From Streptomyces sp. NBC_00708 (GTDB lineage: Bacteria; Actinomycetota; Actinomycetes; Streptomycetales; Streptomycetaceae), in the NCBI GenBank assembly GCA_036226585.1, contig CP108997.1, forward strand, positions 6,200,001 to 6,264,000: 64,000 nucleotides of DNA, read 5' to 3'. This document shows positions 1-64,000 of this stretch, in pieces (position 1 is the stretch's first letter; each line of letters opens with the position of its first letter). Under the pieces are notes generated by a model that was not told where the DNA came from, made no database searches, and worked only from the letters and a program-made list of their open reading frames with translations. Made by a program: the position numbers and the translations under genes.

Positions 1-429
1 GGGCCCCACGGGCGCCGGACCGGTGCCGTCGGTGACCACCAGGTCGGCCCCGGAGTCCTCGACGAGCAGCCGCCGCCGCTCCTCGGGCAGCGCCGGGTCC
101 ACCGGGAGGTACCCGGCCCCCGCCGTGAGGGTGCCGATGATCGCGGTGACCAGAGCGGCGCCGCGCGGCAGGCTCAGCGCCACGACGCTCTCCGGCCCGG
201 CGCCCCGCGCGGCGAGTCCGGCCGCGAACGCGGCGGCCCGCTCCCGGAGTTGATCAAAGGTGAGCTCCTGGTCCCCGGCGACCACGGCGGTGCGGCCACC
301 GGGCACGGCCGCGAGCCGGGCCATCAGGTCGGCCGCGCCGGTCCCGGCGGCGGCGCACGTCTCGCAGGGGCAGCCGGCCGGGTGGGCGAGGGCGGGGGCG
401 GTCGCGCGCTCGGGGAGTACGGCGGTCAT
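1..429 (-). CDS. NRPS adenylation domain protein, N-terminal part (runs off left edge)
   Basis: The first 143 residues of an AMP-binding adenylation domain are visible; the rest lies outside the window. The early core is recognisable: an LTFDQL segment, then GAGPESVVALSLPRG and a TAGAGYLPVDP stretch like the A1/A2 motifs of NRPS adenylation domains. The start codon at 427-429 is 8 bases after the dioxygenase stop, so the two genes are probably co-transcribed. The first 25 residues carry a short cysteine cluster (CPCETC), which is unusual ahead of an A domain. No condensation domain precedes it, so it could load a starter or a stand-alone carrier protein. Substrate specificity cannot be read because the pocket residues are missing. 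Confidence 0.85.
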   Translation of the reverse strand, partial: MTAVLPERATAPALAHPAGCPCETCAAAGTGAADLMARLAAVPGGRTAVVAGDQELTFDQLRERAAAFAAGLAARGAGPESVVALSLPRGAALVTAIIGTLTAGAGYLPVDPALPEERRRLLVEDSGADLVVTDGTGPAPVGP

Positions 430-437
430 GGCGGGGC

Positions 438-1475
438 TCACTTTCCGTACAGGGTGGTGGAGGGGGCGGAGGCGGGCGAGCAGTCGGACAGCGGCACCGG
501 CTCGCCCATGGCGACGAGGATCTTCCGCTCCCCGGTGAACGCCTCGCGGCCGTGCGCGCAGAGGATGTTGTCGACGAGCATCACGTCGCCCGACTGCCAG
601 CTCTCCCGTACGGTGACCGCCTGGTACGCCTCGTTGATCGCGTCCACCTCCGCGTCGGTGAGGGCGGTGCCGTCCCCGAGGAAGGTGTTGAAGGGCAGCC
701 CGTCCTCACCGAAGGTCTCGGCCAGCACCTCGCGGACGTCCTCGTCGAGGCTGCGGGCGTTCCAGAACGCGAAGTGGTTGAACCAGACCTTCTCGCCGGT
801 CACCGGGTGCGTGATGATCGCCGAACGCCTCTGCCGGGTACGCAGGGTGTCCTCGTCCAGCCACTCGTAGCCGATGGCGTGCGCGTCGCAGTACTCCTCG
901 GCGCCGGCCGGGTCCTCCGAGGAGAACGCCTTGCGCCACGGCATGCCCGCCAGGTCCGAGTAGTTGCGTACGAGCAGCCAGCCGGCCTCCGCGAACCGCG
1001 CGGCCAGCTCCGGCGGCAGCATGGCCAGCGCGGCGCGCATGTCACCGATGGTGGTGGCGCCGCCCGTCTCGGCGGCGGTGACACAGCCGAAGAGCAGCAC
1101 CCCGGGGAAGTCCAGCGTGTAGCTGTTCTCGTTGTGCAGCCGGATCGGCTGGACGGCCGGCAGGTCGGTGGAGGAGAACACGCCCTCGCCGAAGTCGGTG
1201 CGCGGGGTGGCCTTCTCCTTGTAGCCGGCCCGCTCCGCGATCAGCGCGTCACGTGCCTCGGCGAACGTCGCCGCGTCCCGTACCGGCAGGCCGCGCAGCA
1301 TGACCGCGCCGGAGCGGTGCAACTCGGCCTGGATCGCGGGCCGCTGGGCGGTCAGCCATGCGGTGGCCTCCGCCATGGAGCCGAACTCCGGCGTGTGGAC
1401 GATCACCGGCTTGCCGGGCTCCCGGACGGGCGTGATTCCGGTGGCGGCGGCGGGCGGCTGGGCGAGAGCGGTCAC
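438..1475 (-). CDS. TauD/TfdA-family (SyrP-like) Fe(II)/2-oxoglutarate dioxygenase
   Basis: A 345-residue non-haem iron oxygenase of the clavaminate synthase/TauD superfamily. The metal site is visible as H114-x-E116 (LHNENSYTLDFP) with the distal histidine at H308; R317, about nine residues later, would hold 2-oxoglutarate. The HNE-x-SY pattern is that of SyrP-like enzymes, which hydroxylate the beta carbon of an amino acid bound to an NRPS carrier protein. It sits between the type II thioesterase and a second adenylation gene in one minus-strand run, so a role in tailoring a residue of the peptide is the natural reading. Whether the substrate is free or carrier-bound is not known from sequence. 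Confidence 0.85.
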   Translation of the reverse strand: MTALAQPPAAATGITPVREPGKPVIVHTPEFGSMAEATAWLTAQRPAIQAELHRSGAVMLRGLPVRDAATFAEARDALIAERAGYKEKATPRTDFGEGVFSSTDLPAVQPIRLHNENSYTLDFPGVLLFGCVTAAETGGATTIGDMRAALAMLPPELAARFAEAGWLLVRNYSDLAGMPWRKAFSSEDPAGAEEYCDAHAIGYEWLDEDTLRTRQRRSAIITHPVTGEKVWFNHFAFWNARSLDEDVREVLAETFGEDGLPFNTFLGDGTALTDAEVDAINEAYQAVTVRESWQSGDVMLVDNILCAHGREAFTGERKILVAMGEPVPLSDCSPASAPSTTLYGK

Positions 1476-1520
1476 GATGGGTTCCTCTTCCTGGGCTGGT
1501 TGGAACGAAGTCGGGTGGGG

Positions 1521-2303
1521 TTACGCGGACGCGGTGGCGGAGTCGCGCAGGGCGTCGAGGACCGGGTTCAGGTGGGCGAAGAAGCCCGCCAGGTCCTGCT
1601 GGAAGTAGAAGTGGTCACCGGGCAGCACCTGCGGCACGACCTCGTGCCCGGTCACCAGCGACCAGCCGGCGAGCATCTGCGCCGGGACGATCGGGTCGGC
1701 GTCCCCGCCGAACACGGCGACCGGGCAGTCCAGCCGGGCGTCCGGGGCGGTGCACCGGTAGGCGTCGTCGATCGCGAAGTCGGCGCGGATGGACGGCAGG
1801 ACGATCTCGCGCAGCTCGGGGTCGTCCAGGATGCCGTCGTCGGTGCCGCCGCGCTCCTTGATGGCCGCGACCAACTGGTCGTCGTCCAGCAGTTCCGGGT
1901 GCACGGGGCACTGGTTAGGCAGCACCGGCGCCCGGCACGCGGAGGCGATGAGCAGGCGCGGGGTGCGGCCGGCGGCCCGCAGGGCGCGTACGACCTCGAA
2001 GGCCACCAGCGACCCCATGCTGTGCCCGAGCACCACCAGCTCGCCGGTGTCGGCGGGCAGCGAGTCCACCACGGGCTGCGCCAGGTCGTCGACCGAGACC
2101 GGCAGGTCCTCGCAGTAGCGGGCGCCACGGCCCGGGTACTGGCCGATCAGCAGCCGTACATCGGCCGGCAGGTGCTCGCGCCAGCCGCCGTACGCGTGGG
2201 CGTTGCCCCCGGCGTGGGGCAGCACCAGCAGCGACAGGCGGTGCGGGCCGTCACCGGGAAGGTCCCAGACGACGTCTTCGGGGGCGGGGGAGGCGGAGGT
2301 CAT
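1521..2303 (-). CDS. type II thioesterase of the NRPS cluster
   Basis: A 260-residue alpha/beta hydrolase of the GrsT/RifR type that removes misprimed or stalled acyl groups from carrier proteins. Visible signatures are LPHAGGNAHAY near residue 30, the nucleophile elbow GHSMGS with Ser95, a GGDADPIV aspartate region and a GDHFYF histidine. Its ATG overlaps the NRPS stop codon (ATGA at 2300-2303), which indicates translational coupling. The NRPS lacks a terminal thioesterase, so this protein might also take part in release, but its family normally does editing. Confidence 0.92.
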   Translation of the reverse strand: MTSASPAPEDVVWDLPGDGPHRLSLLVLPHAGGNAHAYGGWREHLPADVRLLIGQYPGRGARYCEDLPVSVDDLAQPVVDSLPADTGELVVLGHSMGSLVAFEVVRALRAAGRTPRLLIASACRAPVLPNQCPVHPELLDDDQLVAAIKERGGTDDGILDDPELREIVLPSIRADFAIDDAYRCTAPDARLDCPVAVFGGDADPIVPAQMLAGWSLVTGHEVVPQVLPGDHFYFQQDLAGFFAHLNPVLDALRDSATASA

Positions 2304-5300
2304 GAGCTGATCCGTTCTGTCTCGGTACGACGGCGGAGGGCGGGCCGGGCCTTCTTGGCGGCCGGCGCGGTCTTCAGCGCGGTGATGTGCTCGGCCAGCC
2401 GGGCCGGCGTCGGGTGCTCGAAGACGTCGCGGACGGTGAGCCGGACGTCCAGGGAGACGGCGATGTGGTTGGTGAGGCGGGCACCCAGGAGCGAGTGGCC
2501 GCCGTGGTGGAAGAAGTCGTCGTCGATGGTCAGCGCGTTCTCGGCGCCCAGCGTCCGCGTGAAGAGGCCGACCAGGGTCTCTTCCAGCGGGGTGCGCGGG
2601 GCGCGGCCCCGGGAGACGACGGCAGCCGGTTCGGGGAGCGCGCGCCGGTCGATCTTCCCGTTGGGCGTGAGCGGGAGCCGGTCGAGGACGGTGAGGTAGG
2701 TGGGCACCATGTGCTCGGGCAGTCGCTCGACGAGGTGCCGGCGGACGTCTTCCGTCGCCACCGTGTCCGTGCCCGTCACCACGTACGCGGAGAGCCGGCT
2801 GCGGTGGGTGGTGACGGTGGCCTGGGTGACGCCGGGGTGGGTGAGGAGCGCGGCCTCGACCTCGCCGGGTTCGACGCGGAAGCCCCGGATCTTCACCTGG
2901 CTGTCGGCGCGGCCGTTGTAGTGCAGGTGGCCGTGCTGGTCGAAGTGGGCGAGGTCGCCGGTGCGGTAGAGGCGGGTGCCGGGGGTGCCGTGGGGGTGGG
3001 GGATGAAGGTGGTGGCGGTGAGGTCGGGTCGGTTGAGGTAGCCGTGGGCGAGGCCGTGGCCGGTGAGGTAGAGGTGGCCGGTGACGCCGGGTGGGACGGG
3101 TTGGAGGGTGGCGTCGAGGATGTAGGCGGCTTTGTTGGTGAGGGGGGTGCCGATGGGGATGGTGGGGTGGGGTTCAGGTGTCGCCGTGATGGTGTGGGTG
3201 GTGGTGAAGCCCATGGATTCGGCGGGGCCGTATCCGTTGACGACGGTGGTGTGGGGCGAGAGTTGCTGGAGTCGGTGTACGTGGGCGGGGGAAGCGGCCT
3301 CGCCGCCGGTGTAGGCGATGGTGACCGACTCGAACGCTTCGGGGTGTTCGTCGGTGAGGTAGTTGAAGAGGCTCGCGGAGAGCTGGAGCATGGTGACGCC
3401 GTGCCGGCGGGAGAGTTCGGCGATGAGGGCGGGTTCGGGTTTCTGGCCGGGTTGGAGGACGGTGGTGCCGCCGTGGAGGAGTGCGCCCCAGAATTCGAGG
3501 CTGAACGCGTCCCAGGAGACGGGTGAGCACTGGAGGAACACTTCGTGGGGTCCGAAGGTGCCGTAGGTCTGCGCGGTGACGGTGGATACGAGGTTGCGGT
3601 GCGAGGAGAGGATGCCCTTGGGGCGTCCGGTGGACCCGGAGGTGAACATCACGCACGCCACGTCCTGAGCGCCGATCGGCACATCGAGGTTGCCGGAGTC
3701 GTGGCCCAGCACGTCGTCGGGGCCTTCGGTGGAGGTGGTCCAGGCCCCGGAGAGGCGGTCCGCTAGCCCCGTACGCGTGACCAGGTGGCTGATCCCGGCC
3801 TCGCCGGCCGCCGACCGCAGCCGCTCGTCGGGGAAGTCCGGGTCGAGCAGCACATGTCCGGCGCCGGTCTTGAGTACGGCGATGAGGGCGGCGGCGAAGG
3901 TGGCGTTGCGCTCCAGGAGGATGCCGGCCAGCTGCCCTCGGCCCAGGCCGTGTGAACGCAGCGCGCGCGCCCAGCGGTTGGCGGTCGCGTTGAGCTCCGC
4001 GTACGTGATCCGCTGATCGCCGTCGATGAGCGCGACGGCCTCCGGTGCGCGGGCGACCTGCTCCTCAAATCGCTGTACCAGTGAGGTGTTCGCGATGGTG
4101 GTGGACGATCCGGCCCACGGCCCGAGCAGCAGTTCCCGCTCCTCCTCCGACACCACCTCCAGCGCTCCGAGCCGCATGTCGGGATCGGCCAGCGCCTGGC
4201 GCAGGACCGTGGCGAGCACGTTCACCATGCGCTGGACGGTGGCGTGGTCGAACAGGTCCTCCGCGTAGAGGACCGTGCCGTGCATCCCCTGGCCGTCCTC
4301 CGTACGGAGCAGGAATTCCAGGTCGAACTTGGCCGCCCCGCTCGTGACCTCCGGGATCGCGGTGGCCCGGGTGTCCCCGAGCCGCAGCTCCGGTACGACT
4401 CCGGATTCCAGGGTGAGGCAGATCTGGAAGAGCGGGTGGCGGGAGAGGGTGCGGGTGGGGTTGAGGGCGTCGAGGACGAGGTCGAAGGGGGCGTCCTGGT
4501 GGGCGAAGGCGTCGAGATCGGTGGTGCGGACGCGGCCGAGGAGTTCGCGGAAGGTGGGGTTGCCGTCGGTGTGGGTGCGCAGGACGAGGGTGTTGACGAA
4601 GAAGCCGACGAGGTCGCGGAGTGCTTCGTCGGTGCGGCCGGCGACGGGGGAGCCGATGGCCAGGTCCGTGCCGGCCCCGAGTCGGGTGAGGGCGGTGGCG
4701 AGGGCCGCGTGGACCACCATGAAGGGGGTGCATCCCTCGGCGCGGGCCAGCTCTCCGACGCGCTCGAACAGGTCGTCACCGAGGGCGACGTCGACCTGAC
4801 CGCCCCGGTGCGTGGCCCGTGCGGGGCGCGGGCGGTCCAGGTTCAGGGCGTGCTCCTCGGGGAGCCCTTCCAGGGTCTTGTGCCAGAAGGCCAGCTCCTG
4901 TGCGAGCACGCTGTCCGCGTCGTCGGACGCGCCCAGCACCCGCTGCTGCCACACCGCGTAGTCCGCGTACTTCACCGGAAGCGGCTCCAGCGCGCTTGCG
5001 GTCGCACCCGCGCTCCGGGCCTCGTACGCCTGTGACAGGTCGTCGAAGAACACACCGGTGGACCGGCCGTCCGTGGCGATGTGGTGCACCAGGAGGAAGA
5101 ACACCCAGGAGTCGTCGTCGACCTTGAACAGGGAGGCACGTACGGGGAGTTCGCGCCGGAGGTCGAAGACATGGCGAGCGGCGTCGGTGATCGCCCCGTC
5201 CAGCTCGTCGGCAGTCACCTCGCGCCGCTCGATGGGCACCTGGGCGTCTGCGGCAGGAAGGACGTGCTGGCGGGGTTCGCCGTCGACCGTGGTGAACACG

Positions 5301-8300
5301 GTCCGCAGCGGGGTGTGGCGTGCGACCACGTCGTGCAGCGCGGCTTCGAGCAGATCCGCGTCCAGGGCGCCGGTCAGCCGTACGGCCATCGGCACGTTGT
5401 ACGCGGCGCTGCCGCCGTCCAGTTCGGCCAGCAGCCACAGGCGGCGCTGGGCGAAGGACACGGGCGCGTCGCCCTCGCCGGTCCAGGCGCCCGGGGTGAG
5501 GGGCGGCAGCGCGGGCCGTCCGCCGAGGGTGCTGATGTGCTGGGCGAGGCGCGCGGGCGTCGGGTGCTGGAACACGTCCCGGATCGTCAGCCGGATGCCC
5601 AGGACTTCAGCGAGGTGGTTGGTGAGGCGGGCGGCGAGGAGGGAGTGCCCGCCGTGGGCGAAGAAGCTGTCCTCGACGCCCACCGGCCCTTGCGTGCCCA
5701 GGACCTTGCTGAACAGAGCGACCGTGACCTCTTCCAGCTGGCTCTGCGGCGCGCGGCCCCCGGACACGACAGTCGCCGGCTCGGGGAGGGCGCGCCGGTC
5801 GATCTTTCCGTTCGGTGTGAGCGGGAGCCGGTCGAGGACGGTGAGGTGCGCCGGGACCATGTGCTCGGGCAGCCGGTCCGCGAGGTGGCGGCGCGCGTCC
5901 TCCACGGTCACCGTGTCGGTGTCGAGGACCACGTAGGCGGAGAGCTGGTCGTGGTGCGTGGTGACGGTGGCCTGGGTGATGTGGGGGTGGGTGAGGAGAG
6001 CGGCTTCGATCTCGGCCGGCTCGATCCGGAAGCCCCGGATCTTGATCTGCTGGTCTGCCCGGCCCTCGTAGTGCAGCCGCCCGTCACGATCGAACCGGGC
6101 GAGGTCGCCGGTGCGGTAGAGGCGGGTGCCGGGGGTTCCGTGGGGGTGGGGGATGAAGGTGGTGGCGGTGAGGTCGGGTCGGTTGAGGTAGCCGTGGGCG
6201 AGGCCGTGTCCGGTGAGGTAGAGGTGGCCGGTGACGCCGGGTGGGACGGGTTGGAGGGTGGTGTCGAGGATGTAGGTGGCCTTGTTGGTGAGGGGTGTGC
6301 CGATCGGGATGGTGGGGTGCGGGGCATCGGCGGGCGCGACGGTGTGGGTGGTGGTGAAGCCCATGGATTCGGCGGGGCCGTATCCGTTGACGACGGTGGT
6401 GTGGGGCGAGAGTTGCTGGAGTTTGTGGACGTGGTTGGGGGAGGCAGCCTCGCCGCCGGTGTAGGCGACGGTGACGGTGGTGAATGCCTCGGGGTGTTCG
6501 TCGGTGAGGTAGTTGAAGAGGCTGGCGGAGAGCTGGAGCATGGTGACGCCGTGCCGGCGGGAGAGTTCGGCGATGAGGGCGGGTTCGGGCTTCTGGCCGG
6601 GCTGGAGGACGGTGGTGCCGCCGTGGAGGAGCGCGCCCCAGAACTCCAGGCTGAACGCGTCCCAGGAGACGGGTGAGCACTGGAGGAACACTTCGTCGGG
6701 TCCGAAGGTGCCGTACGTCTGCGCGGTGACGGTGGAGACCAGGTTGCGGTGCGAGGACAGGATGCCCTTGGGGCGTCCGGTGGACCCGGAGGTGAACATC
6801 ACGCACGCCACATCGTCACCCCGGACCGGCACACCCGGGTTGCCGTCCACCGTGTCCGCCGGAGCCCCGCCGGAGCAGGAGACGACGGTCCAGGGGCCCT
6901 CCACGCGCGGCCCGAGGGTGTCGTCCGTGAGGAGCAGGGCGATACCCGCGTCGTGCGCGGCGGAGCGCAGGCGCTCGTCCGGGAAGTCCGGGTCGAGCAG
7001 GGTGTAACCGGCCCCGGCCTTGACCACCGCGATCACGGCGGCGGCAAAGGCGGCGTCGCGCTCCAGGAGGACGCCGGCCAGGTCACCCCGGCGCAGTCCC
7101 CGCGCACGCAACTCATGGGCCCAGCGGTTGGCGGTGGCGTTCAGCTCCGCGTAGGTGATCCGCTGCTCGCCGTCGATGAGGGCCACGGCGTCCGGGGTGC
7201 GGGCGGCCTGCTCCTCGAACCGCGCGACGAGTGAGGTGTCGTCGATGGCGGTGGCGGTCCCGGCCCACGGCCCGAGCAGCAGTTCCCGCTCGGCGTCCGA
7301 CACCACCTCCAGCGCCCCGAGACGCACCTCCGGGTCGGCCAGCGCCTGGCGCAGCACCTCGCCCAGGGCGGTCACCATGCGCTGGACGGTGGCGTGGTCG
7401 AACAGGTCCTCCGCGAAGACCACCGCACCGTGGAGGCGGCGGCTGTCGTCCGAGCGGAGCAGGAATTCCAGGTCGAACTTGGCCGAGCCGTTGGTCAGCC
7501 CGCGCACCTCGGCCGTACGACCACCGCCCAGTTCCAGCGCCGGCGCCTCCCCGGCCTCCAGGGTGAGGCAGATCTGGAAAAGCGGGTGACGAGAGAGGGT
7601 GCGGGTGGGGTTGAGGGCGTCGAGTACGAGGTCGAAGGGGGCGTCCTGGTGGGCGAAGGCATCGAGGTCGGTGGCGCGGACGCGCTCCAGCAGCTCCCGG
7701 AAGGTGGGGTTGCCGTCCGCATGGGTGCGCAGGACCAGCGTGTTGACGAAGAAGCCGACGAGGTCGCGCAGTGCTTCGTCGGTGCGGCCGGCGACGGGGG
7801 AGCCGATGGCCAGGTCCGTGCCGGCACCGAGCCGGGTGAGGGCGGCGACAAGGGCGGCGTGCACGACCATGAAGGGGGTGCAGCCCTCGGCGCGGGCCAG
7901 CTCTCCGACGCGCGCGAACACGTCGTCACCGAGAGCGACGTCAACCTGACCGCCCCGGTGCGAGGCGACCGCCGGACGGGGGCGGTCGAGGCTCAGCCCG
8001 TGCTCCTCCGGCAGATCGGCCAAGGCGCCCTGCCAGAAGCCCAGTTCCTGTGCGAGTGCGCTCTCCGCGTCGTCCGACGAGCCCAACACCCGCTGCTGCC
8101 ACACCGCGTAGTCCGCGTACCGCACCGGGAGCGGCTCCAGCACGTTCACGTCCGCACCCGCGCTCCGGGCCGCGTACGCCCGTGACAGGTCGTCGAAGAA
8201 CACACCGGCGGAGCGCCCGTCCGTGGCGATGTGGTGGAAGAGCAGGAAGAGGACGGGGTGGCCGTCACCTCCTTCGAAGAGGGTGGCCCGGAGCGGGTTC

Positions 8301-11300
8301 TCCGTCCGGAGGTCGAAACGGTGCCGGCCGGCCGCGTCCAGGTCGCCGTCCAGCGAATCCGGCGCGGACGTCCGCCGCTCGATGGCGACGCGGGCCCGCT
8401 CGGCCGGCTGGACGAGCTGCCTCGGCTCGCCGTCGACACTCGCGAACACGGTCCGCAGGGGAGCGTGGCGTTCGACGACGTCGTTGAGCGCGGCTTCGAG
8501 CGCGTCGATGTCGAGCGGGCCGGTCAGCCGTACGGCCATCGGCACGTTGTACGCGGTGCTCCCGCCTTCCAGTTCGGCCAGCAGCCACAGGCGGCGCTGG
8601 GCGAACGAGACCGGGCTGTCGGAGCCGTCGCCCGCTTCACCGGCGACCGGGGACGGCAGCGCGGGCCGCCCCTTCAGCGAGGCGATGTGCTGGGCGAGGC
8701 GTGCGGGCGTCGGGTGCTGGAACACGTCCCGGATCGTCAGCCGGACGCCCAGGACCTCGGCGATGTGGTTGGTGAGGCGGGCGGCGAGGAGGGAGTGCCC
8801 GCCATGGGCGAAGAAGCTGTCCTCGACGCCCACCGGTCCCGAGGTGCGCAGAACCCGGCTGAACAGCGCCACCGCGACCTCTTCGAGCTGGCTCTGCGGC
8901 GCACGCTCGCTGCTCCCCATCGGGACCGGTTCGGGCAGCGCACGTTTGTCGATCTTCCCGTTCGCGGTGAGGGGGAGCCGGTCGAGTGGGGTGAGGTAGG
9001 CGGGGACGAGGTGTTCGGGGAGGCGGTCGGTCAGGTGGCGTCGGAGGTCGGCCGTGTCGGCGCTCGTGATCACATAGGCGGAGAGCTGGTCGTGGTGTTT
9101 GGTGACGACGGCTTGGGTGACCTGCGGGTGGCTGAGGAGGGCGGTCTCCACCTCGGCGGGTTCGATGCGGAAGCCCCGGATCTTGATCTGCTGGTCTGCT
9201 CGGCCCTCGTAGTGCAGCCGCCCCTGGCGGTCGAAGTGCGCGAGGTCGCCGGTGCGGTACAGACGGCTCCCGGCGGGCCCGTAGGGGTGGGGGACGAAGC
9301 TCGCTGCGGTGAGGTCGGCGCGGTTGAGGTAGCCGTGGGCGAGGCCGTCACCAGACACGTACAGCTCACCCGTCGCACCGGGTGCACACAGCTGGAGCGC
9401 CGGATCGAGGACATAGAGCGGCTTGTTGACCAGCGGCGTTCCGATCGGGATGACGGTGTGCGGCTGATCGCTCGGCTCGATGGTGTGGGTGGTGGCGTAG
9501 ATCATCGCCTCCGCCGGGCCGTACCCGTTCATCACCCTGATGCCGGGGCGCGCGGTCTGGAGCTTGTGCACGTGGGCGGGCGAGGCGGCCTCCCCGACGG
9601 TGTAGGCCGTGGTGACCGACGCGAACGTCTCGGGGTGTTCGTCGGTGAGGTAGTTGAAGAGGGTGGCCGACAGCAGGAGCGTCGTCACGCCGTGCTTCGG
9701 GGCGAGCTCCGCGATGAGCGAGGGTTCCGGCTTCTGCCCCGGCTGGAGTACGACACGCGCTCCGTGCAGGAGCGGGCCCCAGAACTCCAGGCTGAAGGCG
9801 TCCCAGGACACCGGCGAGGACTGGAGGAACACCTCGTCCGGGCTGGTCGGCAGATACGTCTGGCCCACCAGGGTCGATACGAGGTTGCGGTGCGAGGAGA
9901 GGATGCCCTTGGGCCGCCCTGTGGACCCGGAGGTGAACATCACGCAGGCGAGGTCGTCGCCCTGGATCGGCACACCGAGGTTGCCGGAGTCGTGGCCCAG
10001 CACGTCGTCGGGGCCTTCGGTGCAGGTGGTCCAGGTCCCGGGGAGGCGGTCGGCCGACTCCGGCGGTGTGACCAGGTGGCTGATGGCGGCCTCGGTCGCT
10101 GCCGACCGCAGTCGCTCGTCGGGGAAGTCGGGGTCGAGCAGCACATGTCCGGCGCCGGTCTTGAGTACGGCGATGAGGGCGGCGGCGAAGGTGGCGTTGC
10201 GCTCCAGGAGGATGCCGGCCAGCTGCCCTCGGCCCAGGCCGTGTGAACGCAGCACGCGTGCCCAGCGGTTGGCGGTCGTGTTCAGTTCCGCGTATGTGAA
10301 GCTCTGCTCCCCGTCGATCAGCGCGACCGCGTCCGGGAACCGCGCCACCTGTTCCTCGAACCGGGCCACCAGCGACACGTCGTCCCGGTCGGCCACCGCC
10401 CCGGCCCACGACCCGAGCAGCGACCCCCGCTCGTCCTCCGACAGCACCTCCAGCTCCGCGACGCTCCGGTCACCCGGCTCCGCCGCGTCCAGGGAAGCGG
10501 TGAGGAACGCGGCGAAGCGGTCCTGGTGTGCGGCGACCGCCTCGGCGTCGACACCGTCCACGGGTGTGTCGAAGTCGATCCGCAGGCCGTCCGCCGCGCC
10601 CAGGTCGTACACCGCGACGCTGAGGTCGTCCACCGGCCCGTTGCTCACGTTGTGGTTGACCGTGGGGTGGCCGCAGACGGTCAGGTCCGCGTTGAAGCCC
10701 ATGATGTTGAGCACAGGACCGGTCAGCCGGCGGCCTCCCGTGAGCGTGCCGGCGTCCCGTCGCAGGTCCTCGTAGCGGGTCAGCTGGTGGCGCAGACCGT
10801 GCTTCACCTCGGCGGACACGGCACGCACCAGGGTGCGCAGCGTGTCGTCGGCGCCCACCCGCAGCCGCAGCGGGACGACGTTCGACGCCATGCCGGGCGT
10901 GCTGCGGGCCATCTTCGTGGTCCGGCCCGCCACCGGCAGGGCGACCATCAGCTCGTCCTGGGCCGTCACCCGGTGCAGGTACACCGTGAACAAGGCGACC
11001 GTCAGCACCGGCCACGAGACCCGCTCCGACCGCGCGACCGTACGCAGCCGGTCCGCGTCCCACGCCGGGATCAGGACCGTACGCCGTGCGAAGGGCAGCG
11101 CGCCCCGGGACGGGACCGCCCGTCCGGCACCCCGCACCAGGCTCGGCGCCGTCTCCGGAGCGCCGCTCAAGTGCTCGCGCCACGCGGCCCGTTCGGCAGC
11201 GGCTTCCTCGGAGCACCGGTAGGCGGCGTCCTCGGCGTGCAGGTCCGCCAGCCGGCCGAACGGGGAGTCGCCCCACGGCTCACCCGCGACCGCCCGCTCG

Positions 11301-11803
11301 TACAGCTCGACCAGCCGGTGCAGCAGCATCGACACACTCGCGCCGTCGACGAGCAGGTGGTGGAAGCCGTAGAAGTAGAAGTACCGGTCCTCGGCCAGCT
11401 TGATCAGCGCGCAACGGACCGGGGACTCGCGGGTCAGGTCGAACGGTGCCCCGATCGCCGCGTCCACCAGGCCCCAGGCCGCGCCCTCCGGGTCGGCCTC
11501 GCCGCTCACATCGGTGTACGTCAGGGTGCGGTCGCCCGGCTCGGCGTCGATGACCTGCCACACCTGCTCGCCGTCGTCCTCGAAGCGACGGGTGCGCATG
11601 ACGTCCGCCTCCTCGACGAGGCGGCGCCAGGCGGTGCCCATCAGGGCCGGGTCGACCGGGCCCAGGATGTCCCGGCACTCGGCGACGTTGTACTTCAGAC
11701 CGGTGGGGTCCAGGGTGTGGGCCGTCCAGATGTCGCGCTGGGCCTCCGAGAGCGGCAACCGGAAGGCGGCCGGAACGGGTGCGACGGTCGCGTCGGACGG
11801 CAT
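2300..11803 (-). CDS. three-module nonribosomal peptide synthetase, (C-A-T)x3, no terminal TE
   Basis: A 3167-residue megasynthase. Approximate layout in residues: C1 15-450 (HHLLVDG), A1 475-960, T1 985-1055 (FFAHGGHSLL), C2 1064-1500 (HHIATDG), A2 1530-2015, T2 2035-2105, C3 2114-2555 (HHIATDG), A3 2578-3070, T3 3090-3150 (FFHHGGHSLL). All three A domains have the FTSGSTGRPKG phosphate loop and the NGKID(K/R)R lysine motif. By hand alignment to GrsA the pocket residues are D-A-L-L-Y-V-G-I-Y (A1) and D-A-L-Q-Y-G-G-G-F (A2 and A3, identical), so modules 2 and 3 should load the same amino acid; I do not recognise either code. C1 is not a standard LCL opening, since it begins PLSEAQRDIWTAHTLDP, and it probably accepts a starter acyl or aminoacyl group. 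The chain ends on a carrier domain and a short basic tail, so release needs another protein. The start follows a CAGGAGA ribosome binding site. Confidence 0.95.
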   Translation of the reverse strand: MPSDATVAPVPAAFRLPLSEAQRDIWTAHTLDPTGLKYNVAECRDILGPVDPALMGTAWRRLVEEADVMRTRRFEDDGEQVWQVIDAEPGDRTLTYTDVSGEADPEGAAWGLVDAAIGAPFDLTRESPVRCALIKLAEDRYFYFYGFHHLLVDGASVSMLLHRLVELYERAVAGEPWGDSPFGRLADLHAEDAAYRCSEEAAAERAAWREHLSGAPETAPSLVRGAGRAVPSRGALPFARRTVLIPAWDADRLRTVARSERVSWPVLTVALFTVYLHRVTAQDELMVALPVAGRTTKMARSTPGMASNVVPLRLRVGADDTLRTLVRAVSAEVKHGLRHQLTRYEDLRRDAGTLTGGRRLTGPVLNIMGFNADLTVCGHPTVNHNVSNGPVDDLSVAVYDLGAADGLRIDFDTPVDGVDAEAVAAHQDRFAAFLTASLDAAEPGDRSVAELEVLSEDERGSLLGSWAGAVADRDDVSLVARFEEQVARFPDAVALIDGEQSFTYAELNTTANRWARVLRSHGLGRGQLAGILLERNATFAAALIAVLKTGAGHVLLDPDFPDERLRSAATEAAISHLVTPPESADRLPGTWTTCTEGPDDVLGHDSGNLGVPIQGDDLACVMFTSGSTGRPKGILSSHRNLVSTLVGQTYLPTSPDEVFLQSSPVSWDAFSLEFWGPLLHGARVVLQPGQKPEPSLIAELAPKHGVTTLLLSATLFNYLTDEHPETFASVTTAYTVGEAASPAHVHKLQTARPGIRVMNGYGPAEAMIYATTHTIEPSDQPHTVIPIGTPLVNKPLYVLDPALQLCAPGATGELYVSGDGLAHGYLNRADLTAASFVPHPYGPAGSRLYRTGDLAHFDRQGRLHYEGRADQQIKIRGFRIEPAEVETALLSHPQVTQAVVTKHHDQLSAYVITSADTADLRRHLTDRLPEHLVPAYLTPLDRLPLTANGKIDKRALPEPVPMGSSERAPQSQLEEVAVALFSRVLRTSGPVGVEDSFFAHGGHSLLAARLTNHIAEVLGVRLTIRDVFQHPTPARLAQHIASLKGRPALPSPVAGEAGDGSDSPVSFAQRRLWLLAELEGGSTAYNVPMAVRLTGPLDIDALEAALNDVVERHAPLRTVFASVDGEPRQLVQPAERARVAIERRTSAPDSLDGDLDAAGRHRFDLRTENPLRATLFEGGDGHPVLFLLFHHIATDGRSAGVFFDDLSRAYAARSAGADVNVLEPLPVRYADYAVWQQRVLGSSDDAESALAQELGFWQGALADLPEEHGLSLDRPRPAVASHRGGQVDVALGDDVFARVGELARAEGCTPFMVVHAALVAALTRLGAGTDLAIGSPVAGRTDEALRDLVGFFVNTLVLRTHADGNPTFRELLERVRATDLDAFAHQDAPFDLVLDALNPTRTLSRHPLFQICLTLEAGEAPALELGGGRTAEVRGLTNGSAKFDLEFLLRSDDSRRLHGAVVFAEDLFDHATVQRMVTALGEVLRQALADPEVRLGALEVVSDAERELLLGPWAGTATAIDDTSLVARFEEQAARTPDAVALIDGEQRITYAELNATANRWAHELRARGLRRGDLAGVLLERDAAFAAAVIAVVKAGAGYTLLDPDFPDERLRSAAHDAGIALLLTDDTLGPRVEGPWTVVSCSGGAPADTVDGNPGVPVRGDDVACVMFTSGSTGRPKGILSSHRNLVSTVTAQTYGTFGPDEVFLQCSPVSWDAFSLEFWGALLHGGTTVLQPGQKPEPALIAELSRRHGVTMLQLSASLFNYLTDEHPEAFTTVTVAYTGGEAASPNHVHKLQQLSPHTTVVNGYGPAESMGFTTTHTVAPADAPHPTIPIGTPLTNKATYILDTTLQPVPPGVTGHLYLTGHGLAHGYLNRPDLTATTFIPHPHGTPGTRLYRTGDLARFDRDGRLHYEGRADQQIKIRGFRIEPAEIEAALLTHPHITQATVTTHHDQLSAYVVLDTDTVTVEDARRHLADRLPEHMVPAHLTVLDRLPLTPNGKIDRRALPEPATVVSGGRAPQSQLEEVTVALFSKVLGTQGPVGVEDSFFAHGGHSLLAARLTNHLAEVLGIRLTIRDVFQHPTPARLAQHISTLGGRPALPPLTPGAWTGEGDAPVSFAQRRLWLLAELDGGSAAYNVPMAVRLTGALDADLLEAALHDVVARHTPLRTVFTTVDGEPRQHVLPAADAQVPIERREVTADELDGAITDAARHVFDLRRELPVRASLFKVDDDSWVFFLLVHHIATDGRSTGVFFDDLSQAYEARSAGATASALEPLPVKYADYAVWQQRVLGASDDADSVLAQELAFWHKTLEGLPEEHALNLDRPRPARATHRGGQVDVALGDDLFERVGELARAEGCTPFMVVHAALATALTRLGAGTDLAIGSPVAGRTDEALRDLVGFFVNTLVLRTHTDGNPTFRELLGRVRTTDLDAFAHQDAPFDLVLDALNPTRTLSRHPLFQICLTLESGVVPELRLGDTRATAIPEVTSGAAKFDLEFLLRTEDGQGMHGTVLYAEDLFDHATVQRMVNVLATVLRQALADPDMRLGALEVVSEEERELLLGPWAGSSTTIANTSLVQRFEEQVARAPEAVALIDGDQRITYAELNATANRWARALRSHGLGRGQLAGILLERNATFAAALIAVLKTGAGHVLLDPDFPDERLRSAAGEAGISHLVTRTGLADRLSGAWTTSTEGPDDVLGHDSGNLDVPIGAQDVACVMFTSGSTGRPKGILSSHRNLVSTVTAQTYGTFGPHEVFLQCSPVSWDAFSLEFWGALLHGGTTVLQPGQKPEPALIAELSRRHGVTMLQLSASLFNYLTDEHPEAFESVTIAYTGGEAASPAHVHRLQQLSPHTTVVNGYGPAESMGFTTTHTITATPEPHPTIPIGTPLTNKAAYILDATLQPVPPGVTGHLYLTGHGLAHGYLNRPDLTATTFIPHPHGTPGTRLYRTGDLAHFDQHGHLHYNGRADSQVKIRGFRVEPGEVEAALLTHPGVTQATVTTHRSRLSAYVVTGTDTVATEDVRRHLVERLPEHMVPTYLTVLDRLPLTPNGKIDRRALPEPAAVVSRGRAPRTPLEETLVGLFTRTLGAENALTIDDDFFHHGGHSLLGARLTNHIAVSLDVRLTVRDVFEHPTPARLAEHITALKTAPAAKKARPALRRRTETERISS

Positions 11804-12023
11804 GGGGTCTCCTGTGTGGGTCGCGGCGGGAGGGGCGGGAGCCCGGGAGCGAGGGTGGTGCTCGGCCGGCTCGGCGGGCCGGGTCTCCGGGCCGGGCGGG
11901 CAGTGCCATACAACCGCCGGGGCCGGGCCGGGACCGGCAGTTGTTCCGGCGGTAGGGCCAGCAGTTCGCCGGGGCTGCGGCAGTCCAACGGCAGCCGCAC
12001 CGCGCCGCGCGGGGCCGCGGCAG
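11804..12023. other. intergenic region upstream of the NRPS
   Basis: About 220 bases separate the regulator stop from the NRPS start, both on the minus strand. This gap is the most likely place for an NRPS promoter, with a strong ribosome binding site just before the ATG. I see no clear -35/-10 pair and no copy of the GATAGCGG repeat found beside the SARP. Confidence 0.4.
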
Positions 12024-13373
12024 TCAGACCGTGGCCGCCGCGCCGGCCGCCGCCCGCACCACGCACAGCACGCGGAACGCCGAGCGGCCGCCGTCCGTGC
12101 AGGTCCGGATCACCCCGCCGACCAGCAGCTCGCGGATCAGCCGGCCGCACTCGGGCAGCGTGCGGCCGGTGAGCCGGACGACGTCCTGGAGCAGGAAGTC
12201 CCCGTCACCCACCTGGCACAGGTCGCCGATGAGCGTCCGGTACGGGGCGGGCAGCGCGGCGAGGGTGCGGCCGACCCGCACCTGGAGGCGGGAGCCGTCC
12301 GGGCCGCCTGCCAGGTGGTCGAGGAGCGGGGCCGGGTCCGAGTCCACGATGTTCCGCAGCGTCGACAGGTCGCAGACCGTGAGCCAGGAGGCGGCGGCAC
12401 CGAGCGCCGCCGGGTGGCCGTCGAGGCGGTGGCAGATCCAGGCCACATCGGCGAGCGCCTGCTCGTCGGGCACGAGATCGGGGCGGACCCGGCGGAGCTG
12501 GCTGAGGAAGAACCGTACAGCGGGCGCGTCACTGTGCCCGGCGGCCGGGGCGGGCGCCTCCAACGGGGAGAGCAGGAAGAGGCGTTCACCCGGCACGTTC
12601 CACGGCCGCTCCCCGGTGATCAGCAGCCGCAGGCCGGGGAACGTACGCAGCAGGCGGCTCAGACGGCCGAAGTCGAGGACGGCGGTGTCGACCCCGTCGA
12701 GGACGAGCACCGCCGAACCGCCCTCCGCACCCTCGCCGTTGAGGGAAGCAAGCGCCTCGGCGAGTTCGGGCAGCAGTTCCTCGGGTTCGCCACCGCCCCG
12801 CAGGAACCCGGCGCAGGCGTCGGCGAGCCGGGGCAGCGGGTCGTCGTCGGCCCGGAGGCAGTCGGCGGTGGCGCCGTCCCCGTAGTGCCACAGCACGGGC
12901 AGCCCGGTGTCGTGCAGCCGGGCGGCGGCCTCCAGGGCGAGCCGGGTCTTGCCGACACCGCTCAGCCCCACGACGGTGACCAGCCGTTCCGCGCCGGACC
13001 CCAGCTCCTCCACGAGCACCCCGGCCTCCGCCTCCCGCCCGACCAGCGGGTACAGCGGCACCGGCGGCGCGGCCCGCTCCATGGACAGGCGCCGGACGTC
13101 ACCGCCCGCCCGGGGGCCGCGCCGGGCCGCCGCCTCCAGCGCGGTCCTGGACCGGGGGCCGAGTCTCAGCGCGTCGGCGATGAGCCGCACCGTGTCCGTT
13201 CTGGGGCGCTGGGCCTTCCCCTTCTCCAGGTCCCGGATGGCCCGCACGCTGATGGTGGACAGGTCCGCCAGTTCCCGCTGGGTGAGGCCGATACGGAGCC
13301 GGTGGCCGCGTATCAGGGAGCCGAGCGGGGCGGTGGCGGCCGGGGTGTCCTGCGGGGGGTGGCTGAGCGTCAT
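12024..13373 (-). CDS. XRE-family HTH regulator with NB-ARC-like ATPase domain
   Basis: A 449-residue regulator. Residues about 20-75 form a Cro/C1-type helix-turn-helix (IGLTQRELADLSTISVRAIRDLE). An AAA/NB-ARC-like ATPase follows, with Walker A GLSGVGKT near residue 136 and a Walker B-like AVLVLDGVD. A winged-helix-like C-terminal part ends in a Cys-Val-Val-Arg tail; no TPR repeats are evident. I chose the ATG at 13371-13373 because AGGAGT lies 7 bases upstream; an upstream in-frame ATG at 13481 lacks such a site. It lies immediately upstream of the NRPS on the same strand and divergent from a small secreted peptide gene, so it is a good candidate pathway-specific regulator. Confidence 0.8.
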   Translation of the reverse strand: MTLSHPPQDTPAATAPLGSLIRGHRLRIGLTQRELADLSTISVRAIRDLEKGKAQRPRTDTVRLIADALRLGPRSRTALEAAARRGPRAGGDVRRLSMERAAPPVPLYPLVGREAEAGVLVEELGSGAERLVTVVGLSGVGKTRLALEAAARLHDTGLPVLWHYGDGATADCLRADDDPLPRLADACAGFLRGGGEPEELLPELAEALASLNGEGAEGGSAVLVLDGVDTAVLDFGRLSRLLRTFPGLRLLITGERPWNVPGERLFLLSPLEAPAPAAGHSDAPAVRFFLSQLRRVRPDLVPDEQALADVAWICHRLDGHPAALGAAASWLTVCDLSTLRNIVDSDPAPLLDHLAGGPDGSRLQVRVGRTLAALPAPYRTLIGDLCQVGDGDFLLQDVVRLTGRTLPECGRLIRELLVGGVIRTCTDGGRSAFRVLCVVRAAAGAAATV

Positions 13374-13745
13374 GGAAGGACTCCTGCTCGTCGGGGAGTG
13401 GCGCCCTCGGGAAAGCGGCTTCGAGCCAGGGCGCCGTAGGGGACGGCTGTCGTGCCTTGCTGCTGGCCGAATCGTCTCCACGCCGGCTATCCGGGAGGCA
13501 TCGCGCCGCCAACGCCGTCCCGGCCCGGCCGGCCCCCGCGGAGATAGCGGCGGAGCGCGTACGAGCCGCTGGTCACGGCCCTGTCACCCGTGGGAGCGCG
13601 ACCAGTGATAGCGGGGCCCCGACCTGCGGCACAGGGCACTCGATCCGTGATAGCGGGGGGATAGGGCCGGGACCGGTGCGGTGAATCCGGCCGTTCCTAA
13701 CGTGGTGTCCACAAGCAGACGGAACACCGACGAAGGGACAGTCCG
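13374..13745. promoter_or_regulatory. divergent control region with repeated GATAGCGG boxes
   Basis: This 372-base gap separates the XRE/NB-ARC regulator (minus) from the 64-residue peptide gene (plus). It holds three copies of GATAGCGG at 13543, 13607 and 13649, and a fourth related box, GATAGGG, at 13660. The last pair is spaced by exactly 11 bases (GATAGCGG-GGG-GATAGGG), the phasing typical of SARP heptamer direct repeats. The boxes at 13607 and 13649 are 42 bases apart, about four helical turns. I see no other gene in the gap. Confidence 0.55.
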
Positions 13746-13940
13746 ATGACGAAGAACACCACCACCCGCAACGCCCTCCGCGCCGCTTTCGCCACCGTCG
13801 CGGTCGTGATCGTCACCGGCATCGGCGTCCAGGTGGGCTGGGCCGACGACGCGTCCGGCACCGGCACCCAGCCGGCCACCACCAGCAGCACCCCCACCCC
13901 GGGCAGCACCGGCTCCACGGACAACAACCCCTGGGACTGA
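13746..13940 (+). CDS. small secreted peptide, 64 aa, unknown function
   Basis: The peptide starts MTKNTTTRNALR and continues with a hydrophobic stretch (FATVAVVIVTGIGVQVGWA) typical of a Sec signal peptide, with likely cleavage after VGWA. The predicted mature part is about 31 residues, rich in Thr, Ser, Pro and Gly, and ends NNPWD. An AAGGGA ribosome binding site precedes the ATG. It is flanked by two NB-ARC-type regulators and downstream of the SARP-like repeats. I do not recognise the family. A signalling or accessory secreted role is possible, but nothing in the sequence proves it. Confidence 0.6.
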   Translation: MTKNTTTRNALRAAFATVAVVIVTGIGVQVGWADDASGTGTQPATTSSTPTPGSTGSTDNNPWD

Positions 13941-13985
13941 CCCCCGCCGGGCGCCGACCGCGCCCCGCCCTCGGTCCGCGTGGCC

Positions 13986-16900
13986 CTAGCCCGCGCCGAG
14001 CAGCCGCCGGGTCTCCGCCAGTTCCCGCTTCATGCCCCGGCTCGTGAAGACCTCCAGAGCGGGGGTCAGCAGTTCCCGGGAACGCCCCGGCTCGTCGTCC
14101 AGCAGCCGGGCCAGATCCAGGCGGGCCAGAGCGCCACCGCCGAAGTCCATGATCTGCTCCCGGGCCGCGACGGCCCGGTCGAAGAAGTACGTGGCCCGGT
14201 CGGGCCGGCCCATCAGCACGAACGCCTGGCCCAGATCCCGCAGCAGATGCCCCTCGCCTATCACGTCACCGGAATCCCGGCACAGCTCCAGGACCTCCGT
14301 GAACGTCAGCACCGCGAGATCCAGCTCGCCCCGCTCCAGCAGCAGTTGGCCCACCCGGCGCAGGGTCCGCGCCCTGCCGCCCAGGTAGCCCACCCCGTCG
14401 TAGATCTCCAGCGCCTCGTCCAACTGCGCCTGCGCCGCGTCCGTCTCGCCCCGGCGCATCCGGATGTGCGCGCTCTGCGTCAGCACGATCGCCCGCCCCA
14501 CCACGTCACCGGCCCGGTCGAAGTCGGCCAGCGACCGGTCGTACAGCTCCAGCGCCGTGTCGTCCTCACCGTTCGTCCGGGCGATCAGCGCCATGTCGCG
14601 GCGGCACAGCGCCTCGCCCTGCGGCTCGTCGAGCGCCTGGAACACGTCGAGCGCCGAACTCAGCGCCTGGCGCGCCATGTCGAACTCGTTGCGGCTCATG
14701 TACAGGGAGCCGAGCGAGGCCCGTACGGCGGCGGTGCCCCGCAGATTGCCGGCCTTGCGGACGGCGGCCAGCGCCCGCACATGGGTCTGCTCCCACAGGT
14801 CGTAGTGGCCGCGCACCTCGAACAGCGTGACCAGCGTCGTCGCCAGATTCCAGCTGACGTCGTGCAGGCCCTCGTCGGCGGCCTGCTCCACCATCCCGCA
14901 CAGGGCGCCCTGCTCCGCGTCGAACCACGCCAGCGGATCGGTGAGCAAGTCCTCGGTGCAGGACGGGGGCGGCGCCCAGCGCGGGGCGTCGCCGTGCAGC
15001 ACGGTGAAGTCACCCCCGTACACCTTGCGATGGGCCTCCTGCGCCAGATACATCCAGCCGCCCGCCATCCGGACGAGCGCGGCCCGCCGCAGCTCCGGGC
15101 TGTCGTGCGCGGCCAGCTGCTCGCGCGCGTACACCCGGATGATCTCGTGGAACTGGTAGCGGTAGCCGCCGGTCCGCTCCACGCCCACGACGTCCAGCAT
15201 CTGCATGTCGACGAGGGGTTCCAGCAGATCCGACGGCACGGGGCGGTCGTCGTCCAGCAGCGCACCGGCCAGCCAGCCGGGCAGCGTCGGTGTCCGCGCC
15301 ATGCTCAGCAGCCGCAGCAGCCCCCGGTCCTCCGCCGCCAGACCGTTGTACGTGAGCGAGAGGCTGGCCCGCATCGTCATCTCGCCGTGCGCCAGCTCGT
15401 CCAGCCGGTGCCGCTCGTTGGCCAGCCGGTGCACCATCGACGCGAGCGTCCAGTGCGGGCGGGCGGCCAGCCGGGCGGCCACGATCCGCAGCGCCAGCGG
15501 CAGTCGTCCGACCGTACGCACCAGCGCCTCCGCCGACGCGGCCTCGCCCTCGACCCGCTCCTCCCCGATGATCCGGGAGAGCAGCTTCAGCGCCCGCTCC
15601 TCGTCCAGGACGTCCAGCTCCACGCGGTGCGCGCCCGGCAGCGCGGTCAGCCGCGCCCGGCTGGTGACCAGGACGGCGCAGTCGCGGCTCCCCGGCAGCA
15701 GCGGCTGCACCTGGCTCTCCGTCGCGGCGTCGTCCAGGACCACCAGGACGCGGCGGGAGGCGAGCCGGGTGCGGTACATCTCCGCCCGCTCGTCCAGCGA
15801 GTCCGGGATCAGCTGGCCCGGGATGCCCAGCGCCCGCAGGAAGCGGCCCAGCACCTCCAGTGTGGTGGCCGGGGTGCCGGTGCCGCGCAGGTCGCAGTAG
15901 AGCTGGCCGTCGGGGAACCCTGTCTCGGCGAGGCGGTGCGCGAGGTTCACGGCCAGCGTGGACTTGCCGGTGCCCGGCTTCCCGGTGATCACCGCGAGGC
16001 CGACCGCCTTGCGCTCGCGGCCGCCGGTCAGCGCCTTCTCCAACGCGGCCAGCTGGGCGTCGTCGGCCACGAAGTCCGAGGTGGAGGCGGGCAGTTGCTG
16101 CGGCCGGGCGTCGTGGGGCTGTGGTTCGGCGCGGGCTGCGGGGGAGTCCTGGGCGGTGGGGGCGGTCCGCCCGTCCGCGTCCCCGGTTCCGGTCCGGTCC
16201 TCGACGGGCCCGGCGGCGTCGGCCGGCGCCGTTGCCGCCGGCGGCCGGCGCGGGTCAGGAGCGGGGGTGGTGGTCCCCCTCACCTCGGGCTTGTCGTCAC
16301 GGCTCCGAGGCGGCTGCGCCCGTACCGGCGGGGGCAGTTCGCCGGCGAGGATCGCCCCCTCCAGGCGCCTCAGCTCCCTGCCCGGTTCCAGGCCCAGCTC
16401 CTGATCGAGAATCCTGCGCCCGGTCCGGAACGCCTCCAGCGCCTCCGCCTGCCGGCCCGACCAGTACAGGGCGCACATCAGCTGACCGCGCAGCCGTTCC
16501 CGCAACGGGTTCTCATGGGTGAGGAGTTGGAGTTCTCCCACGAGCCGGTCGTGCCGTCCGAGCTCCAGTTCCAGCTGCATCCGCAGTTCGACGGCGCTCA
16601 GGCGCTCCTCGTCGAGCTGGCGCGCCTTGTTGGCGAGCGGGCCGCTCTCCAGTCCGCTCAGGGAGTCGCCCTGCCACAGCGCGACCGCCGACTTCAGCAG
16701 CACCACCGCCTTCTCCGTCTCGCCCTCGTCGCGCTGCCGCCTGGCCATCGCGACCAGTCCGGTGAAGAGCAGCGAGTCGACATCCCCGGTGTCGACGTGC
16801 AGGACGTATCCGGGCGGCCGGGTCGATATGGAGACCGTGCTGTCCGCACCGGCCAGCAGTTTCCGCAGCCGGGAGACGCAGATCTGCACCTGGGTGCGGG

Positions 16901-17204
16901 CGGTCTCCGGGGGGTTGTCCTCCCATATGAGGTCCACCAGGTAGTTCGTGCCGACCACCCGGTTCGCCTCGAGCAGCAGGGCGGCGAGGATGACTTCCTG
17001 CCGGCCGGGCGGCACCCGCAGCGGACCGGCCTTGCCCCGCACCTGGAGGGGGCCCAGCAATTGGAAGGGCGGTCTCGCCGCGCCGGAGGCATCCTGGACC
17101 GTGTGCGTCGTACCCTCGGCCACCGAGACCCCCAGCTCGTAAGCGCGTTGATACTCCGGGATCAACGTCCCCAAAGTTTTCACAATCCTCACGCATCTGT
17201 CCAT
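13986..17204 (-). CDS. SARP-family regulator with NB-ARC and TPR domains (AfsR-like)
   Basis: A 1072-residue transcription activator of the AfsR type. Residues about 45-140 form the OmpR-like winged-helix domain (LLGPLQVRGKAGPLRVPPG), residues about 145-290 the bacterial transcriptional activation domain, then a Pro/Ala-rich linker. The NB-ARC ATPase has Walker A GKPGTGKST near residue 405 and VLVVLDDAAT as Walker B, and C-terminal TPR-like repeats follow from about residue 700. Such proteins usually switch on secondary metabolite clusters, here most simply the NRPS operon. A composite repeat at 17233-17250, upstream of its own start, suggests autoregulation. It converges on the small peptide gene. 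Confidence 0.93.
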   Translation of the reverse strand: MDRCVRIVKTLGTLIPEYQRAYELGVSVAEGTTHTVQDASGAARPPFQLLGPLQVRGKAGPLRVPPGRQEVILAALLLEANRVVGTNYLVDLIWEDNPPETARTQVQICVSRLRKLLAGADSTVSISTRPPGYVLHVDTGDVDSLLFTGLVAMARRQRDEGETEKAVVLLKSAVALWQGDSLSGLESGPLANKARQLDEERLSAVELRMQLELELGRHDRLVGELQLLTHENPLRERLRGQLMCALYWSGRQAEALEAFRTGRRILDQELGLEPGRELRRLEGAILAGELPPPVRAQPPRSRDDKPEVRGTTTPAPDPRRPPAATAPADAAGPVEDRTGTGDADGRTAPTAQDSPAARAEPQPHDARPQQLPASTSDFVADDAQLAALEKALTGGRERKAVGLAVITGKPGTGKSTLAVNLAHRLAETGFPDGQLYCDLRGTGTPATTLEVLGRFLRALGIPGQLIPDSLDERAEMYRTRLASRRVLVVLDDAATESQVQPLLPGSRDCAVLVTSRARLTALPGAHRVELDVLDEERALKLLSRIIGEERVEGEAASAEALVRTVGRLPLALRIVAARLAARPHWTLASMVHRLANERHRLDELAHGEMTMRASLSLTYNGLAAEDRGLLRLLSMARTPTLPGWLAGALLDDDRPVPSDLLEPLVDMQMLDVVGVERTGGYRYQFHEIIRVYAREQLAAHDSPELRRAALVRMAGGWMYLAQEAHRKVYGGDFTVLHGDAPRWAPPPSCTEDLLTDPLAWFDAEQGALCGMVEQAADEGLHDVSWNLATTLVTLFEVRGHYDLWEQTHVRALAAVRKAGNLRGTAAVRASLGSLYMSRNEFDMARQALSSALDVFQALDEPQGEALCRRDMALIARTNGEDDTALELYDRSLADFDRAGDVVGRAIVLTQSAHIRMRRGETDAAQAQLDEALEIYDGVGYLGGRARTLRRVGQLLLERGELDLAVLTFTEVLELCRDSGDVIGEGHLLRDLGQAFVLMGRPDRATYFFDRAVAAREQIMDFGGGALARLDLARLLDDEPGRSRELLTPALEVFTSRGMKRELAETRRLLGAG

Positions 17205-17232
17205 CCTGCATGCCCAGCGTGACCGAACGGCG

Positions 17233-17250
17233 AATAGCGGCGCGATAGGC
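17233..17250 (+). promoter_or_regulatory. composite direct repeat, candidate SARP operator
   Basis: AATAGCGG-CGC-GATAGGC: two heptamer-like boxes whose starts are 11 bases apart. It matches GATAGCGG-GGG-GATAGGG at 13649-13666 in sequence order and spacing. It lies between the SARP gene (minus) and the SnoaL-like gene (plus), so it could serve either or both. Confidence 0.5.
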
Positions 17251-17302
17251 GGGGGTTGGCGCGGCCCGGAAGAGTGCCGGGTGAAGGAGAAAGGAGGCGT
17301 CC

Positions 17303-17701
17303 ATGCACACCGACGCCTGGACGAGCACAGACCCGTACACGGTGGGCGACCTGGTCACCGCGGCGGGCACCGACCACGTCCGCCTCGTCTACGACTACCT
17401 CGACGCCGGCGACCTCGACGCGTGTGCGTCGCTGCTGCACGAGCACGTCGAACTGGACCTGCCCGGCGTCCCGACGGCCCACGGGCGGACCGCGTTCGTG
17501 CACACCCACCGCGACCACCTCGGATCCCGCGCCCGCCACCGGATCGAGCACGTCGTCGCCCACGCCCGGACCGTGGTGGCGGCCGGCCGCCGTATCGACA
17601 CGGACGCCGACGGGGCGGGGGTGCGCTTCGTGGACTTCTTCCGCATCGCCGAGGACGGCATGGTGGAATCCTGCACGCGCTACTACCACGCCGAGCCCTG
17701 A
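17303..17701 (+). CDS. SnoaL-like / NTF2-fold protein
   Basis: A 132-residue protein of the SnoaL-like polyketide cyclase/ketosteroid isomerase superfamily. It has the usual opening helix (VRLVYDYLDAGDLDACASLLHEHVELDLPG) and a C-terminal sheet with FVDFFRIAEDGMV. Proteins of this fold range from cyclases and epoxide hydrolases to non-catalytic binding proteins, so the reaction is unknown. It is divergent from the SARP with the repeat at 17233-17250 between them, which hints at shared control. The start has an AAGGAGGCG site just upstream. Confidence 0.75.
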   Translation: MHTDAWTSTDPYTVGDLVTAAGTDHVRLVYDYLDAGDLDACASLLHEHVELDLPGVPTAHGRTAFVHTHRDHLGSRARHRIEHVVAHARTVVAAGRRIDTDADGAGVRFVDFFRIAEDGMVESCTRYYHAEP

Positions 17702-17704
17702 GCG

Positions 17705-17719
17705 GCCCCGGCCCGGGGC
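17705..17719. terminator. possible bidirectional terminator hairpin
   Basis: GCCCCGGCCCGGGGC is a GC-rich inverted repeat in the 44-base gap between the convergent SnoaL-like and deformylase genes. There is no T tract, as is usual in Streptomyces. Confidence 0.4.
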
Positions 17720-17744
17720 ATCCCGGGCGGGACCGGCCACGGCC

Positions 17745-18332
17745 TCAACGGCCCAGGTCCGCAGCCTTCTCGGCCCGCAGGGCGAAGACCTCGTCGCGGT
17801 GCTCGGCCATCTGCCGGAGCGCTTCCTTGCGGTCCCGCTTGGAAAGCCGGTCCAGGTAGGTGTGGCCGAGCAGGTGGTCGCTCTCGTGCTGGAGGCACCG
17901 GGCGAAGTAGCCCGTCCCCTCCACGACGACCGGGCTGCCGTTCTGGTCGAATCCGCGCACGACGGCCCGATCGGTGCGGGGGACCACCATGCCCGCGCCG
18001 GGCACGGACAGGCAGCCCTCGTACTCGTCGACGAGCCGGCGGTCACCCGGGGCGGGCAGCTCCAGGACCGGATTGACGATGTGACCGGTATGGCGGACCC
18101 CGTGGTCGTCGGGGCAGTCGTACACGAACAGCCGGAGCCCGACGCCGACCTGATTGGCGGCCAGCCCGGCGCCGTCGGCGATCCCCATCGTCACGAACAT
18201 GTCGTCGATCAGGCGCGCCAGTGCGGGAGTGCCGAACTCGGTCACCTCCTGGCAGGGGCGGCTCAGGATCTCCTCGCCCACCTCCGTGATCCGCCGCACC
18301 GCACCGTTGTCCCCAACTCCCTGTACGGACAT
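17745..18332 (-). CDS. def: peptide deformylase
   Basis: A 195-residue metallopeptidase that removes the N-formyl group from nascent proteins. All three family motifs are present: GAGLAANQ (residues 54-61), EGCLS with metal ligand Cys107, and QHESDH with His149, Glu150 and His153. Two in-frame ATG codons lie at 18338 and 18332; the GAAGGG site abuts the first and is well spaced for the second, so I prefer 18332. It is divergent from a winged-helix regulator with a tandem repeat operator between them, so it is probably a regulated accessory copy, not the housekeeping one. Confidence 0.93.
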   Translation of the reverse strand: MSVQGVGDNGAVRRITEVGEEILSRPCQEVTEFGTPALARLIDDMFVTMGIADGAGLAANQVGVGLRLFVYDCPDDHGVRHTGHIVNPVLELPAPGDRRLVDEYEGCLSVPGAGMVVPRTDRAVVRGFDQNGSPVVVEGTGYFARCLQHESDHLLGHTYLDRLSKRDRKEALRQMAEHRDEVFALRAEKAADLGR

Positions 18333-18362
18333 GGACATCCCTTCATCACGGTTGCCAGATGC

Positions 18363-18389
18363 TTTGCAAAGTAGCAGAGTTTGCAAAGT
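18363..18389. promoter_or_regulatory. tandem TTTGCAAAGT repeat, candidate operator
   Basis: TTTGCAAAGT occurs at 18363-18372 and again at 18380-18389, a period of 17 bases, and each copy contains the palindrome TTTGCAAA. It lies in the 70-base gap between the divergent def and regulator genes. The regulator is the obvious candidate to bind it. Confidence 0.6.
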
Positions 18390-18402
18390 GCCAGAGGATG
18401 AA

Positions 18403-18984
18403 GTGACCCAGGACGACGTCAGTAACGGGCCCTCCCGCTCCGCCGGCAGCGGGGAGGGGCTTCGCGAGCACGAGGTCCGCACCGCCCTGCTGGACCTGCT
18501 CGCCGAGGTCGGCGCCGTCACGGCGACCGAGGCGGCCGCCCGGCTCGGCCACAGCTCCGGACTCTGCTCCTTCCACCTGCGACAGCTCGCGCGGTACGGC
18601 TATGTCGAAGAGGCCCCCCACAGCGGCGGCCGCGCCCGCCCCTGGCGCCTGAAGCGGGCCGCCCCGGACACCGGCCGGGCCGCGGAGGACGAGGCGTTCG
18701 GCGACCTGGCCCGGGGCCTGGAGGACGAGAGCTGGCAGCGGTGGCGGGACCGGCGGGACGAGGTGCCGTCCGAGTGGCGCCACGACGAGGCGTTCAGCGC
18801 CGTCGCGTATCTGACGCCCGAGGAGATGAGCCGCGTCGCCGAAGTGATCCGGCGGACGCTCGCGCCCTACCAGGACCGCGAACAACGCCTCCTGGCCCGG
18901 CCCGTCGGTGCCCGGCCGGTGGCCCTTGTCACCCGCCTGTTCCCGCTCCTTCCCGCCGCCCCGGACGAGAGGGAGAAGGAGTGA
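18403..18984 (+). CDS. winged-helix (ArsR-like) transcriptional regulator
   Basis: About 193 residues. The N-terminal half carries a winged helix-turn-helix (ALLDLLAEVGAVTATEAAARLG, then FHLRQLARYGYVEE), like ArsR- or MarR-type repressors. The C-terminal half is helical and charged. I chose the GTG at 18403 because GAGG lies 5-9 bases upstream; GTG at 18388 is an alternative but falls inside the repeat operator. Divergence from def and the tandem operator suggest that it represses itself and def. The inducer is unknown. Confidence 0.72.
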   Translation: MTQDDVSNGPSRSAGSGEGLREHEVRTALLDLLAEVGAVTATEAAARLGHSSGLCSFHLRQLARYGYVEEAPHSGGRARPWRLKRAAPDTGRAAEDEAFGDLARGLEDESWQRWRDRRDEVPSEWRHDEAFSAVAYLTPEEMSRVAEVIRRTLAPYQDREQRLLARPVGARPVALVTRLFPLLPAAPDEREKE

Positions 18985-18996
18985 GACCGCCCGCTG

Positions 18997-19979
18997 TCAC
19001 ACGCCCCCGTCCGCCTGTCGCAGGGCGTCCGCGCGGTAGTCGCGGGGCGTGACGCCGTACGCGGTACGGAACGTGCGGCTGAAGGCCGTCGCGCTGGTGA
19101 AGCCCCAGCGGGCGGCGACGGCCTGGATCGGCTGCCGGCGCAGCGCGGGGCGGGCGAGGTCCGCGCGGCACCCCTCCAGCCTGCGCCGGCGGATCGTCGC
19201 GGCGACGCCCTCGGGCTCGTCGTGGAACAGCGCGTGCAGGCTCCGCAGCGACAGGTGGTGGCGGGCCGCGATGAGGCCCGGAGTCAGATCGGGGTCCGCG
19301 ATGTGGTGGTCGATGAACGCGCTGACCTGGCGGAGCAGCACATGCGACCGCAGCTCGGCCGGCGGCTCCACCGAGGAACCGAGCCGCCCGGCCAGACAGG
19401 ACGCGGTGAGGTCCACGGCCATCTCGCCGAGCATGTCGAGCTGTCGGGGCGAACAGTCGGGGCCCGTGGTGGCGAGGTTGGACAGGAACCGGCCAGGATC
19501 GCGGCGAAGCCCGCAGTGCCCGGGATGCGCCGCGCGAGGAGCCGGTCCACCCGCTGCGACGGCAGGGGCATCCGGGCCTTCGGAATCTGCAGGACGACGA
19601 CCTCGACCTCGCTGCCGTCCATCCCCGAGCCCGACTCGTACGGCTTCGAGGTGTCCCACAACGCCATGCCCCCGACGCCCAGTTCGGCCTCGCCGCCCTG
19701 CTGGGCGAACCAGGCGGTGCCGCTGGTCACCAGCCCGAGCTGGTACTGCTCCGGATCCCCCTTGCGGATCAGCGCCGGTGTCCTGCGCGAACTCAGGGGC
19801 GCGTAGCTGAAACGTGCCAGCTGCGCGGCCCCGAGGTCGAGCATCCCGCCGCGCGCGTCGAACCCGCCGGGGTCCGCGGCGCGGAACTCCGTGGGCAGCA
19901 GGACGTCGGACACCACCTGCTCGAACCACTCGAACCTGTTGTCCGGCGCCATCTCGGCCGCCGCCATCTCGTGCCACAC
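18997..19979 (-). pseudogene. AraC-family regulator broken by a frameshift
   Basis: The N-terminal AraC-binding-like domain is read from a GTG at 19979 (GAGGGGGAG site 7 bases upstream) and runs to about 19490. The C-terminal AraC helix-turn-helix (AVAARWGFTSATAFSRTFRTAYGVTPRDYR) is in another frame from about 19490 down to the stop at 18997. Inserting one base near 19488-19492 would restore ...AAILAGFLSNLATTGPDCS..., a smooth AraC_binding_2/HTH protein of about 327 residues. This is therefore a recent one-base deletion or a sequencing error. Confidence 0.75.
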
Positions 19980-20089
19980 CGTCGAACTCCCCCTCACGGC
20001 TGACCTGCACCGGAGGAGATCGGACTCCGGCCGTGTGCAGTCTGAGGGATCGGCCGAGATCGCGCCAAACGGCGCCATGGCCCGTTCCG

Positions 20090-21307
20090 TCAGGCGGTGG
20101 GTGACTCCGGCCGCCGCGGCGAGCACAGGACCAGCAGCGTGATCTCGCTGGGCGCGAAGACGCGGAAGGGCGGGCCCCAGAACCCGGTGCCCCGGCTGGT
20201 GTAGAGCAGCGTGCGGTCACCGTGCCGGCTGAGCCCGGCGACGGCCGGCTGGTCGAGGCGGACCAGGTAGTGGAACGGCCAGATCTGGCCACCGTGGGTG
20301 TGGCCCGAGAGCTGGAGGTCGACGCCGCCCTCGGCGGCCCGGTCGATGAACTTGGGCTGGTGCGCCAGGAGCAGGACGGGCAGAGCGGGGTCGGCGCCGT
20401 CCAGGGCACCCGCGAGATGGGCGCGGTGACCGGCCAGGCCGGAGGACTCGGCGGTGACGTCGTCCACACCGGCGACCACGAGCGTGTCGCCGCCGCGTTC
20501 GAGGAGCACATGGCGGTTGCGCAGCGGCTGCCAGCCCAGCTCGTCCATCAGATCGACCCAGCCCTGGGCCTCGCTGTAGTACTCGTGGTTGCCGGTGACG
20601 TAGACCCGGGCGTGGTGGGCGCGCACGGTGCCGAGCGGGGCGGCCTGGGCCCGGCGGCGGTCGGCGGTGCCGTCCGCGATGTCCCCGGTGTGGCAGACCA
20701 GGTCCGCCTCCAGGGCGTTGACCTCCGCGCAGACCCGCTCCGACCAGCGGACGCGGTCGAGCGGCCCGTAGTGGGTGTCGGTGATGAGGGCGACCCGGGT
20801 GCCGTCCAACCCGGAGCCGAGCCGCGGCAGTTCGACGTCTAGCCGGCGCACCCGCGGCACCCGGCGCGCCTCGGTGTACCCCCATACGAGCAGTACGGCG
20901 GCGACACCGAGCACCGCCCAGGTGACGGTCCGGGCCCGGTCCTGCCCGTCGCCCGCACCGGCCACGGTCAGGGCGAGCCGCAGCACCACACCGAACAGGA
21001 CGGACCAGGTGAACAGCACCCAGGCGGACCCGAGCAGGGTGTCCCCGACGATCGCGGCCCGGTCCTGCTGCCGCTTACCGTGCCCGCGCACCATCGCGAA
21101 CGGCATGGTGACCAGGCCGAGGGCGAACACACAGGTGCCGCCCACCGTCACGGGCAGCGGCCAGTCCTGGCCGCCGTACAACAGCACCCAGCAGGGCACG
21201 GCCCACAGCAGAACGGGTGCGACCAGGGGGATGTAGCGCATGAGACGGCGCAGCCGGCTCCGCGGCGCCGTGCCGCCCGCGGACCGGGCCTCGCTGGTGT
21301 CGGTCAC
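20090..21307 (-). CDS. membrane-bound metallophosphoesterase
   Basis: A protein of about 405 residues. The N-terminal third has three or four membrane segments (IPLVAPVLLWAVPCWVLL, CVFALGLVTMPFAMV, VLFTWSVLFGVVLRLAL, WAVLGVAAVLLVWGY). The calcineurin-like phosphoesterase domain follows, with the motif series DTHYG, HTGDIADG, GNHEYY and GHTHGGQ, which bind a dinuclear metal centre. The layout matches the YkuE/YaeI type of membrane-anchored phosphoesterases, whose substrates are often lipids or nucleotides. The start is GTG at 21307 behind GAGGGGA; an ORF extension to 21415 has no ribosome binding site. Confidence 0.88.
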   Translation of the reverse strand: MTDTSEARSAGGTAPRSRLRRLMRYIPLVAPVLLWAVPCWVLLYGGQDWPLPVTVGGTCVFALGLVTMPFAMVRGHGKRQQDRAAIVGDTLLGSAWVLFTWSVLFGVVLRLALTVAGAGDGQDRARTVTWAVLGVAAVLLVWGYTEARRVPRVRRLDVELPRLGSGLDGTRVALITDTHYGPLDRVRWSERVCAEVNALEADLVCHTGDIADGTADRRRAQAAPLGTVRAHHARVYVTGNHEYYSEAQGWVDLMDELGWQPLRNRHVLLERGGDTLVVAGVDDVTAESSGLAGHRAHLAGALDGADPALPVLLLAHQPKFIDRAAEGGVDLQLSGHTHGGQIWPFHYLVRLDQPAVAGLSRHGDRTLLYTSRGTGFWGPPFRVFAPSEITLLVLCSPRRPESPTA

Positions 21308-21399
21308 GTTTCCCCTCCTCGGACGGCCGGAATGCCGCCGGGCACTGTACCCGGTGGCCGAGTCGGGGAACGTACCGGCGGTATGAGAGCGTGAGGCAG

Positions 21400-21564
21400 G
21401 TGAGCGAAACACCACCGAGCGCCCTGCAATACCGTGCGATCGCCGTCATGACGGACGACGAGTGCGCCGTCCGCCACTGCTTCGTCCCAGGCAGAGCAGC
21501 GCCGCAGGCAGTGGCGGGGCGCAGCATCGCCGAAGCCCTGGCAGCCATCGATGAGGTTCGCTGA
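21400..21564 (+). CDS. possible small ORF, 54 aa
   Basis: This GTG-started ORF reads VSETPPSALQYRAIAVMTDD... and ends ...ALAAIDEVR, with GAGGC just before the start. Third positions are mostly G/C and the product looks like a small acidic protein with two cysteines. It fills part of the otherwise empty stretch 21308-21691. I do not recognise it. Confidence 0.3.
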   Translation: MSETPPSALQYRAIAVMTDDECAVRHCFVPGRAAPQAVAGRSIAEALAAIDEVR

Positions 21565-21691
21565 AACAGCGGTCCGGACGACTCGGTTCGCTGAGAGAAG
21601 ACTTGATCGAGCGGGACGGGGCAGGTGAATCCGCGCCCGGGACGGACTGCCCCGGACCCTATGGTGAGTCGACTGCTCGTAGAGTGAGGGC

Positions 21692-22063
21692 ATGGTCGTT
21701 GCTGCTTCAAACTTACCTATAAGCCCTACAGGGCAGGGAACTTGTTCTCCGGGACCGTCTGGGGATCTCATCGCCCGTGACGAGGTTGAGCTGAGGGTGG
21801 CCGGGCTGAAGGCTATGGCTGATCCGGCCCGGCTGCAGATTCTGTATCTGATCCAGCAGGCCCCCGCAGGAGAGCTGTGCGTGTGTGACCTGACGGATTC
21901 GCTGGGGCTGAGCCAGCCCGCGGTGAGCCGCCATCTGAAGATCCTTGCGATGGCAGGCCTTCTCGCGCGCGAGCAGCGGGGTACCTGGGCCTGGTTCTCG
22001 CTGGTTCCCTCCGCGCTGCGAGACCTGCAGGACCGCGTCTTTGGGTCCGCGGTGCCGCACTAG
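21692..22063 (+). CDS. arsR: ArsR/SmtB-family repressor, copy 1
   Basis: A 123-residue winged-helix metalloregulator. It has the ELCVCDL cysteine pair near the start of the recognition region, which in ArsR proteins binds As(III), and the typical SQPAVSRHLKILAMAGLL helix. It converges on arsC copy 1. The first ~30 codons are richer in A/T than the rest and include a TTA leucine codon (codon 8), which in Streptomyces is read by the bldA tRNA. A shorter start further in is possible, because the ribosome binding site for 21692 is poor. Confidence 0.8.
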   Translation: MVVAASNLPISPTGQGTCSPGPSGDLIARDEVELRVAGLKAMADPARLQILYLIQQAPAGELCVCDLTDSLGLSQPAVSRHLKILAMAGLLAREQRGTWAWFSLVPSALRDLQDRVFGSAVPH

Positions 22064-22066
22064 GCG

Positions 22067-22474
22067 TTACGCGGTTGTGCCGATTTCCTTGATGAGGGCT
22101 TCGACCAGGGTTCTGATTTCGTCGCGGATGGGGCGGACTGCTGCGACTCCCTGTCCTGCGGGGTCTTCGAGTTGCCAGTCGAGGTAGCGCTTGCCGGGGT
22201 AGACAGGGCAGGTGTCCCCGCAGCCCATCGTGATGCAGACGTCCGACGCCCTTACCGCGTCGTCGGTGAGGATCTTCGGTGTCTGGGCGGAGATGTCGAT
22301 CCCGACCTCTGCCATGGCCTCCACGGCTGCGGGGTTGACCGCGTCGCCGGGTGCGGAGCCGGCGGAGCGGACTTCGATGCGGTCGCCGGCTAGGTGGCGA
22401 AGCCAGGCAGCGGCCATCTGGGAGCGGCCGGCGTTGTGGATGCAGACGAAGAGTACCGACGGTCTGACGGGCAT
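22067..22474 (-). CDS. arsC: arsenate reductase, low-molecular-weight phosphatase type, copy 1
   Basis: A 135-residue enzyme that reduces arsenate to arsenite. The active-site loop CIHNAGRS (C-x5-R, Cys11 to Arg17) is near the N terminus. Further cysteines in ITMGCGDTCP are the expected resolving residues of thioredoxin- or mycothiol-linked enzymes. An AGGAG site precedes the ATG. It is divergent from arsR copy 2 at 22551. The protein is closely similar to the second arsC at 36876, including the ending region [10 protein letters not shown]. Confidence 0.93.
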   Translation of the reverse strand: MPVRPSVLFVCIHNAGRSQMAAAWLRHLAGDRIEVRSAGSAPGDAVNPAAVEAMAEVGIDISAQTPKILTDDAVRASDVCITMGCGDTCPVYPGKRYLDWQLEDPAGQGVAAVRPIRDEIRTLVEALIKEIGTTA

Positions 22475-22529
22475 TGATTGCTCCTGTTGGTATGGGCGTG
22501 TGCCCGGTGGTCTGTCTCGCGGATGATCC

Positions 22530-22562
22530 CGATGTGTCACCATCAATCTCATGCTGACATCG
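22530..22562. promoter_or_regulatory. inverted repeat in the arsC/arsR divergent gap
   Basis: CGATGT at 22530-22535 and ACATCG at 22557-22562 form an inverted repeat that spans the arsR start codon at 22551. Nothing like a Shine-Dalgarno site precedes that ATG, so the arsR transcript is probably leaderless. Confidence 0.4.
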
Positions 22563-22859
22563 GTCGACGCTGAGGTTGTGCGGGCGCTTGCGGACCCGCT
22601 CAGGCTGCGGATTGTGACGTTGCTGGCGCGGGAGGCGTTGTGTACGACGCATCTGGTGGCCGAGACCGGTGCGCGTCAGACCAACCTCTCCAACCATCTG
22701 CGCGTGCTGCGGGAGGCAGGCTTGGTGGAGACGGAACCGTGTGGTCGCTTCACCTATTACAAGGTCCGGCCCGAGGCGCTTGAAGCACTCGCAGCTTTCT
22801 TCGGTGGCCTGGCGCAGAGTGTGCACAACGCCGGAGATGCCCGGCGCCCCTGCCCGTGA
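22551..22859 (+). CDS. arsR: ArsR/SmtB-family repressor, copy 2
   Basis: A 102-residue repressor with ALADPLRLRIVTLLAREALCTTHLV at the N terminus and the recognition helix QTNLSNHLRVLREAGLVETE. It is a close relative of the arsR at 37380, and both sit divergent from an arsC gene. In the 37380 copy the stop overlaps the start of acr3. Here the same few bases (TGCCCGTGAC) remain at the end of the gene, but acr3 is missing. No ribosome binding site is visible. Confidence 0.88.
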   Translation: MLTSVDAEVVRALADPLRLRIVTLLAREALCTTHLVAETGARQTNLSNHLRVLREAGLVETEPCGRFTYYKVRPEALEALAAFFGGLAQSVHNAGDARRPCP

Positions 22860-23369
22860 CTCCCCTCTGAACGGGAGACTCCGCATCCGGCGGTGCACGT
22901 GTGGAGTGTCCTCCTTCCCTGTCGGCGGGCGGTTGACCGCATTTTGATCGGCTCTGCCCGTTCGGAGCGGTGTGCTGCTCCGGAACGGCAGGTGCATCGA
23001 AGCATGCCGATTCAATGACGCTGGTGCTACCCCGGCTCAATGCTTGCTAACCCTCTTCACTCCCTGCCTTTTCAGGTCGAGGTCCCGAGAGGCTCGGTGC
23101 GTCGAACCGCGTTTGCGAAAGGTCGACTCTGCCCGTTTCCGCCGGTGACCGGGCTTGCCGTTGCATGGATCGGATCGCGCCATCGCGAGGGTTCCACTTT
23201 GCGCCGCTGTCCGGGGTCACGCACCAGCTATTCATCGATCTATTGACATACATCGTTTAATGCTGGGAGTGTTCCGCCGTCGGGCTGACAGGGCCGTCAC
23301 CGACCAGCCCCGGGTTTCTGCCGGCCCGGCTGTTTCGTCGCTCACTCTGACCATTCCCTGGGGGGACGT
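22860..23369. promoter_or_regulatory. 510-base leader of the arsL-mtnP operon
   Basis: No convincing gene is present. The region begins with the acr3 deletion scar after arsR. At 23229-23261 lies a locally AT-rich patch, TATTCATCGATC then TATTGACATACATCG, with ATCGAT half-sites like those at the arsP and arsR (34801) promoters and a TTGACA hexamer at 23243. I read this as a probable ArsR-type operator and promoter for the operon starting at 23370, but no good -10 partner is evident. Confidence 0.45.
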
Positions 23370-24620
23370 GTGACCACACCCCGTGTGCTCGTGGCTTCTG
23401 CTTTCGAGGCGGAGCTCCAACCTCTGACCTCTGCCTGCGTGGCGGCTGCTCTGCGTGACCACGGCGCTGACGTGGTGGGCTGGGACGCCCATCTGCATCC
23501 TGACGCATTGCCCGAGGGCCCGTTCGAGCTCACCTTGGTCTCGGTTCAGCAGTTCGAGGGTCTGGAGCGCGGTATCGCTCTGGCCCGGCGCGTCAGCGAG
23601 GCGTATGGAACCTTGGTGGTGACGTTCGGTCAGTACGCGCAGATGAATCATCGTGAGTTCCTCCAGGTCGTGAGCGGGGTGGCGATGGAGGAGCCGGAAC
23701 TGATCGCCGAGGACCTGGTTCACCTCGCTTCCGGGGCCATGCCCCTCGGCGAGGTGCCGGCGCTGATGACAGCCGGCGGGATGCGTCCCAAGCCGCCGCG
23801 CCGCCGGATCAGCGTGGCCGCTCCGGCCAGGGAGCTGTTTCCCTCGCTGGTGCACTACCCGGCCCACCACACCCCGTACGGCCTGATGGGCAACATCGAG
23901 GCGTCCCGCGGCTGCCACCACAAGTGCACCTACTGCTCGGTGTACGGGGCCTATGACGGCGGGGTGGCAGCCTTCGACGGCGACACCGTCCTGGCCGATG
24001 CCCTGCAACTGGCCGAGGAAGGGGTACGGCACTTCTGCTTCATCGACGCGGAGTTCTTCAATTCCCGCACCATCGGTGTCGGTGTCGTCGAGCGGCTCGT
24101 CGAGGCGATCGGGCCGATCACGTTCGAGTTCACCACCCGCGTCGACCACGTCCTGGACTACACCAAGGAACTGCAGAAGCTCGTCTCACTGGGCCTGCGC
24201 AAGGTGACGTGCGCGCTGGAGTTCCCCTCCAACCGAATCCTGCGGATCTTCGACAAGCACATCGACGTCGACCACATGAAGCAGGCGGTGGCGGAGGCCG
24301 AACGCATCGGCTTCGAGCTGTTTCCCACCTTCATCCCCTTCACGCCATGGATCGAGTACGAGGAACTCCTGGGGTTCGAGGACTGGCTGGTGGAGACAGG
24401 GCTGGCCCGGGTCACCGACCCCACCGCCCTGCAGACGCGGCTGCTGTTGTTCAAGGGATCCCCGCTGCTGTCCTCACCGTGGATGGAAGACATCGCCACC
24501 GTCGACCGTGGTTTCTGGGTGGAGTGGACCCACCCCGACAAGCGCGTCGAGGAGCTGTGGCAGGACCGGCGCACCGATGCCGAGGACGCAGGGAAAATCC
24601 GCTGTTGCGTGAAGTGCTGA
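23370..24620 (+). CDS. arsL: radical SAM protein with RCC-x-KC tail, ArsL-like (organoarsenical synthesis)
   Basis: A 416-residue protein. The N-terminal ~140 residues look like a B12-binding-type Rossmann domain without an obvious cobalamin motif. The radical SAM cluster motif is C182-x3-C186-x2-C189 (GCHHKCTYCS). The protein ends in RCCVKC (residues 411-416), the cysteine tail of the RCCLKC-tail radical SAM family. From the literature as I recall it, ArsL of Burkholderia gladioli belongs to this family and transfers the 3-amino-3-carboxypropyl group of SAM to As(III) to give hydroxyarsinothricin, with the tail binding arsenic. The ArsM gene three genes downstream fits the same pathway. The start is GTG behind GGGGGGA. 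Assignment to ArsL chemistry is inference from tail and context. Confidence 0.8.
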   Translation: MTTPRVLVASAFEAELQPLTSACVAAALRDHGADVVGWDAHLHPDALPEGPFELTLVSVQQFEGLERGIALARRVSEAYGTLVVTFGQYAQMNHREFLQVVSGVAMEEPELIAEDLVHLASGAMPLGEVPALMTAGGMRPKPPRRRISVAAPARELFPSLVHYPAHHTPYGLMGNIEASRGCHHKCTYCSVYGAYDGGVAAFDGDTVLADALQLAEEGVRHFCFIDAEFFNSRTIGVGVVERLVEAIGPITFEFTTRVDHVLDYTKELQKLVSLGLRKVTCALEFPSNRILRIFDKHIDVDHMKQAVAEAERIGFELFPTFIPFTPWIEYEELLGFEDWLVETGLARVTDPTALQTRLLLFKGSPLLSSPWMEDIATVDRGFWVEWTHPDKRVEELWQDRRTDAEDAGKIRCCVKC

Positions 24621-24650
24621 CCCGCCCCCTCACACGCGAAGGACACCGAC

Positions 24651-25919
24651 ATGGGTGGATCACCCCGCATCGTCATCTCCACCGGCCAGACCCTGCCCGA
24701 CATGGACTGGTCCGGCGAACTCGACCGCCTCACCGACTCCTGGCCCTACCTGGGGCCCACGTGGCTGCGGGCCACGGAGAAGGTCCTGCCCGAGATCCAG
24801 CCCTGGCACACGATCGCGACCCGCGCACGCGGTGAACTGGCCCTGCTGCCGGGCTACATCATCACCACCCCGCCCGTCGTCGACCACGAGCCGCGCACCT
24901 ACCTCGGCTGGCAGGCCCCCAGCGGTGAGGAGGTGTGCTGCGGCGCGGAGACCGACGCCGCCCGCAGCGCCGCGGTCGACGCCCTGGGAACTGAACCGTT
25001 CTTCCCGACCCTCCTGCTCGGATCGCCGCTGGGTTACCGCACAGAGGTCGCCTACAACTTCTGGACGCCCACCCTCATGGGTGCGATCGTCGACAAGCTC
25101 GTCCCAGCGGCTTTCGAGGCGGGCATCCGCTGCATCGCCGCCCCATGGATACCCGACCGGCGAGGCAACGAAGCCCTGGTCACCGCATTGAACGCGGCCG
25201 GTGGCCATAGCGCATTCTGGGGCTTCGAGGACTTCATGAGCCTGGACGCGGGCAGCTGGGAAGGGCACCTGGCCGCGCTGCCGCTGAAGAAGCGCCAGCG
25301 CATCAAGGGCGACGTGCGCCGCGCCCTGGCCGCCGGCGTCACCATCGAGCGTGTCGACGGCGAGAACATCCGCCCCTACACGGCCCGGATCGCGGAACTG
25401 ACCTGCCTGAACCGGGAGAAGAACGGTGCGGGCGAGGAGCCCGGTCACATCGCCGGCATCCTCACCACACTGATCGACGAGGGCGCCGATGTACGCGCCT
25501 ACCTCGGCTACAAGGACGGCGCCCTGGTCGCCACCTGCGTCACCGTACGCAAGAACCACCGCCTGTTCCCCAAGTGGGCCGGCTTCGACTACGCCGCGAT
25601 CGGCGAACGCAGCGGCATCTACTTCGCCCTGGTCCTGGACGCACCCGTCAAGGACGCCTACGCCGAAGGGCTGCGCACCGTGGAGTTCGGCGCAGGCGCC
25701 CACCAGGCCAAGGCCCTGCGCGGCTGCACCCCGAGGAAGGTCACCACCACCATGGTGCTGTCCGACCCCGACCTGCGCCCCCAGGCTGCCGCCTGGCTGG
25801 ATGCCTTCGGCGCCGGCCGCCGCATCGCGTTCGGTGACACGACGGCCGCGCCCTCCCAGCCCGCGCCCCTCACTCTGCTCGGCCAGAGCACGGACGGGGG
25901 CTGCTGCTCCACCGGCTGA
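24651..25919 (+). CDS. FemAB/GNAT-fold transferase of the peptidogalycan type, in arsenic operon
   Basis: A 422-residue protein resembling the GNAT/FemAB-like 'peptidogalycan biosynthesis/recognition' family (PF04339-like). Recognisable pieces are LPLKKRQRIKGDVRRALAAGV in the middle and the acyltransferase-like block TCVTVRKNHRLFPKWAGFDY, then GLRTVEFGAGAHQAKALRG. The protein ends GGCCSTG, a vicinal cysteine tail shared with other proteins of this island. It starts 30 bases after arsL with AAGGA upstream. A plausible role is acylation or aminoacylation of the arsenical amino acid; a lipid or cell-wall role cannot be excluded. Confidence 0.65.
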   Translation: MGGSPRIVISTGQTLPDMDWSGELDRLTDSWPYLGPTWLRATEKVLPEIQPWHTIATRARGELALLPGYIITTPPVVDHEPRTYLGWQAPSGEEVCCGAETDAARSAAVDALGTEPFFPTLLLGSPLGYRTEVAYNFWTPTLMGAIVDKLVPAAFEAGIRCIAAPWIPDRRGNEALVTALNAAGGHSAFWGFEDFMSLDAGSWEGHLAALPLKKRQRIKGDVRRALAAGVTIERVDGENIRPYTARIAELTCLNREKNGAGEEPGHIAGILTTLIDEGADVRAYLGYKDGALVATCVTVRKNHRLFPKWAGFDYAAIGERSGIYFALVLDAPVKDAYAEGLRTVEFGAGAHQAKALRGCTPRKVTTTMVLSDPDLRPQAAAWLDAFGAGRRIAFGDTTAAPSQPAPLTLLGQSTDGGCCSTG

Positions 25920-25958
25920 ACCCCTGCCAGACCTTCGAATCGGACCAGAAGGAACGAC

Positions 25959-27071
25959 ATGATCACGTTCATTCCGCTGACCGGCTTCCTCGGGGCGGGC
26001 AAGACCACCACCATGACCGCAACCGCGCTGGCCCTGCAGGAAGCCGGCCGCAAAGTCGCCGTCATCACCAACGACCAAGGCGTCGAGCTGGTCGACACCA
26101 AACTGGTCCGCAGCAAACTCGACAGCGTCGCCGAAGTGACTGGCGGATGCTTCTGCTGCAAGTTCGAGGACCTCGTCGAAGCAGTCGTCGCCCTGGTCAA
26201 CTCCGACGGCGTCGACGTCGTGATCGCCGAGGCCGTCGGCTCCTGCACGGACCTGCAGGCCACCGTCGTACGCCCACTGCGCCAGTACTACGGCGACAGC
26301 ATGGTCGTCGCCCCCCTCACCACGGTCGTCGACCCGTTGCGCCACCTGGCATTCGAACGAGCGGCCCAGAGGGGTGAACCGGAATCGGACCTCTCCTACC
26401 TCTTCCGTCAGCAGCTCACCGAAGCCGATGTCGTCGCCGTCAACAAACTCGACACCATCCCGGCGGCGCGAGCCGAGGCGCTGCTCGAGGACTTGGCCGC
26501 TCAGTACCCCAGGGCCACGGTTGTCGGCTATTCCGCCACTACAGGTGCCGGACTTGCGGACCTGACCGACGCCTGGCAGGCGCCGGCGGCCAACCAGGAT
26601 GTCCAGCTCGACATCGACTATGACCGCTACGCCGCCGCCGAGGCGCAACTGGCCTGGATGAACCAGGAACTCGACCTCACCCCGGCAGTAGCGGGGGGCG
26701 GGTTCGACGCCACCGCCTGGTCCGGAACCGTGCTGGCCCGGCTCTCCCGCTGGGCGCAGGAGAGCAACGCGGTGATCGGGCACGCCAAGCTCACCGTGGA
26801 GCTGCCCGACGGGGACTTCGCCAAGCTCAGCTGTACCCAGGCCGGAGCCGACCCCACGTGCGACCGCGCCGCCGCTGCCCATGCCCCGGCCGGCCGGGCA
26901 GTCGTCAACGCCCGCATCGCCTGCGAACCCGACGCTCTCGACCAGGCCGTCACCGCTGCGGTCGACGCAGCTGACGAAGCCCACCAGGTCGTGTCCTCCG
27001 CGACCGCACCGGTCTCCTTCAAGCCGTCCTACCCCCGCCCTGTCCACCGCCTCGCCCCCGCCGGCGCCTGA
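25959..27071 (+). CDS. COG0523 (CobW-like) G3E GTPase
   Basis: A 370-residue P-loop GTPase of the G3E family, whose members deliver metals to target enzymes. Walker A is GFLGAGKTTT (residues 9-18), the metal-binding CxCC motif is GGCFCC with Cys64, Cys66 and Cys67, and the guanine motif is NKLD. The C-terminal domain is the usual COG0523 extension. A GTPase of this class inside an arsenic operon is unusual. It might supply metal to a cluster enzyme, or handle As(III) through its thiols. It lies between the FemAB-like gene and arsM, each with its own AAGGA site. Confidence 0.85.
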   Translation: MITFIPLTGFLGAGKTTTMTATALALQEAGRKVAVITNDQGVELVDTKLVRSKLDSVAEVTGGCFCCKFEDLVEAVVALVNSDGVDVVIAEAVGSCTDLQATVVRPLRQYYGDSMVVAPLTTVVDPLRHLAFERAAQRGEPESDLSYLFRQQLTEADVVAVNKLDTIPAARAEALLEDLAAQYPRATVVGYSATTGAGLADLTDAWQAPAANQDVQLDIDYDRYAAAEAQLAWMNQELDLTPAVAGGGFDATAWSGTVLARLSRWAQESNAVIGHAKLTVELPDGDFAKLSCTQAGADPTCDRAAAAHAPAGRAVVNARIACEPDALDQAVTAAVDAADEAHQVVSSATAPVSFKPSYPRPVHRLAPAGA

Positions 27072-27094
27072 CCCATTCCTCAAGGACTTCAGAC

Positions 27095-27889
27095 ATGAGC
27101 GACACCACCACGGCCTCGGGCACCTTGCAGGAAGAGGTCCGCGCCTACTACCGAGCCAAGGCTGCCGAGGCTGAGAGCAGTGGCGCCTGCTGTTCCCCCG
27201 ACCCCAACACCTTCGGCCCCGCCGCTTACGACGAGATCGGCCCCGGAACGGCACCGGACACCGCCCTGCTCGCTTCCCTGGGCTGCGGCAACCCCAGCGC
27301 GGTCGCCGAACTGCGGGAAGGAGAAACGGTTCTGGACCTGGGCTCCGGGGGAGGACTCGACGTGATCCTCTCCGCACGCCGCGTCGGCCCCGACGGGAGG
27401 GTCTTCGGGCTGGACTTCCTCGAGGAGATGCTCGCTCTGGCGGCCCGCAACATCGAGGACGCCGAGATCGACAACGTGGTCCTGCTCAAGGGCAGCATCG
27501 AGTCCATTCCGCTGCCCGAGAAGACCGTCGACGTGATCATCTCCAACTGCGTGATCAACCTGTCGCTGAACAAGCCGGCCGTGTTCGCCGAGATGGCCCG
27601 CGTGCTGGCCCCCGGCGGACGCCTGGGCATCAGCGACGTAGTGGCCGAAGACCGCCTCAGCCCCGAGGAACGGGCGCAGCGTGGCGGGCACAGCCAGTGC
27701 ATCGCCGGCGCCCTGTCGGTGGGGGAGTACCGCGAACTCCTGGACGCCGTGGGCCTGAAGGACACCGAGATCGTCTTCACCCAGGAAGCCGCGGACGGCC
27801 TGCACGCCGCCATCATCCGCGCCCGAAAGCCCGTCGACAACGAAGCCGACGCTCCGCAGGAGTGTGCCCCCGGGGGCACCTGCTGCTGA
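27095..27889 (+). CDS. arsM: arsenite S-adenosylmethionine methyltransferase
   Basis: A 264-residue class I methyltransferase. The SAM site is VLDLGSGGGLD (residues 79-89). The three cysteines that ArsM enzymes use to bind As(III) are present as Cys64 (LGCGNP), Cys152 (SNCVINLS) and Cys202 (SQCIAGAL). Extra cysteine pairs lie at 32-33 and at the very C terminus (GGTCC). In arsinothricin biosynthesis ArsM methylates the hydroxylated intermediate, and elsewhere it methylates inorganic arsenite. Its place in one operon with an ArsL-like enzyme favours the biosynthetic role. Confidence 0.95.
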   Translation: MSDTTTASGTLQEEVRAYYRAKAAEAESSGACCSPDPNTFGPAAYDEIGPGTAPDTALLASLGCGNPSAVAELREGETVLDLGSGGGLDVILSARRVGPDGRVFGLDFLEEMLALAARNIEDAEIDNVVLLKGSIESIPLPEKTVDVIISNCVINLSLNKPAVFAEMARVLAPGGRLGISDVVAEDRLSPEERAQRGGHSQCIAGALSVGEYRELLDAVGLKDTEIVFTQEAADGLHAAIIRARKPVDNEADAPQECAPGGTCC

Positions 27890-27958
27890 TCCGCACCGCC
27901 GGATTCCGGGCCGCGGCCCCTGACGTCCGCGGCCCCTTCACACACTGGAGACACCGCC

Positions 27959-29038
27959 ATGTCTTTCACAGTCGTGCTCGTTTTCATCCTGGTAGCGGCC
28001 CTTGCCGCCGCCAACGGCAGCAACGACGTCCCCAAAGGCGTCGCCACCCTCGCCGGGGCGGGGGTGACCAAATACCGCACCGCCATTGTGTGGGGCACCG
28101 TCACCACCCTCGCCGGATGCCTGTGCTCCCAGGCCCTGGCCGACCGCATGACCAAGCTCTTCTCCGCAGGCATCGTCACCGCTGAACCGACCGACGCATT
28201 CGCCGTCGCCGTACTCGCCGGCACCGTCGCCTGGGTGGCCCTCGCCACCGTCCTGCGCCTGCCCGTCTCCACCACCCACGCCCTGATCGGTGCTCTCCTG
28301 GGCGCCGGGATGCTGCTCGCGTCCGACTCCATCGCCTGGAGCGCCATTCCGGAGAAACTCATCATCCCGCTGCTCGTCAGCATCGGCATCGCCTACGCCA
28401 TATCCCTGGTCCTGGCCCTGGTCTTCAACCGCGGCGCCGCCTCCAAGCCCCCCACCACTGAGCAGGAAGCGACCACCGCTCCCGCGTCCCCGGCCACCCC
28501 GGCAGGCGAGAGCGGAGCCCTGCTCGCCGCTGAACGCGTCAGCGCCTCCCCGGCCACCGCAACCGAACCCCCCGCCGGGCGCGTCCTGGCCGCCGCGCAC
28601 TGGCTCACCAGCGGCGCCACCGGCTTCGCCCGGGGCCTCAACGACACCCCCAAGATCGTCGCCATCGGCGCATTCGCCCTCGTCCCGGCCGGCATGACGA
28701 CGTGGCAGATCATGCTCCTGGTCTCCGGAGCAATGGCCCTCGGTTCCCTCACCGGTGGCATGCGCCTGGCCCAGCGCCTGGGTGAAGGAGTCATCCGCAT
28801 GAACCACCGTGAAGGGTTCATGGCCAACATCACCACCGCCAGCCTGGTCGGTCTCGGCGCCGGCTACGGGCTGCCCATGTCCACCACCCACACCTCGACG
28901 GGCGCCATCGCGGGCTCGGCCGGGGCCAACCTCAGCCGTCTGAGCGGCAAGACGCTGCGTCACTTCCTCATCGCCTGGCTGGTGACCCCGCCCTTCGCGG
29001 CAGGGGTGGCCGCCCTGGTCTTCCTGGTGGCCCGCTGA
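27959..29038 (+). CDS. PiT-family inorganic phosphate (arsenate?) permease
   Basis: A 359-residue membrane protein with the two PiT signature repeats, ANGSNDVPKGVATLAGAG at the N terminus and ARGLNDTPKI in the second half, and the paired VSTTHA/MSTTHT motifs. A Ser/Pro/Ala-rich loop of about 60 residues separates the halves. PiT proteins move phosphate with a cation and usually accept arsenate. Here it could import arsenate as the arsenic source, or supply the phosphate used by MtnP. It ends 20 bases before the truncated arsR remnant. Confidence 0.9.
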   Translation: MSFTVVLVFILVAALAAANGSNDVPKGVATLAGAGVTKYRTAIVWGTVTTLAGCLCSQALADRMTKLFSAGIVTAEPTDAFAVAVLAGTVAWVALATVLRLPVSTTHALIGALLGAGMLLASDSIAWSAIPEKLIIPLLVSIGIAYAISLVLALVFNRGAASKPPTTEQEATTAPASPATPAGESGALLAAERVSASPATATEPPAGRVLAAAHWLTSGATGFARGLNDTPKIVAIGAFALVPAGMTTWQIMLLVSGAMALGSLTGGMRLAQRLGEGVIRMNHREGFMANITTASLVGLGAGYGLPMSTTHTSTGAIAGSAGANLSRLSGKTLRHFLIAWLVTPPFAAGVAALVFLVAR

Positions 29039-29040
29039 CC

Positions 29041-29259
29041 ACTCTCGAACACGAGCCCTCACTCGGGCGGGCAACCGCCGAGGAGTACGCCCGCTGGTTC
29101 CAGGCCCTCGCCGACCCGACACGCATTCTCATCGTGCGTTTCGTCAGCCGGGAGGAACGCCCGGTACCAGCGGGCGTCATCGTCGACCACCTCAAGCTCA
29201 GCCGGCCGACGGTCTCCCACCACCTCAAGATCCTGCGCCAGGCCCGCTTCCACCGGTAA
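29041..29259 (+). pseudogene. truncated ArsR remnant inside the operon
   Basis: The frame beginning at the PiT stop codon reads ...EYARWFQALADPTRILIVRF... and ...LKLSRPTVSHHLKILRQARFHR before a TAA at 29257. This is the N-terminal two thirds of an ArsR protein, closest in style to the arsR at 34801 (YATWFKALSDPTR). The wing and C terminus are gone and there is no ATG, GTG or TTG start in frame. It has the same orientation as the operon genes. Confidence 0.75.
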
Positions 29260-29416
29260 CACCGCGGCGATCCGCTTCCTCTACCCGGCCCAGGACCGCA
29301 TCCCCCGAGCAGGCGACCGCCGACCTCGCCGATCCGAGCGCACTGATCGAACGGCGAGCCCAGCCCCCTGCCGACTGAACCGTCGGCGCAGGCCCGACCC
29401 GAAGGGACACCCACCA

Positions 29417-30439
29417 GTGAACCCACCCGGCACCGCGCAGTCGTCGCTGGCCTGGGACGACGGCACGATCGTCACCCTCGACCAGCGCGCCCTGCCTCAC
29501 GAGACCCGGCAGATCCGGCTGACCACGGTCGAGGAAGTGGGGGAGGCCATCGCCACTCTCGCCATCCGCGGAGCCCCGGCCATCGGACTGGCCGGAGCCC
29601 TGGCCGTGGCCCTCTCGGCTCGCCGTCATCTGTCCGGACCGGCACCCGACCCCAGAGCGGTGCGGGCAGATGCGGAGCGGCTCGTCGCGGTGCGCCCCAC
29701 CGCCGTCAACCTCGCTTGGGCCGTAGACCGGGTCCTGCGCCACCTTCCCGAAGGCCCCGACGCGGTCCTGACAGAAGCCTTGAACATGCTGGACCAGGAC
29801 ATCGCCGTCAACCTGCGTATGGTCACGCACGCCGTCGACGCAGTCACCTCCGTCTGCCCCGACAAACCGCTGGGCATATGGACGCACTGCAACACGGGCC
29901 GCCTTGCCACAGCCGCAGTCGGAACCGCTCTGGGCGCCATCCTCGCCCTCGCCGAATCCGGCCGAGTCCGTGAAGTCCTGGTGGGCGAGACGAGACCGCT
30001 CCTTCAAGGCGCCCGCCTGACCACATGGGAACTCGCCGAGGCCGACATCCCGCACCGGCTGTGTGTGGACTCCGCGGCCGCGACCGCCATGGCAGCGGGC
30101 CTGGTCGACTGCGTCCTGGTGGGAGCCGATCGCATAGCCGCCAACCACGATGTCGCCAACAAGATCGGTACGTACGCCCTCGCGCTGGCCGCCCATCACC
30201 ACGGCGTCCCGTTCTTCGTCGTGGCCCCCGTATCGACCCGTGATGCCACGATCCCCGGTGCCAGTCACCTTGTCGTCGAGCAGCGCCCCGCCCACGAGGT
30301 CACCCACTACGGCGGGACACGCACCGCGCCGGCCTCCACCCGTGCCTTCAACCCCGCGTTCGACACCACCCCCGCCCAGCTGATCACAGCGCTCATCTCC
30401 GAGGACGGCATCACCTGGCCCGAGGGAGAACACGCATGA
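29417..30439 (+). CDS. mtnA: S-methyl-5-thioribose-1-phosphate isomerase
   Basis: A 340-residue enzyme that converts methylthioribose 1-phosphate to methylthioribulose 1-phosphate. Family motifs include IRGAPAIG, THCNTGRLAT with the catalytic cysteine, and LVGADRIAANHDVANKIGTY with the catalytic aspartate. The start is GTG with GAAGGGA upstream. It is the first of five methionine-salvage genes, and its stop overlaps mtnB (ATGA). Confidence 0.95.
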   Translation: MNPPGTAQSSLAWDDGTIVTLDQRALPHETRQIRLTTVEEVGEAIATLAIRGAPAIGLAGALAVALSARRHLSGPAPDPRAVRADAERLVAVRPTAVNLAWAVDRVLRHLPEGPDAVLTEALNMLDQDIAVNLRMVTHAVDAVTSVCPDKPLGIWTHCNTGRLATAAVGTALGAILALAESGRVREVLVGETRPLLQGARLTTWELAEADIPHRLCVDSAAATAMAAGLVDCVLVGADRIAANHDVANKIGTYALALAAHHHGVPFFVVAPVSTRDATIPGASHLVVEQRPAHEVTHYGGTRTAPASTRAFNPAFDTTPAQLITALISEDGITWPEGEHA

Positions 30440-31128
30440 CCTACGCCCCCGCCACCACCACCGGCCGCACAACGGCCGGGCAACTGGCCACGACCAGCCG
30501 CCGCCTGTACGAACAGGGCTGGATGCCCGGCACCGCAGGCAACTTGTCGATGCTCCTGCCCGACCAGCCGCAGCGCGCCCTCATCACAGCCAGCGGCCGG
30601 GACAAGGGCGAACTCGCCAACCAGGACATGGTCGAGATCGACGCCCACACCAGCGAACCCGTCCGCACCGGGTCACAGCGCGCATCGGCCGAAACCTGCA
30701 TCCACTCCGCGCTCTACCGCACCACCGACGCACAAGCCGTCATCCACGTCCACTCGCCGTACGCCACCGTCATCGCCACCCGAGCCCAGCACCCCCAGCA
30801 CACCAGCCTTCTGCACCTGGAACGCTACGAGCTCCTCAAGGGCCTCGGCCTGGCCGATCCCTCCCGGACCACCGTGCCCGTCTTCGTCAACTGGCCCGAC
30901 GTCCCACGCATCGCCCACAATGTCGCAGCCTGGGCCACGGCCACACCCGGCGCTCCGCCCGGACTGCTCATCGCCGACCACGGCATCACCACCTGGGGCA
31001 GCTCCCTGGCCCAGGCTCGCAACCGTCTCGAATGCCTGGAAGCGATCTGCCAGCTCCTGGTCCTGGCAGCCACGCCCCTGAGCACTACCACCACACCTGA
31101 CATCTCACCCACCGCGGAGCACTCATGA
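30436..31128 (+). CDS. mtnB: methylthioribulose-1-phosphate dehydratase
   Basis: A 230-residue class II aldolase-fold zinc enzyme that dehydrates methylthioribulose 1-phosphate to the 2,3-diketo intermediate. Visible motifs are GTAGNLSM, ITASGRDKG, the SAETCIHSALY glutamate region, the metal ligands in HVHSPYA, and LLIADHGITTWG with the third histidine. It overlaps mtnA and mtnD by ATGA, so the three are translationally coupled. Confidence 0.93.
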   Translation: MTYAPATTTGRTTAGQLATTSRRLYEQGWMPGTAGNLSMLLPDQPQRALITASGRDKGELANQDMVEIDAHTSEPVRTGSQRASAETCIHSALYRTTDAQAVIHVHSPYATVIATRAQHPQHTSLLHLERYELLKGLGLADPSRTTVPVFVNWPDVPRIAHNVAAWATATPGAPPGLLIADHGITTWGSSLAQARNRLECLEAICQLLVLAATPLSTTTTPDISPTAEHS

Positions 31129-31700
31129 CACTCCTTCAGGTCATGCCGGCCGAAGCACCTGGCACCGTCCTCACCCGGACCCGCGACACCGCCGAGATCA
31201 CCGACATGCTGCGCACACATGGAGTGTCCTTCAGCCGCTGGCCGGTGCGGCTGAGGGTTACCCCCACCACCACCCCCGCCGACCTGCTGGAGACCTACCG
31301 CAAGGAGGTCGACGTCCTGTGCGCCGAGCAGGGCCTGCGTCTGGTGGACGTGGCCCGACTCCATCCCGAGGACAGCCCCGCATGGGCCGTGCGTGCCGAC
31401 GCGGCCCGTTCGATGTTCCTCGAAGAGCACCGTCACGACGAAGACGAGGTGAGGTTCTTCGCCCACGGCACCGGTTGCTTCTACCTGCACCTGGACGACA
31501 AGGTTCACGCCGTCGTATGCGAGGCGGGCGACCTTCTGTCCGTCCCCGCCGGCACCCGGCACTGGTTCGACATGGGCCCCGTTCCGGACTTCGCCGCCAT
31601 CCGCTTCTTCGAAAAGGAGGACGGCTGGGTCGGCGACTTCACCGCGGACCCCATCGCGACTTCCTTCCCCCGCCTCGACGCACTGCTGGCCGAGGACTGA
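31125..31700 (+). CDS. mtnD: acireductone dioxygenase
   Basis: A 191-residue cupin that oxidises acireductone to the keto acid precursor of methionine plus formate when Fe(II) is bound. The metal ligands are in EHRHDEDEVR (His102, His104, Glu108) and PAGTRHWF (His146). The length matches bacterial enzymes. The mtnC start follows its stop after one base. Confidence 0.95.
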   Translation: MTLLQVMPAEAPGTVLTRTRDTAEITDMLRTHGVSFSRWPVRLRVTPTTTPADLLETYRKEVDVLCAEQGLRLVDVARLHPEDSPAWAVRADAARSMFLEEHRHDEDEVRFFAHGTGCFYLHLDDKVHAVVCEAGDLLSVPAGTRHWFDMGPVPDFAAIRFFEKEDGWVGDFTADPIATSFPRLDALLAED

Positions 31701-31701
31701 C

Positions 31702-32442
31702 ATGAACCCGCGCCACCAGGCAGTCCTCCTCGACATCGAAGGCACCACAGGCGCCCTCTCCCACGTCCGCGATGTGCTCTTCCCGTACGCTCGCACGCGC
31801 ATCGCCCCGTGGATGACCGCCCACCACCACACCGAGCAGGGCCAGCAGATTCTTCAAGCAGTCCGAACCGACCTCGGCGACCCGCGACTCAGCCCCACCG
31901 ATGTGATCGCCCAGCTCGAAGAATGGGCCGACACCGACACCAAGGCAGCACCTCTCAAGAACCTCCAGGGCCACATCTGGGCAGCCGGATACGCCGCCGG
32001 CGAACTGGCCGGTCACGTCTATCCGGATGTCCCGCCGGCCCTCGCCGCCTGGCGGGAACGAGGCATCGCCCGCTACATCTACTCCTCAGGCTCCGAAGCC
32101 GCCCAACGCGACTGGTTCGCCCACACCGCCCACGGCGACCTGACCCTGCTCCTCGACGGCCACTTCGACCTCAACTCGGCCGGCCCCAAGCACGATGCCG
32201 CCTCCTACCTGAGCATCGCCGGAGCCATCCGCACACCACCGGCGCTCGTCCTCTTCGTCAGCGACTCGGGTGAAGAACTGGACGGCGCGGCCACCGCAGG
32301 CTTCCAGACCCTCGCCGTCCGCCGCCCGGACGATCCGCGTCCCGCACCTCCGGCCCATCGCCTGCTCACCTCACTGACACCTCTCATCCGGGCCGGCGCG
32401 CACACCGGCGTTCCCACGCACGTCGAAGGATCCCGCCCATGA
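31702..32442 (+). CDS. mtnC: acireductone synthase (enolase-phosphatase)
   Basis: A 246-residue HAD-superfamily enzyme that enolises and dephosphorylates the diketo phosphate intermediate to acireductone. The HAD nucleophile region is LLDIEGTTG (Asp11, Glu13), followed by YIYSSGSEAAQ and the late LFVSDSGEELDGA aspartate motif, all as in MtnC/E1 enzymes. It overlaps mtnP by ATGA. Confidence 0.93.
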   Translation: MNPRHQAVLLDIEGTTGALSHVRDVLFPYARTRIAPWMTAHHHTEQGQQILQAVRTDLGDPRLSPTDVIAQLEEWADTDTKAAPLKNLQGHIWAAGYAAGELAGHVYPDVPPALAAWRERGIARYIYSSGSEAAQRDWFAHTAHGDLTLLLDGHFDLNSAGPKHDAASYLSIAGAIRTPPALVLFVSDSGEELDGAATAGFQTLAVRRPDDPRPAPPAHRLLTSLTPLIRAGAHTGVPTHVEGSRP

Positions 32443-33257
32443 GCACCGACACTCCCGGCCCGCAGGCCGACATCGCTGTCATCGGAGGCAGCGGCTTCTA
32501 CTCACTCCTTGACGGTGCGCAGCTCGTCCACATCGCCACCCCCTACGGGGAGCCCTCCGATCCGATAGCTCTGGGCGCGGTCGCCGGCCGGCAGGTCGCC
32601 TTCCTGGCCCGCCACGGCACCGACCACCGCCACCCGCCCCACCGCATCAACTACCGAGCGAACCTCTGGGCGTTGCGGTCACTGGGAGTACGCCAGGTTC
32701 TGGCACCTTGCGCCGTCGGGTCGCTGCGTCCGGAGCTCGGACCGGGCAGCATCGTCATTCCGGACCAACTCGTCGACCGAACCACCTCGCGCGTGCAGAC
32801 CTATCTCGACGAAGGTGCGGTCCACGTGCCTTTCGCCGACCCCTACTGCCCTGCCGGCCGCACCACTGTGGTCAAGGCCGCCGCAGGCACCGGCCTCCCG
32901 GTCCACGACGGCGGCGTCATGGTGGTCATCGAAGGCCCCAGGTTCTCCACCCGGGCCGAATCCCGTTGGTACGCCTCGTCCGGCTGGTCCGTGGTCAACA
33001 TGACCGGGCACCCCGAAGCCGTCCTGGCCCGCGAACTGGCCCTGTGCTACACCCCGATCGCACTGGTCACCGACTACGACGCGGGCGCACAGGCAGGCGA
33101 CGGTGTCTCGCAGGACGAGGTCTTCCGCATCTTCAGCGAGAACGTCGAAGTGCTGAAGGGCCTGGTTCTTGAGGCCATCGCCCAGCTCGACCTCACGCGC
33201 CCCTGCAGCTGCGCGGCAGTACTCGACGGCATCACACTGCCCATCAATCTGCCCTGA
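32439..33257 (+). CDS. mtnP: S-methyl-5'-thioadenosine phosphorylase
   Basis: A 272-residue phosphorylase that splits 5'-methylthioadenosine into adenine and methylthioribose 1-phosphate, the entry step to MtnA. Motifs include IGGSGFYSL, ARHGTDHRHPPHRINYRAN, and VIEGPRFSTRAES with VNMTGHPEAVLARE. The C-terminal region has PCSCAAV. Because the phosphorylase yields methylthioribose 1-phosphate directly, no kinase (mtnK) is needed. It is the last gene of the operon and is followed by a strong hairpin. Confidence 0.95.
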   Translation: MSTDTPGPQADIAVIGGSGFYSLLDGAQLVHIATPYGEPSDPIALGAVAGRQVAFLARHGTDHRHPPHRINYRANLWALRSLGVRQVLAPCAVGSLRPELGPGSIVIPDQLVDRTTSRVQTYLDEGAVHVPFADPYCPAGRTTVVKAAAGTGLPVHDGGVMVVIEGPRFSTRAESRWYASSGWSVVNMTGHPEAVLARELALCYTPIALVTDYDAGAQAGDGVSQDEVFRIFSENVEVLKGLVLEAIAQLDLTRPCSCAAVLDGITLPINLP

Positions 33258-33304
33258 ACGAGTCCGGTGCCGCCCGGACCGGGATCAGGAACCTTCCATG
33301 CAGA

Positions 33305-33341
33305 CGGCCCCCGCTGCGCCTGAGTGGCGCGACGGGGGCCG
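33305..33341. terminator. strong bidirectional terminator hairpin
   Basis: A 9-bp outer stem CGGCCCCCG/CGGGGGCCG encloses an inner stem GCGCC/GGCGC and a TGAGT loop. It lies between the convergent mtnP (plus) and arsP-like (minus) genes. Confidence 0.8.
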
Positions 33342-33361
33342 GCAGGGGCGGGGGAGCGGTC

Positions 33362-34453
33362 CTACAGGAGCGGCAGGGCGGCCAGCCCGATGCCGACGCT
33401 GCCCACCAGGCCCACGCCGAGGTAGAAGGCGAAGACGTTGCCCTTCACAACGCTGCGGACCGCGACCATCGCGGGAATGGTCGTGATCGCACCGCCCAGG
33501 AGGAAGGTGACGCCGGCGCCGGCCGCCATGCCCTGATTCATCAGGCCCTCGACGACCGGAATGGCTCCGACGCCGTTGAGGTAGAGGGGAACACTGATCA
33601 GTCCGGCCAGCAGGACGGAGAAGATGCCGTCCGTTCCCAGGATGGAGCTGACGACATCACCCGGCACGTAGCGGACGATCAGCGCTTCCAGCACGATGGC
33701 CAGCAGCAGCCATCGGCCCAGGATGAGCGAGTCACTGACGATCTCCTTGAGGATCTCCACTGCGTTGAGATTCTTGATGTCACGCCTGACCAGGATCCGC
33801 CAAGGAGTGCCATCGTCCTCGTCGGGGGCATTTGCCGCGGCCTCGCAGGAGCTCGTGCCGGCGGAGCCATCCTGCGCAGGCTCGCCGGCGCCGGGAGCGG
33901 AACCCGCACCGACCGAGGCCGGGGCGGGAGACGGCACCGCCGAGCACGCGGAGACCTCGACAGCCGTCTGCGAGCACGCCTTGGCAGGAGCCGAATCCTT
34001 GGTGCCTTCGCGCAGCGGATTGGTGAAACGCCCCCGGCGCTCCATGGCCAGGACGATCAGACCCGCACCGAAGCTGAGGATCAGCGCGCCGACCAGACGT
34101 GCTGTAGCCACAGGAAAACCGAGCTGGGCGGCCGACAGCGCGTAGATCTCGGGGTCCATCGCAGGGGAGGCGATCCAGAAGGACATCACGGCCGAAAGGG
34201 GAACCCCGGCGATCAGAAAGCGCCGGATGAGGGGAATGACGGTGAAGGAGCAGAACGGACTGAAGGCGCCGATGGCCGTGGTGATCGCGATGCCGAGGAT
34301 CCCTCGGCGGCCGTTCGCGAAACTGCGCTTGGCGACCACGTCGATGGACAGCCGCTGAACGGCGATGCCCAGAACGATGGCTACCAGAAACCACGGAAGG
34401 TAGTGCAGCACCTCGCGCAGTATGAACAGGCTCAGGGCCTGCACTTCGCTCAC
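33362..34453 (-). CDS. arsP: ArsP-like (DUF318/SO_0444-type) permease
   Basis: A membrane protein of about 363 residues in two halves of several helices each. The signature SPFCSFTVIPLIRRFLIAGVPL and the later FLLGGAITTIPAM are those of the DUF318 permeases, which include ArsP, an exporter of trivalent organoarsenicals, and SO_0444-type metal exporters. The central loop, about residues 155-215, has four cysteines (ACSQ, SACS, SSCE), which could bind As(III). The start is GTG at 34453. It is driven by the ArsR-type promoter at 34558-34587. Export of the organoarsenical made by the neighbouring operon is the likely job, though a divalent metal substrate is possible. Confidence 0.8.
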   Translation of the reverse strand: MSEVQALSLFILREVLHYLPWFLVAIVLGIAVQRLSIDVVAKRSFANGRRGILGIAITTAIGAFSPFCSFTVIPLIRRFLIAGVPLSAVMSFWIASPAMDPEIYALSAAQLGFPVATARLVGALILSFGAGLIVLAMERRGRFTNPLREGTKDSAPAKACSQTAVEVSACSAVPSPAPASVGAGSAPGAGEPAQDGSAGTSSCEAAANAPDEDDGTPWRILVRRDIKNLNAVEILKEIVSDSLILGRWLLLAIVLEALIVRYVPGDVVSSILGTDGIFSVLLAGLISVPLYLNGVGAIPVVEGLMNQGMAAGAGVTFLLGGAITTIPAMVAVRSVVKGNVFAFYLGVGLVGSVGIGLAALPLL

Positions 34454-34544
34454 AGGAGGACCTCTCTGGGAAGGCGGCACACAGGTGTCAGTCGCCGAAC
34501 TTGCACGGTCGGCAGCAGCGGGGGAGGCCAACAAGCGCCCCCAT

Positions 34545-34587
34545 TCATCGAATATCGATGATAGGCGATTAATAAACGCTCGGGCAA
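34545..34587 (-). promoter_or_regulatory. arsP promoter overlapping an ArsR-type palindrome
   Basis: On the minus strand, TTGCCC (34582-34587) and TATCAT (34558-34563) are 18 bases apart. The perfect inverted repeat TCATCGA-ATA-TCGATGA at 34545-34561 overlaps the -10 and the start region. The rest of 34454-34800 shows no gene. Confidence 0.65.
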
Positions 34588-34761
34588 TGCCCTGCGCGCC
34601 CTGTCCGCGCAGGTCGGTCGATCTGCCCTGGCTCCTGTGGGCGGGAAACGGTGTGGCCGTCCTGCGGGCGCTCCCGATTTGGCAGGATCGATTCTCATCC
34701 ATATAGGTGCGAAGGTCCCGCCGGTGCGGCACGTGGGGTGCTGTCGCCTGTTGCGCGCACC

Positions 34762-34803
34762 TTGCCTCAGCATCACGCCATCGACTAGCATCGATGGATC
34801 ATG
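34762..34803 (+). promoter_or_regulatory. arsR promoter and operator, leaderless start
   Basis: TTGCCT (34762-34767) and TAGCAT (34786-34791) are 18 bases apart, the same geometry as the arsP promoter. The CATCGAT core overlaps the -10. The predicted transcription start falls at or within a few bases of the ATG at 34801, and there is no ribosome binding site, so the mRNA is probably leaderless. Confidence 0.6.
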
Positions 34804-35130
34804 ACCGGCACAATGAACGCCCAGCTGATCGACCGAGCCACCGCCGAGTCCTATGCGACGTGGTTCAAAGCACTGTCCGACCCCACCCGCGTCCAGATCC
34901 TCAACCTGCTCGCACTCGCCCCCGGCGCCATGAACGTCGGCGAGATCGTCGAGCGGGTCGGTGTGGGCCAGTCCACGGTCTCCCACCACCTGAAACTCCT
35001 GGCCGACGTCCGCTTCGTGCTGCGCGAACGCCAGGGGACCTCCATGCTTTACTCGATCAACGTTGCCTGCGTCGCTTGTTTCCCCAGCGCTGCCGATGCC
35101 GTCATGGGCCGTCCTGCGGCCTCCGCCTGA
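34801..35130 (+). CDS. arsR: ArsR-family repressor, copy 3
   Basis: A 109-residue repressor with YATWFKALSDPTRVQILNLL and the recognition helix GQSTVSHHLKLLADVRFVLRERQGTS. Cysteines sit only near the C terminus (ACVACF), so the inducer site differs from the CVCD-type copies. It is divergent from arsP and shares its operator type, so it probably controls arsP and itself. The truncated arsR at 29041 is a relative. Confidence 0.88.
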   Translation: MTGTMNAQLIDRATAESYATWFKALSDPTRVQILNLLALAPGAMNVGEIVERVGVGQSTVSHHLKLLADVRFVLRERQGTSMLYSINVACVACFPSAADAVMGRPAASA

Positions 35131-35141
35131 AACGTGGACGA

Positions 35142-35531
35142 ATGTCTGAGCAGAAGTCGCAGATATCCGACGGCATAGCCGCCTGCTGCCCGCCCATCAC
35201 CACGGCAGCACTGTCCGAACCGGCCGCTCAGACCATGTCGGTCATGTTCAAGGCCCTCTCCGACCCGGTGCGCCTGCGCCTGTTCTCCCGGGTTGCCTCG
35301 CACCCGAGCGGCGAGGCGTGTGTCTGCGACATAGCCGATGTCGGCGTCTCGCAGCCCACGGTCAGCCATCACCTCAAGAAGCTGCGTGAGGCGGGGCTGC
35401 TGACGTCCGAACGCCGAGGCACCTGGGTCTACTACCGGCTCGCGCCGGGCATCCTCGGTCTGCTCGGCACCTTTCTCACGGACCCGGAAGCCGCTTCCCG
35501 GCCCGAGGTGTCACCGAGAGCTGTTCGATAG
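35142..35531 (+). CDS. arsR: ArsR-family repressor, copy 4 (CVCD type)
   Basis: A 129-residue repressor with an N-terminal CCPP motif (residues 15-18), the MFKALSDPVRLRLFSRVASHP core, the GEACVCDIADVGVSQPTVSHHLKKL arsenic-binding and recognition region, and GTWVYYRLAP. It is very similar to the arsR at 39364. It starts 11 bases after copy 3, so both are probably transcribed together. Confidence 0.9.
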   Translation: MSEQKSQISDGIAACCPPITTAALSEPAAQTMSVMFKALSDPVRLRLFSRVASHPSGEACVCDIADVGVSQPTVSHHLKKLREAGLLTSERRGTWVYYRLAPGILGLLGTFLTDPEAASRPEVSPRAVR

Positions 35532-35668
35532 GCGGCCACTCCTGAACGCCAGGACCGGAGAGCCTCGGGCCGGCAGTGCCGCTGACGAGGTGTGCTCCGG
35601 GCGGCGTCGTTCGCTCGCTGAAGGACCGGGGAGTGGAGCGAAGGCGATGTGCGATCCTGAGCCGCCTG

Positions 35669-36169
35669 TCAGTTCACGGCAGGACTGCGGCGTTCGATCA
35701 GCTGTACATCACGCCACACTCCGCGCAGCCGCCCGACCCGCTCACGAGTGCCGATGACCCGGAACCCGACGCGCTCGTGCAGGACGAGGCTGGCGGTGTT
35801 CTCCGGGAACACTCCGGCCTGGACAGTCCAGATTCCCGCAGCCTCCGTCGAGGTGATGAACGCTTCCAGCAAGGACCGGGCCACGCCGCGTCCCCGTGCC
35901 GACGGTCGGACATAGACGGAGTGCTCGACCACGCCCGCGTACGCAGGGCGGGCGGATACCGCTGAAGCAGCGATCCACCCCAGGAGAGTTCCGTCCGCCT
36001 GCAGGGCGACAAGGCGGTGGCTGAGGAGCTTTGACTTGTCGAACGCGGCCCACGTCGGTGCGCCGGTTTCGAAGGTGGCGTTGCCCTCGTCGATGCCTGC
36101 CTGGTAGACCGCCAGGACCTGCTCCGCGTGGCCGGCACGCATGGGTTCCAGAGTGAAGGCGCCGTGCAC
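35669..36169 (-). CDS. arsN1: GNAT acetyltransferase of the phosphinothricin/ArsN type
   Basis: A 166-residue GNAT enzyme with the PAT-family opening NATFETGAPTWAAFD, the VEHSVYV strand and the acetyl-CoA loop RPSARGRGVARSLL. The same family contains phosphinothricin acetyltransferase and ArsN1, which acetylates the amino group of arsinothricin and so detoxifies it. Beside an ArsL/ArsM operon the enzyme is a strong candidate for producer self-resistance. The start is GTG at 36169 with AGGAGG upstream; a longer ORF exists but lacks this site. Other members acetylate methionine derivatives, so substrate is inferred. Confidence 0.8.
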   Translation of the reverse strand: MHGAFTLEPMRAGHAEQVLAVYQAGIDEGNATFETGAPTWAAFDKSKLLSHRLVALQADGTLLGWIAASAVSARPAYAGVVEHSVYVRPSARGRGVARSLLEAFITSTEAAGIWTVQAGVFPENTASLVLHERVGFRVIGTRERVGRLRGVWRDVQLIERRSPAVN

Positions 36170-36420
36170 GGGCTGTCCTCCTGGGATGCGGTGGGGAAGG
36201 TGCTTGCGGCGATTCTTCCCGATAGCGGGACGGGGGTCATCTGCGGGCAGGACGGAGGGCGTCGGACTCGCGAACCGGTCGGCGGAAATACACGGCGACG
36301 GCGGGCACAGCGAGGCGGAAACCGCGCCCACGTGCGCTCACGGAAAGGCGGGGGCCAGCTCCTGTCCGCCAGGTCCGCCAACGCGGCGGACAGAAGCTGG
36401 TGCTGATGGGGTGGGGATGA

Positions 36421-36879
36421 TCAGACGGTGGTGTGTCTGGTCACGGCCTCGGCAAGGGCTCCGGCCGGCGAGGGGATGGTCTTCGCGTGGTCGGTCGGCG
36501 AGGAGAGGTACCGCTCGGCGTCGAGCCCCGCCGCGCACCCGGACGCGGCTGCGGTGACGGCCTGGCGGTAGGGGTGGTCGACGACATCGCCCGCGCCGAG
36601 GACGCCGGGGATGCCGGTGCGGGGCGAGGGCGAATCGACTTTGAGATCACGCGGTTCGCCGGTGAACGTGTCTCGCAGCACCACACCGGCGAGCATGCCG
36701 CCCTCCTCCTTGATCTCGGCGATCTCGCTGTCGAAGGCGAAGGAGATCTTGTCGTCGGAGAAGGCCCGGTTCTGCACCCCGAACTGCAGAGGCTTGAGCT
36801 CGGCGCGGGCCGTGTACAGGGCCGAGGTGTGCCCGGCAGGTCCTGGGCCGAAGATGATGATGTTGCGCACCTCATTCAT
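36421..36879 (-). pseudogene. thioredoxin reductase remnant with internal in-frame deletions
   Basis: The 152-residue frame starts [28 protein letters not shown], which is the FAD-binding start of thioredoxin reductase, then jumps to [20 protein letters not shown] from the middle, and then to [27 protein letters not shown] from the end. A full-length enzyme has about 320 residues; the redox CxxC block is missing. The frame stays open and overlaps arsC copy 2 by ATGA, so it may still be translated, but it cannot be an active reductase. Confidence 0.8.
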
Positions 36880-37289
36880 GCCGCGGGCTCCGGGGCGAGA
36901 TCCTCGATCAGGTTTTCGATGAGGGCTTTGATCTCGTCGCGAATGGGGCGGACTGCTGCGACGCCCTGGCCTGCGGGGTCTGCGAGCTTCCAGTCGAGGT
37001 AGCGCTTACCGGGGAACACGGGACAGGCGTCGCCGCAGCCCATCGTGATGCAGACGTCCGACGCCTGCACGGCGTCCACAGTGAGGACCTTCGGCGTCTG
37101 ATCGGAGATGTCGATGCCGACTTCGGCCATCGCCTCGACTGCGGCCGGGTTGACTTCCGCTCCCGGTACGGAGCCGGCGGAGCGGACCTCGATGCGGTCG
37201 CCCGCGAGGTGACTGAGCCAGGCGGCGGCCATCTGGGAACGGCCGGCGTTGTGCACACAGACGAACAGCACCGAAGGCTTGTCGGACAT
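36876..37289 (-). CDS. arsC: arsenate reductase, copy 2
   Basis: A 137-residue enzyme with the CVHNAGRS active-site loop and [10 protein letters not shown] cysteines, nearly the same protein as the copy at 22067. It is divergent from the arsR-acr3 pair and translationally coupled to the trxB remnant, the natural source of reducing power in intact operons. Two arsC copies 14 kb apart with the same divergent arsR partner indicate a duplication. Confidence 0.94.
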
Positions 37290-37354
37290 CAGGGGCTCTC
37301 TTGTCTTACAGCGGGATCAGGCACCATTGATATCAGCACTCAATGGCGTCAGCG

Positions 37355-37374
37355 GATACTGATGTGACAGTATC
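37355..37374. promoter_or_regulatory. inverted repeat operator before arsR-acr3
   Basis: GATACTG-ATGTGA-CAGTATC is a perfect 7-bp inverted repeat with a 6-base spacer, ending 5 bases before the arsR start. There is no ribosome binding site, so this transcript is probably leaderless too. Confidence 0.6.
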
Positions 37375-37379
37375 AGTAC

Positions 37380-37688
37380 ATGATGACGTCAGTCGATACT
37401 GAATTGATCAGGGTTCTGGGTGATCCGCTCAGGCTCAAGATCGTGACCCTGCTCGCCCGCGAGACCCTGTGCACCACCCACCTGGTGGAGGAGACGGGGG
37501 CGAAGCAGACGAACCTCTCCAACCACCTGCGGGTGCTACGGGAGGCGGGCGTGGTGGAGACGGAGCCCTGCGGCCGCTTCACCTACTACCGGCTGCGCCC
37601 CGACGTCATCACCCACCTCGCGGATCAGTTCGCCGATCTGGCGGCTTCCGCCCGTACTGCGGCTGAGAACAAGAGGGCATGCCCGTGA
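37380..37688 (+). CDS. arsR: ArsR-family repressor, copy 5 (of the acr3 operon)
   Basis: A 102-residue repressor, close relative of the one at 22551 (LGDPLRLKIVTLLARETLCTTHLV, QTNLSNHLRVLREAGVVETE). Its end overlaps the start of acr3 by ten bases. ATG codons at 37380 and 37383 are both possible starts. Confidence 0.92.
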   Translation: MMTSVDTELIRVLGDPLRLKIVTLLARETLCTTHLVEETGAKQTNLSNHLRVLREAGVVETEPCGRFTYYRLRPDVITHLADQFADLAASARTAAENKRACP

Positions 37689-38791
37689 CCACGACCCGGG
37701 CCCCCGCGACGAACGAGGATGCCTCGGTCGTGCAGCAGCTCTCGACCCTCGACCGCTTCCTCGCCGTCTGGATCCTCCTGGCCATGGCCCTGGGGCTCGG
37801 CCTGGGGAGGCTCATTCCCGGCCTGAACGATGCGCTGGCGAAGATCGAGGTCGGCGGGATCTCGCTGCCGATCGCCCTGGGCCTGCTGGTCATGATGTAT
37901 CCGGTGCTGGCCAAGGTCCGCTACGACAAGCTCGACACGGTCACCGGCGACCGCACACTGATGATGTCCTCGCTGGTCATCAACTGGATCGTCGGGCCCG
38001 CCGTCATGTTCGCCCTGGCGTGGATCTTCCTGCCCGACCTGCCCGAGTACCGCACGGGCCTGATCATCGTCGGCCTGGCCCGCTGCATCGCCATGGTCAT
38101 CATCTGGAACGACCTCGCCTGCGGCGACCGCGAAGCCGCCGCCGTCCTCGTCGCCCTGAACTCGGTGTTCCAGGTGTTCGCATTCGGCCTGCTGGGCTGG
38201 TTCTACCTCGACCTGCTGCCGCGCTGGACGGACCTGGGCGACGGCCAGGGCCTGGATGTGTCCGTCCGGCACATCGCCCTGAACGTCATCATCTTCCTCG
38301 GCATCCCGCTGCTGGCAGGCTTCCTCACCCGCCGCATCGGCGAGTGGAAGACGGGCCGCGAGAACTACGAGGCGAAGTTCCTGCCGAAGATCGGCCCCTG
38401 GGCGCTGTACGGACTGCTGTTCACGATCGTCATCCTCTTTGCACTCCAGGGGAAGACCATCACCTCCCAGCCGCTGGACGTCGTACGGATCGCACTGCCG
38501 CTCCTGGTCTACTTCGCGGTCATGTTCTTCGGGACCTTCCTCCTGGGCAAGGGCCTCGGACTCGCGTACGACCGCACCACCACGCTCGCGTTCACCGCGG
38601 CGGGCAACAACTTCGAGCTGGCCATCGCCGTCGCCATTGCCACCTTCGGCGTCACCTCCGGGCAGGCGTTGTCGGGCGTCGTCGGCCCGCTCATCGAGGT
38701 CCCCGTCCTGATCGGCCTGGTGTACGTCGCGCTGGCCTGGCGCGAGAAGTTCGCCCCCTCAGCCCTCGCCACCCCGGAAAGGGACGCCTGA
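37679..38791 (+). CDS. acr3: Acr3-type arsenite efflux permease
   Basis: A 370-residue transporter with ten predicted helices of the BART superfamily. The helix 4 motif [18 protein letters not shown] holds the essential cysteine, and [16 protein letters not shown] in helix 9 holds the conserved glutamate. It exports As(III) using the proton gradient. With arsR and the divergent arsC it forms the standard inorganic arsenic resistance core of the island. Confidence 0.96.
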
Positions 38792-38795
38792 TGCA

Positions 38796-39060
38796 ATGCG
38801 TCGTGACGCCGTGACCAGGCAGACGGATGTGGTGGTGATCGGCGCCGGGCAAGCCGGGCTCGCCGCCGGATACCACCTGCGCCGCCGGAAGCTGGACTTC
38901 GTGATCCTGGACGCGCGGGGCACACCCGGCGGGGCCTGGCAGCACGCCTGGGACTCCCCGCACCTGTTCTCGCCCGCGGCGCACTCCTCGCTGCCCGGCC
39001 GGAACGATTTCGCCGGCCGTCAGCGGCGCACCACCGGCTACCGGACGGCACACGGGCGGC
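38796..39060 (+). pseudogene. flavoprotein monooxygenase (ArsO-like) N-terminal remnant
   Basis: The frame gives a clean FAD-binding start ([21 protein letters not shown], then [24 protein letters not shown]) as in ArsO-type monooxygenases, but homology stops near 39060 and the remaining ~60 codons are unlike the family. Only about 85 of roughly 350 residues survive. It follows acr3 by a few bases. Confidence 0.7.
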
Positions 39061-39172
39061 CGCCGAAGGCGGATGCGAACCACATCATCACCTACGGACC
39101 CGAGTCGGAGATTCGACACCGGCCGGGTGTAAGTCGTCCTGGGCCGAAGGCCCCGCTGGCCCCACGGCTCGC

Positions 39173-39343
39173 ATGTGCGCCGCGTACCGCCTGCCCTCGG
39201 GTTCGGACGAGTCCTGCACCCTGGGCGTGGTGATCTCCCGCAAGGAGGGCAAGCAGGTCTACTACCGGGCCGACGGCGCCACGATGACCCTGCGCGTCTC
39301 TGCGCTCCAGGCGCGCTGCTGCCCGCCTGACCGCAACGGCTGA
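39173..39343 (+). pseudogene. C-terminal fragment of an ArsR protein
   Basis: A short frame reads ...[24 protein letters not shown]... and ends ALQARCCPPDRNG. SRKEGKQVYYR is the wing of ArsR repressors and CCPP is a common tail. The DNA-binding part is missing, so this is gene debris next to the arsO remnant, though an ATG at 39173 could start a 56-residue peptide. Confidence 0.55.
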
Positions 39344-39363
39344 CGCTCAGAAGCCGGTCGAAG

Positions 39364-39729
39364 TCAGGTGCGGAGGTCGAGCATGGCGGACATGGCGGCG
39401 ACGACCGGCGGGGCGACCTGATAGTAGACCCAGGTCCCGCGTCGCTCCGAGGTCAGCAGGCCGGTCTCGCGCAGCTTCTTCAGGTGGTGGGACACGGTCG
39501 GCTGGGAGACGCCGACGTCGGAGATGTCGCACACGCACGCCTCGCCGCCCGGGTGTGAGGCGACCTTGGAGAACAGGCGCAGCCGCACCGGGTCGGCCAG
39601 TGCCTTGAACATCGCGGCCATCCGCTCCGCGTCCTCCTGCGACAGCTCTCCCGCGGTGATCGGCGGGCAGCACGGCACCACGTCACCCGTACCGAGGACC
39701 GGCAGCTCCGCAACCTCTGAATTCGACAT
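39364..39729 (-). CDS. arsR: ArsR-family repressor, copy 6 (CVCD type)
   Basis: A 121-residue repressor with N-terminal CCPPIT, MFKALADPVRLRLFSKVASHPGGEACVCDISDVGVSQPTVSHHLKKL and GTWVYYQV. It is nearly the same protein as the copy at 35142. It is divergent from the flavoprotein-arsI pair. In the gap, TGTCTAT (39731-39737) and ATAGACA (39774-39780) form a wide inverted repeat that is a likely binding site. No ribosome binding site precedes the ATG. Confidence 0.92.
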   Translation of the reverse strand: MSNSEVAELPVLGTGDVVPCCPPITAGELSQEDAERMAAMFKALADPVRLRLFSKVASHPGGEACVCDISDVGVSQPTVSHHLKKLRETGLLTSERRGTWVYYQVAPPVVAAMSAMLDLRT

Positions 39730-39833
39730 GTGTCTATGTTGACACTCGTCGATACCGGTGGCAACCTTCGGATATAGACAACAGTCGAAACAGCGGCTCG
39801 GAATGGTCGCTCATCCCGGAGGACATCACCGCC

Positions 39834-41231
39834 ATGACCACCACTGAAGACCTCCCGGTCGTCGTCATCGGCGCCGGCCCCGCCGGCCTGGCGGCCGCCG
39901 CCCACCTGGTCGAACGCGGCATCGAACCCCTGGTCCTGGAGGCCGGCCCGACTGCCGCCACCGCGGTGCGCGGCTGGTCGCACGTGCGGCTGTTCTCGAC
40001 CTGGAGCGAGCTGACGGACCCGGCCGCCGAGAAGCTCCTGGCGCCCACCGGCTGGGTCCGGCCCGCCGCGGACACCTACCCCACGGGCGGCGACTGGGCC
40101 GGGCAGTACCTCCAGCCGCTCGCCGACGTCCTCGGCGAGCGGGTCCGCTACGGCGCCACCGTCACCGGCGTCTCCCGCCTCGGCCGGGACCGGATCGTCG
40201 ACGCGGACCGTGAGCAGCAGCCCTTCACCCTCCGGGTCACGCGTGGCGACGGTGGCGAGGAGCGGATCCTGGGGCGCGCCGTCATCGACGCGTCCGGTAC
40301 CTGGTCCACCCCCGCCCCGATCGGTGCCGACGGCCTCCCCGCCCTGGGCGAGCACGCCGCCTCCGCCCGGATCTCCTACCGCGTCCCCGACCTCAAGGAC
40401 CCGGCCGTCCGCGCCCGGTACGCCGGAAGGCGCACCGCCGTCATCGGCTCCGGGGCCTCCGCGTTCACCGCCCTGGCCGCCCTCGCCGACGTGGCGAGGG
40501 ACGAACCAGGTACCCACGCGGTGTGGATCCTTCGCCGCGGCATCAGCGGCTCCACCTTCGGCGGCGGAAGCGCCGACCAGCTTCCCGCGCGCGGCGCGCT
40601 GGGCCTGGCCGCCAAGGCCGCCGTCGACAACGGCCACGCCGACGCCGTCACCGGCTTCCGTGCTGAAGTCATCGAGTCCGCCGACGACGGCCGCCCGGTC
40701 CTGGTCGGTGAGGACGGCCGTCGCCTCGACCCGGTGGACGAAGTCATCGTCCTGACAGGCCTGCGCCCCGACCTGTCCTTCCTGTCCGAGCTCCGCCTCG
40801 CCCTGGACGAGCGCATCCAGGCGCCGGTGGAGCTCGCCCCGCTCATCGACCCGAACCAGCACTCCTGCGGCACCGTCCACCCGCACGGCCACCGCGAGCT
40901 GTCCCACCCCGAGCAGGGCCTGTACCTCGTCGGCATGAAGTCCTACGGCCGTGCCCCGACCTTCCTGGCCCTGACCGGCTACGAACAGGTCCGCTCCGTC
41001 ACCGCGGCCCTTGCCGGCGACACCGAGGCCGCCGACCGCGTCGAACTCACCCTTCCCGAGACCGGGGTCTGCGGCGGCGCCGGACTCTTCGACGACCCCG
41101 CCGCCGGGCATGCCGGCGAAGGCGGCTGCTGCGCACCGGCAGCCCCAGCGCTCGTACAGATCGGAACGGGAATCCCGCTCCCGGTCGCAGCCCTTGCCGA
41201 CACGGCGTCCGGCGGGTGCTGCGGGTCTTGA
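39834..41231 (+). CDS. FAD-dependent oxidoreductase of arsenic operons
   Basis: A 465-residue flavin monooxygenase-like protein with an FAD-binding GAGPAGLAAAAHLVERG at the N terminus, an NADPH-type GSGASAFTALAAL in the middle and YLVGMKSYGRAPTFLALTGYEQVRS near the end. The last ~60 residues are rich in cysteine (VCGGAG, GEGGCCAP, GGCCGS). Genes like this are often paired with arsI in actinobacteria, as here. Oxidation of a trivalent arsenical or a thiol is plausible but not shown. Confidence 0.75.
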   Translation: MTTTEDLPVVVIGAGPAGLAAAAHLVERGIEPLVLEAGPTAATAVRGWSHVRLFSTWSELTDPAAEKLLAPTGWVRPAADTYPTGGDWAGQYLQPLADVLGERVRYGATVTGVSRLGRDRIVDADREQQPFTLRVTRGDGGEERILGRAVIDASGTWSTPAPIGADGLPALGEHAASARISYRVPDLKDPAVRARYAGRRTAVIGSGASAFTALAALADVARDEPGTHAVWILRRGISGSTFGGGSADQLPARGALGLAAKAAVDNGHADAVTGFRAEVIESADDGRPVLVGEDGRRLDPVDEVIVLTGLRPDLSFLSELRLALDERIQAPVELAPLIDPNQHSCGTVHPHGHRELSHPEQGLYLVGMKSYGRAPTFLALTGYEQVRSVTAALAGDTEAADRVELTLPETGVCGGAGLFDDPAAGHAGEGGCCAPAAPALVQIGTGIPLPVAALADTASGGCCGS

Positions 41232-41288
41232 AAACCGGCGCTTCGACCAACCTCGGCCGGAGGGCCACCCTGCGTCAGGAGGATCGTC

Positions 41289-41753
41289 ATGTCCCGAGTA
41301 CAGCTCGCCCTACGCGTCCCCGACCTCCAAGCCTCAATCGCCTTCTACAGCAAGCTCTTCGCCACCGAACCGGCGAAACTGCGTGATGGCTACGCCAACT
41401 TCGCCATCGCCGAACCACCGCTCAAGCTTGTCCTCGTCCAAGGCAACCCTGATGAGGACACGCGCATGGACCACCTCGGCATCGAGGTCGACACCACGGA
41501 AGCAGTCCACGCCGCCACCGCCCGTCTCCAGGACCAAGGGCTGACGACCGACGTCGAGAACGACACCACCTGCTGCTACGCCCTCCAGGACAAGGTCTGG
41601 GTCCACGGCCCCGGCCAGGAACCGTGGGAGGTGTACGTCGTCAAGGCGGACGCCGACTCCATGGCCAAGCAGAAGAACAGCACCTGCTGCGCCGACCCGG
41701 CCGCCGTGGCCGACCCGGCCACTCCGGTCCGGGCCGGTGGCTGCTGCCCGTGA
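41289..41753 (+). CDS. arsI: ArsI/CadI-type C-As lyase (VOC superfamily)
   Basis: A 154-residue vicinal-oxygen-chelate protein. ArsI breaks the carbon-arsenic bond of trivalent organoarsenicals such as MAs(III), with an Fe(II) site of His-His-Glu and a substrate-binding cysteine pair. Here the cysteine pair is Cys95-Cys96 (TTCCYA), His62 lies in MDHLGIEV and the glutamate in PWEVYVV, but the first ligand position holds Gln5 (SRVQLALRV). The C terminus adds two more cysteine pairs (TCCAD, GGCCP). It follows the flavoprotein gene by 57 bases. Confidence 0.87.
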   Translation: MSRVQLALRVPDLQASIAFYSKLFATEPAKLRDGYANFAIAEPPLKLVLVQGNPDEDTRMDHLGIEVDTTEAVHAATARLQDQGLTTDVENDTTCCYALQDKVWVHGPGQEPWEVYVVKADADSMAKQKNSTCCADPAAVADPATPVRAGGCCP

Positions 41754-41774
41754 CCAACCTCGACGCCCAGCCGG

Positions 41775-41835
41775 GGAATCGTCTACTACGCCTTCCCTGT
41801 ACTGAACCCGGCCATCACAGCCGACACCGGCTGGT
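41775..41835 (+). pseudogene. possible MFS transporter N-terminal remnant
   Basis: About 20 codons read GIVYYAFPVLNPAITADTGW, the style of the first helix region of arsenic-operon MFS permeases (VYYAFPVL...ITADTGWS). The frame then becomes non-coding in character. Very short, so the assignment is tentative. Confidence 0.45.
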
Positions 41836-41891
41836 CCACCCCAAGGCCACACAGATCACCGAGAAGCTCGCGGCGGGGGAGTGCCCGCTGC

Positions 41892-42035
41892 GCCGGGCAC
41901 ATCGACGTCCGCACGACCAAGCGCTGGTACGTGAAGCCGGATGTGGAGGATCTACGGCCGGCCCCGGCAACGTGGGGAGAACTGGCGAGTGCCCCGCCCC
42001 CGCTCTCGGAGCGAATGCCGGATGTGGGAGCGTGA
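41892..42035 (+). pseudogene. possible tyrosine recombinase C-terminal remnant
   Basis: The frame reads AGHIDVRTTKRWYVKP, then VEDLRPAPATWGEL to a TGA. GH-x2-V-x-TT-x-R-x-Y resembles the end of tyrosine integrases, where GH belongs to the catalytic box and Tyr is the nucleophile. It sits exactly at the right border of the arsenic island, just before chromosomal pcaDC. The match is short and could be chance. Confidence 0.35.
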
Positions 42036-42039
42036 GTGG

Positions 42040-43317
42040 GTGAGTGAGAAGAACGTTGGAACCCTGCAATACCGCTTCGACGGCCCCGAAGACGCCCCCG
42101 TCCTGGTGATCGGACCCTCCCTGGGCACCACCTGGCACATGTGGGACCGGCAGATACCCGAGCTCACCCAGCACTGGAGAGTCTTCCGCTACGACCTCCC
42201 CGGCCACGGCGGGGCGCCCGCCCGGCCCGCGACCGCCGTGTCGGAGCTGGGGGACCGGCTGCTGGCGACGCTCGACGGGGTCGGCGTCCAGCGGTTCGGT
42301 TACGTGGGGTGCTCGATCGGCGGGGCGATCGGGGCCGACCTCGCACTGCGCCACCCGCACCGGGTCGCGGCGCTCGCCCTGGTGGCGTCCTCGCCCCGGT
42401 TCGGCAGCGCGGACGAGTTCCGGCAGCGCGGGGTCATCGTCCGGACCAACGGACTCGAACCGATGGCGCGCACCGCCCCCGAGCGCTGGTTCACGCCCGC
42501 CTTCGCCTCGGCGCAGCCCGCCATCGTCGAGTGGGCCGTCCAGATGGTGCGGACCACCGACCCGGGGTGCTACATCGCCGCCTGCGAGGCCCTGGCGGCG
42601 TTCGACATCCGTACGGAACTGGGCCGCATCCCCGTGCCCACCCTCGTCGTGGTCGGCGCCGAGGACCGGGTGACGGGACCCGGTGACGCGCGCACCCTGG
42701 TCGCGGGGATACCGGACGCCCGGCTCGCGCTGGTGCCCGGCGCCTCGCACCTGGCACCCGTCGAGCAGCCCGGGGCGGTCACCGATCTCCTGCTCACCCA
42801 CTTCTCCACCGCCTGGCAGGACACACAGGCGGCGATCCCGATGCCCGACTCCGTGCCCCGGCTCTCCGCCCCCGTGCAGCCCGTCGCCGAGATCGGCACG
42901 GCCGAGTCGGCCCCCGAGGCCGTGGCCGGCGGGCGCCCCGACCCGTACACGCCGGGCATGCGGCTGCGGCGCGAGGTGCTGGGCGACGCACAGGTGGACG
43001 GGGTGATGGCCGCCGCCGACGACTTCACCGGGGACTTCCAGGAGCTGGTCACCCGGTACGCCTGGGGCGAGGTGTGGAGCCGCGAGGGTCTCGACCGGCG
43101 CACCCGCAGCACCGTGACGCTCACCGCGCTGGTGGCTTCCGGGCGGCTGGAGAGCCTGGCCGCGCACACCAGGGCCGCCCTGCGCAACGGCCTCACCCCC
43201 GCGGAGATCAAGGAGGTGCTGATGCAGACGGCCGTGTACTGCGGGATACCGGTGGCGAGCGCCGCGTTCACGATCGCGCAGTCGGTGATTCAGGCGGAAA
43301 CGACGCCACCGGCGTAG
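42040..43317 (+). CDS. pcaDC: 3-oxoadipate enol-lactonase / 4-carboxymuconolactone decarboxylase fusion
   Basis: A bifunctional protein of about 425 residues from the protocatechuate branch of the beta-ketoadipate pathway. Residues 1-270 are the PcaD alpha/beta hydrolase with nucleophile GCSIGG (Ser92) and late GASHLAPVEQP histidine. Residues about 300-425 are the PcaC decarboxylase (TPGMRLRREVLGDAQVD, HTRAALRNGLTPAEIKEVLMQTAVYCGIP). The start is GTG at 42040; an in-frame ATG at 42022 is possible. The other pca genes are not here, so it may be detached from its operon by the island. Confidence 0.9.
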   Translation: MSEKNVGTLQYRFDGPEDAPVLVIGPSLGTTWHMWDRQIPELTQHWRVFRYDLPGHGGAPARPATAVSELGDRLLATLDGVGVQRFGYVGCSIGGAIGADLALRHPHRVAALALVASSPRFGSADEFRQRGVIVRTNGLEPMARTAPERWFTPAFASAQPAIVEWAVQMVRTTDPGCYIAACEALAAFDIRTELGRIPVPTLVVVGAEDRVTGPGDARTLVAGIPDARLALVPGASHLAPVEQPGAVTDLLLTHFSTAWQDTQAAIPMPDSVPRLSAPVQPVAEIGTAESAPEAVAGGRPDPYTPGMRLRREVLGDAQVDGVMAAADDFTGDFQELVTRYAWGEVWSREGLDRRTRSTVTLTALVASGRLESLAAHTRAALRNGLTPAEIKEVLMQTAVYCGIPVASAAFTIAQSVIQAETTPPA

Positions 43318-43329
43318 CAGGATGGGGGT

Positions 43330-44010
43330 ATGAGCACTCAGCACGCCGAGAACAGCGAGCGCCCCGGGCCGGCCGCGCTCACGCTGACCAAGCAGTCGCA
43401 CTCCTGCATCCGCCTGGAGAAGGACGGGCGCACGCTCGTCATCGACCCGGGTGGATTCTCGGAGCGGGACGCCGCGATCGGCGCCGAGGCGATCCTCGTG
43501 ACGCACGAGCACCCCGACCACTTCGACGAGGAACGGCTGCGGGCCGGTATGGAGGCCGACCCGGCCGCCGAGATCTGGACCCTGCGCAGCGTCGCGGAGC
43601 GGCTGAGCGCGGCCTTCCCGGGACGCGTGCACACGGTCGGCCACGGCGACACCTTCTCGGCCGCCGGCATCGACATCGAGGTGCACGGCGAACTGCACGC
43701 GGTGATCCACCCGGACATCCCGCGCGTCACCAACATCGGCTTCCTCGTGGACGGCCAGGTCTTCCACCCCGGCGACGCGCTCACCGTGCCCGGCCGGGCG
43801 GTCGACACGCTGATGCTCCCGGTGATGGCACCGTGGAACAAGATCTCCGAGGTCATCGACTACGTCCGCGAGGTGAAGCCGCGCCGCGCGATCGACATCC
43901 ACGACGCGCTGCTCACCGACCTCGCCCGGCCGATCTACGACCGGCAGATCGGCGAGCTGGGCGGCTCCGGCCACGGCAGGATGACGCCGGGCGACTCGAA
44001 GGCCCTGTGA
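43330..44010 (+). CDS. MBL-fold metal-dependent hydrolase (UlaG-like)
   Basis: A 226-residue metallo-beta-lactamase-fold protein. The metal motif is THEHPDHFD, with later histidines in GELHAVIHP and an aspartate in FHPGDALTVPG. The opening LTLTKQSHSCIRLEKDGRTLVIDPGGF is that of the UlaG-like subgroup. The substrate is unknown. It follows pcaDC by 12 bases and may be co-transcribed. Confidence 0.85.
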   Translation: MSTQHAENSERPGPAALTLTKQSHSCIRLEKDGRTLVIDPGGFSERDAAIGAEAILVTHEHPDHFDEERLRAGMEADPAAEIWTLRSVAERLSAAFPGRVHTVGHGDTFSAAGIDIEVHGELHAVIHPDIPRVTNIGFLVDGQVFHPGDALTVPGRAVDTLMLPVMAPWNKISEVIDYVREVKPRRAIDIHDALLTDLARPIYDRQIGELGGSGHGRMTPGDSKAL

Positions 44011-44058
44011 CGGCCGGCGCCCCGGCGGCTGTCAGTGGCAGGCGTTAGGTTGGCGTAC

Positions 44059-44838
44059 ATGCGCATCGCCACCTGGAACGTCAACTCGATCACCGCCCGT
44101 CTGCCGAGGCTGCTGGCCTGGCTGGAGAGCAGCGGCACAGACGTGCTGTGTCTCCAGGAGACCAAGTGCACCGCCGAGCAGTTCCCGGCCGAAGCGCTCC
44201 GCGAGGCCGGCTACGAGTCCGCGGTCAACGCCAACGGGCGGTGGAACGGGGTCGCGCTGATCTCCCGCGCCGGCCTGTCCGACATCGTGACGGGGCTGCC
44301 CGACGGCCCGGCCTACGAGACCGCGCAGGAGCCCCGCGCGATCAGCGCGACCTGCGGCCCGGTGCGGCTCTGGTCGGTGTACGTGCCCAACGGCCGCGAG
44401 GTCGCCCACGAGCACTACGCGTACAAGCTGCGATGGCTGGAGGCGCTGCGCAAGGCGGTGACCGCCGACGCCGCGGGACCGGCCCCGTTCGCCGTGCTCG
44501 GTGACTTCAACGTGGCCCCGACCGACGAGGACGTCTGGGACCCGGCCCTCTTCGAGGGGGCCACGCATGTCACGCCCGCCGAGCGGGAGGCCCTGGCGGC
44601 CCTGCGCGCCGAGGGCCTGTCCGATGTGATGCCGCGCCCCCTGAAGTACGACCGCCCGTACACCTTCTGGGACTACCGCGAGCTGCGCTTCCCGAAGAAC
44701 AAGGGCATGCGGATCGACCTCGTCTACGGCAACGACCCGTTCACCGCCGCGGTGAAGGACAGCTACGTGGACCGCGAGGAGCGCAAGGGCAAGGGCGCGT
44801 CGGACCACGCCCCGGTGGTCGTCGACCTCGACCTCTGA
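44059..44838 (+). CDS. xthA: exodeoxyribonuclease III
   Basis: A 259-residue AP endonuclease/exonuclease of the XthA family for base excision repair. Motifs: RIATWNVNSI, LCLQETKC (metal-binding Glu), GDFNVAPTDEDVWD, and the C-terminal GASDHAPVV catalytic histidine. I chose the ATG at 44059, which begins the family's MRIATWNVN, over the longer ORF start at 44035. Confidence 0.95.
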   Translation: MRIATWNVNSITARLPRLLAWLESSGTDVLCLQETKCTAEQFPAEALREAGYESAVNANGRWNGVALISRAGLSDIVTGLPDGPAYETAQEPRAISATCGPVRLWSVYVPNGREVAHEHYAYKLRWLEALRKAVTADAAGPAPFAVLGDFNVAPTDEDVWDPALFEGATHVTPAEREALAALRAEGLSDVMPRPLKYDRPYTFWDYRELRFPKNKGMRIDLVYGNDPFTAAVKDSYVDREERKGKGASDHAPVVVDLDL

Positions 44839-44954
44839 GCGGGCCCGGCGCCCCGCTCTCCGTGAACGCACGGTGACCGTGTGGTGTTCGGCACTCGAAC
44901 GACAGGCCGCGCGCCCTGTGGTGCGCGGGCGCGCCGGGATGCGATTCTGAGCGG

Positions 44955-45395
44955 ATGAAGATCCCCTTCTTGGACAACTGGCGTAAACGTCACGGCGGGA
45001 CGCGGGAGGCGGGCCTCGCGGGCGTCGCCGACGCCGACCCGGACGGCGTGGCCGAGCTGCTCGCCGAGTGCGAGCTGCTCCGGGTCCGGGTGGGGGAGCG
45101 CGGGATCGAACTGGACGACAGCCCCGCCTCGTTGGCGGCCCTCGACCAGCTGCCGCCGCGCTGGCGCGACGACCCGGAGGAGCTGCCCTGGCTGGGCAAC
45201 GACGCCGGGCTCTACCTGGGCACGGTCCTGGTGCGCAACGTCGCCGGGGCGCACTGGCACATCTGGCCGAGCGGCCAGCCCGTCGTGCGGCTCGCCTCCG
45301 GCCGTGAGATCGACGTCGTCGAGGCCGGACTGGACTGGGCGATCTCCGGCAGTCCCGAGCTGTCCCAGGTCTACGCGGAGTCCGCCGAGGGGTGA
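44955..45395 (+). CDS. conserved hypothetical protein (DUF6278-like)
   Basis: A 146-residue soluble protein starting MKIPFLDNWRKRHG, with a conserved-looking middle (DQLPPRWRDDPEELPWLGNDAGLYLGTVLVRN) and WHIWPSGQPVVRL. It resembles a family common in Streptomyces without known function. It stands alone between xthA and the glutamate transporter operon. Confidence 0.7.
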   Translation: MKIPFLDNWRKRHGGTREAGLAGVADADPDGVAELLAECELLRVRVGERGIELDDSPASLAALDQLPPRWRDDPEELPWLGNDAGLYLGTVLVRNVAGAHWHIWPSGQPVVRLASGREIDVVEAGLDWAISGSPELSQVYAESAEG

Positions 45396-45530
45396 CCCGT
45401 ACGCCCGGCGGACCGGGGCGAAGAGATAAAACGCCTTATGCCCCATTGGTGCGTGTCGGTCGAGAAGTCCCTTGCCGGGCTGGTTAGTTTGCGCTGACCT
45501 CGACCGAGCGACAAGTGGGTAGGGCAGCGT

Positions 45531-46274
<744 letters not shown>

Positions 46275-46288
46275 CGGGAGGCCCTGAG

Positions 46289-47200
46289 TTGCGTACGAGG
46301 AAAGCACTGACCGCCTGCGCCGGCCTCCTGCTCGCCGTCCTGGCCGCCGCGTGCGGCAAGGAGGGCAGCCCGCCGGTCAAGGGACCCAAGGCCGGGCAAC
46401 TGCCCGTCTACCAGGTCGACAAGGGCTTCCGGCTGCCGGACTCCCGGACCTGGCGGAACGCGAAGAAGCGCGGCTATCTGCGGGTGGGCGCCAAGGAGGA
46501 CCAGCCCTACCTGGGTGAGAAGGACCCCGCCACCGGGATCTACTCCGGGTTCGACATCGAGATCGCCCGGATGATGTCCGCCTCACTGGGATTCGACCCG
46601 AAGACCATCCGCTTCAGGACGATCGCCTCCGCCAACCGCGAAACCGCCCTGCAGAACGGACAGATCGACTACTACGTCGGCACCTACACCATCAACGACA
46701 TGCGCAAGAAGCTCGTCGGCTTCGCCGGTCCGTACTACATGGCCGGCCAGGGACTGCTCGTGCGCAGCGACGAGGACGACATCCACGGCCCCCAGGACCT
46801 GGCCGGCAAGACGGTCTGCTCGGCCGCGGGCTCGACCCCGTACCAGCGGATCGCCGCCGACTACCCGAAGGCGAAGCTGGTCGCGTACGACACCTACTCG
46901 ATCTGTGTCGACAACCTGCTGACGTTCCAGGTCGACGTCGTCACCACCGACGACGCGATCCTGCTGGGCTTCGCCGCCAAGGCTCCCGACGAGATGAAGG
47001 TCGTCGGCAAGCCCTTCTCCGAGGAGCCGTACGGCATCGGGGTCCCGCGCAGCGACAACGCGCTGCGCTTCGCACTCAACGACGCGCTGGAGGAGAACGA
47101 GAAGAACGGCAACTGGAAGAAGGCGTTCGAGGCGACGCTCGGCCTGTCCGGCGCGCCCGCGCCCGAGCCGCCGCCCATCGACCGCTACCCGGCGAACTGA
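46289..47200 (+). CDS. gluB: glutamate-binding lipoprotein
   Basis: A solute-binding protein of about 303 residues. The TTG start at 46289 has GGGAGG 8 bases upstream and gives an ideal lipoprotein signal (RTRKALTACAGLLLAVLAAAC, lipid-modified Cys22). The mature part carries family 3 binding-protein signatures (YLRVGAKEDQPYL, SGFDIEIARMM, DYYVGTYTINDMR, LAGKTVCSAAGST). Confidence 0.92.
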   Translation: MRTRKALTACAGLLLAVLAAACGKEGSPPVKGPKAGQLPVYQVDKGFRLPDSRTWRNAKKRGYLRVGAKEDQPYLGEKDPATGIYSGFDIEIARMMSASLGFDPKTIRFRTIASANRETALQNGQIDYYVGTYTINDMRKKLVGFAGPYYMAGQGLLVRSDEDDIHGPQDLAGKTVCSAAGSTPYQRIAADYPKAKLVAYDTYSICVDNLLTFQVDVVTTDDAILLGFAAKAPDEMKVVGKPFSEEPYGIGVPRSDNALRFALNDALEENEKNGNWKKAFEATLGLSGAPAPEPPPIDRYPAN

Positions 47201-47217
47201 GAGGACGGCCCACCCCC

Positions 47218-47862
47218 ATGGACGTACTCACCGACAACTTCTCGCTCTACGGCAAGGGCTTCCTCGGCACCGTCGAACTCACCGTCTACGCCTCGATCCT
47301 GGCGATGGTCCTCGGCTTCGTCATGGCCTCGTTCCGGGTGGCGCCCGTCGGCTCGCTCCGGGTGCTCGGCACCGTATGGGTGACGGTGCTGCGCAACACC
47401 CCGCTCACCCTGCTCTTCTTCGCCGTACTCCTCGGCCTGCCGCGGTTCGGCCTGGTGCTGCCGTTCAACGTCTTCGCGATCCTCGCGCTCGGCTGCTACA
47501 CCTCCGCGTTCATCTGCGAGGTACTGCGCTCCGGCATCAACACCGTGCCCACCGGGCAGGGCGAGGCGGCCCGCAGTCTCGGGATGACCTTCGGGCAGAG
47601 CCTCGGCTCCATCGTCCTGCCGCAGGCGTTCCGCTCGGTGATCCCGCCCGTCGGCTCGACGCTCATCGCGCTCGCCAAGAACTCGGCGATCGCGGGGGCG
47701 TTCAGCGTCACCGAACTCCTCGGCACCTACAAGACCCTCAACGAACTGGGATACAGCATCATCTGGACCTTCGTCTGGATCGCCGTGGGGTACCTGATCA
47801 TCACCCTCACCATCAGCGCGCTCTTCCATGTGCTGGAGAAGCGCTGGGGAGTCGCCCGATGA
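47218..47862 (+). CDS. gluC: glutamate ABC transporter permease
   Basis: A 214-residue inner-membrane permease of the HisM/GlnP type with about five helices and the EAA loop EAARSLGMTFGQSLGSIVLPQAFR. The stop overlaps gluD (ATGA). Confidence 0.93.
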   Translation: MDVLTDNFSLYGKGFLGTVELTVYASILAMVLGFVMASFRVAPVGSLRVLGTVWVTVLRNTPLTLLFFAVLLGLPRFGLVLPFNVFAILALGCYTSAFICEVLRSGINTVPTGQGEAARSLGMTFGQSLGSIVLPQAFRSVIPPVGSTLIALAKNSAIAGAFSVTELLGTYKTLNELGYSIIWTFVWIAVGYLIITLTISALFHVLEKRWGVAR

Positions 47863-48704
47863 CCGCACCCACCGCCACCGTCCTCTACGACATCCCGGGG
47901 CCGCACACCCGCAGACGGCACCGCGTCTACGGGATCGTGTCGACCCTCGCGATCCTCGCCCTGGTCGGCTGGGTCGTCTACCTCCTCTTCGACACCGACC
48001 AGTTCACCGCCGCCAAGTGGACGCCCTTCGAGTACAAGGGCATCCAGGAACTCCTGCTGCGCGGCCTCGGCAACACCCTCAAGGCGTTCGCGTACGCGGC
48101 GGTCCTCTCGCTGGTCCTCGGCGCCGTCCTCGCGGTGGGGCGGCTGTCGGACCACCGTCCGGTGCGCTGGATCGCCACGATCCTCGTCGAGTTCTTCCGC
48201 GCCATGCCCGTCCTGGTGATGATCTTCTTCATCTTCGTGGCGCTGAAGGTGCAGCCGCTGCCCGCCCTGGTCGCCGGACTCACGCTCTACAACGGCTCGG
48301 TGCTCGCCGAGGTGTTCCGCACCGGCATCAACTCCGTGGAACGCGGCCAGCGCGAGGCGGCGTACGCGCTGGGCATGCGCAAAACCCATGTGACGACCTA
48401 CGTCCTGGCTCCGCAGGCGGTACGGGCGATGCTGCCCACCATCATCAGCCAGCTGGTGGTGGCTCTGAAGGACACCTCGCTCGGCTACCTGATCACGTAC
48501 GAGGAATTCCTCCACGCGGGCAAGCTCATCGCCTCCAACCTGGACTACGATCTGCCTTTCATCCCCGTGGTGATGGTGATCTCACCGATCTACATCGGGA
48601 TGTGCATGCTGCTCTCCTGGTTCGCCACCTGGGTGGCGAGGCGGCAACGGCGCAATCCGAAGACGGAGGCGGTGGGCGTCGGACCGGCACAGCCCGGCAC
48701 CTGA
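47859..48704 (+). CDS. gluD: glutamate ABC transporter permease
   Basis: A 281-residue permease partner of GluC, with the EAA loop QREAAYALGMRKTHVTTYVLAPQAVR and a longer cytoplasmic N terminus. It is coupled to gluC by ATGA and is the last gene of the operon; a hairpin follows at 48759. Confidence 0.93.
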   Translation: MTAPTATVLYDIPGPHTRRRHRVYGIVSTLAILALVGWVVYLLFDTDQFTAAKWTPFEYKGIQELLLRGLGNTLKAFAYAAVLSLVLGAVLAVGRLSDHRPVRWIATILVEFFRAMPVLVMIFFIFVALKVQPLPALVAGLTLYNGSVLAEVFRTGINSVERGQREAAYALGMRKTHVTTYVLAPQAVRAMLPTIISQLVVALKDTSLGYLITYEEFLHAGKLIASNLDYDLPFIPVVMVISPIYIGMCMLLSWFATWVARRQRRNPKTEAVGVGPAQPGT

Positions 48705-48758
48705 TGCCGGGGACGGCAGACACGGGAACCGGGTCCGCCCGGCAGCAGCCGGTGATCA

Positions 48759-48778
48759 CTCCCCGCCGCGGCGGGGAG
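48759..48778. terminator. palindromic terminator between convergent genes
   Basis: CTCCCCGCCGCGGCGGGGAG is a perfect 20-base palindrome (8-bp stem with a 4-base loop) between gluD and the L,D-transpeptidase gene. Confidence 0.7.
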
Positions 48779-48806
48779 AAGGTCAGCTGCGCGCCGGCCG
48801 GCCCGG

Positions 48807-50021
48807 TCAGCCGAGAGCGCTCCTGTCCTGCCAGTCGGCCCAGGAGACATTCCACGCCCCGTATCCGTTGCCCTCCGCGACCGTGCCCTTGGTCTCCGCG
48901 CCGGTGATCTCGAACGGGTCACCGACGCGGGCCTGCCGGTAGAGGGCCGCGGCGTTCGCGTCGCTCATGCCGACGCACCCCGAACTGTGGTTGGCCCGCC
49001 CGAAGTACGCCGCGTTCCACGGAGCGGCATGCGCGTACATGCCCGACCAGGTCAGCCGCATCGAGTAGTCGACCATCTTGTCGTAGGTGTGGCCCAGGCC
49101 CACCGTCTCGGAGCGCATGTTGATCGTGCCCTCCTTCGCCATCAGCACCGCCGTGCCCCGCCACGACCGCTTGTCGCCGCCCGGGGTGCCGCCCGACACC
49201 GGGACGTCCATGACCGTGCGCCCGTCCCGCTTCAGCGCCAGCCGGTGGCTGTCCAGGTCCACCTTGACCACCTGGCTCGCGCCCACGGTGAACGTCGTGG
49301 CGTAGTCCCGTACGAAGAAGCCGCCCGCCGGGCCCGAGTCGACGCCGTTCAGAGCGGCGTCGAGCGTGATGCGCGTACCGGACTTCCAGTACTCCTTCGG
49401 GCGCCAGTCGACGCGGTCCCGGCCGGAGTAGTCCCGCAGCCAGCCCCAGGAACCCTCGGTGTGGTTCGAGGTGGACACCTTGAGCGCCTTCTCGACGGCC
49501 GCCTTGTCCTTGACCGGGTTGTCGAAGACGATCGACAGCGGCTGGGCGATGCCGACCGTCGTGTTCTTGCCGGGCGCCAGCGTCAGCTTGTTCACCTTGT
49601 CCGCCGCCTTCGTGGTGAACGAGGCCGTGTCGCCGGCGCCCTCGGTGTCGCGTGCCTCGACGCGGTACGCGGTGCCGGGCGCCGCCACCCGGTCGGAGGT
49701 CCAGGTCCGGCCGTCGGCGGATATCCGGCCGGTGAGCGCGCCGCCCTTGCCGGCCGTGACGGTGACCTCGCGCAGCTTCCCGGACGCCAGCGTCACCGTC
49801 ACCGGCCTGCCCCCGGCCGCCGAGGTGCCGCGCAGGTTCACCGAGATGCTCGCCCGCGCCGCCTTCGAGGGAGCGGCGCCGCCCTTGCCCGCCTCCCGGT
49901 CCGAGGCCGCGGCACCGCCGGAGCAGGCCGTGAGGGTGACGCCGAGTACGGCGGTGCCGGCGATCAGCGCGAGCCGGGCGGGGCGCGGCGGGCGCGCGGG
50001 AATCAGGAATGCGGGAATCAA
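48807..50021 (-). CDS. L,D-transpeptidase lipoprotein (Ig-like domain plus YkuD)
   Basis: A protein of about 404 residues that makes 3-3 crosslinks in peptidoglycan. The TTG start at 50021 has GGAGG 7 bases upstream. The signal LALIAGTAVLGVTLTAC is a lipobox with Cys33. An Ig-like region occupies about residues 130-260, and the YkuD domain follows with HAAPWNAAYFGRANHSSGCVGMS, where the catalytic Cys and His sit. It resembles the actinobacterial Ldt (LdtMt2-type) architecture. Divergent promoters share the 242-base gap with femX. Confidence 0.92.
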   Translation of the reverse strand: MIPAFLIPARPPRPARLALIAGTAVLGVTLTACSGGAAASDREAGKGGAAPSKAARASISVNLRGTSAAGGRPVTVTLASGKLREVTVTAGKGGALTGRISADGRTWTSDRVAAPGTAYRVEARDTEGAGDTASFTTKAADKVNKLTLAPGKNTTVGIAQPLSIVFDNPVKDKAAVEKALKVSTSNHTEGSWGWLRDYSGRDRVDWRPKEYWKSGTRITLDAALNGVDSGPAGGFFVRDYATTFTVGASQVVKVDLDSHRLALKRDGRTVMDVPVSGGTPGGDKRSWRGTAVLMAKEGTINMRSETVGLGHTYDKMVDYSMRLTWSGMYAHAAPWNAAYFGRANHSSGCVGMSDANAAALYRQARVGDPFEITGAETKGTVAEGNGYGAWNVSWADWQDRSALG

Positions 50022-50263
50022 CGGAAAACCTCCAAGGGCCGGCCCGGCTCCAGCGTCCGGCACGGGCGTCGAAGAAGAGGAACGAACGGGAGCCTAAGTT
50101 CCGTAAATCCGCGGAAAAGCAGGAATGCGATGTGTGACGGGAAGCGCAGCGCAACGGTCATGGTCCGGTCACATTCGGCGCGCGGAGCCGTCACGGACCG
50201 CTGTGAGCATCCTGTGCAGCCCCGCAGAGCAGACCGCGGGGCCCACGAGGGAGGGCCACCGAC

Positions 50264-51427
50264 ATGTCAGCGCTGTTCGCGACCGGAGACCGCAGCCGAG
50301 AACGGGATCTACCCATACACGGCCTCAGCGCGGACGAGCACCGCGCGCACCTGGCCTCGCACGCGGACGCCGCTTTCCTCCAGCACCCCTCCTGGGCGGA
50401 AGTGAAAGAGGGCTGGTCCTCGGAAAGCCTCGGCTGGCACGACGACGACGGTGCCCTGAAAGGCAGCGCGCTCGTCCTCTACCGGCAATTCCCGGGCACC
50501 CGGAAATACTTCGCCTATCTCCCGGAGGGCCCGGTCGCGGACTGGGCCGACCCGGACATGGACCGGTGGCTGCGCCCCCTGCTCGCGCATCTGCGGGCCG
50601 CCGGGGCGTTCGCCGTACGGATCGGGCCCTCCCCGGCCTACCGCCGCTGGGACGGCACCCGGCTCAAGGCCGCCACCGGACCCGGCCGCACCGTCGGTGA
50701 CGTCCTGGCGAGCGAGGTCGACCCGCTCGGCGCCGCCGTGGCCGACCGGCTGCGGGCACGCGGCTGGCGGCGCTGCGGCGAGGACGGCGACGACGCCGAC
50801 GCCCAGCCCCGGTACGTCTTCCGGGTGCCGCTGGCCGGCCGCACCACCGAGGATCTGTGGTCCGGGCTCAACCAGGAGTGGCGCCGCAACATCCGGCGCG
50901 CGCGCAGGGCCGGGGTGCGCGTCGTGACCGGCAGCGCGGCCGAACTGCCCGAGTTCCACCGGCTGCTGCGGATCACCGAGGAGCGCGACGGCTTCCGGCT
51001 CGGCCGCTCACTGGCCTACTACCAGCGCCAGTACGCGGCACTCAACGCCGAGGCGCCGGGCCGGATGAAGCTCTGCCTCGCCGTGCACGACGGCGAGATC
51101 CTGGCCGCGCACACCTTGATCAGCACCGGCCGACGGGTCTGGTACCAGACGGGCGCCTCCGCGGACCACCGCCGCGAGGTCCGCCCCAGCAACGCCCTGC
51201 AGTGGCAGATGATGTGCGACGCCCTGGACAGCGGCGCCGAGGTGTACGACATGCGCGGGGTATCCTCCACCCTCGATCCCGGTGACCGCCCCTTCGGGCT
51301 GCTGCGCTGGAAGCTCGGCACCGGCGGGCAGGTCGTGGAGACCCTCGGAGAGTGGGAGACATCGGTGGGCGGAGCCGCCAACAACACGCTGTACCGGGCG
51401 TTCCAGGCGTACCTGGCACGCCGGTGA
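50264..51427 (+). CDS. femX: FemABX-type lipid II bridge aminoacyltransferase
   Basis: A 387-residue FemX-like enzyme that adds the first residue of the peptidoglycan interpeptide bridge from aminoacyl-tRNA. Typical blocks are FLQHPSWAEVKEGW at the N terminus, LNQEWRRNIRRARRAGVRVV (tRNA-facing helix region) and the second GNAT domain ending YDMRGVSSTLDPGDRPFGLLRWKLGTGG. It overlaps murJ by GTGA, which fits a cell-wall operon. It is a different subfamily from the FemAB-like gene in the arsenic operon. Confidence 0.9.
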   Translation: MSALFATGDRSRERDLPIHGLSADEHRAHLASHADAAFLQHPSWAEVKEGWSSESLGWHDDDGALKGSALVLYRQFPGTRKYFAYLPEGPVADWADPDMDRWLRPLLAHLRAAGAFAVRIGPSPAYRRWDGTRLKAATGPGRTVGDVLASEVDPLGAAVADRLRARGWRRCGEDGDDADAQPRYVFRVPLAGRTTEDLWSGLNQEWRRNIRRARRAGVRVVTGSAAELPEFHRLLRITEERDGFRLGRSLAYYQRQYAALNAEAPGRMKLCLAVHDGEILAAHTLISTGRRVWYQTGASADHRREVRPSNALQWQMMCDALDSGAEVYDMRGVSSTLDPGDRPFGLLRWKLGTGGQVVETLGEWETSVGGAANNTLYRAFQAYLARR

Positions 51428-53115
51428 CGGCCGCGGGTACCGCCCCCGGGGCGGTCGCGCCCGAGGAGTCCGGTGCGCGCGGCTCCGGCTCGGTGCTGCG
51501 CAGCGGTGCGGTGATGGCCGCCGGGTCCATCGTGTCGCGGGCGACGGGGTTCATACGCTCGGCGGTCGTCGTCGCCGCGCTCGGCACCGGACTACGGGCC
51601 GACGGCTACACGGTCGCCAACACCGTGCCCAACATCCTCTACATGCTGCTCATCGGCGGCGCGCTCAACGCGGTCTTCGTCCCCGAACTCGTCCGCGCGG
51701 CCAAGGAGCACAGCGACGGCGGCGCCGCCTACACCGACCGCCTTCTCACCCTGTGCACCGTGGGCCTGCTCGCCCTCACCGCGCTCGCCGTCCTCGGCGC
51801 ACCGCTGATCATCCATGTGTACGCCCCGACCTACGGCGGCGAACAGCTCGGACTGACCGTCGCGCTCGCCCGCTACTGCCTGCCGCAGATCCTCTTCTAC
51901 GGTCTGTTCACGCTCCTGGGCCAAGTGCTCAACGCCCGGGACCGGTTCGGCGCGATGATGTGGACGCCCGTCCTCAACAACCTCGTGATCATCGCCGTGT
52001 TCGGGCTGTACCTGTGGACGGCGGCCACCTCCGACGGCACGATCACCGCCGCGCAGGCGCAGTGGCTGGGCTGGGGCACCACGGCGGGCATCGCCGTGCA
52101 GTCCCTCGCCCTGGTGCCCTCGCTGCGCGCCGCGAAGTTCCGCTGGCGGCCCCGGTTCGACTGGCGCGGCAGCGGGCTGACCCGTCCGCTGCGCGCCGCC
52201 GGCTGGCTCGTCATGCTCGTCCTGACCAACCAGGCCGCCTACTGGGTCGTCACCCGGCTCTCCACCGCGAGCGGCCAGCACGCCCTGGACCAGCACGTCG
52301 CGGGCGGCGCCGGGTACACCGCGTACAGCTACGCCTACCAGCTCTGGGTCGTCCCGCAGGGCATCGTGACCGTCAGCCTCGTCACCGCTCTGATGCCGCG
52401 CATGAGCCGTGCGGCGGCCGGCGGCGACCTCGCCGGGGTGCGCCGGGACCTCTCGTACGCGCTGCGCACCTCGGCCGCCGTGGTGGTCCCGGCCGCCGCG
52501 CTCATGCTGGCGCTCGCGCCCTGGGTGATGGGCTCGGTCTTCGGCTACGGGCGCACCGGCCCGGCGGACATCACGGTGATGGCGGGCATGATGGCGGCGT
52601 TCGCGCCCGGCCTCATCGCCTTCTCCGGGCAGTACGTGCTCTCCCGGGGCTTCTACGCGATGAGCGACACCCGCACCCCGTTCCTGCTGAACCTGGTCAT
52701 CGCGGCCCTCAACGCCGGTCTCGCGATCGTCGCCTATCTGACGCTGCCCGCGCGCTGGGCGGTGACCGGCATGGCGGGCGCGTACTCCGTGGCCCTGCTC
52801 ACCGGCTTCGCCGTCACCGCGTACGTGCTGCACCGCCGGGTCTCCCCGCCCGGTGCCGCGCGCCCCTCGCTCGCCCGCTCGCCCGGGGTGGGGGCGCATG
52901 TCCGGCTGATCGTCGCCTGCGTGCCGGCCGGGCTGCTGGCGTACGGGGCGGCGCGCGCCGTCGACACGAAGGGGTCCGGGCTCGGGGACCTCACCGCGCT
53001 GGCCGCCGGGACGGCCGTCCTCGCGCTGACCGTGGTGGCCCTGGCCCGGCCGCTGCGGCTCACCGAGGTGACCGCCGCCGTGAACGCCGTACGGGGGCGG
53101 CTGCGGCGCGGCTGA
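51424..53115 (+). CDS. murJ: lipid II flippase MurJ (MviN family)
   Basis: A 563-residue membrane protein expected to have 14 helices. The N-terminal block VLRSGAVMAAGSIVSRATGFIRSAV and the later FYAMSDTRTPFLLNLVI are MurJ/MviN signatures. It starts with a GTG that overlaps the femX stop, so lipid II modification and translocation are encoded together. Confidence 0.92.
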   Translation: MTAAGTAPGAVAPEESGARGSGSVLRSGAVMAAGSIVSRATGFIRSAVVVAALGTGLRADGYTVANTVPNILYMLLIGGALNAVFVPELVRAAKEHSDGGAAYTDRLLTLCTVGLLALTALAVLGAPLIIHVYAPTYGGEQLGLTVALARYCLPQILFYGLFTLLGQVLNARDRFGAMMWTPVLNNLVIIAVFGLYLWTAATSDGTITAAQAQWLGWGTTAGIAVQSLALVPSLRAAKFRWRPRFDWRGSGLTRPLRAAGWLVMLVLTNQAAYWVVTRLSTASGQHALDQHVAGGAGYTAYSYAYQLWVVPQGIVTVSLVTALMPRMSRAAAGGDLAGVRRDLSYALRTSAAVVVPAAALMLALAPWVMGSVFGYGRTGPADITVMAGMMAAFAPGLIAFSGQYVLSRGFYAMSDTRTPFLLNLVIAALNAGLAIVAYLTLPARWAVTGMAGAYSVALLTGFAVTAYVLHRRVSPPGAARPSLARSPGVGAHVRLIVACVPAGLLAYGAARAVDTKGSGLGDLTALAAGTAVLALTVVALARPLRLTEVTAAVNAVRGRLRRG

Positions 53116-53175
53116 ACCGGCCCGCGCCCGCCCGCCCGTTCGCATCCATTCCTTGATCGCTGGGATACTGACGCC

Positions 53176-53859
53176 ATGCCTCGCGTGCTCCTGATCGAAG
53201 ACGACCCCTCCGTCCGGGAAGGGGTCGAACTGGGCCTGCGCAGGCGCGGACACGACCTCCGGGCCGTCGGCACGGGCGAGGCCGGGCTCGCCGCGCTGGG
53301 GGAGTTCCGGCCCGACCTGGTCCTCCTCGACCTGATGCTCCCCGGCATGAACGGCGTCCAGGTCTGCCGCAGCATCCGCGAGACCAGCCAGCTGCCCGTC
53401 ATCATGCTCACCGCGCGCGGCGACGACTTCGACGTCGTCGTGGGCCTGGAGGCCGGCGCCGACGACTACATCGTCAAGCCCGCCCGTACCGAGGTCATCG
53501 AGGCCCGCATCCGGGCCGTGCTGCGCCGACTCACCGCCCCCGCCGGGCGCGGCGGCACCGAATCGCACGGCCAACTCACCGTCGACCGCGCGGGCCTCGC
53601 CGTCGCCAAGGCCGGCGAACGGCTGCTCCTCGCCCCCTCCGAACTCAAGCTCCTGCTCCACCTCTCGGCCTCGCCCGAACAGGTCTTCAGCCGCCAGCAG
53701 CTGCTGGAGTACGTGTGGGAGCACAGCTACCACGGGGACGCCCGGCTGGTCGACGCCTGCGTGCGCAGACTGCGCCAGAAGATCGAGGACGTGCCCGGCA
53801 GCCCCCGCTACATACAAACGGTCCGGGGCTTCGGCTACCGCTTCGGACCGCTCACGTGA
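53176..53859 (+). CDS. OmpR-family response regulator
   Basis: A 227-residue regulator with receiver residues Asp9-Asp10, phosphoacceptor Asp52 (LLDLMLPGMNG) and Lys101 (IVKPAR), followed by a winged-helix DNA-binding domain (LVDACVRRLRQKIEDVPGSPRYIQTVRGFGYRF). Its stop overlaps the start of the kinase gene (GTGA). The operon layout regulator-kinase-lipoprotein recalls CseBC- or AfsQ-type envelope-sensing systems. Confidence 0.93.
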   Translation: MPRVLLIEDDPSVREGVELGLRRRGHDLRAVGTGEAGLAALGEFRPDLVLLDLMLPGMNGVQVCRSIRETSQLPVIMLTARGDDFDVVVGLEAGADDYIVKPARTEVIEARIRAVLRRLTAPAGRGGTESHGQLTVDRAGLAVAKAGERLLLAPSELKLLLHLSASPEQVFSRQQLLEYVWEHSYHGDARLVDACVRRLRQKIEDVPGSPRYIQTVRGFGYRFGPLT

Positions 53860-55277
53860 AGCTCTTCGCCGCCCGGCTCGGCCTGCGCACCCGGCTGATC
53901 GCGGCCTTCCTCTTCGTCGCCGCCGTCAGCGCCGCGACCACCGCCGCCCTCACCTACCGCGAGGCCCGCTCGGCGATCCTCCAGCAGGCCCAGGACACCG
54001 CGGTAGCCCAGTTCCGGGACCGGGTCGCGGCACAGGGCTTCACCATTCCGCTGGACCGGGTCTGGATGCGGGACATGTGCCTCAGGCTGGCCCGGCAGGG
54101 CACCTCGCACGCGTGGACCGTCTTCGCCGAATACGGGAACCTGCGGGCCTCCTCCTCGGACCGGGCGACTTCCACCGTGATTACTCCCGGGCTGCGCGCG
54201 AGTGCCCGCGGCAACACCCACGGCTCGTTCCAGCGGGTCGTCAAGGACGGCAAACCGTGGCTGACCGTCGGCATGCCCACCCTGTTCGACCGGGGCGACG
54301 GCAGGCAGCCCACCGGCCTCGTCCTCTACGCCGTGATGCCGCTGTCCACCGAGGAGGCCAACGTCGAGGCCATGGTGACCGCCGCCCGGGACGGAGCCCT
54401 GCCCGCCCTGCTCGTCGCCCTGGTGCCCGCGCTGCTCGCCTCCCGCAGCGTCCTGCGCCCGGTCCGCGACCTGCGCAGGGCCGCCGCCGGCATCGGCAGG
54501 GGCGAGCTCCACACCCGTATAGCGGTCCGTGGCAACGACGAACTCGCCGACCTCGCCTGGACGTTCAACGAGTCCTCGACCAAGCTCCAGGAATCCGTCG
54601 ACGAACTGCGCCGGGCCGAGGAGCGGGCCAGACGCTTCGCCTCGGACGTCTCCCACGAACTGCGCACCCCGCTCGCCGGCATGCTCGCCGTGACCGAGGT
54701 CCTCGACGAGGACGCCGCTGAACTGCGCTCCGACACCGCCGCCGCCGTCCGGCTGATCAGCGCGGAGACCGGCAAACTCGCCACGCTCGTCGAGGACCTG
54801 ATGGAGATCTCCCGCTTCGACGCCCGCGCCGCCGGCCTGCACCTGGACGAGGTCGACGTCGCCGAGACCGTACGCAAGACCCTCCAGGGCCGCCGCTGGG
54901 AGGGCCGCGTCACCACCGAACTCCCCGACGGGGTCAGGGCGGTGCTCGACCCGCGCCGCTTCGACGTGGTCGTCGCCAACCTGGTCGGCAACGCCCTGCG
55001 GCACGGCGCCGAACCCGTCACCGTCCGGGTGTCGGGAGGCGACCGGCTCGTCGTGGAAGTCGAGGACCGCGGACCCGGCATCGACGAGGCGGTGCTCCCG
55101 CACATCTTCGACCGGTTCTACAAGGCCGACGCCGCGCGGACCCGGTCGGCGGGCAGCGGACTCGGCCTCGCCATCGCCCAGGAGAACGTCCGGCTGCACG
55201 GTGGTACGGTGCGCGCGGCGAACCGCCCCGTGGGCGGCGCGGTGTTCACCGTGGAACTGCCGATGGGGGAGCGATGA
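53856..55277 (+). CDS. sensor histidine kinase
   Basis: A 473-residue kinase with an N-terminal helix (LIAAFLFVAAVSAATTAALTY), an extracytoplasmic domain of about 140 residues, a second helix near residue 180, HAMP, the phosphoacceptor SHELRTPLAGM near residue 267, and the ATP domain (NLVGNALRHGAEPVTV, DRGPGIDEAVLPHIFDRFYKAD, GSGLGLAIAQENV). It overlaps both the regulator and the lipoprotein gene. Confidence 0.93.
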   Translation: MKLFAARLGLRTRLIAAFLFVAAVSAATTAALTYREARSAILQQAQDTAVAQFRDRVAAQGFTIPLDRVWMRDMCLRLARQGTSHAWTVFAEYGNLRASSSDRATSTVITPGLRASARGNTHGSFQRVVKDGKPWLTVGMPTLFDRGDGRQPTGLVLYAVMPLSTEEANVEAMVTAARDGALPALLVALVPALLASRSVLRPVRDLRRAAAGIGRGELHTRIAVRGNDELADLAWTFNESSTKLQESVDELRRAEERARRFASDVSHELRTPLAGMLAVTEVLDEDAAELRSDTAAAVRLISAETGKLATLVEDLMEISRFDARAAGLHLDEVDVAETVRKTLQGRRWEGRVTTELPDGVRAVLDPRRFDVVVANLVGNALRHGAEPVTVRVSGGDRLVVEVEDRGPGIDEAVLPHIFDRFYKADAARTRSAGSGLGLAIAQENVRLHGGTVRAANRPVGGAVFTVELPMGER

Positions 55278-55798
55278 GGGGCCGGTACGCGCTGCTGTCC
55301 GTGCTGCTGCTCGCCACCGGGTGCGGCATCCGCCCGACCGACGTCGTCCAGGCCGGGGAGCCGGCGACGGTGGAGGTGGCCCCGGCCGGTCAGCTCGGCT
55401 CCCTGCTGTACTTCGTCTCCTCGTCCACGGCGTCCCGGCTGCTGCCGGTCATCAGGCCCGTCGATCCGAAGGTCTACAACAGCGGAACGGGCTGGGAGGC
55501 CGACAGACTCAAGGGCGCGCCCGCCGCACTCGCGCTGCTCTTCGGGGGCCCCAACAGAGCGGAACGCGATGCCGGTCTGCGCTCGGAGCTGCCCCCCAGC
55601 GGCCGGGTGAAGGCGGGCATCGAGCTGAGCGCGCAGGGGGTGAAGGTCAACCTGAACATCCCGGTCGTCGGCCTCTCCCAGGCGGCCCGCCAGCAGCTCA
55701 TCTGCACCGCGGCACGGGCCCGTACGGCCGACCGGACCGAGGCGGTGACGGTGAGCGGCACCGACGGCGTCATCGGCCCGGAGCACTGCTCGGTGTGA
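55274..55798 (+). CDS. lipoprotein of the two-component operon
   Basis: A 174-residue lipoprotein with signal RYALLSVLLLATGC (Cys17). The body has no motif I can name with confidence, though the fold hints (repeated beta segments, two conserved cysteines near the end) recall GerMN-like proteins. Coupled to the kinase by ATGA, it may modulate signal sensing. Confidence 0.75.
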   Translation: MRGRYALLSVLLLATGCGIRPTDVVQAGEPATVEVAPAGQLGSLLYFVSSSTASRLLPVIRPVDPKVYNSGTGWEADRLKGAPAALALLFGGPNRAERDAGLRSELPPSGRVKAGIELSAQGVKVNLNIPVVGLSQAARQQLICTAARARTADRTEAVTVSGTDGVIGPEHCSV

Positions 55799-55822
55799 CT
55801 TCTCCGGCCGGCTGCCCGCTGT

Positions 55823-56620
55823 TCAGCCGGCCTTGCGGGCGACCGCTCCGTAGACGCCGATCGAGGCCGGCCACGCCGTGGACGGTGCGTCCGGTCGCCA
55901 GGACGGGACGGGAACGAGGCCGGGCGCCAGGAGTTCGAAGCCGTCGAAGAACTTCTCGATCTCGGTGTGCGAGCGCGGGGTGAGGGGAGTGGTGGCCGTG
56001 TCGTAGACGGCTTGTGCCGCGCTGCAGTCGGCGAAGTCGTCGGTGGCGTGCGAGAGCACCAGGCAGCTGCCGGCCGGGAGCGCGTCGCGGAGGGTGGCGA
56101 CGATCTGGTCGGGCCGCTGCCCGTCGGTGAGGAAGTGGAGCACGGAGGTGAGGAGCAGGGCCACGGGCCGGTCGAAGTCGATGACGTCGCGGACGTGGGG
56201 ATGTTCCAGGACCGCCTGCGGGTCGCGGAGGTCGGCGAGCGCGACACCGACCGCGTCGGAGCTGCGCAGCAGCGCGTCCGCGTGTGCGGTGACGATCGGG
56301 TCGTTGTCGACGTACGCGACGCGCACGTCGGGCGCCGCTTCGAGGGCGACCTCGTGCACGTTGGGGGAATGGGGCAGCCCGGTGCCGATGTCGAGGACCT
56401 GCCGCAGGCCCGCGCCGACGACGTGGCGGACGGCGCGCCGCAGGAAGGCGCGGTTGGCCCGCGCGCCGGCTCGCTCCTGGGACGCGGCGGCGACGAGCTC
56501 GTCACCGGCCTGCTGATCCACCCGGTAGTTGTCCTTGCCGCCGAGCAGGTAGTCGTAGATCCTCGCGGAGTGAGGTCGGCCGGTGTCGATCACCGGGGTG
56601 GGTAAGCCGTGCTGCCTCAA
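55823..56620 (-). CDS. SAM-dependent methyltransferase, PF04672-type (DUF574)
   Basis: A protein of about 265 residues of the actinobacterial family often annotated S-adenosyl methyltransferase. Signatures: PHSARIYDYLLGGKDNYRVD, the SAM loop DIGTGLPHSPNVHEVA, VAYVDNDPIVTAHA and ATDDFADCS. The TTG start at 56620 has GAGGAG upstream. Substrates in this large Streptomyces family are unknown. Confidence 0.85.
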   Translation of the reverse strand: MRQHGLPTPVIDTGRPHSARIYDYLLGGKDNYRVDQQAGDELVAAASQERAGARANRAFLRRAVRHVVGAGLRQVLDIGTGLPHSPNVHEVALEAAPDVRVAYVDNDPIVTAHADALLRSSDAVGVALADLRDPQAVLEHPHVRDVIDFDRPVALLLTSVLHFLTDGQRPDQIVATLRDALPAGSCLVLSHATDDFADCSAAQAVYDTATTPLTPRSHTEIEKFFDGFELLAPGLVPVPSWRPDAPSTAWPASIGVYGAVARKAG

Positions 56621-56731
56621 GTGGCGCTCCTCTTCGCGTCCGCGTACAGGTTGACACCAGGGTCTGCCGATGCTGCGATCCTGCCCTTGCGTCCGACAGC
56701 GTGTCAACTAAAGTACACAAGAGCAAGATCG

Positions 56732-57319
56732 ATGAGTGCGAGAGAGATCACCTACGTGAGTGCGAGCCGCGGCGAGGGAGAGTCCCAGGGGGGCGCTGCC
56801 GGCGAAGCGGGGTACCCGCGACCGCACTCCCTCGCCGAGAAGCTGAAGTCGCTCATGGCCCAGCGGAAGGACGCGCGGGGCAGGGCATACGTCTCCCGCA
56901 CCCTGTCGCAGGCCGTCGACGAGCTGCCCGACCCGCCCGCGACGACGTCGTTCGCGCTCATCGCGAAACTGGCCGGGGGCCAGCAGGACAACCCGACGAT
57001 CAAGACGGTCCTCGCCCTGTGCCGAGCCCTCGGAGACGTACCGCCGGCCTACCTGCTGCCGCACGCCGGCTACGACGACCTCGCGGCGCTCGAAGCCTTC
57101 GAGGCCCCCCTCGCCCGTCGCGTGCTCGCCCTGCTGAACGACCTGCCGGAGAGCGAGGTCCGCAAGGTGGTCGCAGACCTGGAGCACCGGCGTGAAACCC
57201 TCGGCCTGTCCTCCGTGCCGGACGACGGACCGAGCGCCGCGAAGCCGAGGAAGGCCCGGCGCCGGCGCACTGAAACCGAAGCCGCCCAATACGCGGCCGA
57301 CGCACTGGAAGGTCTCTGA
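56732..57319 (+). CDS. XRE-like DNA-binding regulator
   Basis: A 195-residue protein with a long N-terminal region, then HSLAEKLKSLMAQRKDARGRAYVSRTLSQAVDEL and a divergent helix-turn-helix (TSFALIAKLAGGQQDNPTIKTVLALCRALGDVPPAYLL). The C terminus is very basic (KPRKARRRRTETEA). Proteins like this often precede an MAB_1171c-type membrane gene, as here (TGATG overlap), suggesting a small regulatory unit. Confidence 0.75.
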   Translation: MSAREITYVSASRGEGESQGGAAGEAGYPRPHSLAEKLKSLMAQRKDARGRAYVSRTLSQAVDELPDPPATTSFALIAKLAGGQQDNPTIKTVLALCRALGDVPPAYLLPHAGYDDLAALEAFEAPLARRVLALLNDLPESEVRKVVADLEHRRETLGLSSVPDDGPSAAKPRKARRRRTETEAAQYAADALEGL

Positions 57320-58101
57320 TGGACGGCATCATATTTGGCTCCTGCACCATCGCGGGAGTGATCGTCACCGTGCTCTGCGCCCGCAGAGCCATGCGCCGCC
57401 CGCGCGTGTTCACCTGGTTAATCGCCGTGGCCTTCGGTGTCTGCACCCTGGGCGTCTTCTTCGCCGTACCCGCGGTCGCGAGGGTGGCCGAGGATGTCAC
57501 CGGCCTGGACAACGCCGGCAAGCTGGTGGCGCATGTGTGCGCCATCCTCTGGTGTGCGGCCCTGCAGATCACGATGGTGGACCTGGCCTACCGCCCGGAG
57601 TACCTGCGCACCGCCATGTATCAGCGCATCTTCGCGGCCGTCGTCGAACTGGCCGTGATGGTCCCGCTCTTCCTCGCCACGAACGGCGAGGACGTGGAGT
57701 TCACCACGGCGTACGCCGACCACCCGTCCGTGGCCGCCTATCTGCTCGTCTACCTCTCCTACGTCCTGGTCACCTGCGGCGAACTCGCCTTCATGTGCGG
57801 CCGTACCGCCCTCCGGTGCCGGACCGTCCGGCCCTGGACCGGTGCCGGCTTCACGCTGTGTGCTGTCGCGGCCGTCCTGGGCGTCGGCTACACGATGTGC
57901 AAGGGGGCGTACCTCGTCTTCTACGCTCTTGACCGCCCGTGGTCCCTCGACGTCGAGGAGGCACTGAGCCCGGCACTGAGCGGGCTCGCCGTCCTCTTCC
58001 TCTTCGTCGGGCTGACCATGCCGATGCTCGGCGGGCTGCTCCAGCGGCTGCGCGGACGCGAGCAGACCGCGCGAGGCCGTCGGTCAGTAGTCGACCTGTA
58101 G
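57319..58101 (+). CDS. integral membrane protein, MAB_1171c-type putative transporter
   Basis: A 260-residue protein with about seven helices (IIFGSCTIAGVIVTVLCARRA, FTWLIAVAFGVCTLGVFFAV, FAAVVELAVMVPLFLA, SVAAYLLVYLSYVLVTCGELAFM and others). No catalytic motif is evident. It is coupled to the XRE regulator and its end overlaps the convergent P450 gene by 18 bases. Transport is only the family's label. Confidence 0.7.
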   Translation: MDGIIFGSCTIAGVIVTVLCARRAMRRPRVFTWLIAVAFGVCTLGVFFAVPAVARVAEDVTGLDNAGKLVAHVCAILWCAALQITMVDLAYRPEYLRTAMYQRIFAAVVELAVMVPLFLATNGEDVEFTTAYADHPSVAAYLLVYLSYVLVTCGELAFMCGRTALRCRTVRPWTGAGFTLCAVAAVLGVGYTMCKGAYLVFYALDRPWSLDVEEALSPALSGLAVLFLFVGLTMPMLGGLLQRLRGREQTARGRRSVVDL

Positions 58102-59247
58102 GGCCGTCAGGCTGCGGGAGCGCAGCGAAGGGCGCCACCGGGGCTCGACGTCCGCCGCCACCCTCAGACCGGGCAGACGCGCGAACAGCGTCGCGAGGGC
58201 GATCTCCGCCTCCGTCCGGGCCAGGGTGGCCCCCAGGCAGTAGTGGATGCCGAGGCCGAGCGCGAGATGGCCGGTGGCGGTACGTCCGATGTCGAGCCGG
58301 TCCGGATCCTCGAACCGCTCGGGATCACGGTTGGCGGCGGCCAGGGACAGCAGGACCGTCTGTCCCGCCCGCACGGTGACGCCCCCGAGCACCAGGTCCT
58401 CGGTCGCGAAGCGCCGGATGGCGAGCAGCGCGGGTCCGTCGAACCGGGCGAGCTCCTCGACGGCATCCGGCAGGAGTGCGGGGTCCTCCCGCACGAGCGC
58501 CAGCTGCCGGGGGTGCCGCAGGAGCGCGAGCACCGCGTTGCCCAGGAGATGCACGGTGTTCTCGAAGCCGGCCAGGAGAAGGAGAAAGGCGAGCGACATG
58601 AGCTCGTCGTCGCTGAGCGCGTCGCTCGCCTCCCGCACACCGATCAGGTCGGAGAGCAGATCGTCCGCGGGCCGGCGACGTTTGTCCGCCAGCAGCTCGG
58701 TGAAGAAGCCGAGCATCGCGCCGACGGCTTCACGGGTGGCCGCCGGCCGGGCGGGGTCGGGAGCGACAAGAGCGTGGGTCCAGCCCCGGAAGTCGACGCG
58801 GTGGTGGTCCGGGACGCCGAGCAGATCACAGATCACGGTGATCGCCAGCGGCGCGGCGTACGACGGGATCACGTCGATACGACCGTGTTCGCCCAGGGGG
58901 TCCAGGAGTTGTTCCGCGGTCTTCCGTATCGGCTCCCGCAGCCGCTGGATCCGGCCCGGCGTGAACGCGGACCCGACCAGGCGCCGAAGGCGTGTGTGGT
59001 CGGGCGGATCCATGTTGAGGAGGTTGGCATCCAGCGCGGGCGGCAGCGTGAAACCCGCGTATCCGCCCGTGGAGTGCCGCTTGTCGAGCGAGAGCCGGGA
59101 GTCCTGGAGCGCCTGCCGCACATCGTCGTAACGGGTGACGATCCAGGCCGGACTCCCGTCCGGGCCGGTGATCCGGTGCACCGGCGAAGCGCTGCGCAGG
59201 CGCTGATACACCCCGTACGGGTCGTTGATGAGATCGTCCCCAGCCAT
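58084..59247 (-). CDS. cytochrome P450
   Basis: A 387-residue bacterial P450. The haem loop is LGLGIHYCLGATLAR, with Leu at the position usually held by Phe. The I-helix motif is LLLAGFENTVHL, with Asn after Glu where Thr is more usual nearby. The ExxR-region AVEELARFDGPALLAIRRFA and MDPPDHTRLRRLV are typical. No ferredoxin gene is adjacent. The substrate is unknown. Confidence 0.9.
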   Translation of the reverse strand: MAGDDLINDPYGVYQRLRSASPVHRITGPDGSPAWIVTRYDDVRQALQDSRLSLDKRHSTGGYAGFTLPPALDANLLNMDPPDHTRLRRLVGSAFTPGRIQRLREPIRKTAEQLLDPLGEHGRIDVIPSYAAPLAITVICDLLGVPDHHRVDFRGWTHALVAPDPARPAATREAVGAMLGFFTELLADKRRRPADDLLSDLIGVREASDALSDDELMSLAFLLLLAGFENTVHLLGNAVLALLRHPRQLALVREDPALLPDAVEELARFDGPALLAIRRFATEDLVLGGVTVRAGQTVLLSLAAANRDPERFEDPDRLDIGRTATGHLALGLGIHYCLGATLARTEAEIALATLFARLPGLRVAADVEPRWRPSLRSRSLTALQVDY

Positions 59248-59318
59248 GCGCCCACCCTAGGGGGTCGTCCCGCCGGTCACGGCCGCCCGGGTGTCCCGGC
59301 CGCCCCTGCCCCCGCGGT

Positions 59319-60062
59319 TCAGGTGCCGGCGCGGTGCGAGGTGCGTGGTGCCGGTATCGGGGCCTGGGCCGCGCGGGTGACATCGGCGACCAGTTCGACC
59401 ACATCGGGGCCGTAGGCCTGGGAGTTGACCACCTTCAGGAGCAGGCAGAAGGTGTTGTTGCCGTGCTTGCGGGCGAGGCGTTCGTAGTTGCGGGCCAGAT
59501 AGCGGGAGGCGGCCTGGTTGGTGATGGCCTGCTGGCCGCAGAAGAGGAAGACGGGTCTGGCTTCCTGACCGGTGGTCAGCCGCGCCAGCATCACGTACTC
59601 GCTGACACCCTTCTCGGCCCGGTAGCGCTCCGAACCGATCTGGAAGGCACCCCGGTCCGGGCCGGGCTCCGGGTCCGTGTTGATCCGCACGCCGGGCAGC
59701 AGGGAGTGCAGGTGCGCGGCCATCCGGCGGTTCGACACCGGACCGCCCACGCAGAACTCGGTGCGTTCGCCGATGCCCTGCTGCGCGATGTCGTGGGACA
59801 GGATCTGGGCATGTGCCTCGCAGTCCTTGATCAGCGCGGACAACTCCAGCAGCGCGAAGACGTCATGGCGGTGGACCGAGCCCTCGCCGCCCGCGTCGCG
59901 ATTGACGACGAGCAGGCACTCGGAGTTGCCGGGCAGCCCGAAGAACGCCTGCTTGCGGCGGAGTTTGCGGCGCCACAGGTAGGTGCGCGCGAGCCAGCCG
60001 AGAGCGGCGCTGATGCCTGCGGCTACCACGCCCAGCACGATGTTGCGTACGTCGTCAGTCAT
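59319..60062 (-). CDS. membrane-anchored protein of unknown function
   Basis: A 247-residue protein with one N-terminal helix (IVLGVVAAGISAALGWLARTYLW), then a basic stretch and a soluble domain with LLVVNRDAGGEGSVHRHDVFALLELSALIKDC and VFLFCGQQAITNQAASRYLARNYERLARK. This pattern occurs in Streptomyces proteins annotated as secreted or hypothetical. I do not recognise a function. Confidence 0.65.
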   Translation of the reverse strand: MTDDVRNIVLGVVAAGISAALGWLARTYLWRRKLRRKQAFFGLPGNSECLLVVNRDAGGEGSVHRHDVFALLELSALIKDCEAHAQILSHDIAQQGIGERTEFCVGGPVSNRRMAAHLHSLLPGVRINTDPEPGPDRGAFQIGSERYRAEKGVSEYVMLARLTTGQEARPVFLFCGQQAITNQAASRYLARNYERLARKHGNNTFCLLLKVVNSQAYGPDVVELVADVTRAAQAPIPAPRTSHRAGT

Positions 60063-60167
60063 GGGCGGGCATGTTAGCGGGCATTCGGCCTCAAGTTCGA
60101 GGCGGTCCTGACGAGGCAGCGGGGACGGCGTTACCCTGCGCGGACGATCCTTCACCGGAGGTTGCAC

Positions 60168-61985
60168 GTGCGACGTTCCATCAGGCGAAATGTGTCGTTG
60201 GCGGCGGTTGTCGCCGCCGTGGTGTCCGTCGGGGCCGCCGCCCCGGCCTCATCCGCCCACCCCGCTCATTCCCCGGCGCCACCGCCCAAGTCACCCGTGG
60301 CGGTGGGATACGGGGGAGCGGTCTCCAGTGTCGACGCCGACGCCACGGCCGCCGGCATCGAGGTGCTGCGCAAGGGCGGCAACGCAGTCGACGCCGCCGT
60401 GGCGACCGCCGCCGCCCTCGGCGTGACCGAGCCGTACTCGGCGGGGCTCGGCGGCGGTGGCTACTTCGTCTACTACGACGCCCGCACCCGCACCGTCCGC
60501 ACCATCGACGGCCGCGAGACCGCACCGCGCAGCGCCGACTCCTCCCTGTTCCTGGAGAACGGCAAGCCGCTCGCCTTCGAGGACGCCGTGACCAGCGGGC
60601 TCGGCGTCGGCACCCCCGGCACACCCGCCACCTGGGACACGGCCCTGAAGGAGTGGGGCAGTACCTCGCTGCGCAAGGTCCTCGAGCCCGCCGAACGGCT
60701 GGCCCGGGACGGCTTCGTCGTCGATGAGACGTTCCGCTCGCAGACGGCGGGCAACGAGGCGCGGTTCCGGGACTTCCCGGCCACCCGCAAGCTCTTCCTG
60801 CCCGGCGGAAAGCTGCCGGAGGTCGGCTCGGTCTTCAGGAACCCGGACCTCGCGCGCACCTACGCGGAGGTCGGCCGCGAGGGCATCGACGAGATCTACC
60901 GGGGCGAACTGGCGGACGACGTCGTACGGACCGTGCGCAAGCCGCCCGTCGACCCGGCGTCCGGCCGGAACGTCCGGCCCGGCGACCTGACCGCCAGGGA
61001 CCTGCGCTCCTACCGCGCGCTGCGGCAGGCGCCCACCAAGGTGAACTACCGGGGGCTCGACGTGTACGGCATGGCGCCGTCCTCGTCCGGCGGTACGACG
61101 GTGGGCGAAGCCCTCAACATCCTGGAGTCCACGGACCTCTCGCGGCTGAGCGAGACCCAGTACCTGCACCGCTACATCGAGGCCAGCCGCATCGCGTTCG
61201 CGGACCGGGGGCGCTGGGTCGGTGACCCGGCGTTCGAGGACGTGCCGGCCAAGGGCCTGCTCAGTCAGCGGTTCGCGGATTCCCGGAAGTGCCTGATCAA
61301 GGACGACGCGGTGCTCACCAGCCCGCTCGCGCCGGGCGACCCGCGCCACCCGGGGGCCTGCCGCTCCACGGGGAAGGCCGCGCCGACCACGTACGAGGGG
61401 GAGAACACCACCCACCTCACCACCGCCGACAAGTGGGGCAACGTCGTCGCGTACACCCTGACCATCGAACAGACCGGCGGCAGCGGGATCACCGTGCCGG
61501 GGCGCGGCTTCCTGCTCAACAACGAGCTGACCGACTTCTCCTTCGCACCGGCCGACCCGGCCGTCCACGACCCGAACCTGCCCGGCCCCGGCAAGCGCCC
61601 CCGCTCGTCCATCTCACCGACCATCGTGCTGCACCACGACCGGCCGGTGCTGGCCCTGGGCTCACCGGGCGGTGCCACCATCATCACGACCGTCCTCCAG
61701 TCGCTGATCGGCAAGGTCGACCGGGGGCTGCCGCTGGTCGACGCCATCGCGGCGCCCCGGGCCAGCCAGCGCAACGCACCGGCCACCGAACTGGAACCGG
61801 CGCTGTGGAACAGCCCCCTGCGGGCCAAGCTGGAATCCCTCGGCCATGTCTTCAAGCTCAACCCGGAGATCGGCGCGGCGACGGGTGTGCAGCGGCTGCC
61901 CGACGGGCGGTGGCTCGCCGCGGCCGAGAAGGTGCGGCGTGGCGGCGGCTCGGCGATGGTGGTGAGGCCGAGCGGGCGGCCCTGA
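60168..61985 (+). CDS. ggt: gamma-glutamyltransferase
   Basis: An Ntn hydrolase precursor of about 605 residues that moves gamma-glutamyl groups from glutathione-like donors. A signal peptide (LAAVVAAVVSVGAAAPASSA) directs export. The autoprocessing site is the first Thr of TTHLTTADKWGN, followed by the FLLNNELTDFSF and GSPGGATIITTV blocks. The GTG at 60168 has GGAGG 6 bases upstream; a TTG at 60162 is less likely. Confidence 0.93.
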   Translation: MRRSIRRNVSLAAVVAAVVSVGAAAPASSAHPAHSPAPPPKSPVAVGYGGAVSSVDADATAAGIEVLRKGGNAVDAAVATAAALGVTEPYSAGLGGGGYFVYYDARTRTVRTIDGRETAPRSADSSLFLENGKPLAFEDAVTSGLGVGTPGTPATWDTALKEWGSTSLRKVLEPAERLARDGFVVDETFRSQTAGNEARFRDFPATRKLFLPGGKLPEVGSVFRNPDLARTYAEVGREGIDEIYRGELADDVVRTVRKPPVDPASGRNVRPGDLTARDLRSYRALRQAPTKVNYRGLDVYGMAPSSSGGTTVGEALNILESTDLSRLSETQYLHRYIEASRIAFADRGRWVGDPAFEDVPAKGLLSQRFADSRKCLIKDDAVLTSPLAPGDPRHPGACRSTGKAAPTTYEGENTTHLTTADKWGNVVAYTLTIEQTGGSGITVPGRGFLLNNELTDFSFAPADPAVHDPNLPGPGKRPRSSISPTIVLHHDRPVLALGSPGGATIITTVLQSLIGKVDRGLPLVDAIAAPRASQRNAPATELEPALWNSPLRAKLESLGHVFKLNPEIGAATGVQRLPDGRWLAAAEKVRRGGGSAMVVRPSGRP

Positions 61986-62027
61986 CCGCCGCGGACCGGC
62001 TGAAGCGCGGGGGCGCGGGCGCGGGTT

Positions 62028-62795
62028 TCAGAGGGCCGTGAGAATCCTCGGCCCGTCGTCCGTGATCGCCACGGTGTGCTCCGCGTGCGCGGCCCGGCTG
62101 CCGTCCGTCGTGCGCAGGGTCCAGCCGTCCGGGTCCGCCCGGTACGTGTCCACCCCGCCGCCGATCAGCATCGGCTCGATGGCCAGCACCATGCCGTGCC
62201 GCAGCGGCATCCCGCGCCCCGGCCGCCCCTCGTTGGGCACACCCGGGTCCTCGTGCATCTCGCGGCCCACACCGTGTCCGCCGAACCCCTCGGGGATGCC
62301 GTAGCCGGCGGTGCGGCAGACCGTGCCGATGGCGTGCGCGATGTCACCGATCCGGTTGCCGACGGTGGCCGCCGCGATGCCCGCCTCCAGGGCCTGGTAC
62401 GCCGTGTCGATGAGCCGGGTGTCGGCGGGGCGGGCGCGGCCCACGGTGAAGCTGATCGCGGAGTCGCCGGCCCAGCCGTCCAGTGTGGCGCCCGCGTCGA
62501 TGCTGACCAGGTCGCCGTCGCGCAGCCGGTAGTCGGTCGGGATGCCGTGCACGATCGCGTCGTTGACCGACGCGCAGATGACCGCGGGGAAGGGGACCGG
62601 GGCGAAGTGCGGCCGGTAGTTCAGGAACGGCGAGCCGGCGCCCGCCTCGCGCAGCACCTCGCGCGCTACTTCGTCGAGTTCGCGCAGCGAGACGCCGACG
62701 CCGGCGGCCTCCCGGGTGGCCGTCAGTATCCGCGCGACGACGCGGCCGGCCGCACGCATGGCTTCGATGGATGTGTCCGTCTTGAGTTGCACCAT
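62028..62795 (-). CDS. map: methionine aminopeptidase, type I
   Basis: A 255-residue enzyme that removes the initiator methionine. Metal ligands are in LVSIDAGATLDGWAGDSAISF (two Asp), GFGGHGVGREMHEDP (His) and VLAIEPMLIGGG (Glu), with a final Glu near AHAEHTVAIT. It is divergent from a small XRE regulator with an inverted repeat between them, which suggests an accessory, regulated copy. Confidence 0.94.
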   Translation of the reverse strand: MVQLKTDTSIEAMRAAGRVVARILTATREAAGVGVSLRELDEVAREVLREAGAGSPFLNYRPHFAPVPFPAVICASVNDAIVHGIPTDYRLRDGDLVSIDAGATLDGWAGDSAISFTVGRARPADTRLIDTAYQALEAGIAAATVGNRIGDIAHAIGTVCRTAGYGIPEGFGGHGVGREMHEDPGVPNEGRPGRGMPLRHGMVLAIEPMLIGGGVDTYRADPDGWTLRTTDGSRAAHAEHTVAITDDGPRILTAL

Positions 62796-62805
62796 GCCAA
62801 TTACT

Positions 62806-62824
62806 ATACCGGTCCGAGCGGTAT
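62806..62824. promoter_or_regulatory. inverted repeat operator between map and the XRE regulator
   Basis: ATACCG-GTCCGAG-CGGTAT, a perfect 6-bp inverted repeat with a 7-base spacer, lies in the 41-base gap between the two divergent starts and would overlap both promoters. Confidence 0.65.
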
Positions 62825-62836
62825 TAGAATGACGGC

Positions 62837-63106
62837 ATGGTCCGTACCCCCCTGACCCCCGAAGAGCGCCTGCGCGGCGAACGGCTCGGCCTGCTGCTGC
62901 GCGAGGCGCGCGGCGCCCGCAGCATGACCGACGTCGCCGCCCGCGCCGGGATCTCCGCCGAGACGCTGCGGAAAATCGAGACCGGCCGCGCCCCCACCCC
63001 CGCGTTCTTCACCGTCGCCGCCCTGGCCGGCGCGCTCGGCCTCTCCATGGACGAGCTGCTGCTGCGCTGCGTCCCGGAACCGGCGGCCGTACCCCTGGCG
63101 GGTTAG
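62837..63106 (+). CDS. small XRE-family regulator
   Basis: An 89-residue Cro/C1-type helix-turn-helix protein (LLREARGARSMTDVAARAGISAETLRKIETGRAPTPAFF) with no extra domain. Its position and the adjacent palindrome suggest autoregulation and control of map. Confidence 0.88.
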   Translation: MVRTPLTPEERLRGERLGLLLREARGARSMTDVAARAGISAETLRKIETGRAPTPAFFTVAALAGALGLSMDELLLRCVPEPAAVPLAG

Positions 63107-63125
63107 GGCCGCCTAGGCTGGGCCC

Positions 63126-63506
63126 ATGAGCCTCCAGGACTTCGCGCGCAGCGAGTACGTCAGCCTCACCACGTACCGCAAGGACGGCACGCCCGTCGCC
63201 ACCCCGGTCTGGGCGGCGGTCGACGGCGACGAACTGTTCATCTGGACCAAGACCGACTCCTGGAAGGTCAAGCGGCTGCGCAACGACAGCCGGGTCCGGG
63301 TCACCGTCTGCGACGTGCGCGGCCGTATCGAGGAGGGCGCGGCGAGCGCCGAGGGGACCGGCAGGCTGCTCGACGAACGGGGAACGGCCGCCGTGCGCCG
63401 GGCCATCGGCCGCAAGTACACCTGGAAGTACTGGCTGCTCGACTACCCGGCGATGATCGTCCGGCTCGGCAAGCGCCCGCACACCGGGATCGCCATCACC
63501 TTCTGA
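63126..63506 (+). CDS. PPOX-class F420/FMN-dependent oxidoreductase
   Basis: A 126-residue split-barrel flavin/F420-binding protein (EYVSLTTYRKDGTPVATPVWAAVDGDELFIWTKTDSWKVKRLRND, then RVRVTVCDVRG). Many Streptomyces members use F420; the exact cofactor and substrate are not evident. It follows the XRE gene by 19 bases. Confidence 0.85.
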   Translation: MSLQDFARSEYVSLTTYRKDGTPVATPVWAAVDGDELFIWTKTDSWKVKRLRNDSRVRVTVCDVRGRIEEGAASAEGTGRLLDERGTAAVRRAIGRKYTWKYWLLDYPAMIVRLGKRPHTGIAITF

Positions 63507-63652
63507 CACCCGCACCCGCACTGCCTCGCCTCTGCACTGCCTGGGATCCGCACCGCCTCGGACCCGCAAAGCGCGCGTAGCCGTCCCGTAACACGCCTGC
63601 GGTCGAATGCCCCGGACTGGAGGGTTCCAGCCGACGGCGGCCTAAGGCGACG

Positions 63653-64000
63653 GTGACGGTGCATCAAGAGGCGGTATCGGTACAGGAGTTCGCGCGAAAT
63701 CTGCGGGAGCTGGTGGCGCTGCTCGATCCCGGACGAGGCTGGTACGGGGTCTTCCGCCGACGCGATCCCGCCGGAATGGACGCCTGTCTGGACGGGGCGG
63801 AGCTGCCGCCCTGGGACGTGATGGAAGCGCTCTTCTCGGACCTCGCGGAGGTGCGGGGCACCGCGTACGCGGAGCAGGCGGCGACGCGTGCCGCCCGGCT
63901 CCACGCGGACTGCGCCCTCAGCCACGACCGCCGTCCCGGCGGACGCGCACAGCTGGTGGAACGGCTCGGCCTCATGCTCCGCGAGCAGGCGTACGCCGCC
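63653..64000 (+). CDS. unknown protein, N-terminal part (runs off right edge)
   Basis: The frame opens with GTG at 63653 (or 63659) and stays open for 116 codons to the window end: VTVHQEAVSVQEFARNLREL..., then GWYGVFRRRDPAGMDACLDG and LPPWDVMEALFSDLAEVRG. Codon use is coding-like. No domain is recognised in this part. The 145 bases before it hold short imperfect CCGCACTGCCT-type repeats and no gene. Confidence 0.6.
   Translation, partial: MTVHQEAVSVQEFARNLRELVALLDPGRGWYGVFRRRDPAGMDACLDGAELPPWDVMEALFSDLAEVRGTAYAEQAATRAARLHADCALSHDRRPGGRAQLVERLGLMLREQAYAA

Follow-up and report, generated by a model that had tools for sequence, protein, structure and literature searches.

To our knowledge, few organoarsenical natural products of bacteria are known. 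Arsinothricin is made in B. gladioli GSRB05, where the reactions of ArsL and ArsM were established and pitA lies beside arsQML, as described in the available part of that report (PMC8552651). A different route is taken in the bsn (bisenarsan) clusters, in which, according to the accessible portion of the source, BsnM/BsnN form the C-As bond without SAM (PMC12159101). In the present analysis, a subset of BsnMN clusters harbors a FemAB-like protein of the family treated below, together with ArsR and ArsP.

The locus presented here is situated in a window of 64,000 nucleotides (the whole stretch analysed) from Streptomyces sp. NBC_00708. Judged from sequence comparisons, it probably encodes an arsenic-inducible pathway (probability about 0.6) by which an arsinothricin-type amino acid would be made and then joined to other amino acids, with recycling of methylthioadenosine (MTA). 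The island harbors the following features:

23230..23262, +, putative arsenic-responsive promoter/operator of arsL, ATTCATCGAT..TTGACATACATCG
23370..24620, +, arsL, radical SAM 3-amino-3-carboxypropyl transferase (arsinothricin biosynthesis; NF040542 480.6 bits, cut-off 450)
24651..25919, +, femAB-like double-GNAT transferase, predicted aminoacyl-tRNA-dependent (PF04339/PF13480, AF2 model, folds and neighbourhood)
25959..27071, +, CxCC-bearing GTPase of the COG0523/CobW type, putative chaperone of a metal or As(III) (PF02492 103 bits)
27095..27889, +, arsM, small arsenite/organoarsenical methyltransferase
27959..29038, +, PiT-family phosphate/arsenate permease (PF01384 188 bits)
29134..29259, +, arsR gene remnant, 41-codon helix-turn-helix (relatives: arsR and ATP-grasp ligase gene between PiT and mtnA)
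29417..30439, +, mtnA, methylthioribose-1-phosphate isomerase (TIGR00512, 367.5 bits, cut-off 279)
30436..31128, +, mtnB, methylthioribulose-1-phosphate dehydratase (TIGR03328, 173.6 bits, cut-off 137)
31125..31700, +, mtnD, acireductone dioxygenase (Pfam ARD PF03079, 96.8 bits, cut-off 27)
31702..32442, +, mtnC, acireductone synthase, sole match in the genome (TIGR01691, 221.7 bits, cut-off 128)
32439..33257, +, mtnP, methylthioadenosine phosphorylase (NF005876, 441.1 bits, cut-off 306)
33362..34732, -, ArsP_1-type permease, candidate exporter (PF03773 143.5 bits)
34801..35130, +, ArsR-type regulator (family scan)
35669..36331, -, ArsN1-like N-acetyltransferase, probable self-protection (NF040503 119 bits, under the cut-off of 170)
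36876..37289, -, ArsC-like arsenate reductase (below the NCBIfam cut-offs)
37380..37688, +, ArsR-type regulator (family scan)
37679..38791, +, Acr3 arsenite exporter (TIGR00832 435 bits, cut-off 282.8)
41289..41753, +, ArsI/CadI family metalloenzyme (NF041414 202.5 bits, cut-off 116)

The first-pass annotation had described a self-contained operon of ten intact, co-directional genes. All ten are real, being present at the expected coordinates as unbroken + strand reading frames between 23370 and 33257, but the island is wider and spans about 21.7-41.8 kb. Intergenic gaps from arsL to PiT measure 23-69 bp and the mtn genes abut or overlap; PiT and mtnA are separated by 378 bp that hold the arsR remnant. 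A crude sigma-70 scan, not made for Streptomyces, detected 0 sites resembling promoters, and past 23394 it showed no terminator-like site on the + strand. Owing to the 378-bp gap with its remnant, and to the ars genes that lie between arsM and mtnA in relatives, one ten-gene transcript is not established; certain co-transcription was rejected, and the mtn genes may form a separate transcription unit.

The window shares with the published B. gladioli locus a CxxxCxxC-bearing ArsL, an ArsM and, in the vicinity, ars genes plus a PiT permease, and also the arsenite induction via ArsR proposed there; it differs in its ArsM type and in the added FemAB-like, GTPase and mtn genes (PMC8552651, as far as its available part describes the locus). 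PiT, earlier counted among the additions, was rejected as new to arsinothricin loci because of the published pitA. No GntP family, to which the ArsQ permease belongs, was found among the genes scanned at 23370-41753.

Identification of ArsL relies on its score against the curated family model, the motif CHHKCTYC and the tail RCCVKC; across 33 ArsL proteins, 75 residues are invariant, including CxxxCxxC and RCCxxC. Membership in another RCC-tail clade was examined by family scores, and the protein reached 199.2 bits with its next best family, that of the CUAEP/CCAEP tail (cut-off 500), vs 480.6 with ArsL. The ArsL tree comprised ArsL proteins without an outside family, and L033 (273 residues) was omitted from tree and invariants. 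Identity between the window protein and the seven ArsL proteins found in Proteobacteria, which do not include that of B. gladioli, is 35-41%; among solved structures the window protein matches by sequence only remote radical SAM chains. Its function as As(III) 3-amino-3-carboxypropyl transferase is predicted with good support, and the earlier proposal of a Streptomyces arsenic island with an arsinothricin-like amino acid as product is supported.

In ArsM, to which arsenic cysteines had been ascribed, C32, C33, C64, C152 and C202 are conserved in 22/22 aligned proteins and C263 and C264 in 82% of these. The arsinothricin-type model NF040538 gave 111.8 for the window ArsM, far below its cut-off of 500, and the score lies near ordinary arsenite methyltransferases (NF008823 243.4, cut-off 263); the product may therefore be AST-OH-like. 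In the GTPase, C64, C66, C67 and C96, which include the CxCC motif, are found in 24/24 proteins.

The locus, first put forward as a candidate for an undescribed system, belongs to a conserved actinobacterial type and is no isolated case. In 23 of the 24 actinobacterial ArsL loci, femAB follows arsL, then come the GTPase (22) and arsM (20); PiT lies immediately 3' of arsM in 7/24. The loci L034-L036, which are not ArsL-like, were left out of these counts, and L021 ends at a contig edge, so that missing arsM and mtn genes say little there. Seven of the nine named Streptomyces loci with linked mtnA (L005-L007, L010-L013) carry arsC, arsR and acr3 between arsM and mtnA. Among the matches listed, a literature search gave no report of an arsL-femAB-GTPase-arsM locus type.

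Removal of the aminocarboxypropyl group from SAM leaves MTA, the substrate of the mtn genes. The window holds the complete set mtnA, B, C, D and P of the methionine salvage pathway, here, as distinct from ordinary salvage, inside an arsenic island and beside a radical SAM enzyme expected to release MTA. MtnC occurs in 42/246 Streptomyces genomes, namely in 6/6 with ArsL, each time as a single copy <14 kb from arsL, vs 36/240 without. Fisher values for such counts make no correction for common ancestry. Linkage to mtnA was established from contig numbers agreeing with contig names (L006, L010, L012), from agreeing coordinates (L005, and L011, the latter also via L068) or from sequence (the other six); mtnA is unlinked in 13/24 actinobacterial loci, of which the genomes of L003, L004 and L020 give no mtnA match at all, and linked in 0/7 proteobacterial ones. 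A general salvage operon that owes its place beside arsL to chance or shared ancestry is an improbable alternative: mtnABDCP operons without arsL do exist in Streptomyces (L070, L072, L073), and the island mtnA is the sole copy in 7/11 linked genomes, which may make these genes the salvage route of the entire cell, but the MtnC distribution, three separate mtn-arsL linkages and the ArsL chemistry speak for a tie to ArsL. The mtn genes are thus best read as recycling the MTA by-product, a well-supported prediction; a role in building the carbon skeleton was rejected, as they form a salvage set acting on MTA. The literature search found no report joining arsinothricin to methionine salvage or methylthioadenosine.

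For the FemAB-like protein (AF2 model pLDDT 92.2), PF04339 and PF13480 are the only matches at E<=0.001; the FemABX family PF02388 is not matched at this threshold, and a search for solved relatives by sequence was empty at E<=1. Its double-GNAT fold is nearest FemX/MprF/Sbb17, and the 22 nearest folds are all aminoacyl-tRNA-using types; in the list ordered by Foldseek E-value, CoA-type tandem GNATs are intermixed from rank 10 on. Against FemX, profile alignments gave weak probabilities of 39% and 9% and end at residue 346, short of the catalytic lysine region (references FemX Lys305 and DhpH-C Lys329); K354 is present in 78/80 proteins. The dehydrophos enzymes DhpH-C/DhpK and other FemX-like enzymes share this fold, and a small amino-acid-like acceptor with a tetrahedral oxo-acid would be a second likeness; they differ in serving a phosphonate instead of an arsenical and in a FemABX likeness detectable by sequence (PMC12945691, in its available part). 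Fold likeness to aminoacyl-tRNA transferases is no proof of tRNA use. Of the further acylation proposed earlier, a refined form is retained; the protein more likely depends on aminoacyl-tRNA than on acyl-CoA. The literature search returned no related report for arsinothricin with aminoacyl-tRNA, and none of an arsenic amino acid being linked into a peptide.

An L-amino-acid-ligase-like ATP-grasp gene is carried by 15 or more of the related ArsL loci. Genome G179 (L061) has a near-identical island in which arsR and an ATP-grasp ligase gene lie between PiT and mtnA, and about 1159 and 143 bp of that island are missing from the window. The window has lost the ligase by deletion and is not the most complete copy of its type; the nearest copy elsewhere in its genome is 38% identical. 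The L-amino-acid ligases BL00235 and BacD are likewise ATP-grasp proteins. The ligase was not found in seven FemAB-bearing BsnMN clusters or in L020-L026, within the stretches examined. Its presence in relatives is the reason why peptide readings are rated higher. Production of plain arsinothricin or hydroxyarsinothricin, with the FemAB-like protein as an acyl-CoA N-acyltransferase for detoxification or self-protection, is unlikely: an ArsN1-like gene is already present here and in several related loci, and both the nearest folds and the ligase of relatives speak against it.

Seven distant FemAB relatives (47-51% identity) each belong to an organoarsenical cluster of the BsnMN type that also encodes an aminotransferase; these seven clusters look like one lineage, so the counts are not independent events. 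In the survey of 17 clusters (about 10 kb on each side; named without direct comparison to S. lividans BsnM/N; L095, a BsnN-type hit without BsnM, left out), none of the 10 clusters without FemAB has that aminotransferase and 9/10 carry a phosphonopyruvate-decarboxylase-like gene. For the decarboxylase, the search started from a C-terminal piece of 181 residues in L096; of nine such pieces, three were scanned and had phosphonopyruvate decarboxylase TIGR03297 as top match, under the whole-protein cut-off because they are partial. Gene families of the FemAB-bearing clusters were assigned on L057-L060 members and transferred to the others by tblastn. The window genome contains no TIGR01307 match, and thus no BsnN-type mutase by this model, which sets it apart from the bsn clusters (PMC12159101, as described in its available part).

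The split into decarboxylase and aminotransferase/FemAB clusters offers a second, independent place to seek arsenical peptides. It also bears on the idea that the FemAB-like protein and the GTPase are thiol-rich carriers handling As(III) itself instead of acylating the product. Cysteines would suit such carriers (FemAB C96 in 77/80, C97 in 75/80, C418 in 72/80 and C419 in 74/80; CxCC and C96 of the GTPase, and C263 and C264 of ArsM, as above), but FemAB goes with amino-acid-forming clusters and is missing from the decarboxylase type, though both must handle arsenic, and we consider this idea highly improbable.

In the preferred peptide pathway, PiT would take up arsenate and ArsC reduce it. 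On ArsL, As(III), perhaps delivered by the CxCC GTPase, would take over the 3-amino-3-carboxypropyl group from SAM, so that hydroxyarsinothricin and MTA are formed; ArsM possibly methylates the former to arsinothricin, and MtnP-A-B-C-D would return MTA towards methionine, clearing the by-product and refilling SAM. In relatives, the ATP-grasp ligase could attach another residue. As a peptide, the compound would stay masked inside the producer and be set free in a target cell; self-protection would come from the ArsN1-like enzyme, export from the ArsP_1 permease. Amino-acid synthesis is well supported; everything concerning the peptide and the GTPase is what we infer. The broader proposal stands at even odds: a FemX-like aminoacyl-tRNA ligase family, often with an ATP-grasp ligase, would make arsenical peptides by capping arsinothricin-type amino acids (ArsL route) and arsono-alanine (from arsonopyruvate and an aminotransferase, BsnMN branch), with the MTA-recycling module recruited several times. 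The locus type yields a testable rule, that actinobacterial ArsL is accompanied by a FemAB-like enzyme and often by an amino-acid ligase and methionine salvage. It would predict arsenical peptides as a product class and account for salvage genes inside an arsenic island; if true, arsenic has its own counterpart of the phosphonate peptide antibiotics.

Transport directions and regulation of the island are likewise inferred. A TTGACATACATCG-type element precedes arsL in the window, as a single site, and in 17/24 related actinobacterial loci, at a distance of 116-131 bp (71 bp in L021).

All ten intact genes that the first-pass annotation had placed at 23370-33257 were found in the window sequence at the positions described:

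23370-24620, arsL
24651-25919, femAB-like gene
25959-27071, GTPase gene
27095-27889, arsM
27959-29038, PiT permease gene
29417-30439, mtnA
30436-31128, mtnB
31125-31700, mtnD
31702-32442, mtnC
32439-33257, mtnP

They are embedded in an arsenic island, with ArsR, ArsC, and ArsR upstream (21692-22859) and an ArsP_1 permease, ArsR, an ArsN1-like acetyltransferase (119 bits, below the cut-off of 170), an ArsC-like protein, ArsR, Acr3, and then an ArsI/CadI enzyme downstream. The ArsL candidate, the only copy in the 7.65 Mb genome, scores 480.6 bits against the NCBI ArsL equivalog (cut-off 450) and 199.2 bits against the CUAEP/CCAEP-tail family (cut-off 500). From the GTDB genome collection, 34 loci were obtained (24 actinobacterial ArsL, 7 proteobacterial ArsL, and 3 not ArsL-like). 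A midpoint-rooted tree of 33 sequences, confined to ArsL, separates actinobacterial from proteobacterial proteins (support 100/100) and places the window protein inside Streptomyces. Both groups share 75 invariant residues; the three cluster cysteines are among them, as is the RCC..C tail. On these sequence grounds, the ArsL assignment is well supported.

The gene order is largely maintained across the 24 actinobacterial loci: femAB directly follows arsL in 23, the GTPase gene comes next in 22, and arsM in 20 (L021, a locus ending at a contig end, bears on this last count). PiT lies directly 3' of arsM in 7/24, and the window and 17/24 loci have a TTGACATACATCG-like element 5' of arsL. A near-identical island (genome G179, locus L061) encodes an ArsL 99% identical to that of the window and shows the window order from the upstream ArsR/ArsC through Acr3, plus one additional gene. 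The locus is best described as a variant arsinothricin system that is conserved in actinobacteria. The exception to the arsL-femAB order, L026 (10001-14011), harbors a Nonomuraea ArsL homologue of 50% identity near a cytochrome P450 (PF00067); FemAB, GTPase, and ArsM were not found within the stretch examined, and this homologue possibly serves another ArsL-derived product. Two further loci, L023 (near 7737) and L024 (near 15589), carry a second, distant and partial FemAB-like stretch (29% identity) downstream of the permease.

Removal of the 3-amino-3-carboxypropyl group from SAM leaves 5'-methylthioadenosine (MTA), the substrate of MtnP. Transfer of this group to As(III) is the ArsL chemistry proposed in an account of B. 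gladioli (PMC8552651). A statement that arsinothricin synthesis releases MTA was not found in the papers searched. Of 246 Streptomyces genomes, 6 encode ArsL and 42 encode MtnC, the latter including all six ArsL genomes (a single match each, 7.1-13.4 kb from arsL, with mtnA at 4.8-11.1 kb) and 36 of the 240 without ArsL. In 11/24 actinobacterial loci, no more than 11.5 kb separates mtnA from arsL, and the genomes of L003, L004, and L020 gave no mtnA match. The mtn-arsL linkage is well supported at the sequence level, and the mtn genes would constitute the by-product recycling module of an arsinothricin-type locus. In an MtnA tree with nine linked rows, well supported branches force the linked copies into three places, namely a Streptomyces island clade, Lentzea (L025), and Amycolatopsis (L018, ~30% identical); separate recruitment would be a simpler reading than losses. 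Since mtn operons without arsL also exist, the module is recruited, not invented. Seven of the 11 linked genomes have no mtnA other than the island copy, and the mtn genes may therefore have a cell-wide function as well.

The FemAB-like family is present in 13/246 Streptomyces genomes, in six beside ArsL (86-100% identity) and in seven at 47-51%. Within ~20 kb taken around each of the seven distant genes, one and the same arsenic cluster type was found, comprising an aminotransferase, ArsR, ArsP, ArsR, FemAB, a LuxR-type regulator, a small protein, BsnM (EPSP-synthase-like), BsnN (phosphoglycerate-mutase-like), and a CTP-synthase-like protein; PstS is encoded in 6/7, and the four cluster FemAB sequences read have a cysteine-rich N-terminus. 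In S. lividans, arsonopyruvate formation is attributed to bsnM and bsnN, and its decarboxylation to bsnJ (PMC12159101). BsnN-type proteins occur in 18/246 genomes and are adjoined by BsnM in 17. Seven of these 17 clusters (L057-L060, L062-L064) have FemAB together with the aminotransferase, ten (L096-L105) have neither, and a decarboxylase-like gene is found in 9/10 clusters without FemAB (exception L103) and 0/7 with it. Therefore, the fate of arsonopyruvate seems to differ between two cluster types: in the bisenarsan type it would be decarboxylated, and in the type with FemAB it would be transaminated to give an arsenical alanine. As FemAB accompanies the step forming an arsenical alpha-amino acid in both the ArsL and BsnMN chemistries, the amino group of that acid is its likely acceptor. 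The FemAB-like protein is probably a peptide-forming enzyme common to the ArsL route and a second organoarsenical route, and a peptide is the predicted product of the locus.

Two relatives, L061 and L008, carry arsR and an ATP-grasp gene between PiT and mtnA. The corresponding regions are:

window 29034-29417, arsR/ATP-grasp deletion
L061 10299-11933, arsR and ATP-grasp gene
L008 16070-17335, arsR and ATP-grasp gene

The nearest PDB relatives of the ATP-grasp protein are the L-amino-acid ligase BL00235 (E 3e-23) and BacD; the cut-offs of the NCBI BacD and DdaF models were not reached. By tblastn, the gene lies 4.6-9.9 kb 3' of arsL in 14/24 actinobacterial loci (five matches being cut by the end of the stretch examined), and L007 also has it, as found via the extension L088. 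The window gave no ligase match (tblastn); relative to L061, ~1159 and 143 bp are missing, an arsR remnant is left, and the closest copy elsewhere in the genome is far away and 38% identical. The window has thus lost the amino-acid ligase of its relatives. L103 contains three ATP-grasp ligase-like stretches, and in the proteobacterium Vogesella a 32%-identical relative (L032, 2390-3406) lies close to ArsL.

By profile scores, ArsM is nearer to ordinary arsenite methyltransferases than to arsinothricin ArsM, and methylation of the product is therefore uncertain. In the GTPase, C64, C66, C67, and C96 are conserved in 24/24; that it acts as a chaperone, of As(III) or of a metal, is conjecture.

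A short thioredoxin-reductase-like gene (36421-36879, minus strand, 152 aa) matches its family profile in parts only; since several relatives (e.g. the locus L003) show two matching stretches ~0.85 kb apart, it looks like an internally shortened copy. The genome encodes three true FemABX (PF02388) proteins, one of them ~8.5 kb past the island (50264-51427, plus strand), and a three-module NRPS of 3167 aa (2300-11803, minus strand; three condensation, three AMP-binding, and three carrier domains) lies ~10 kb from the island.
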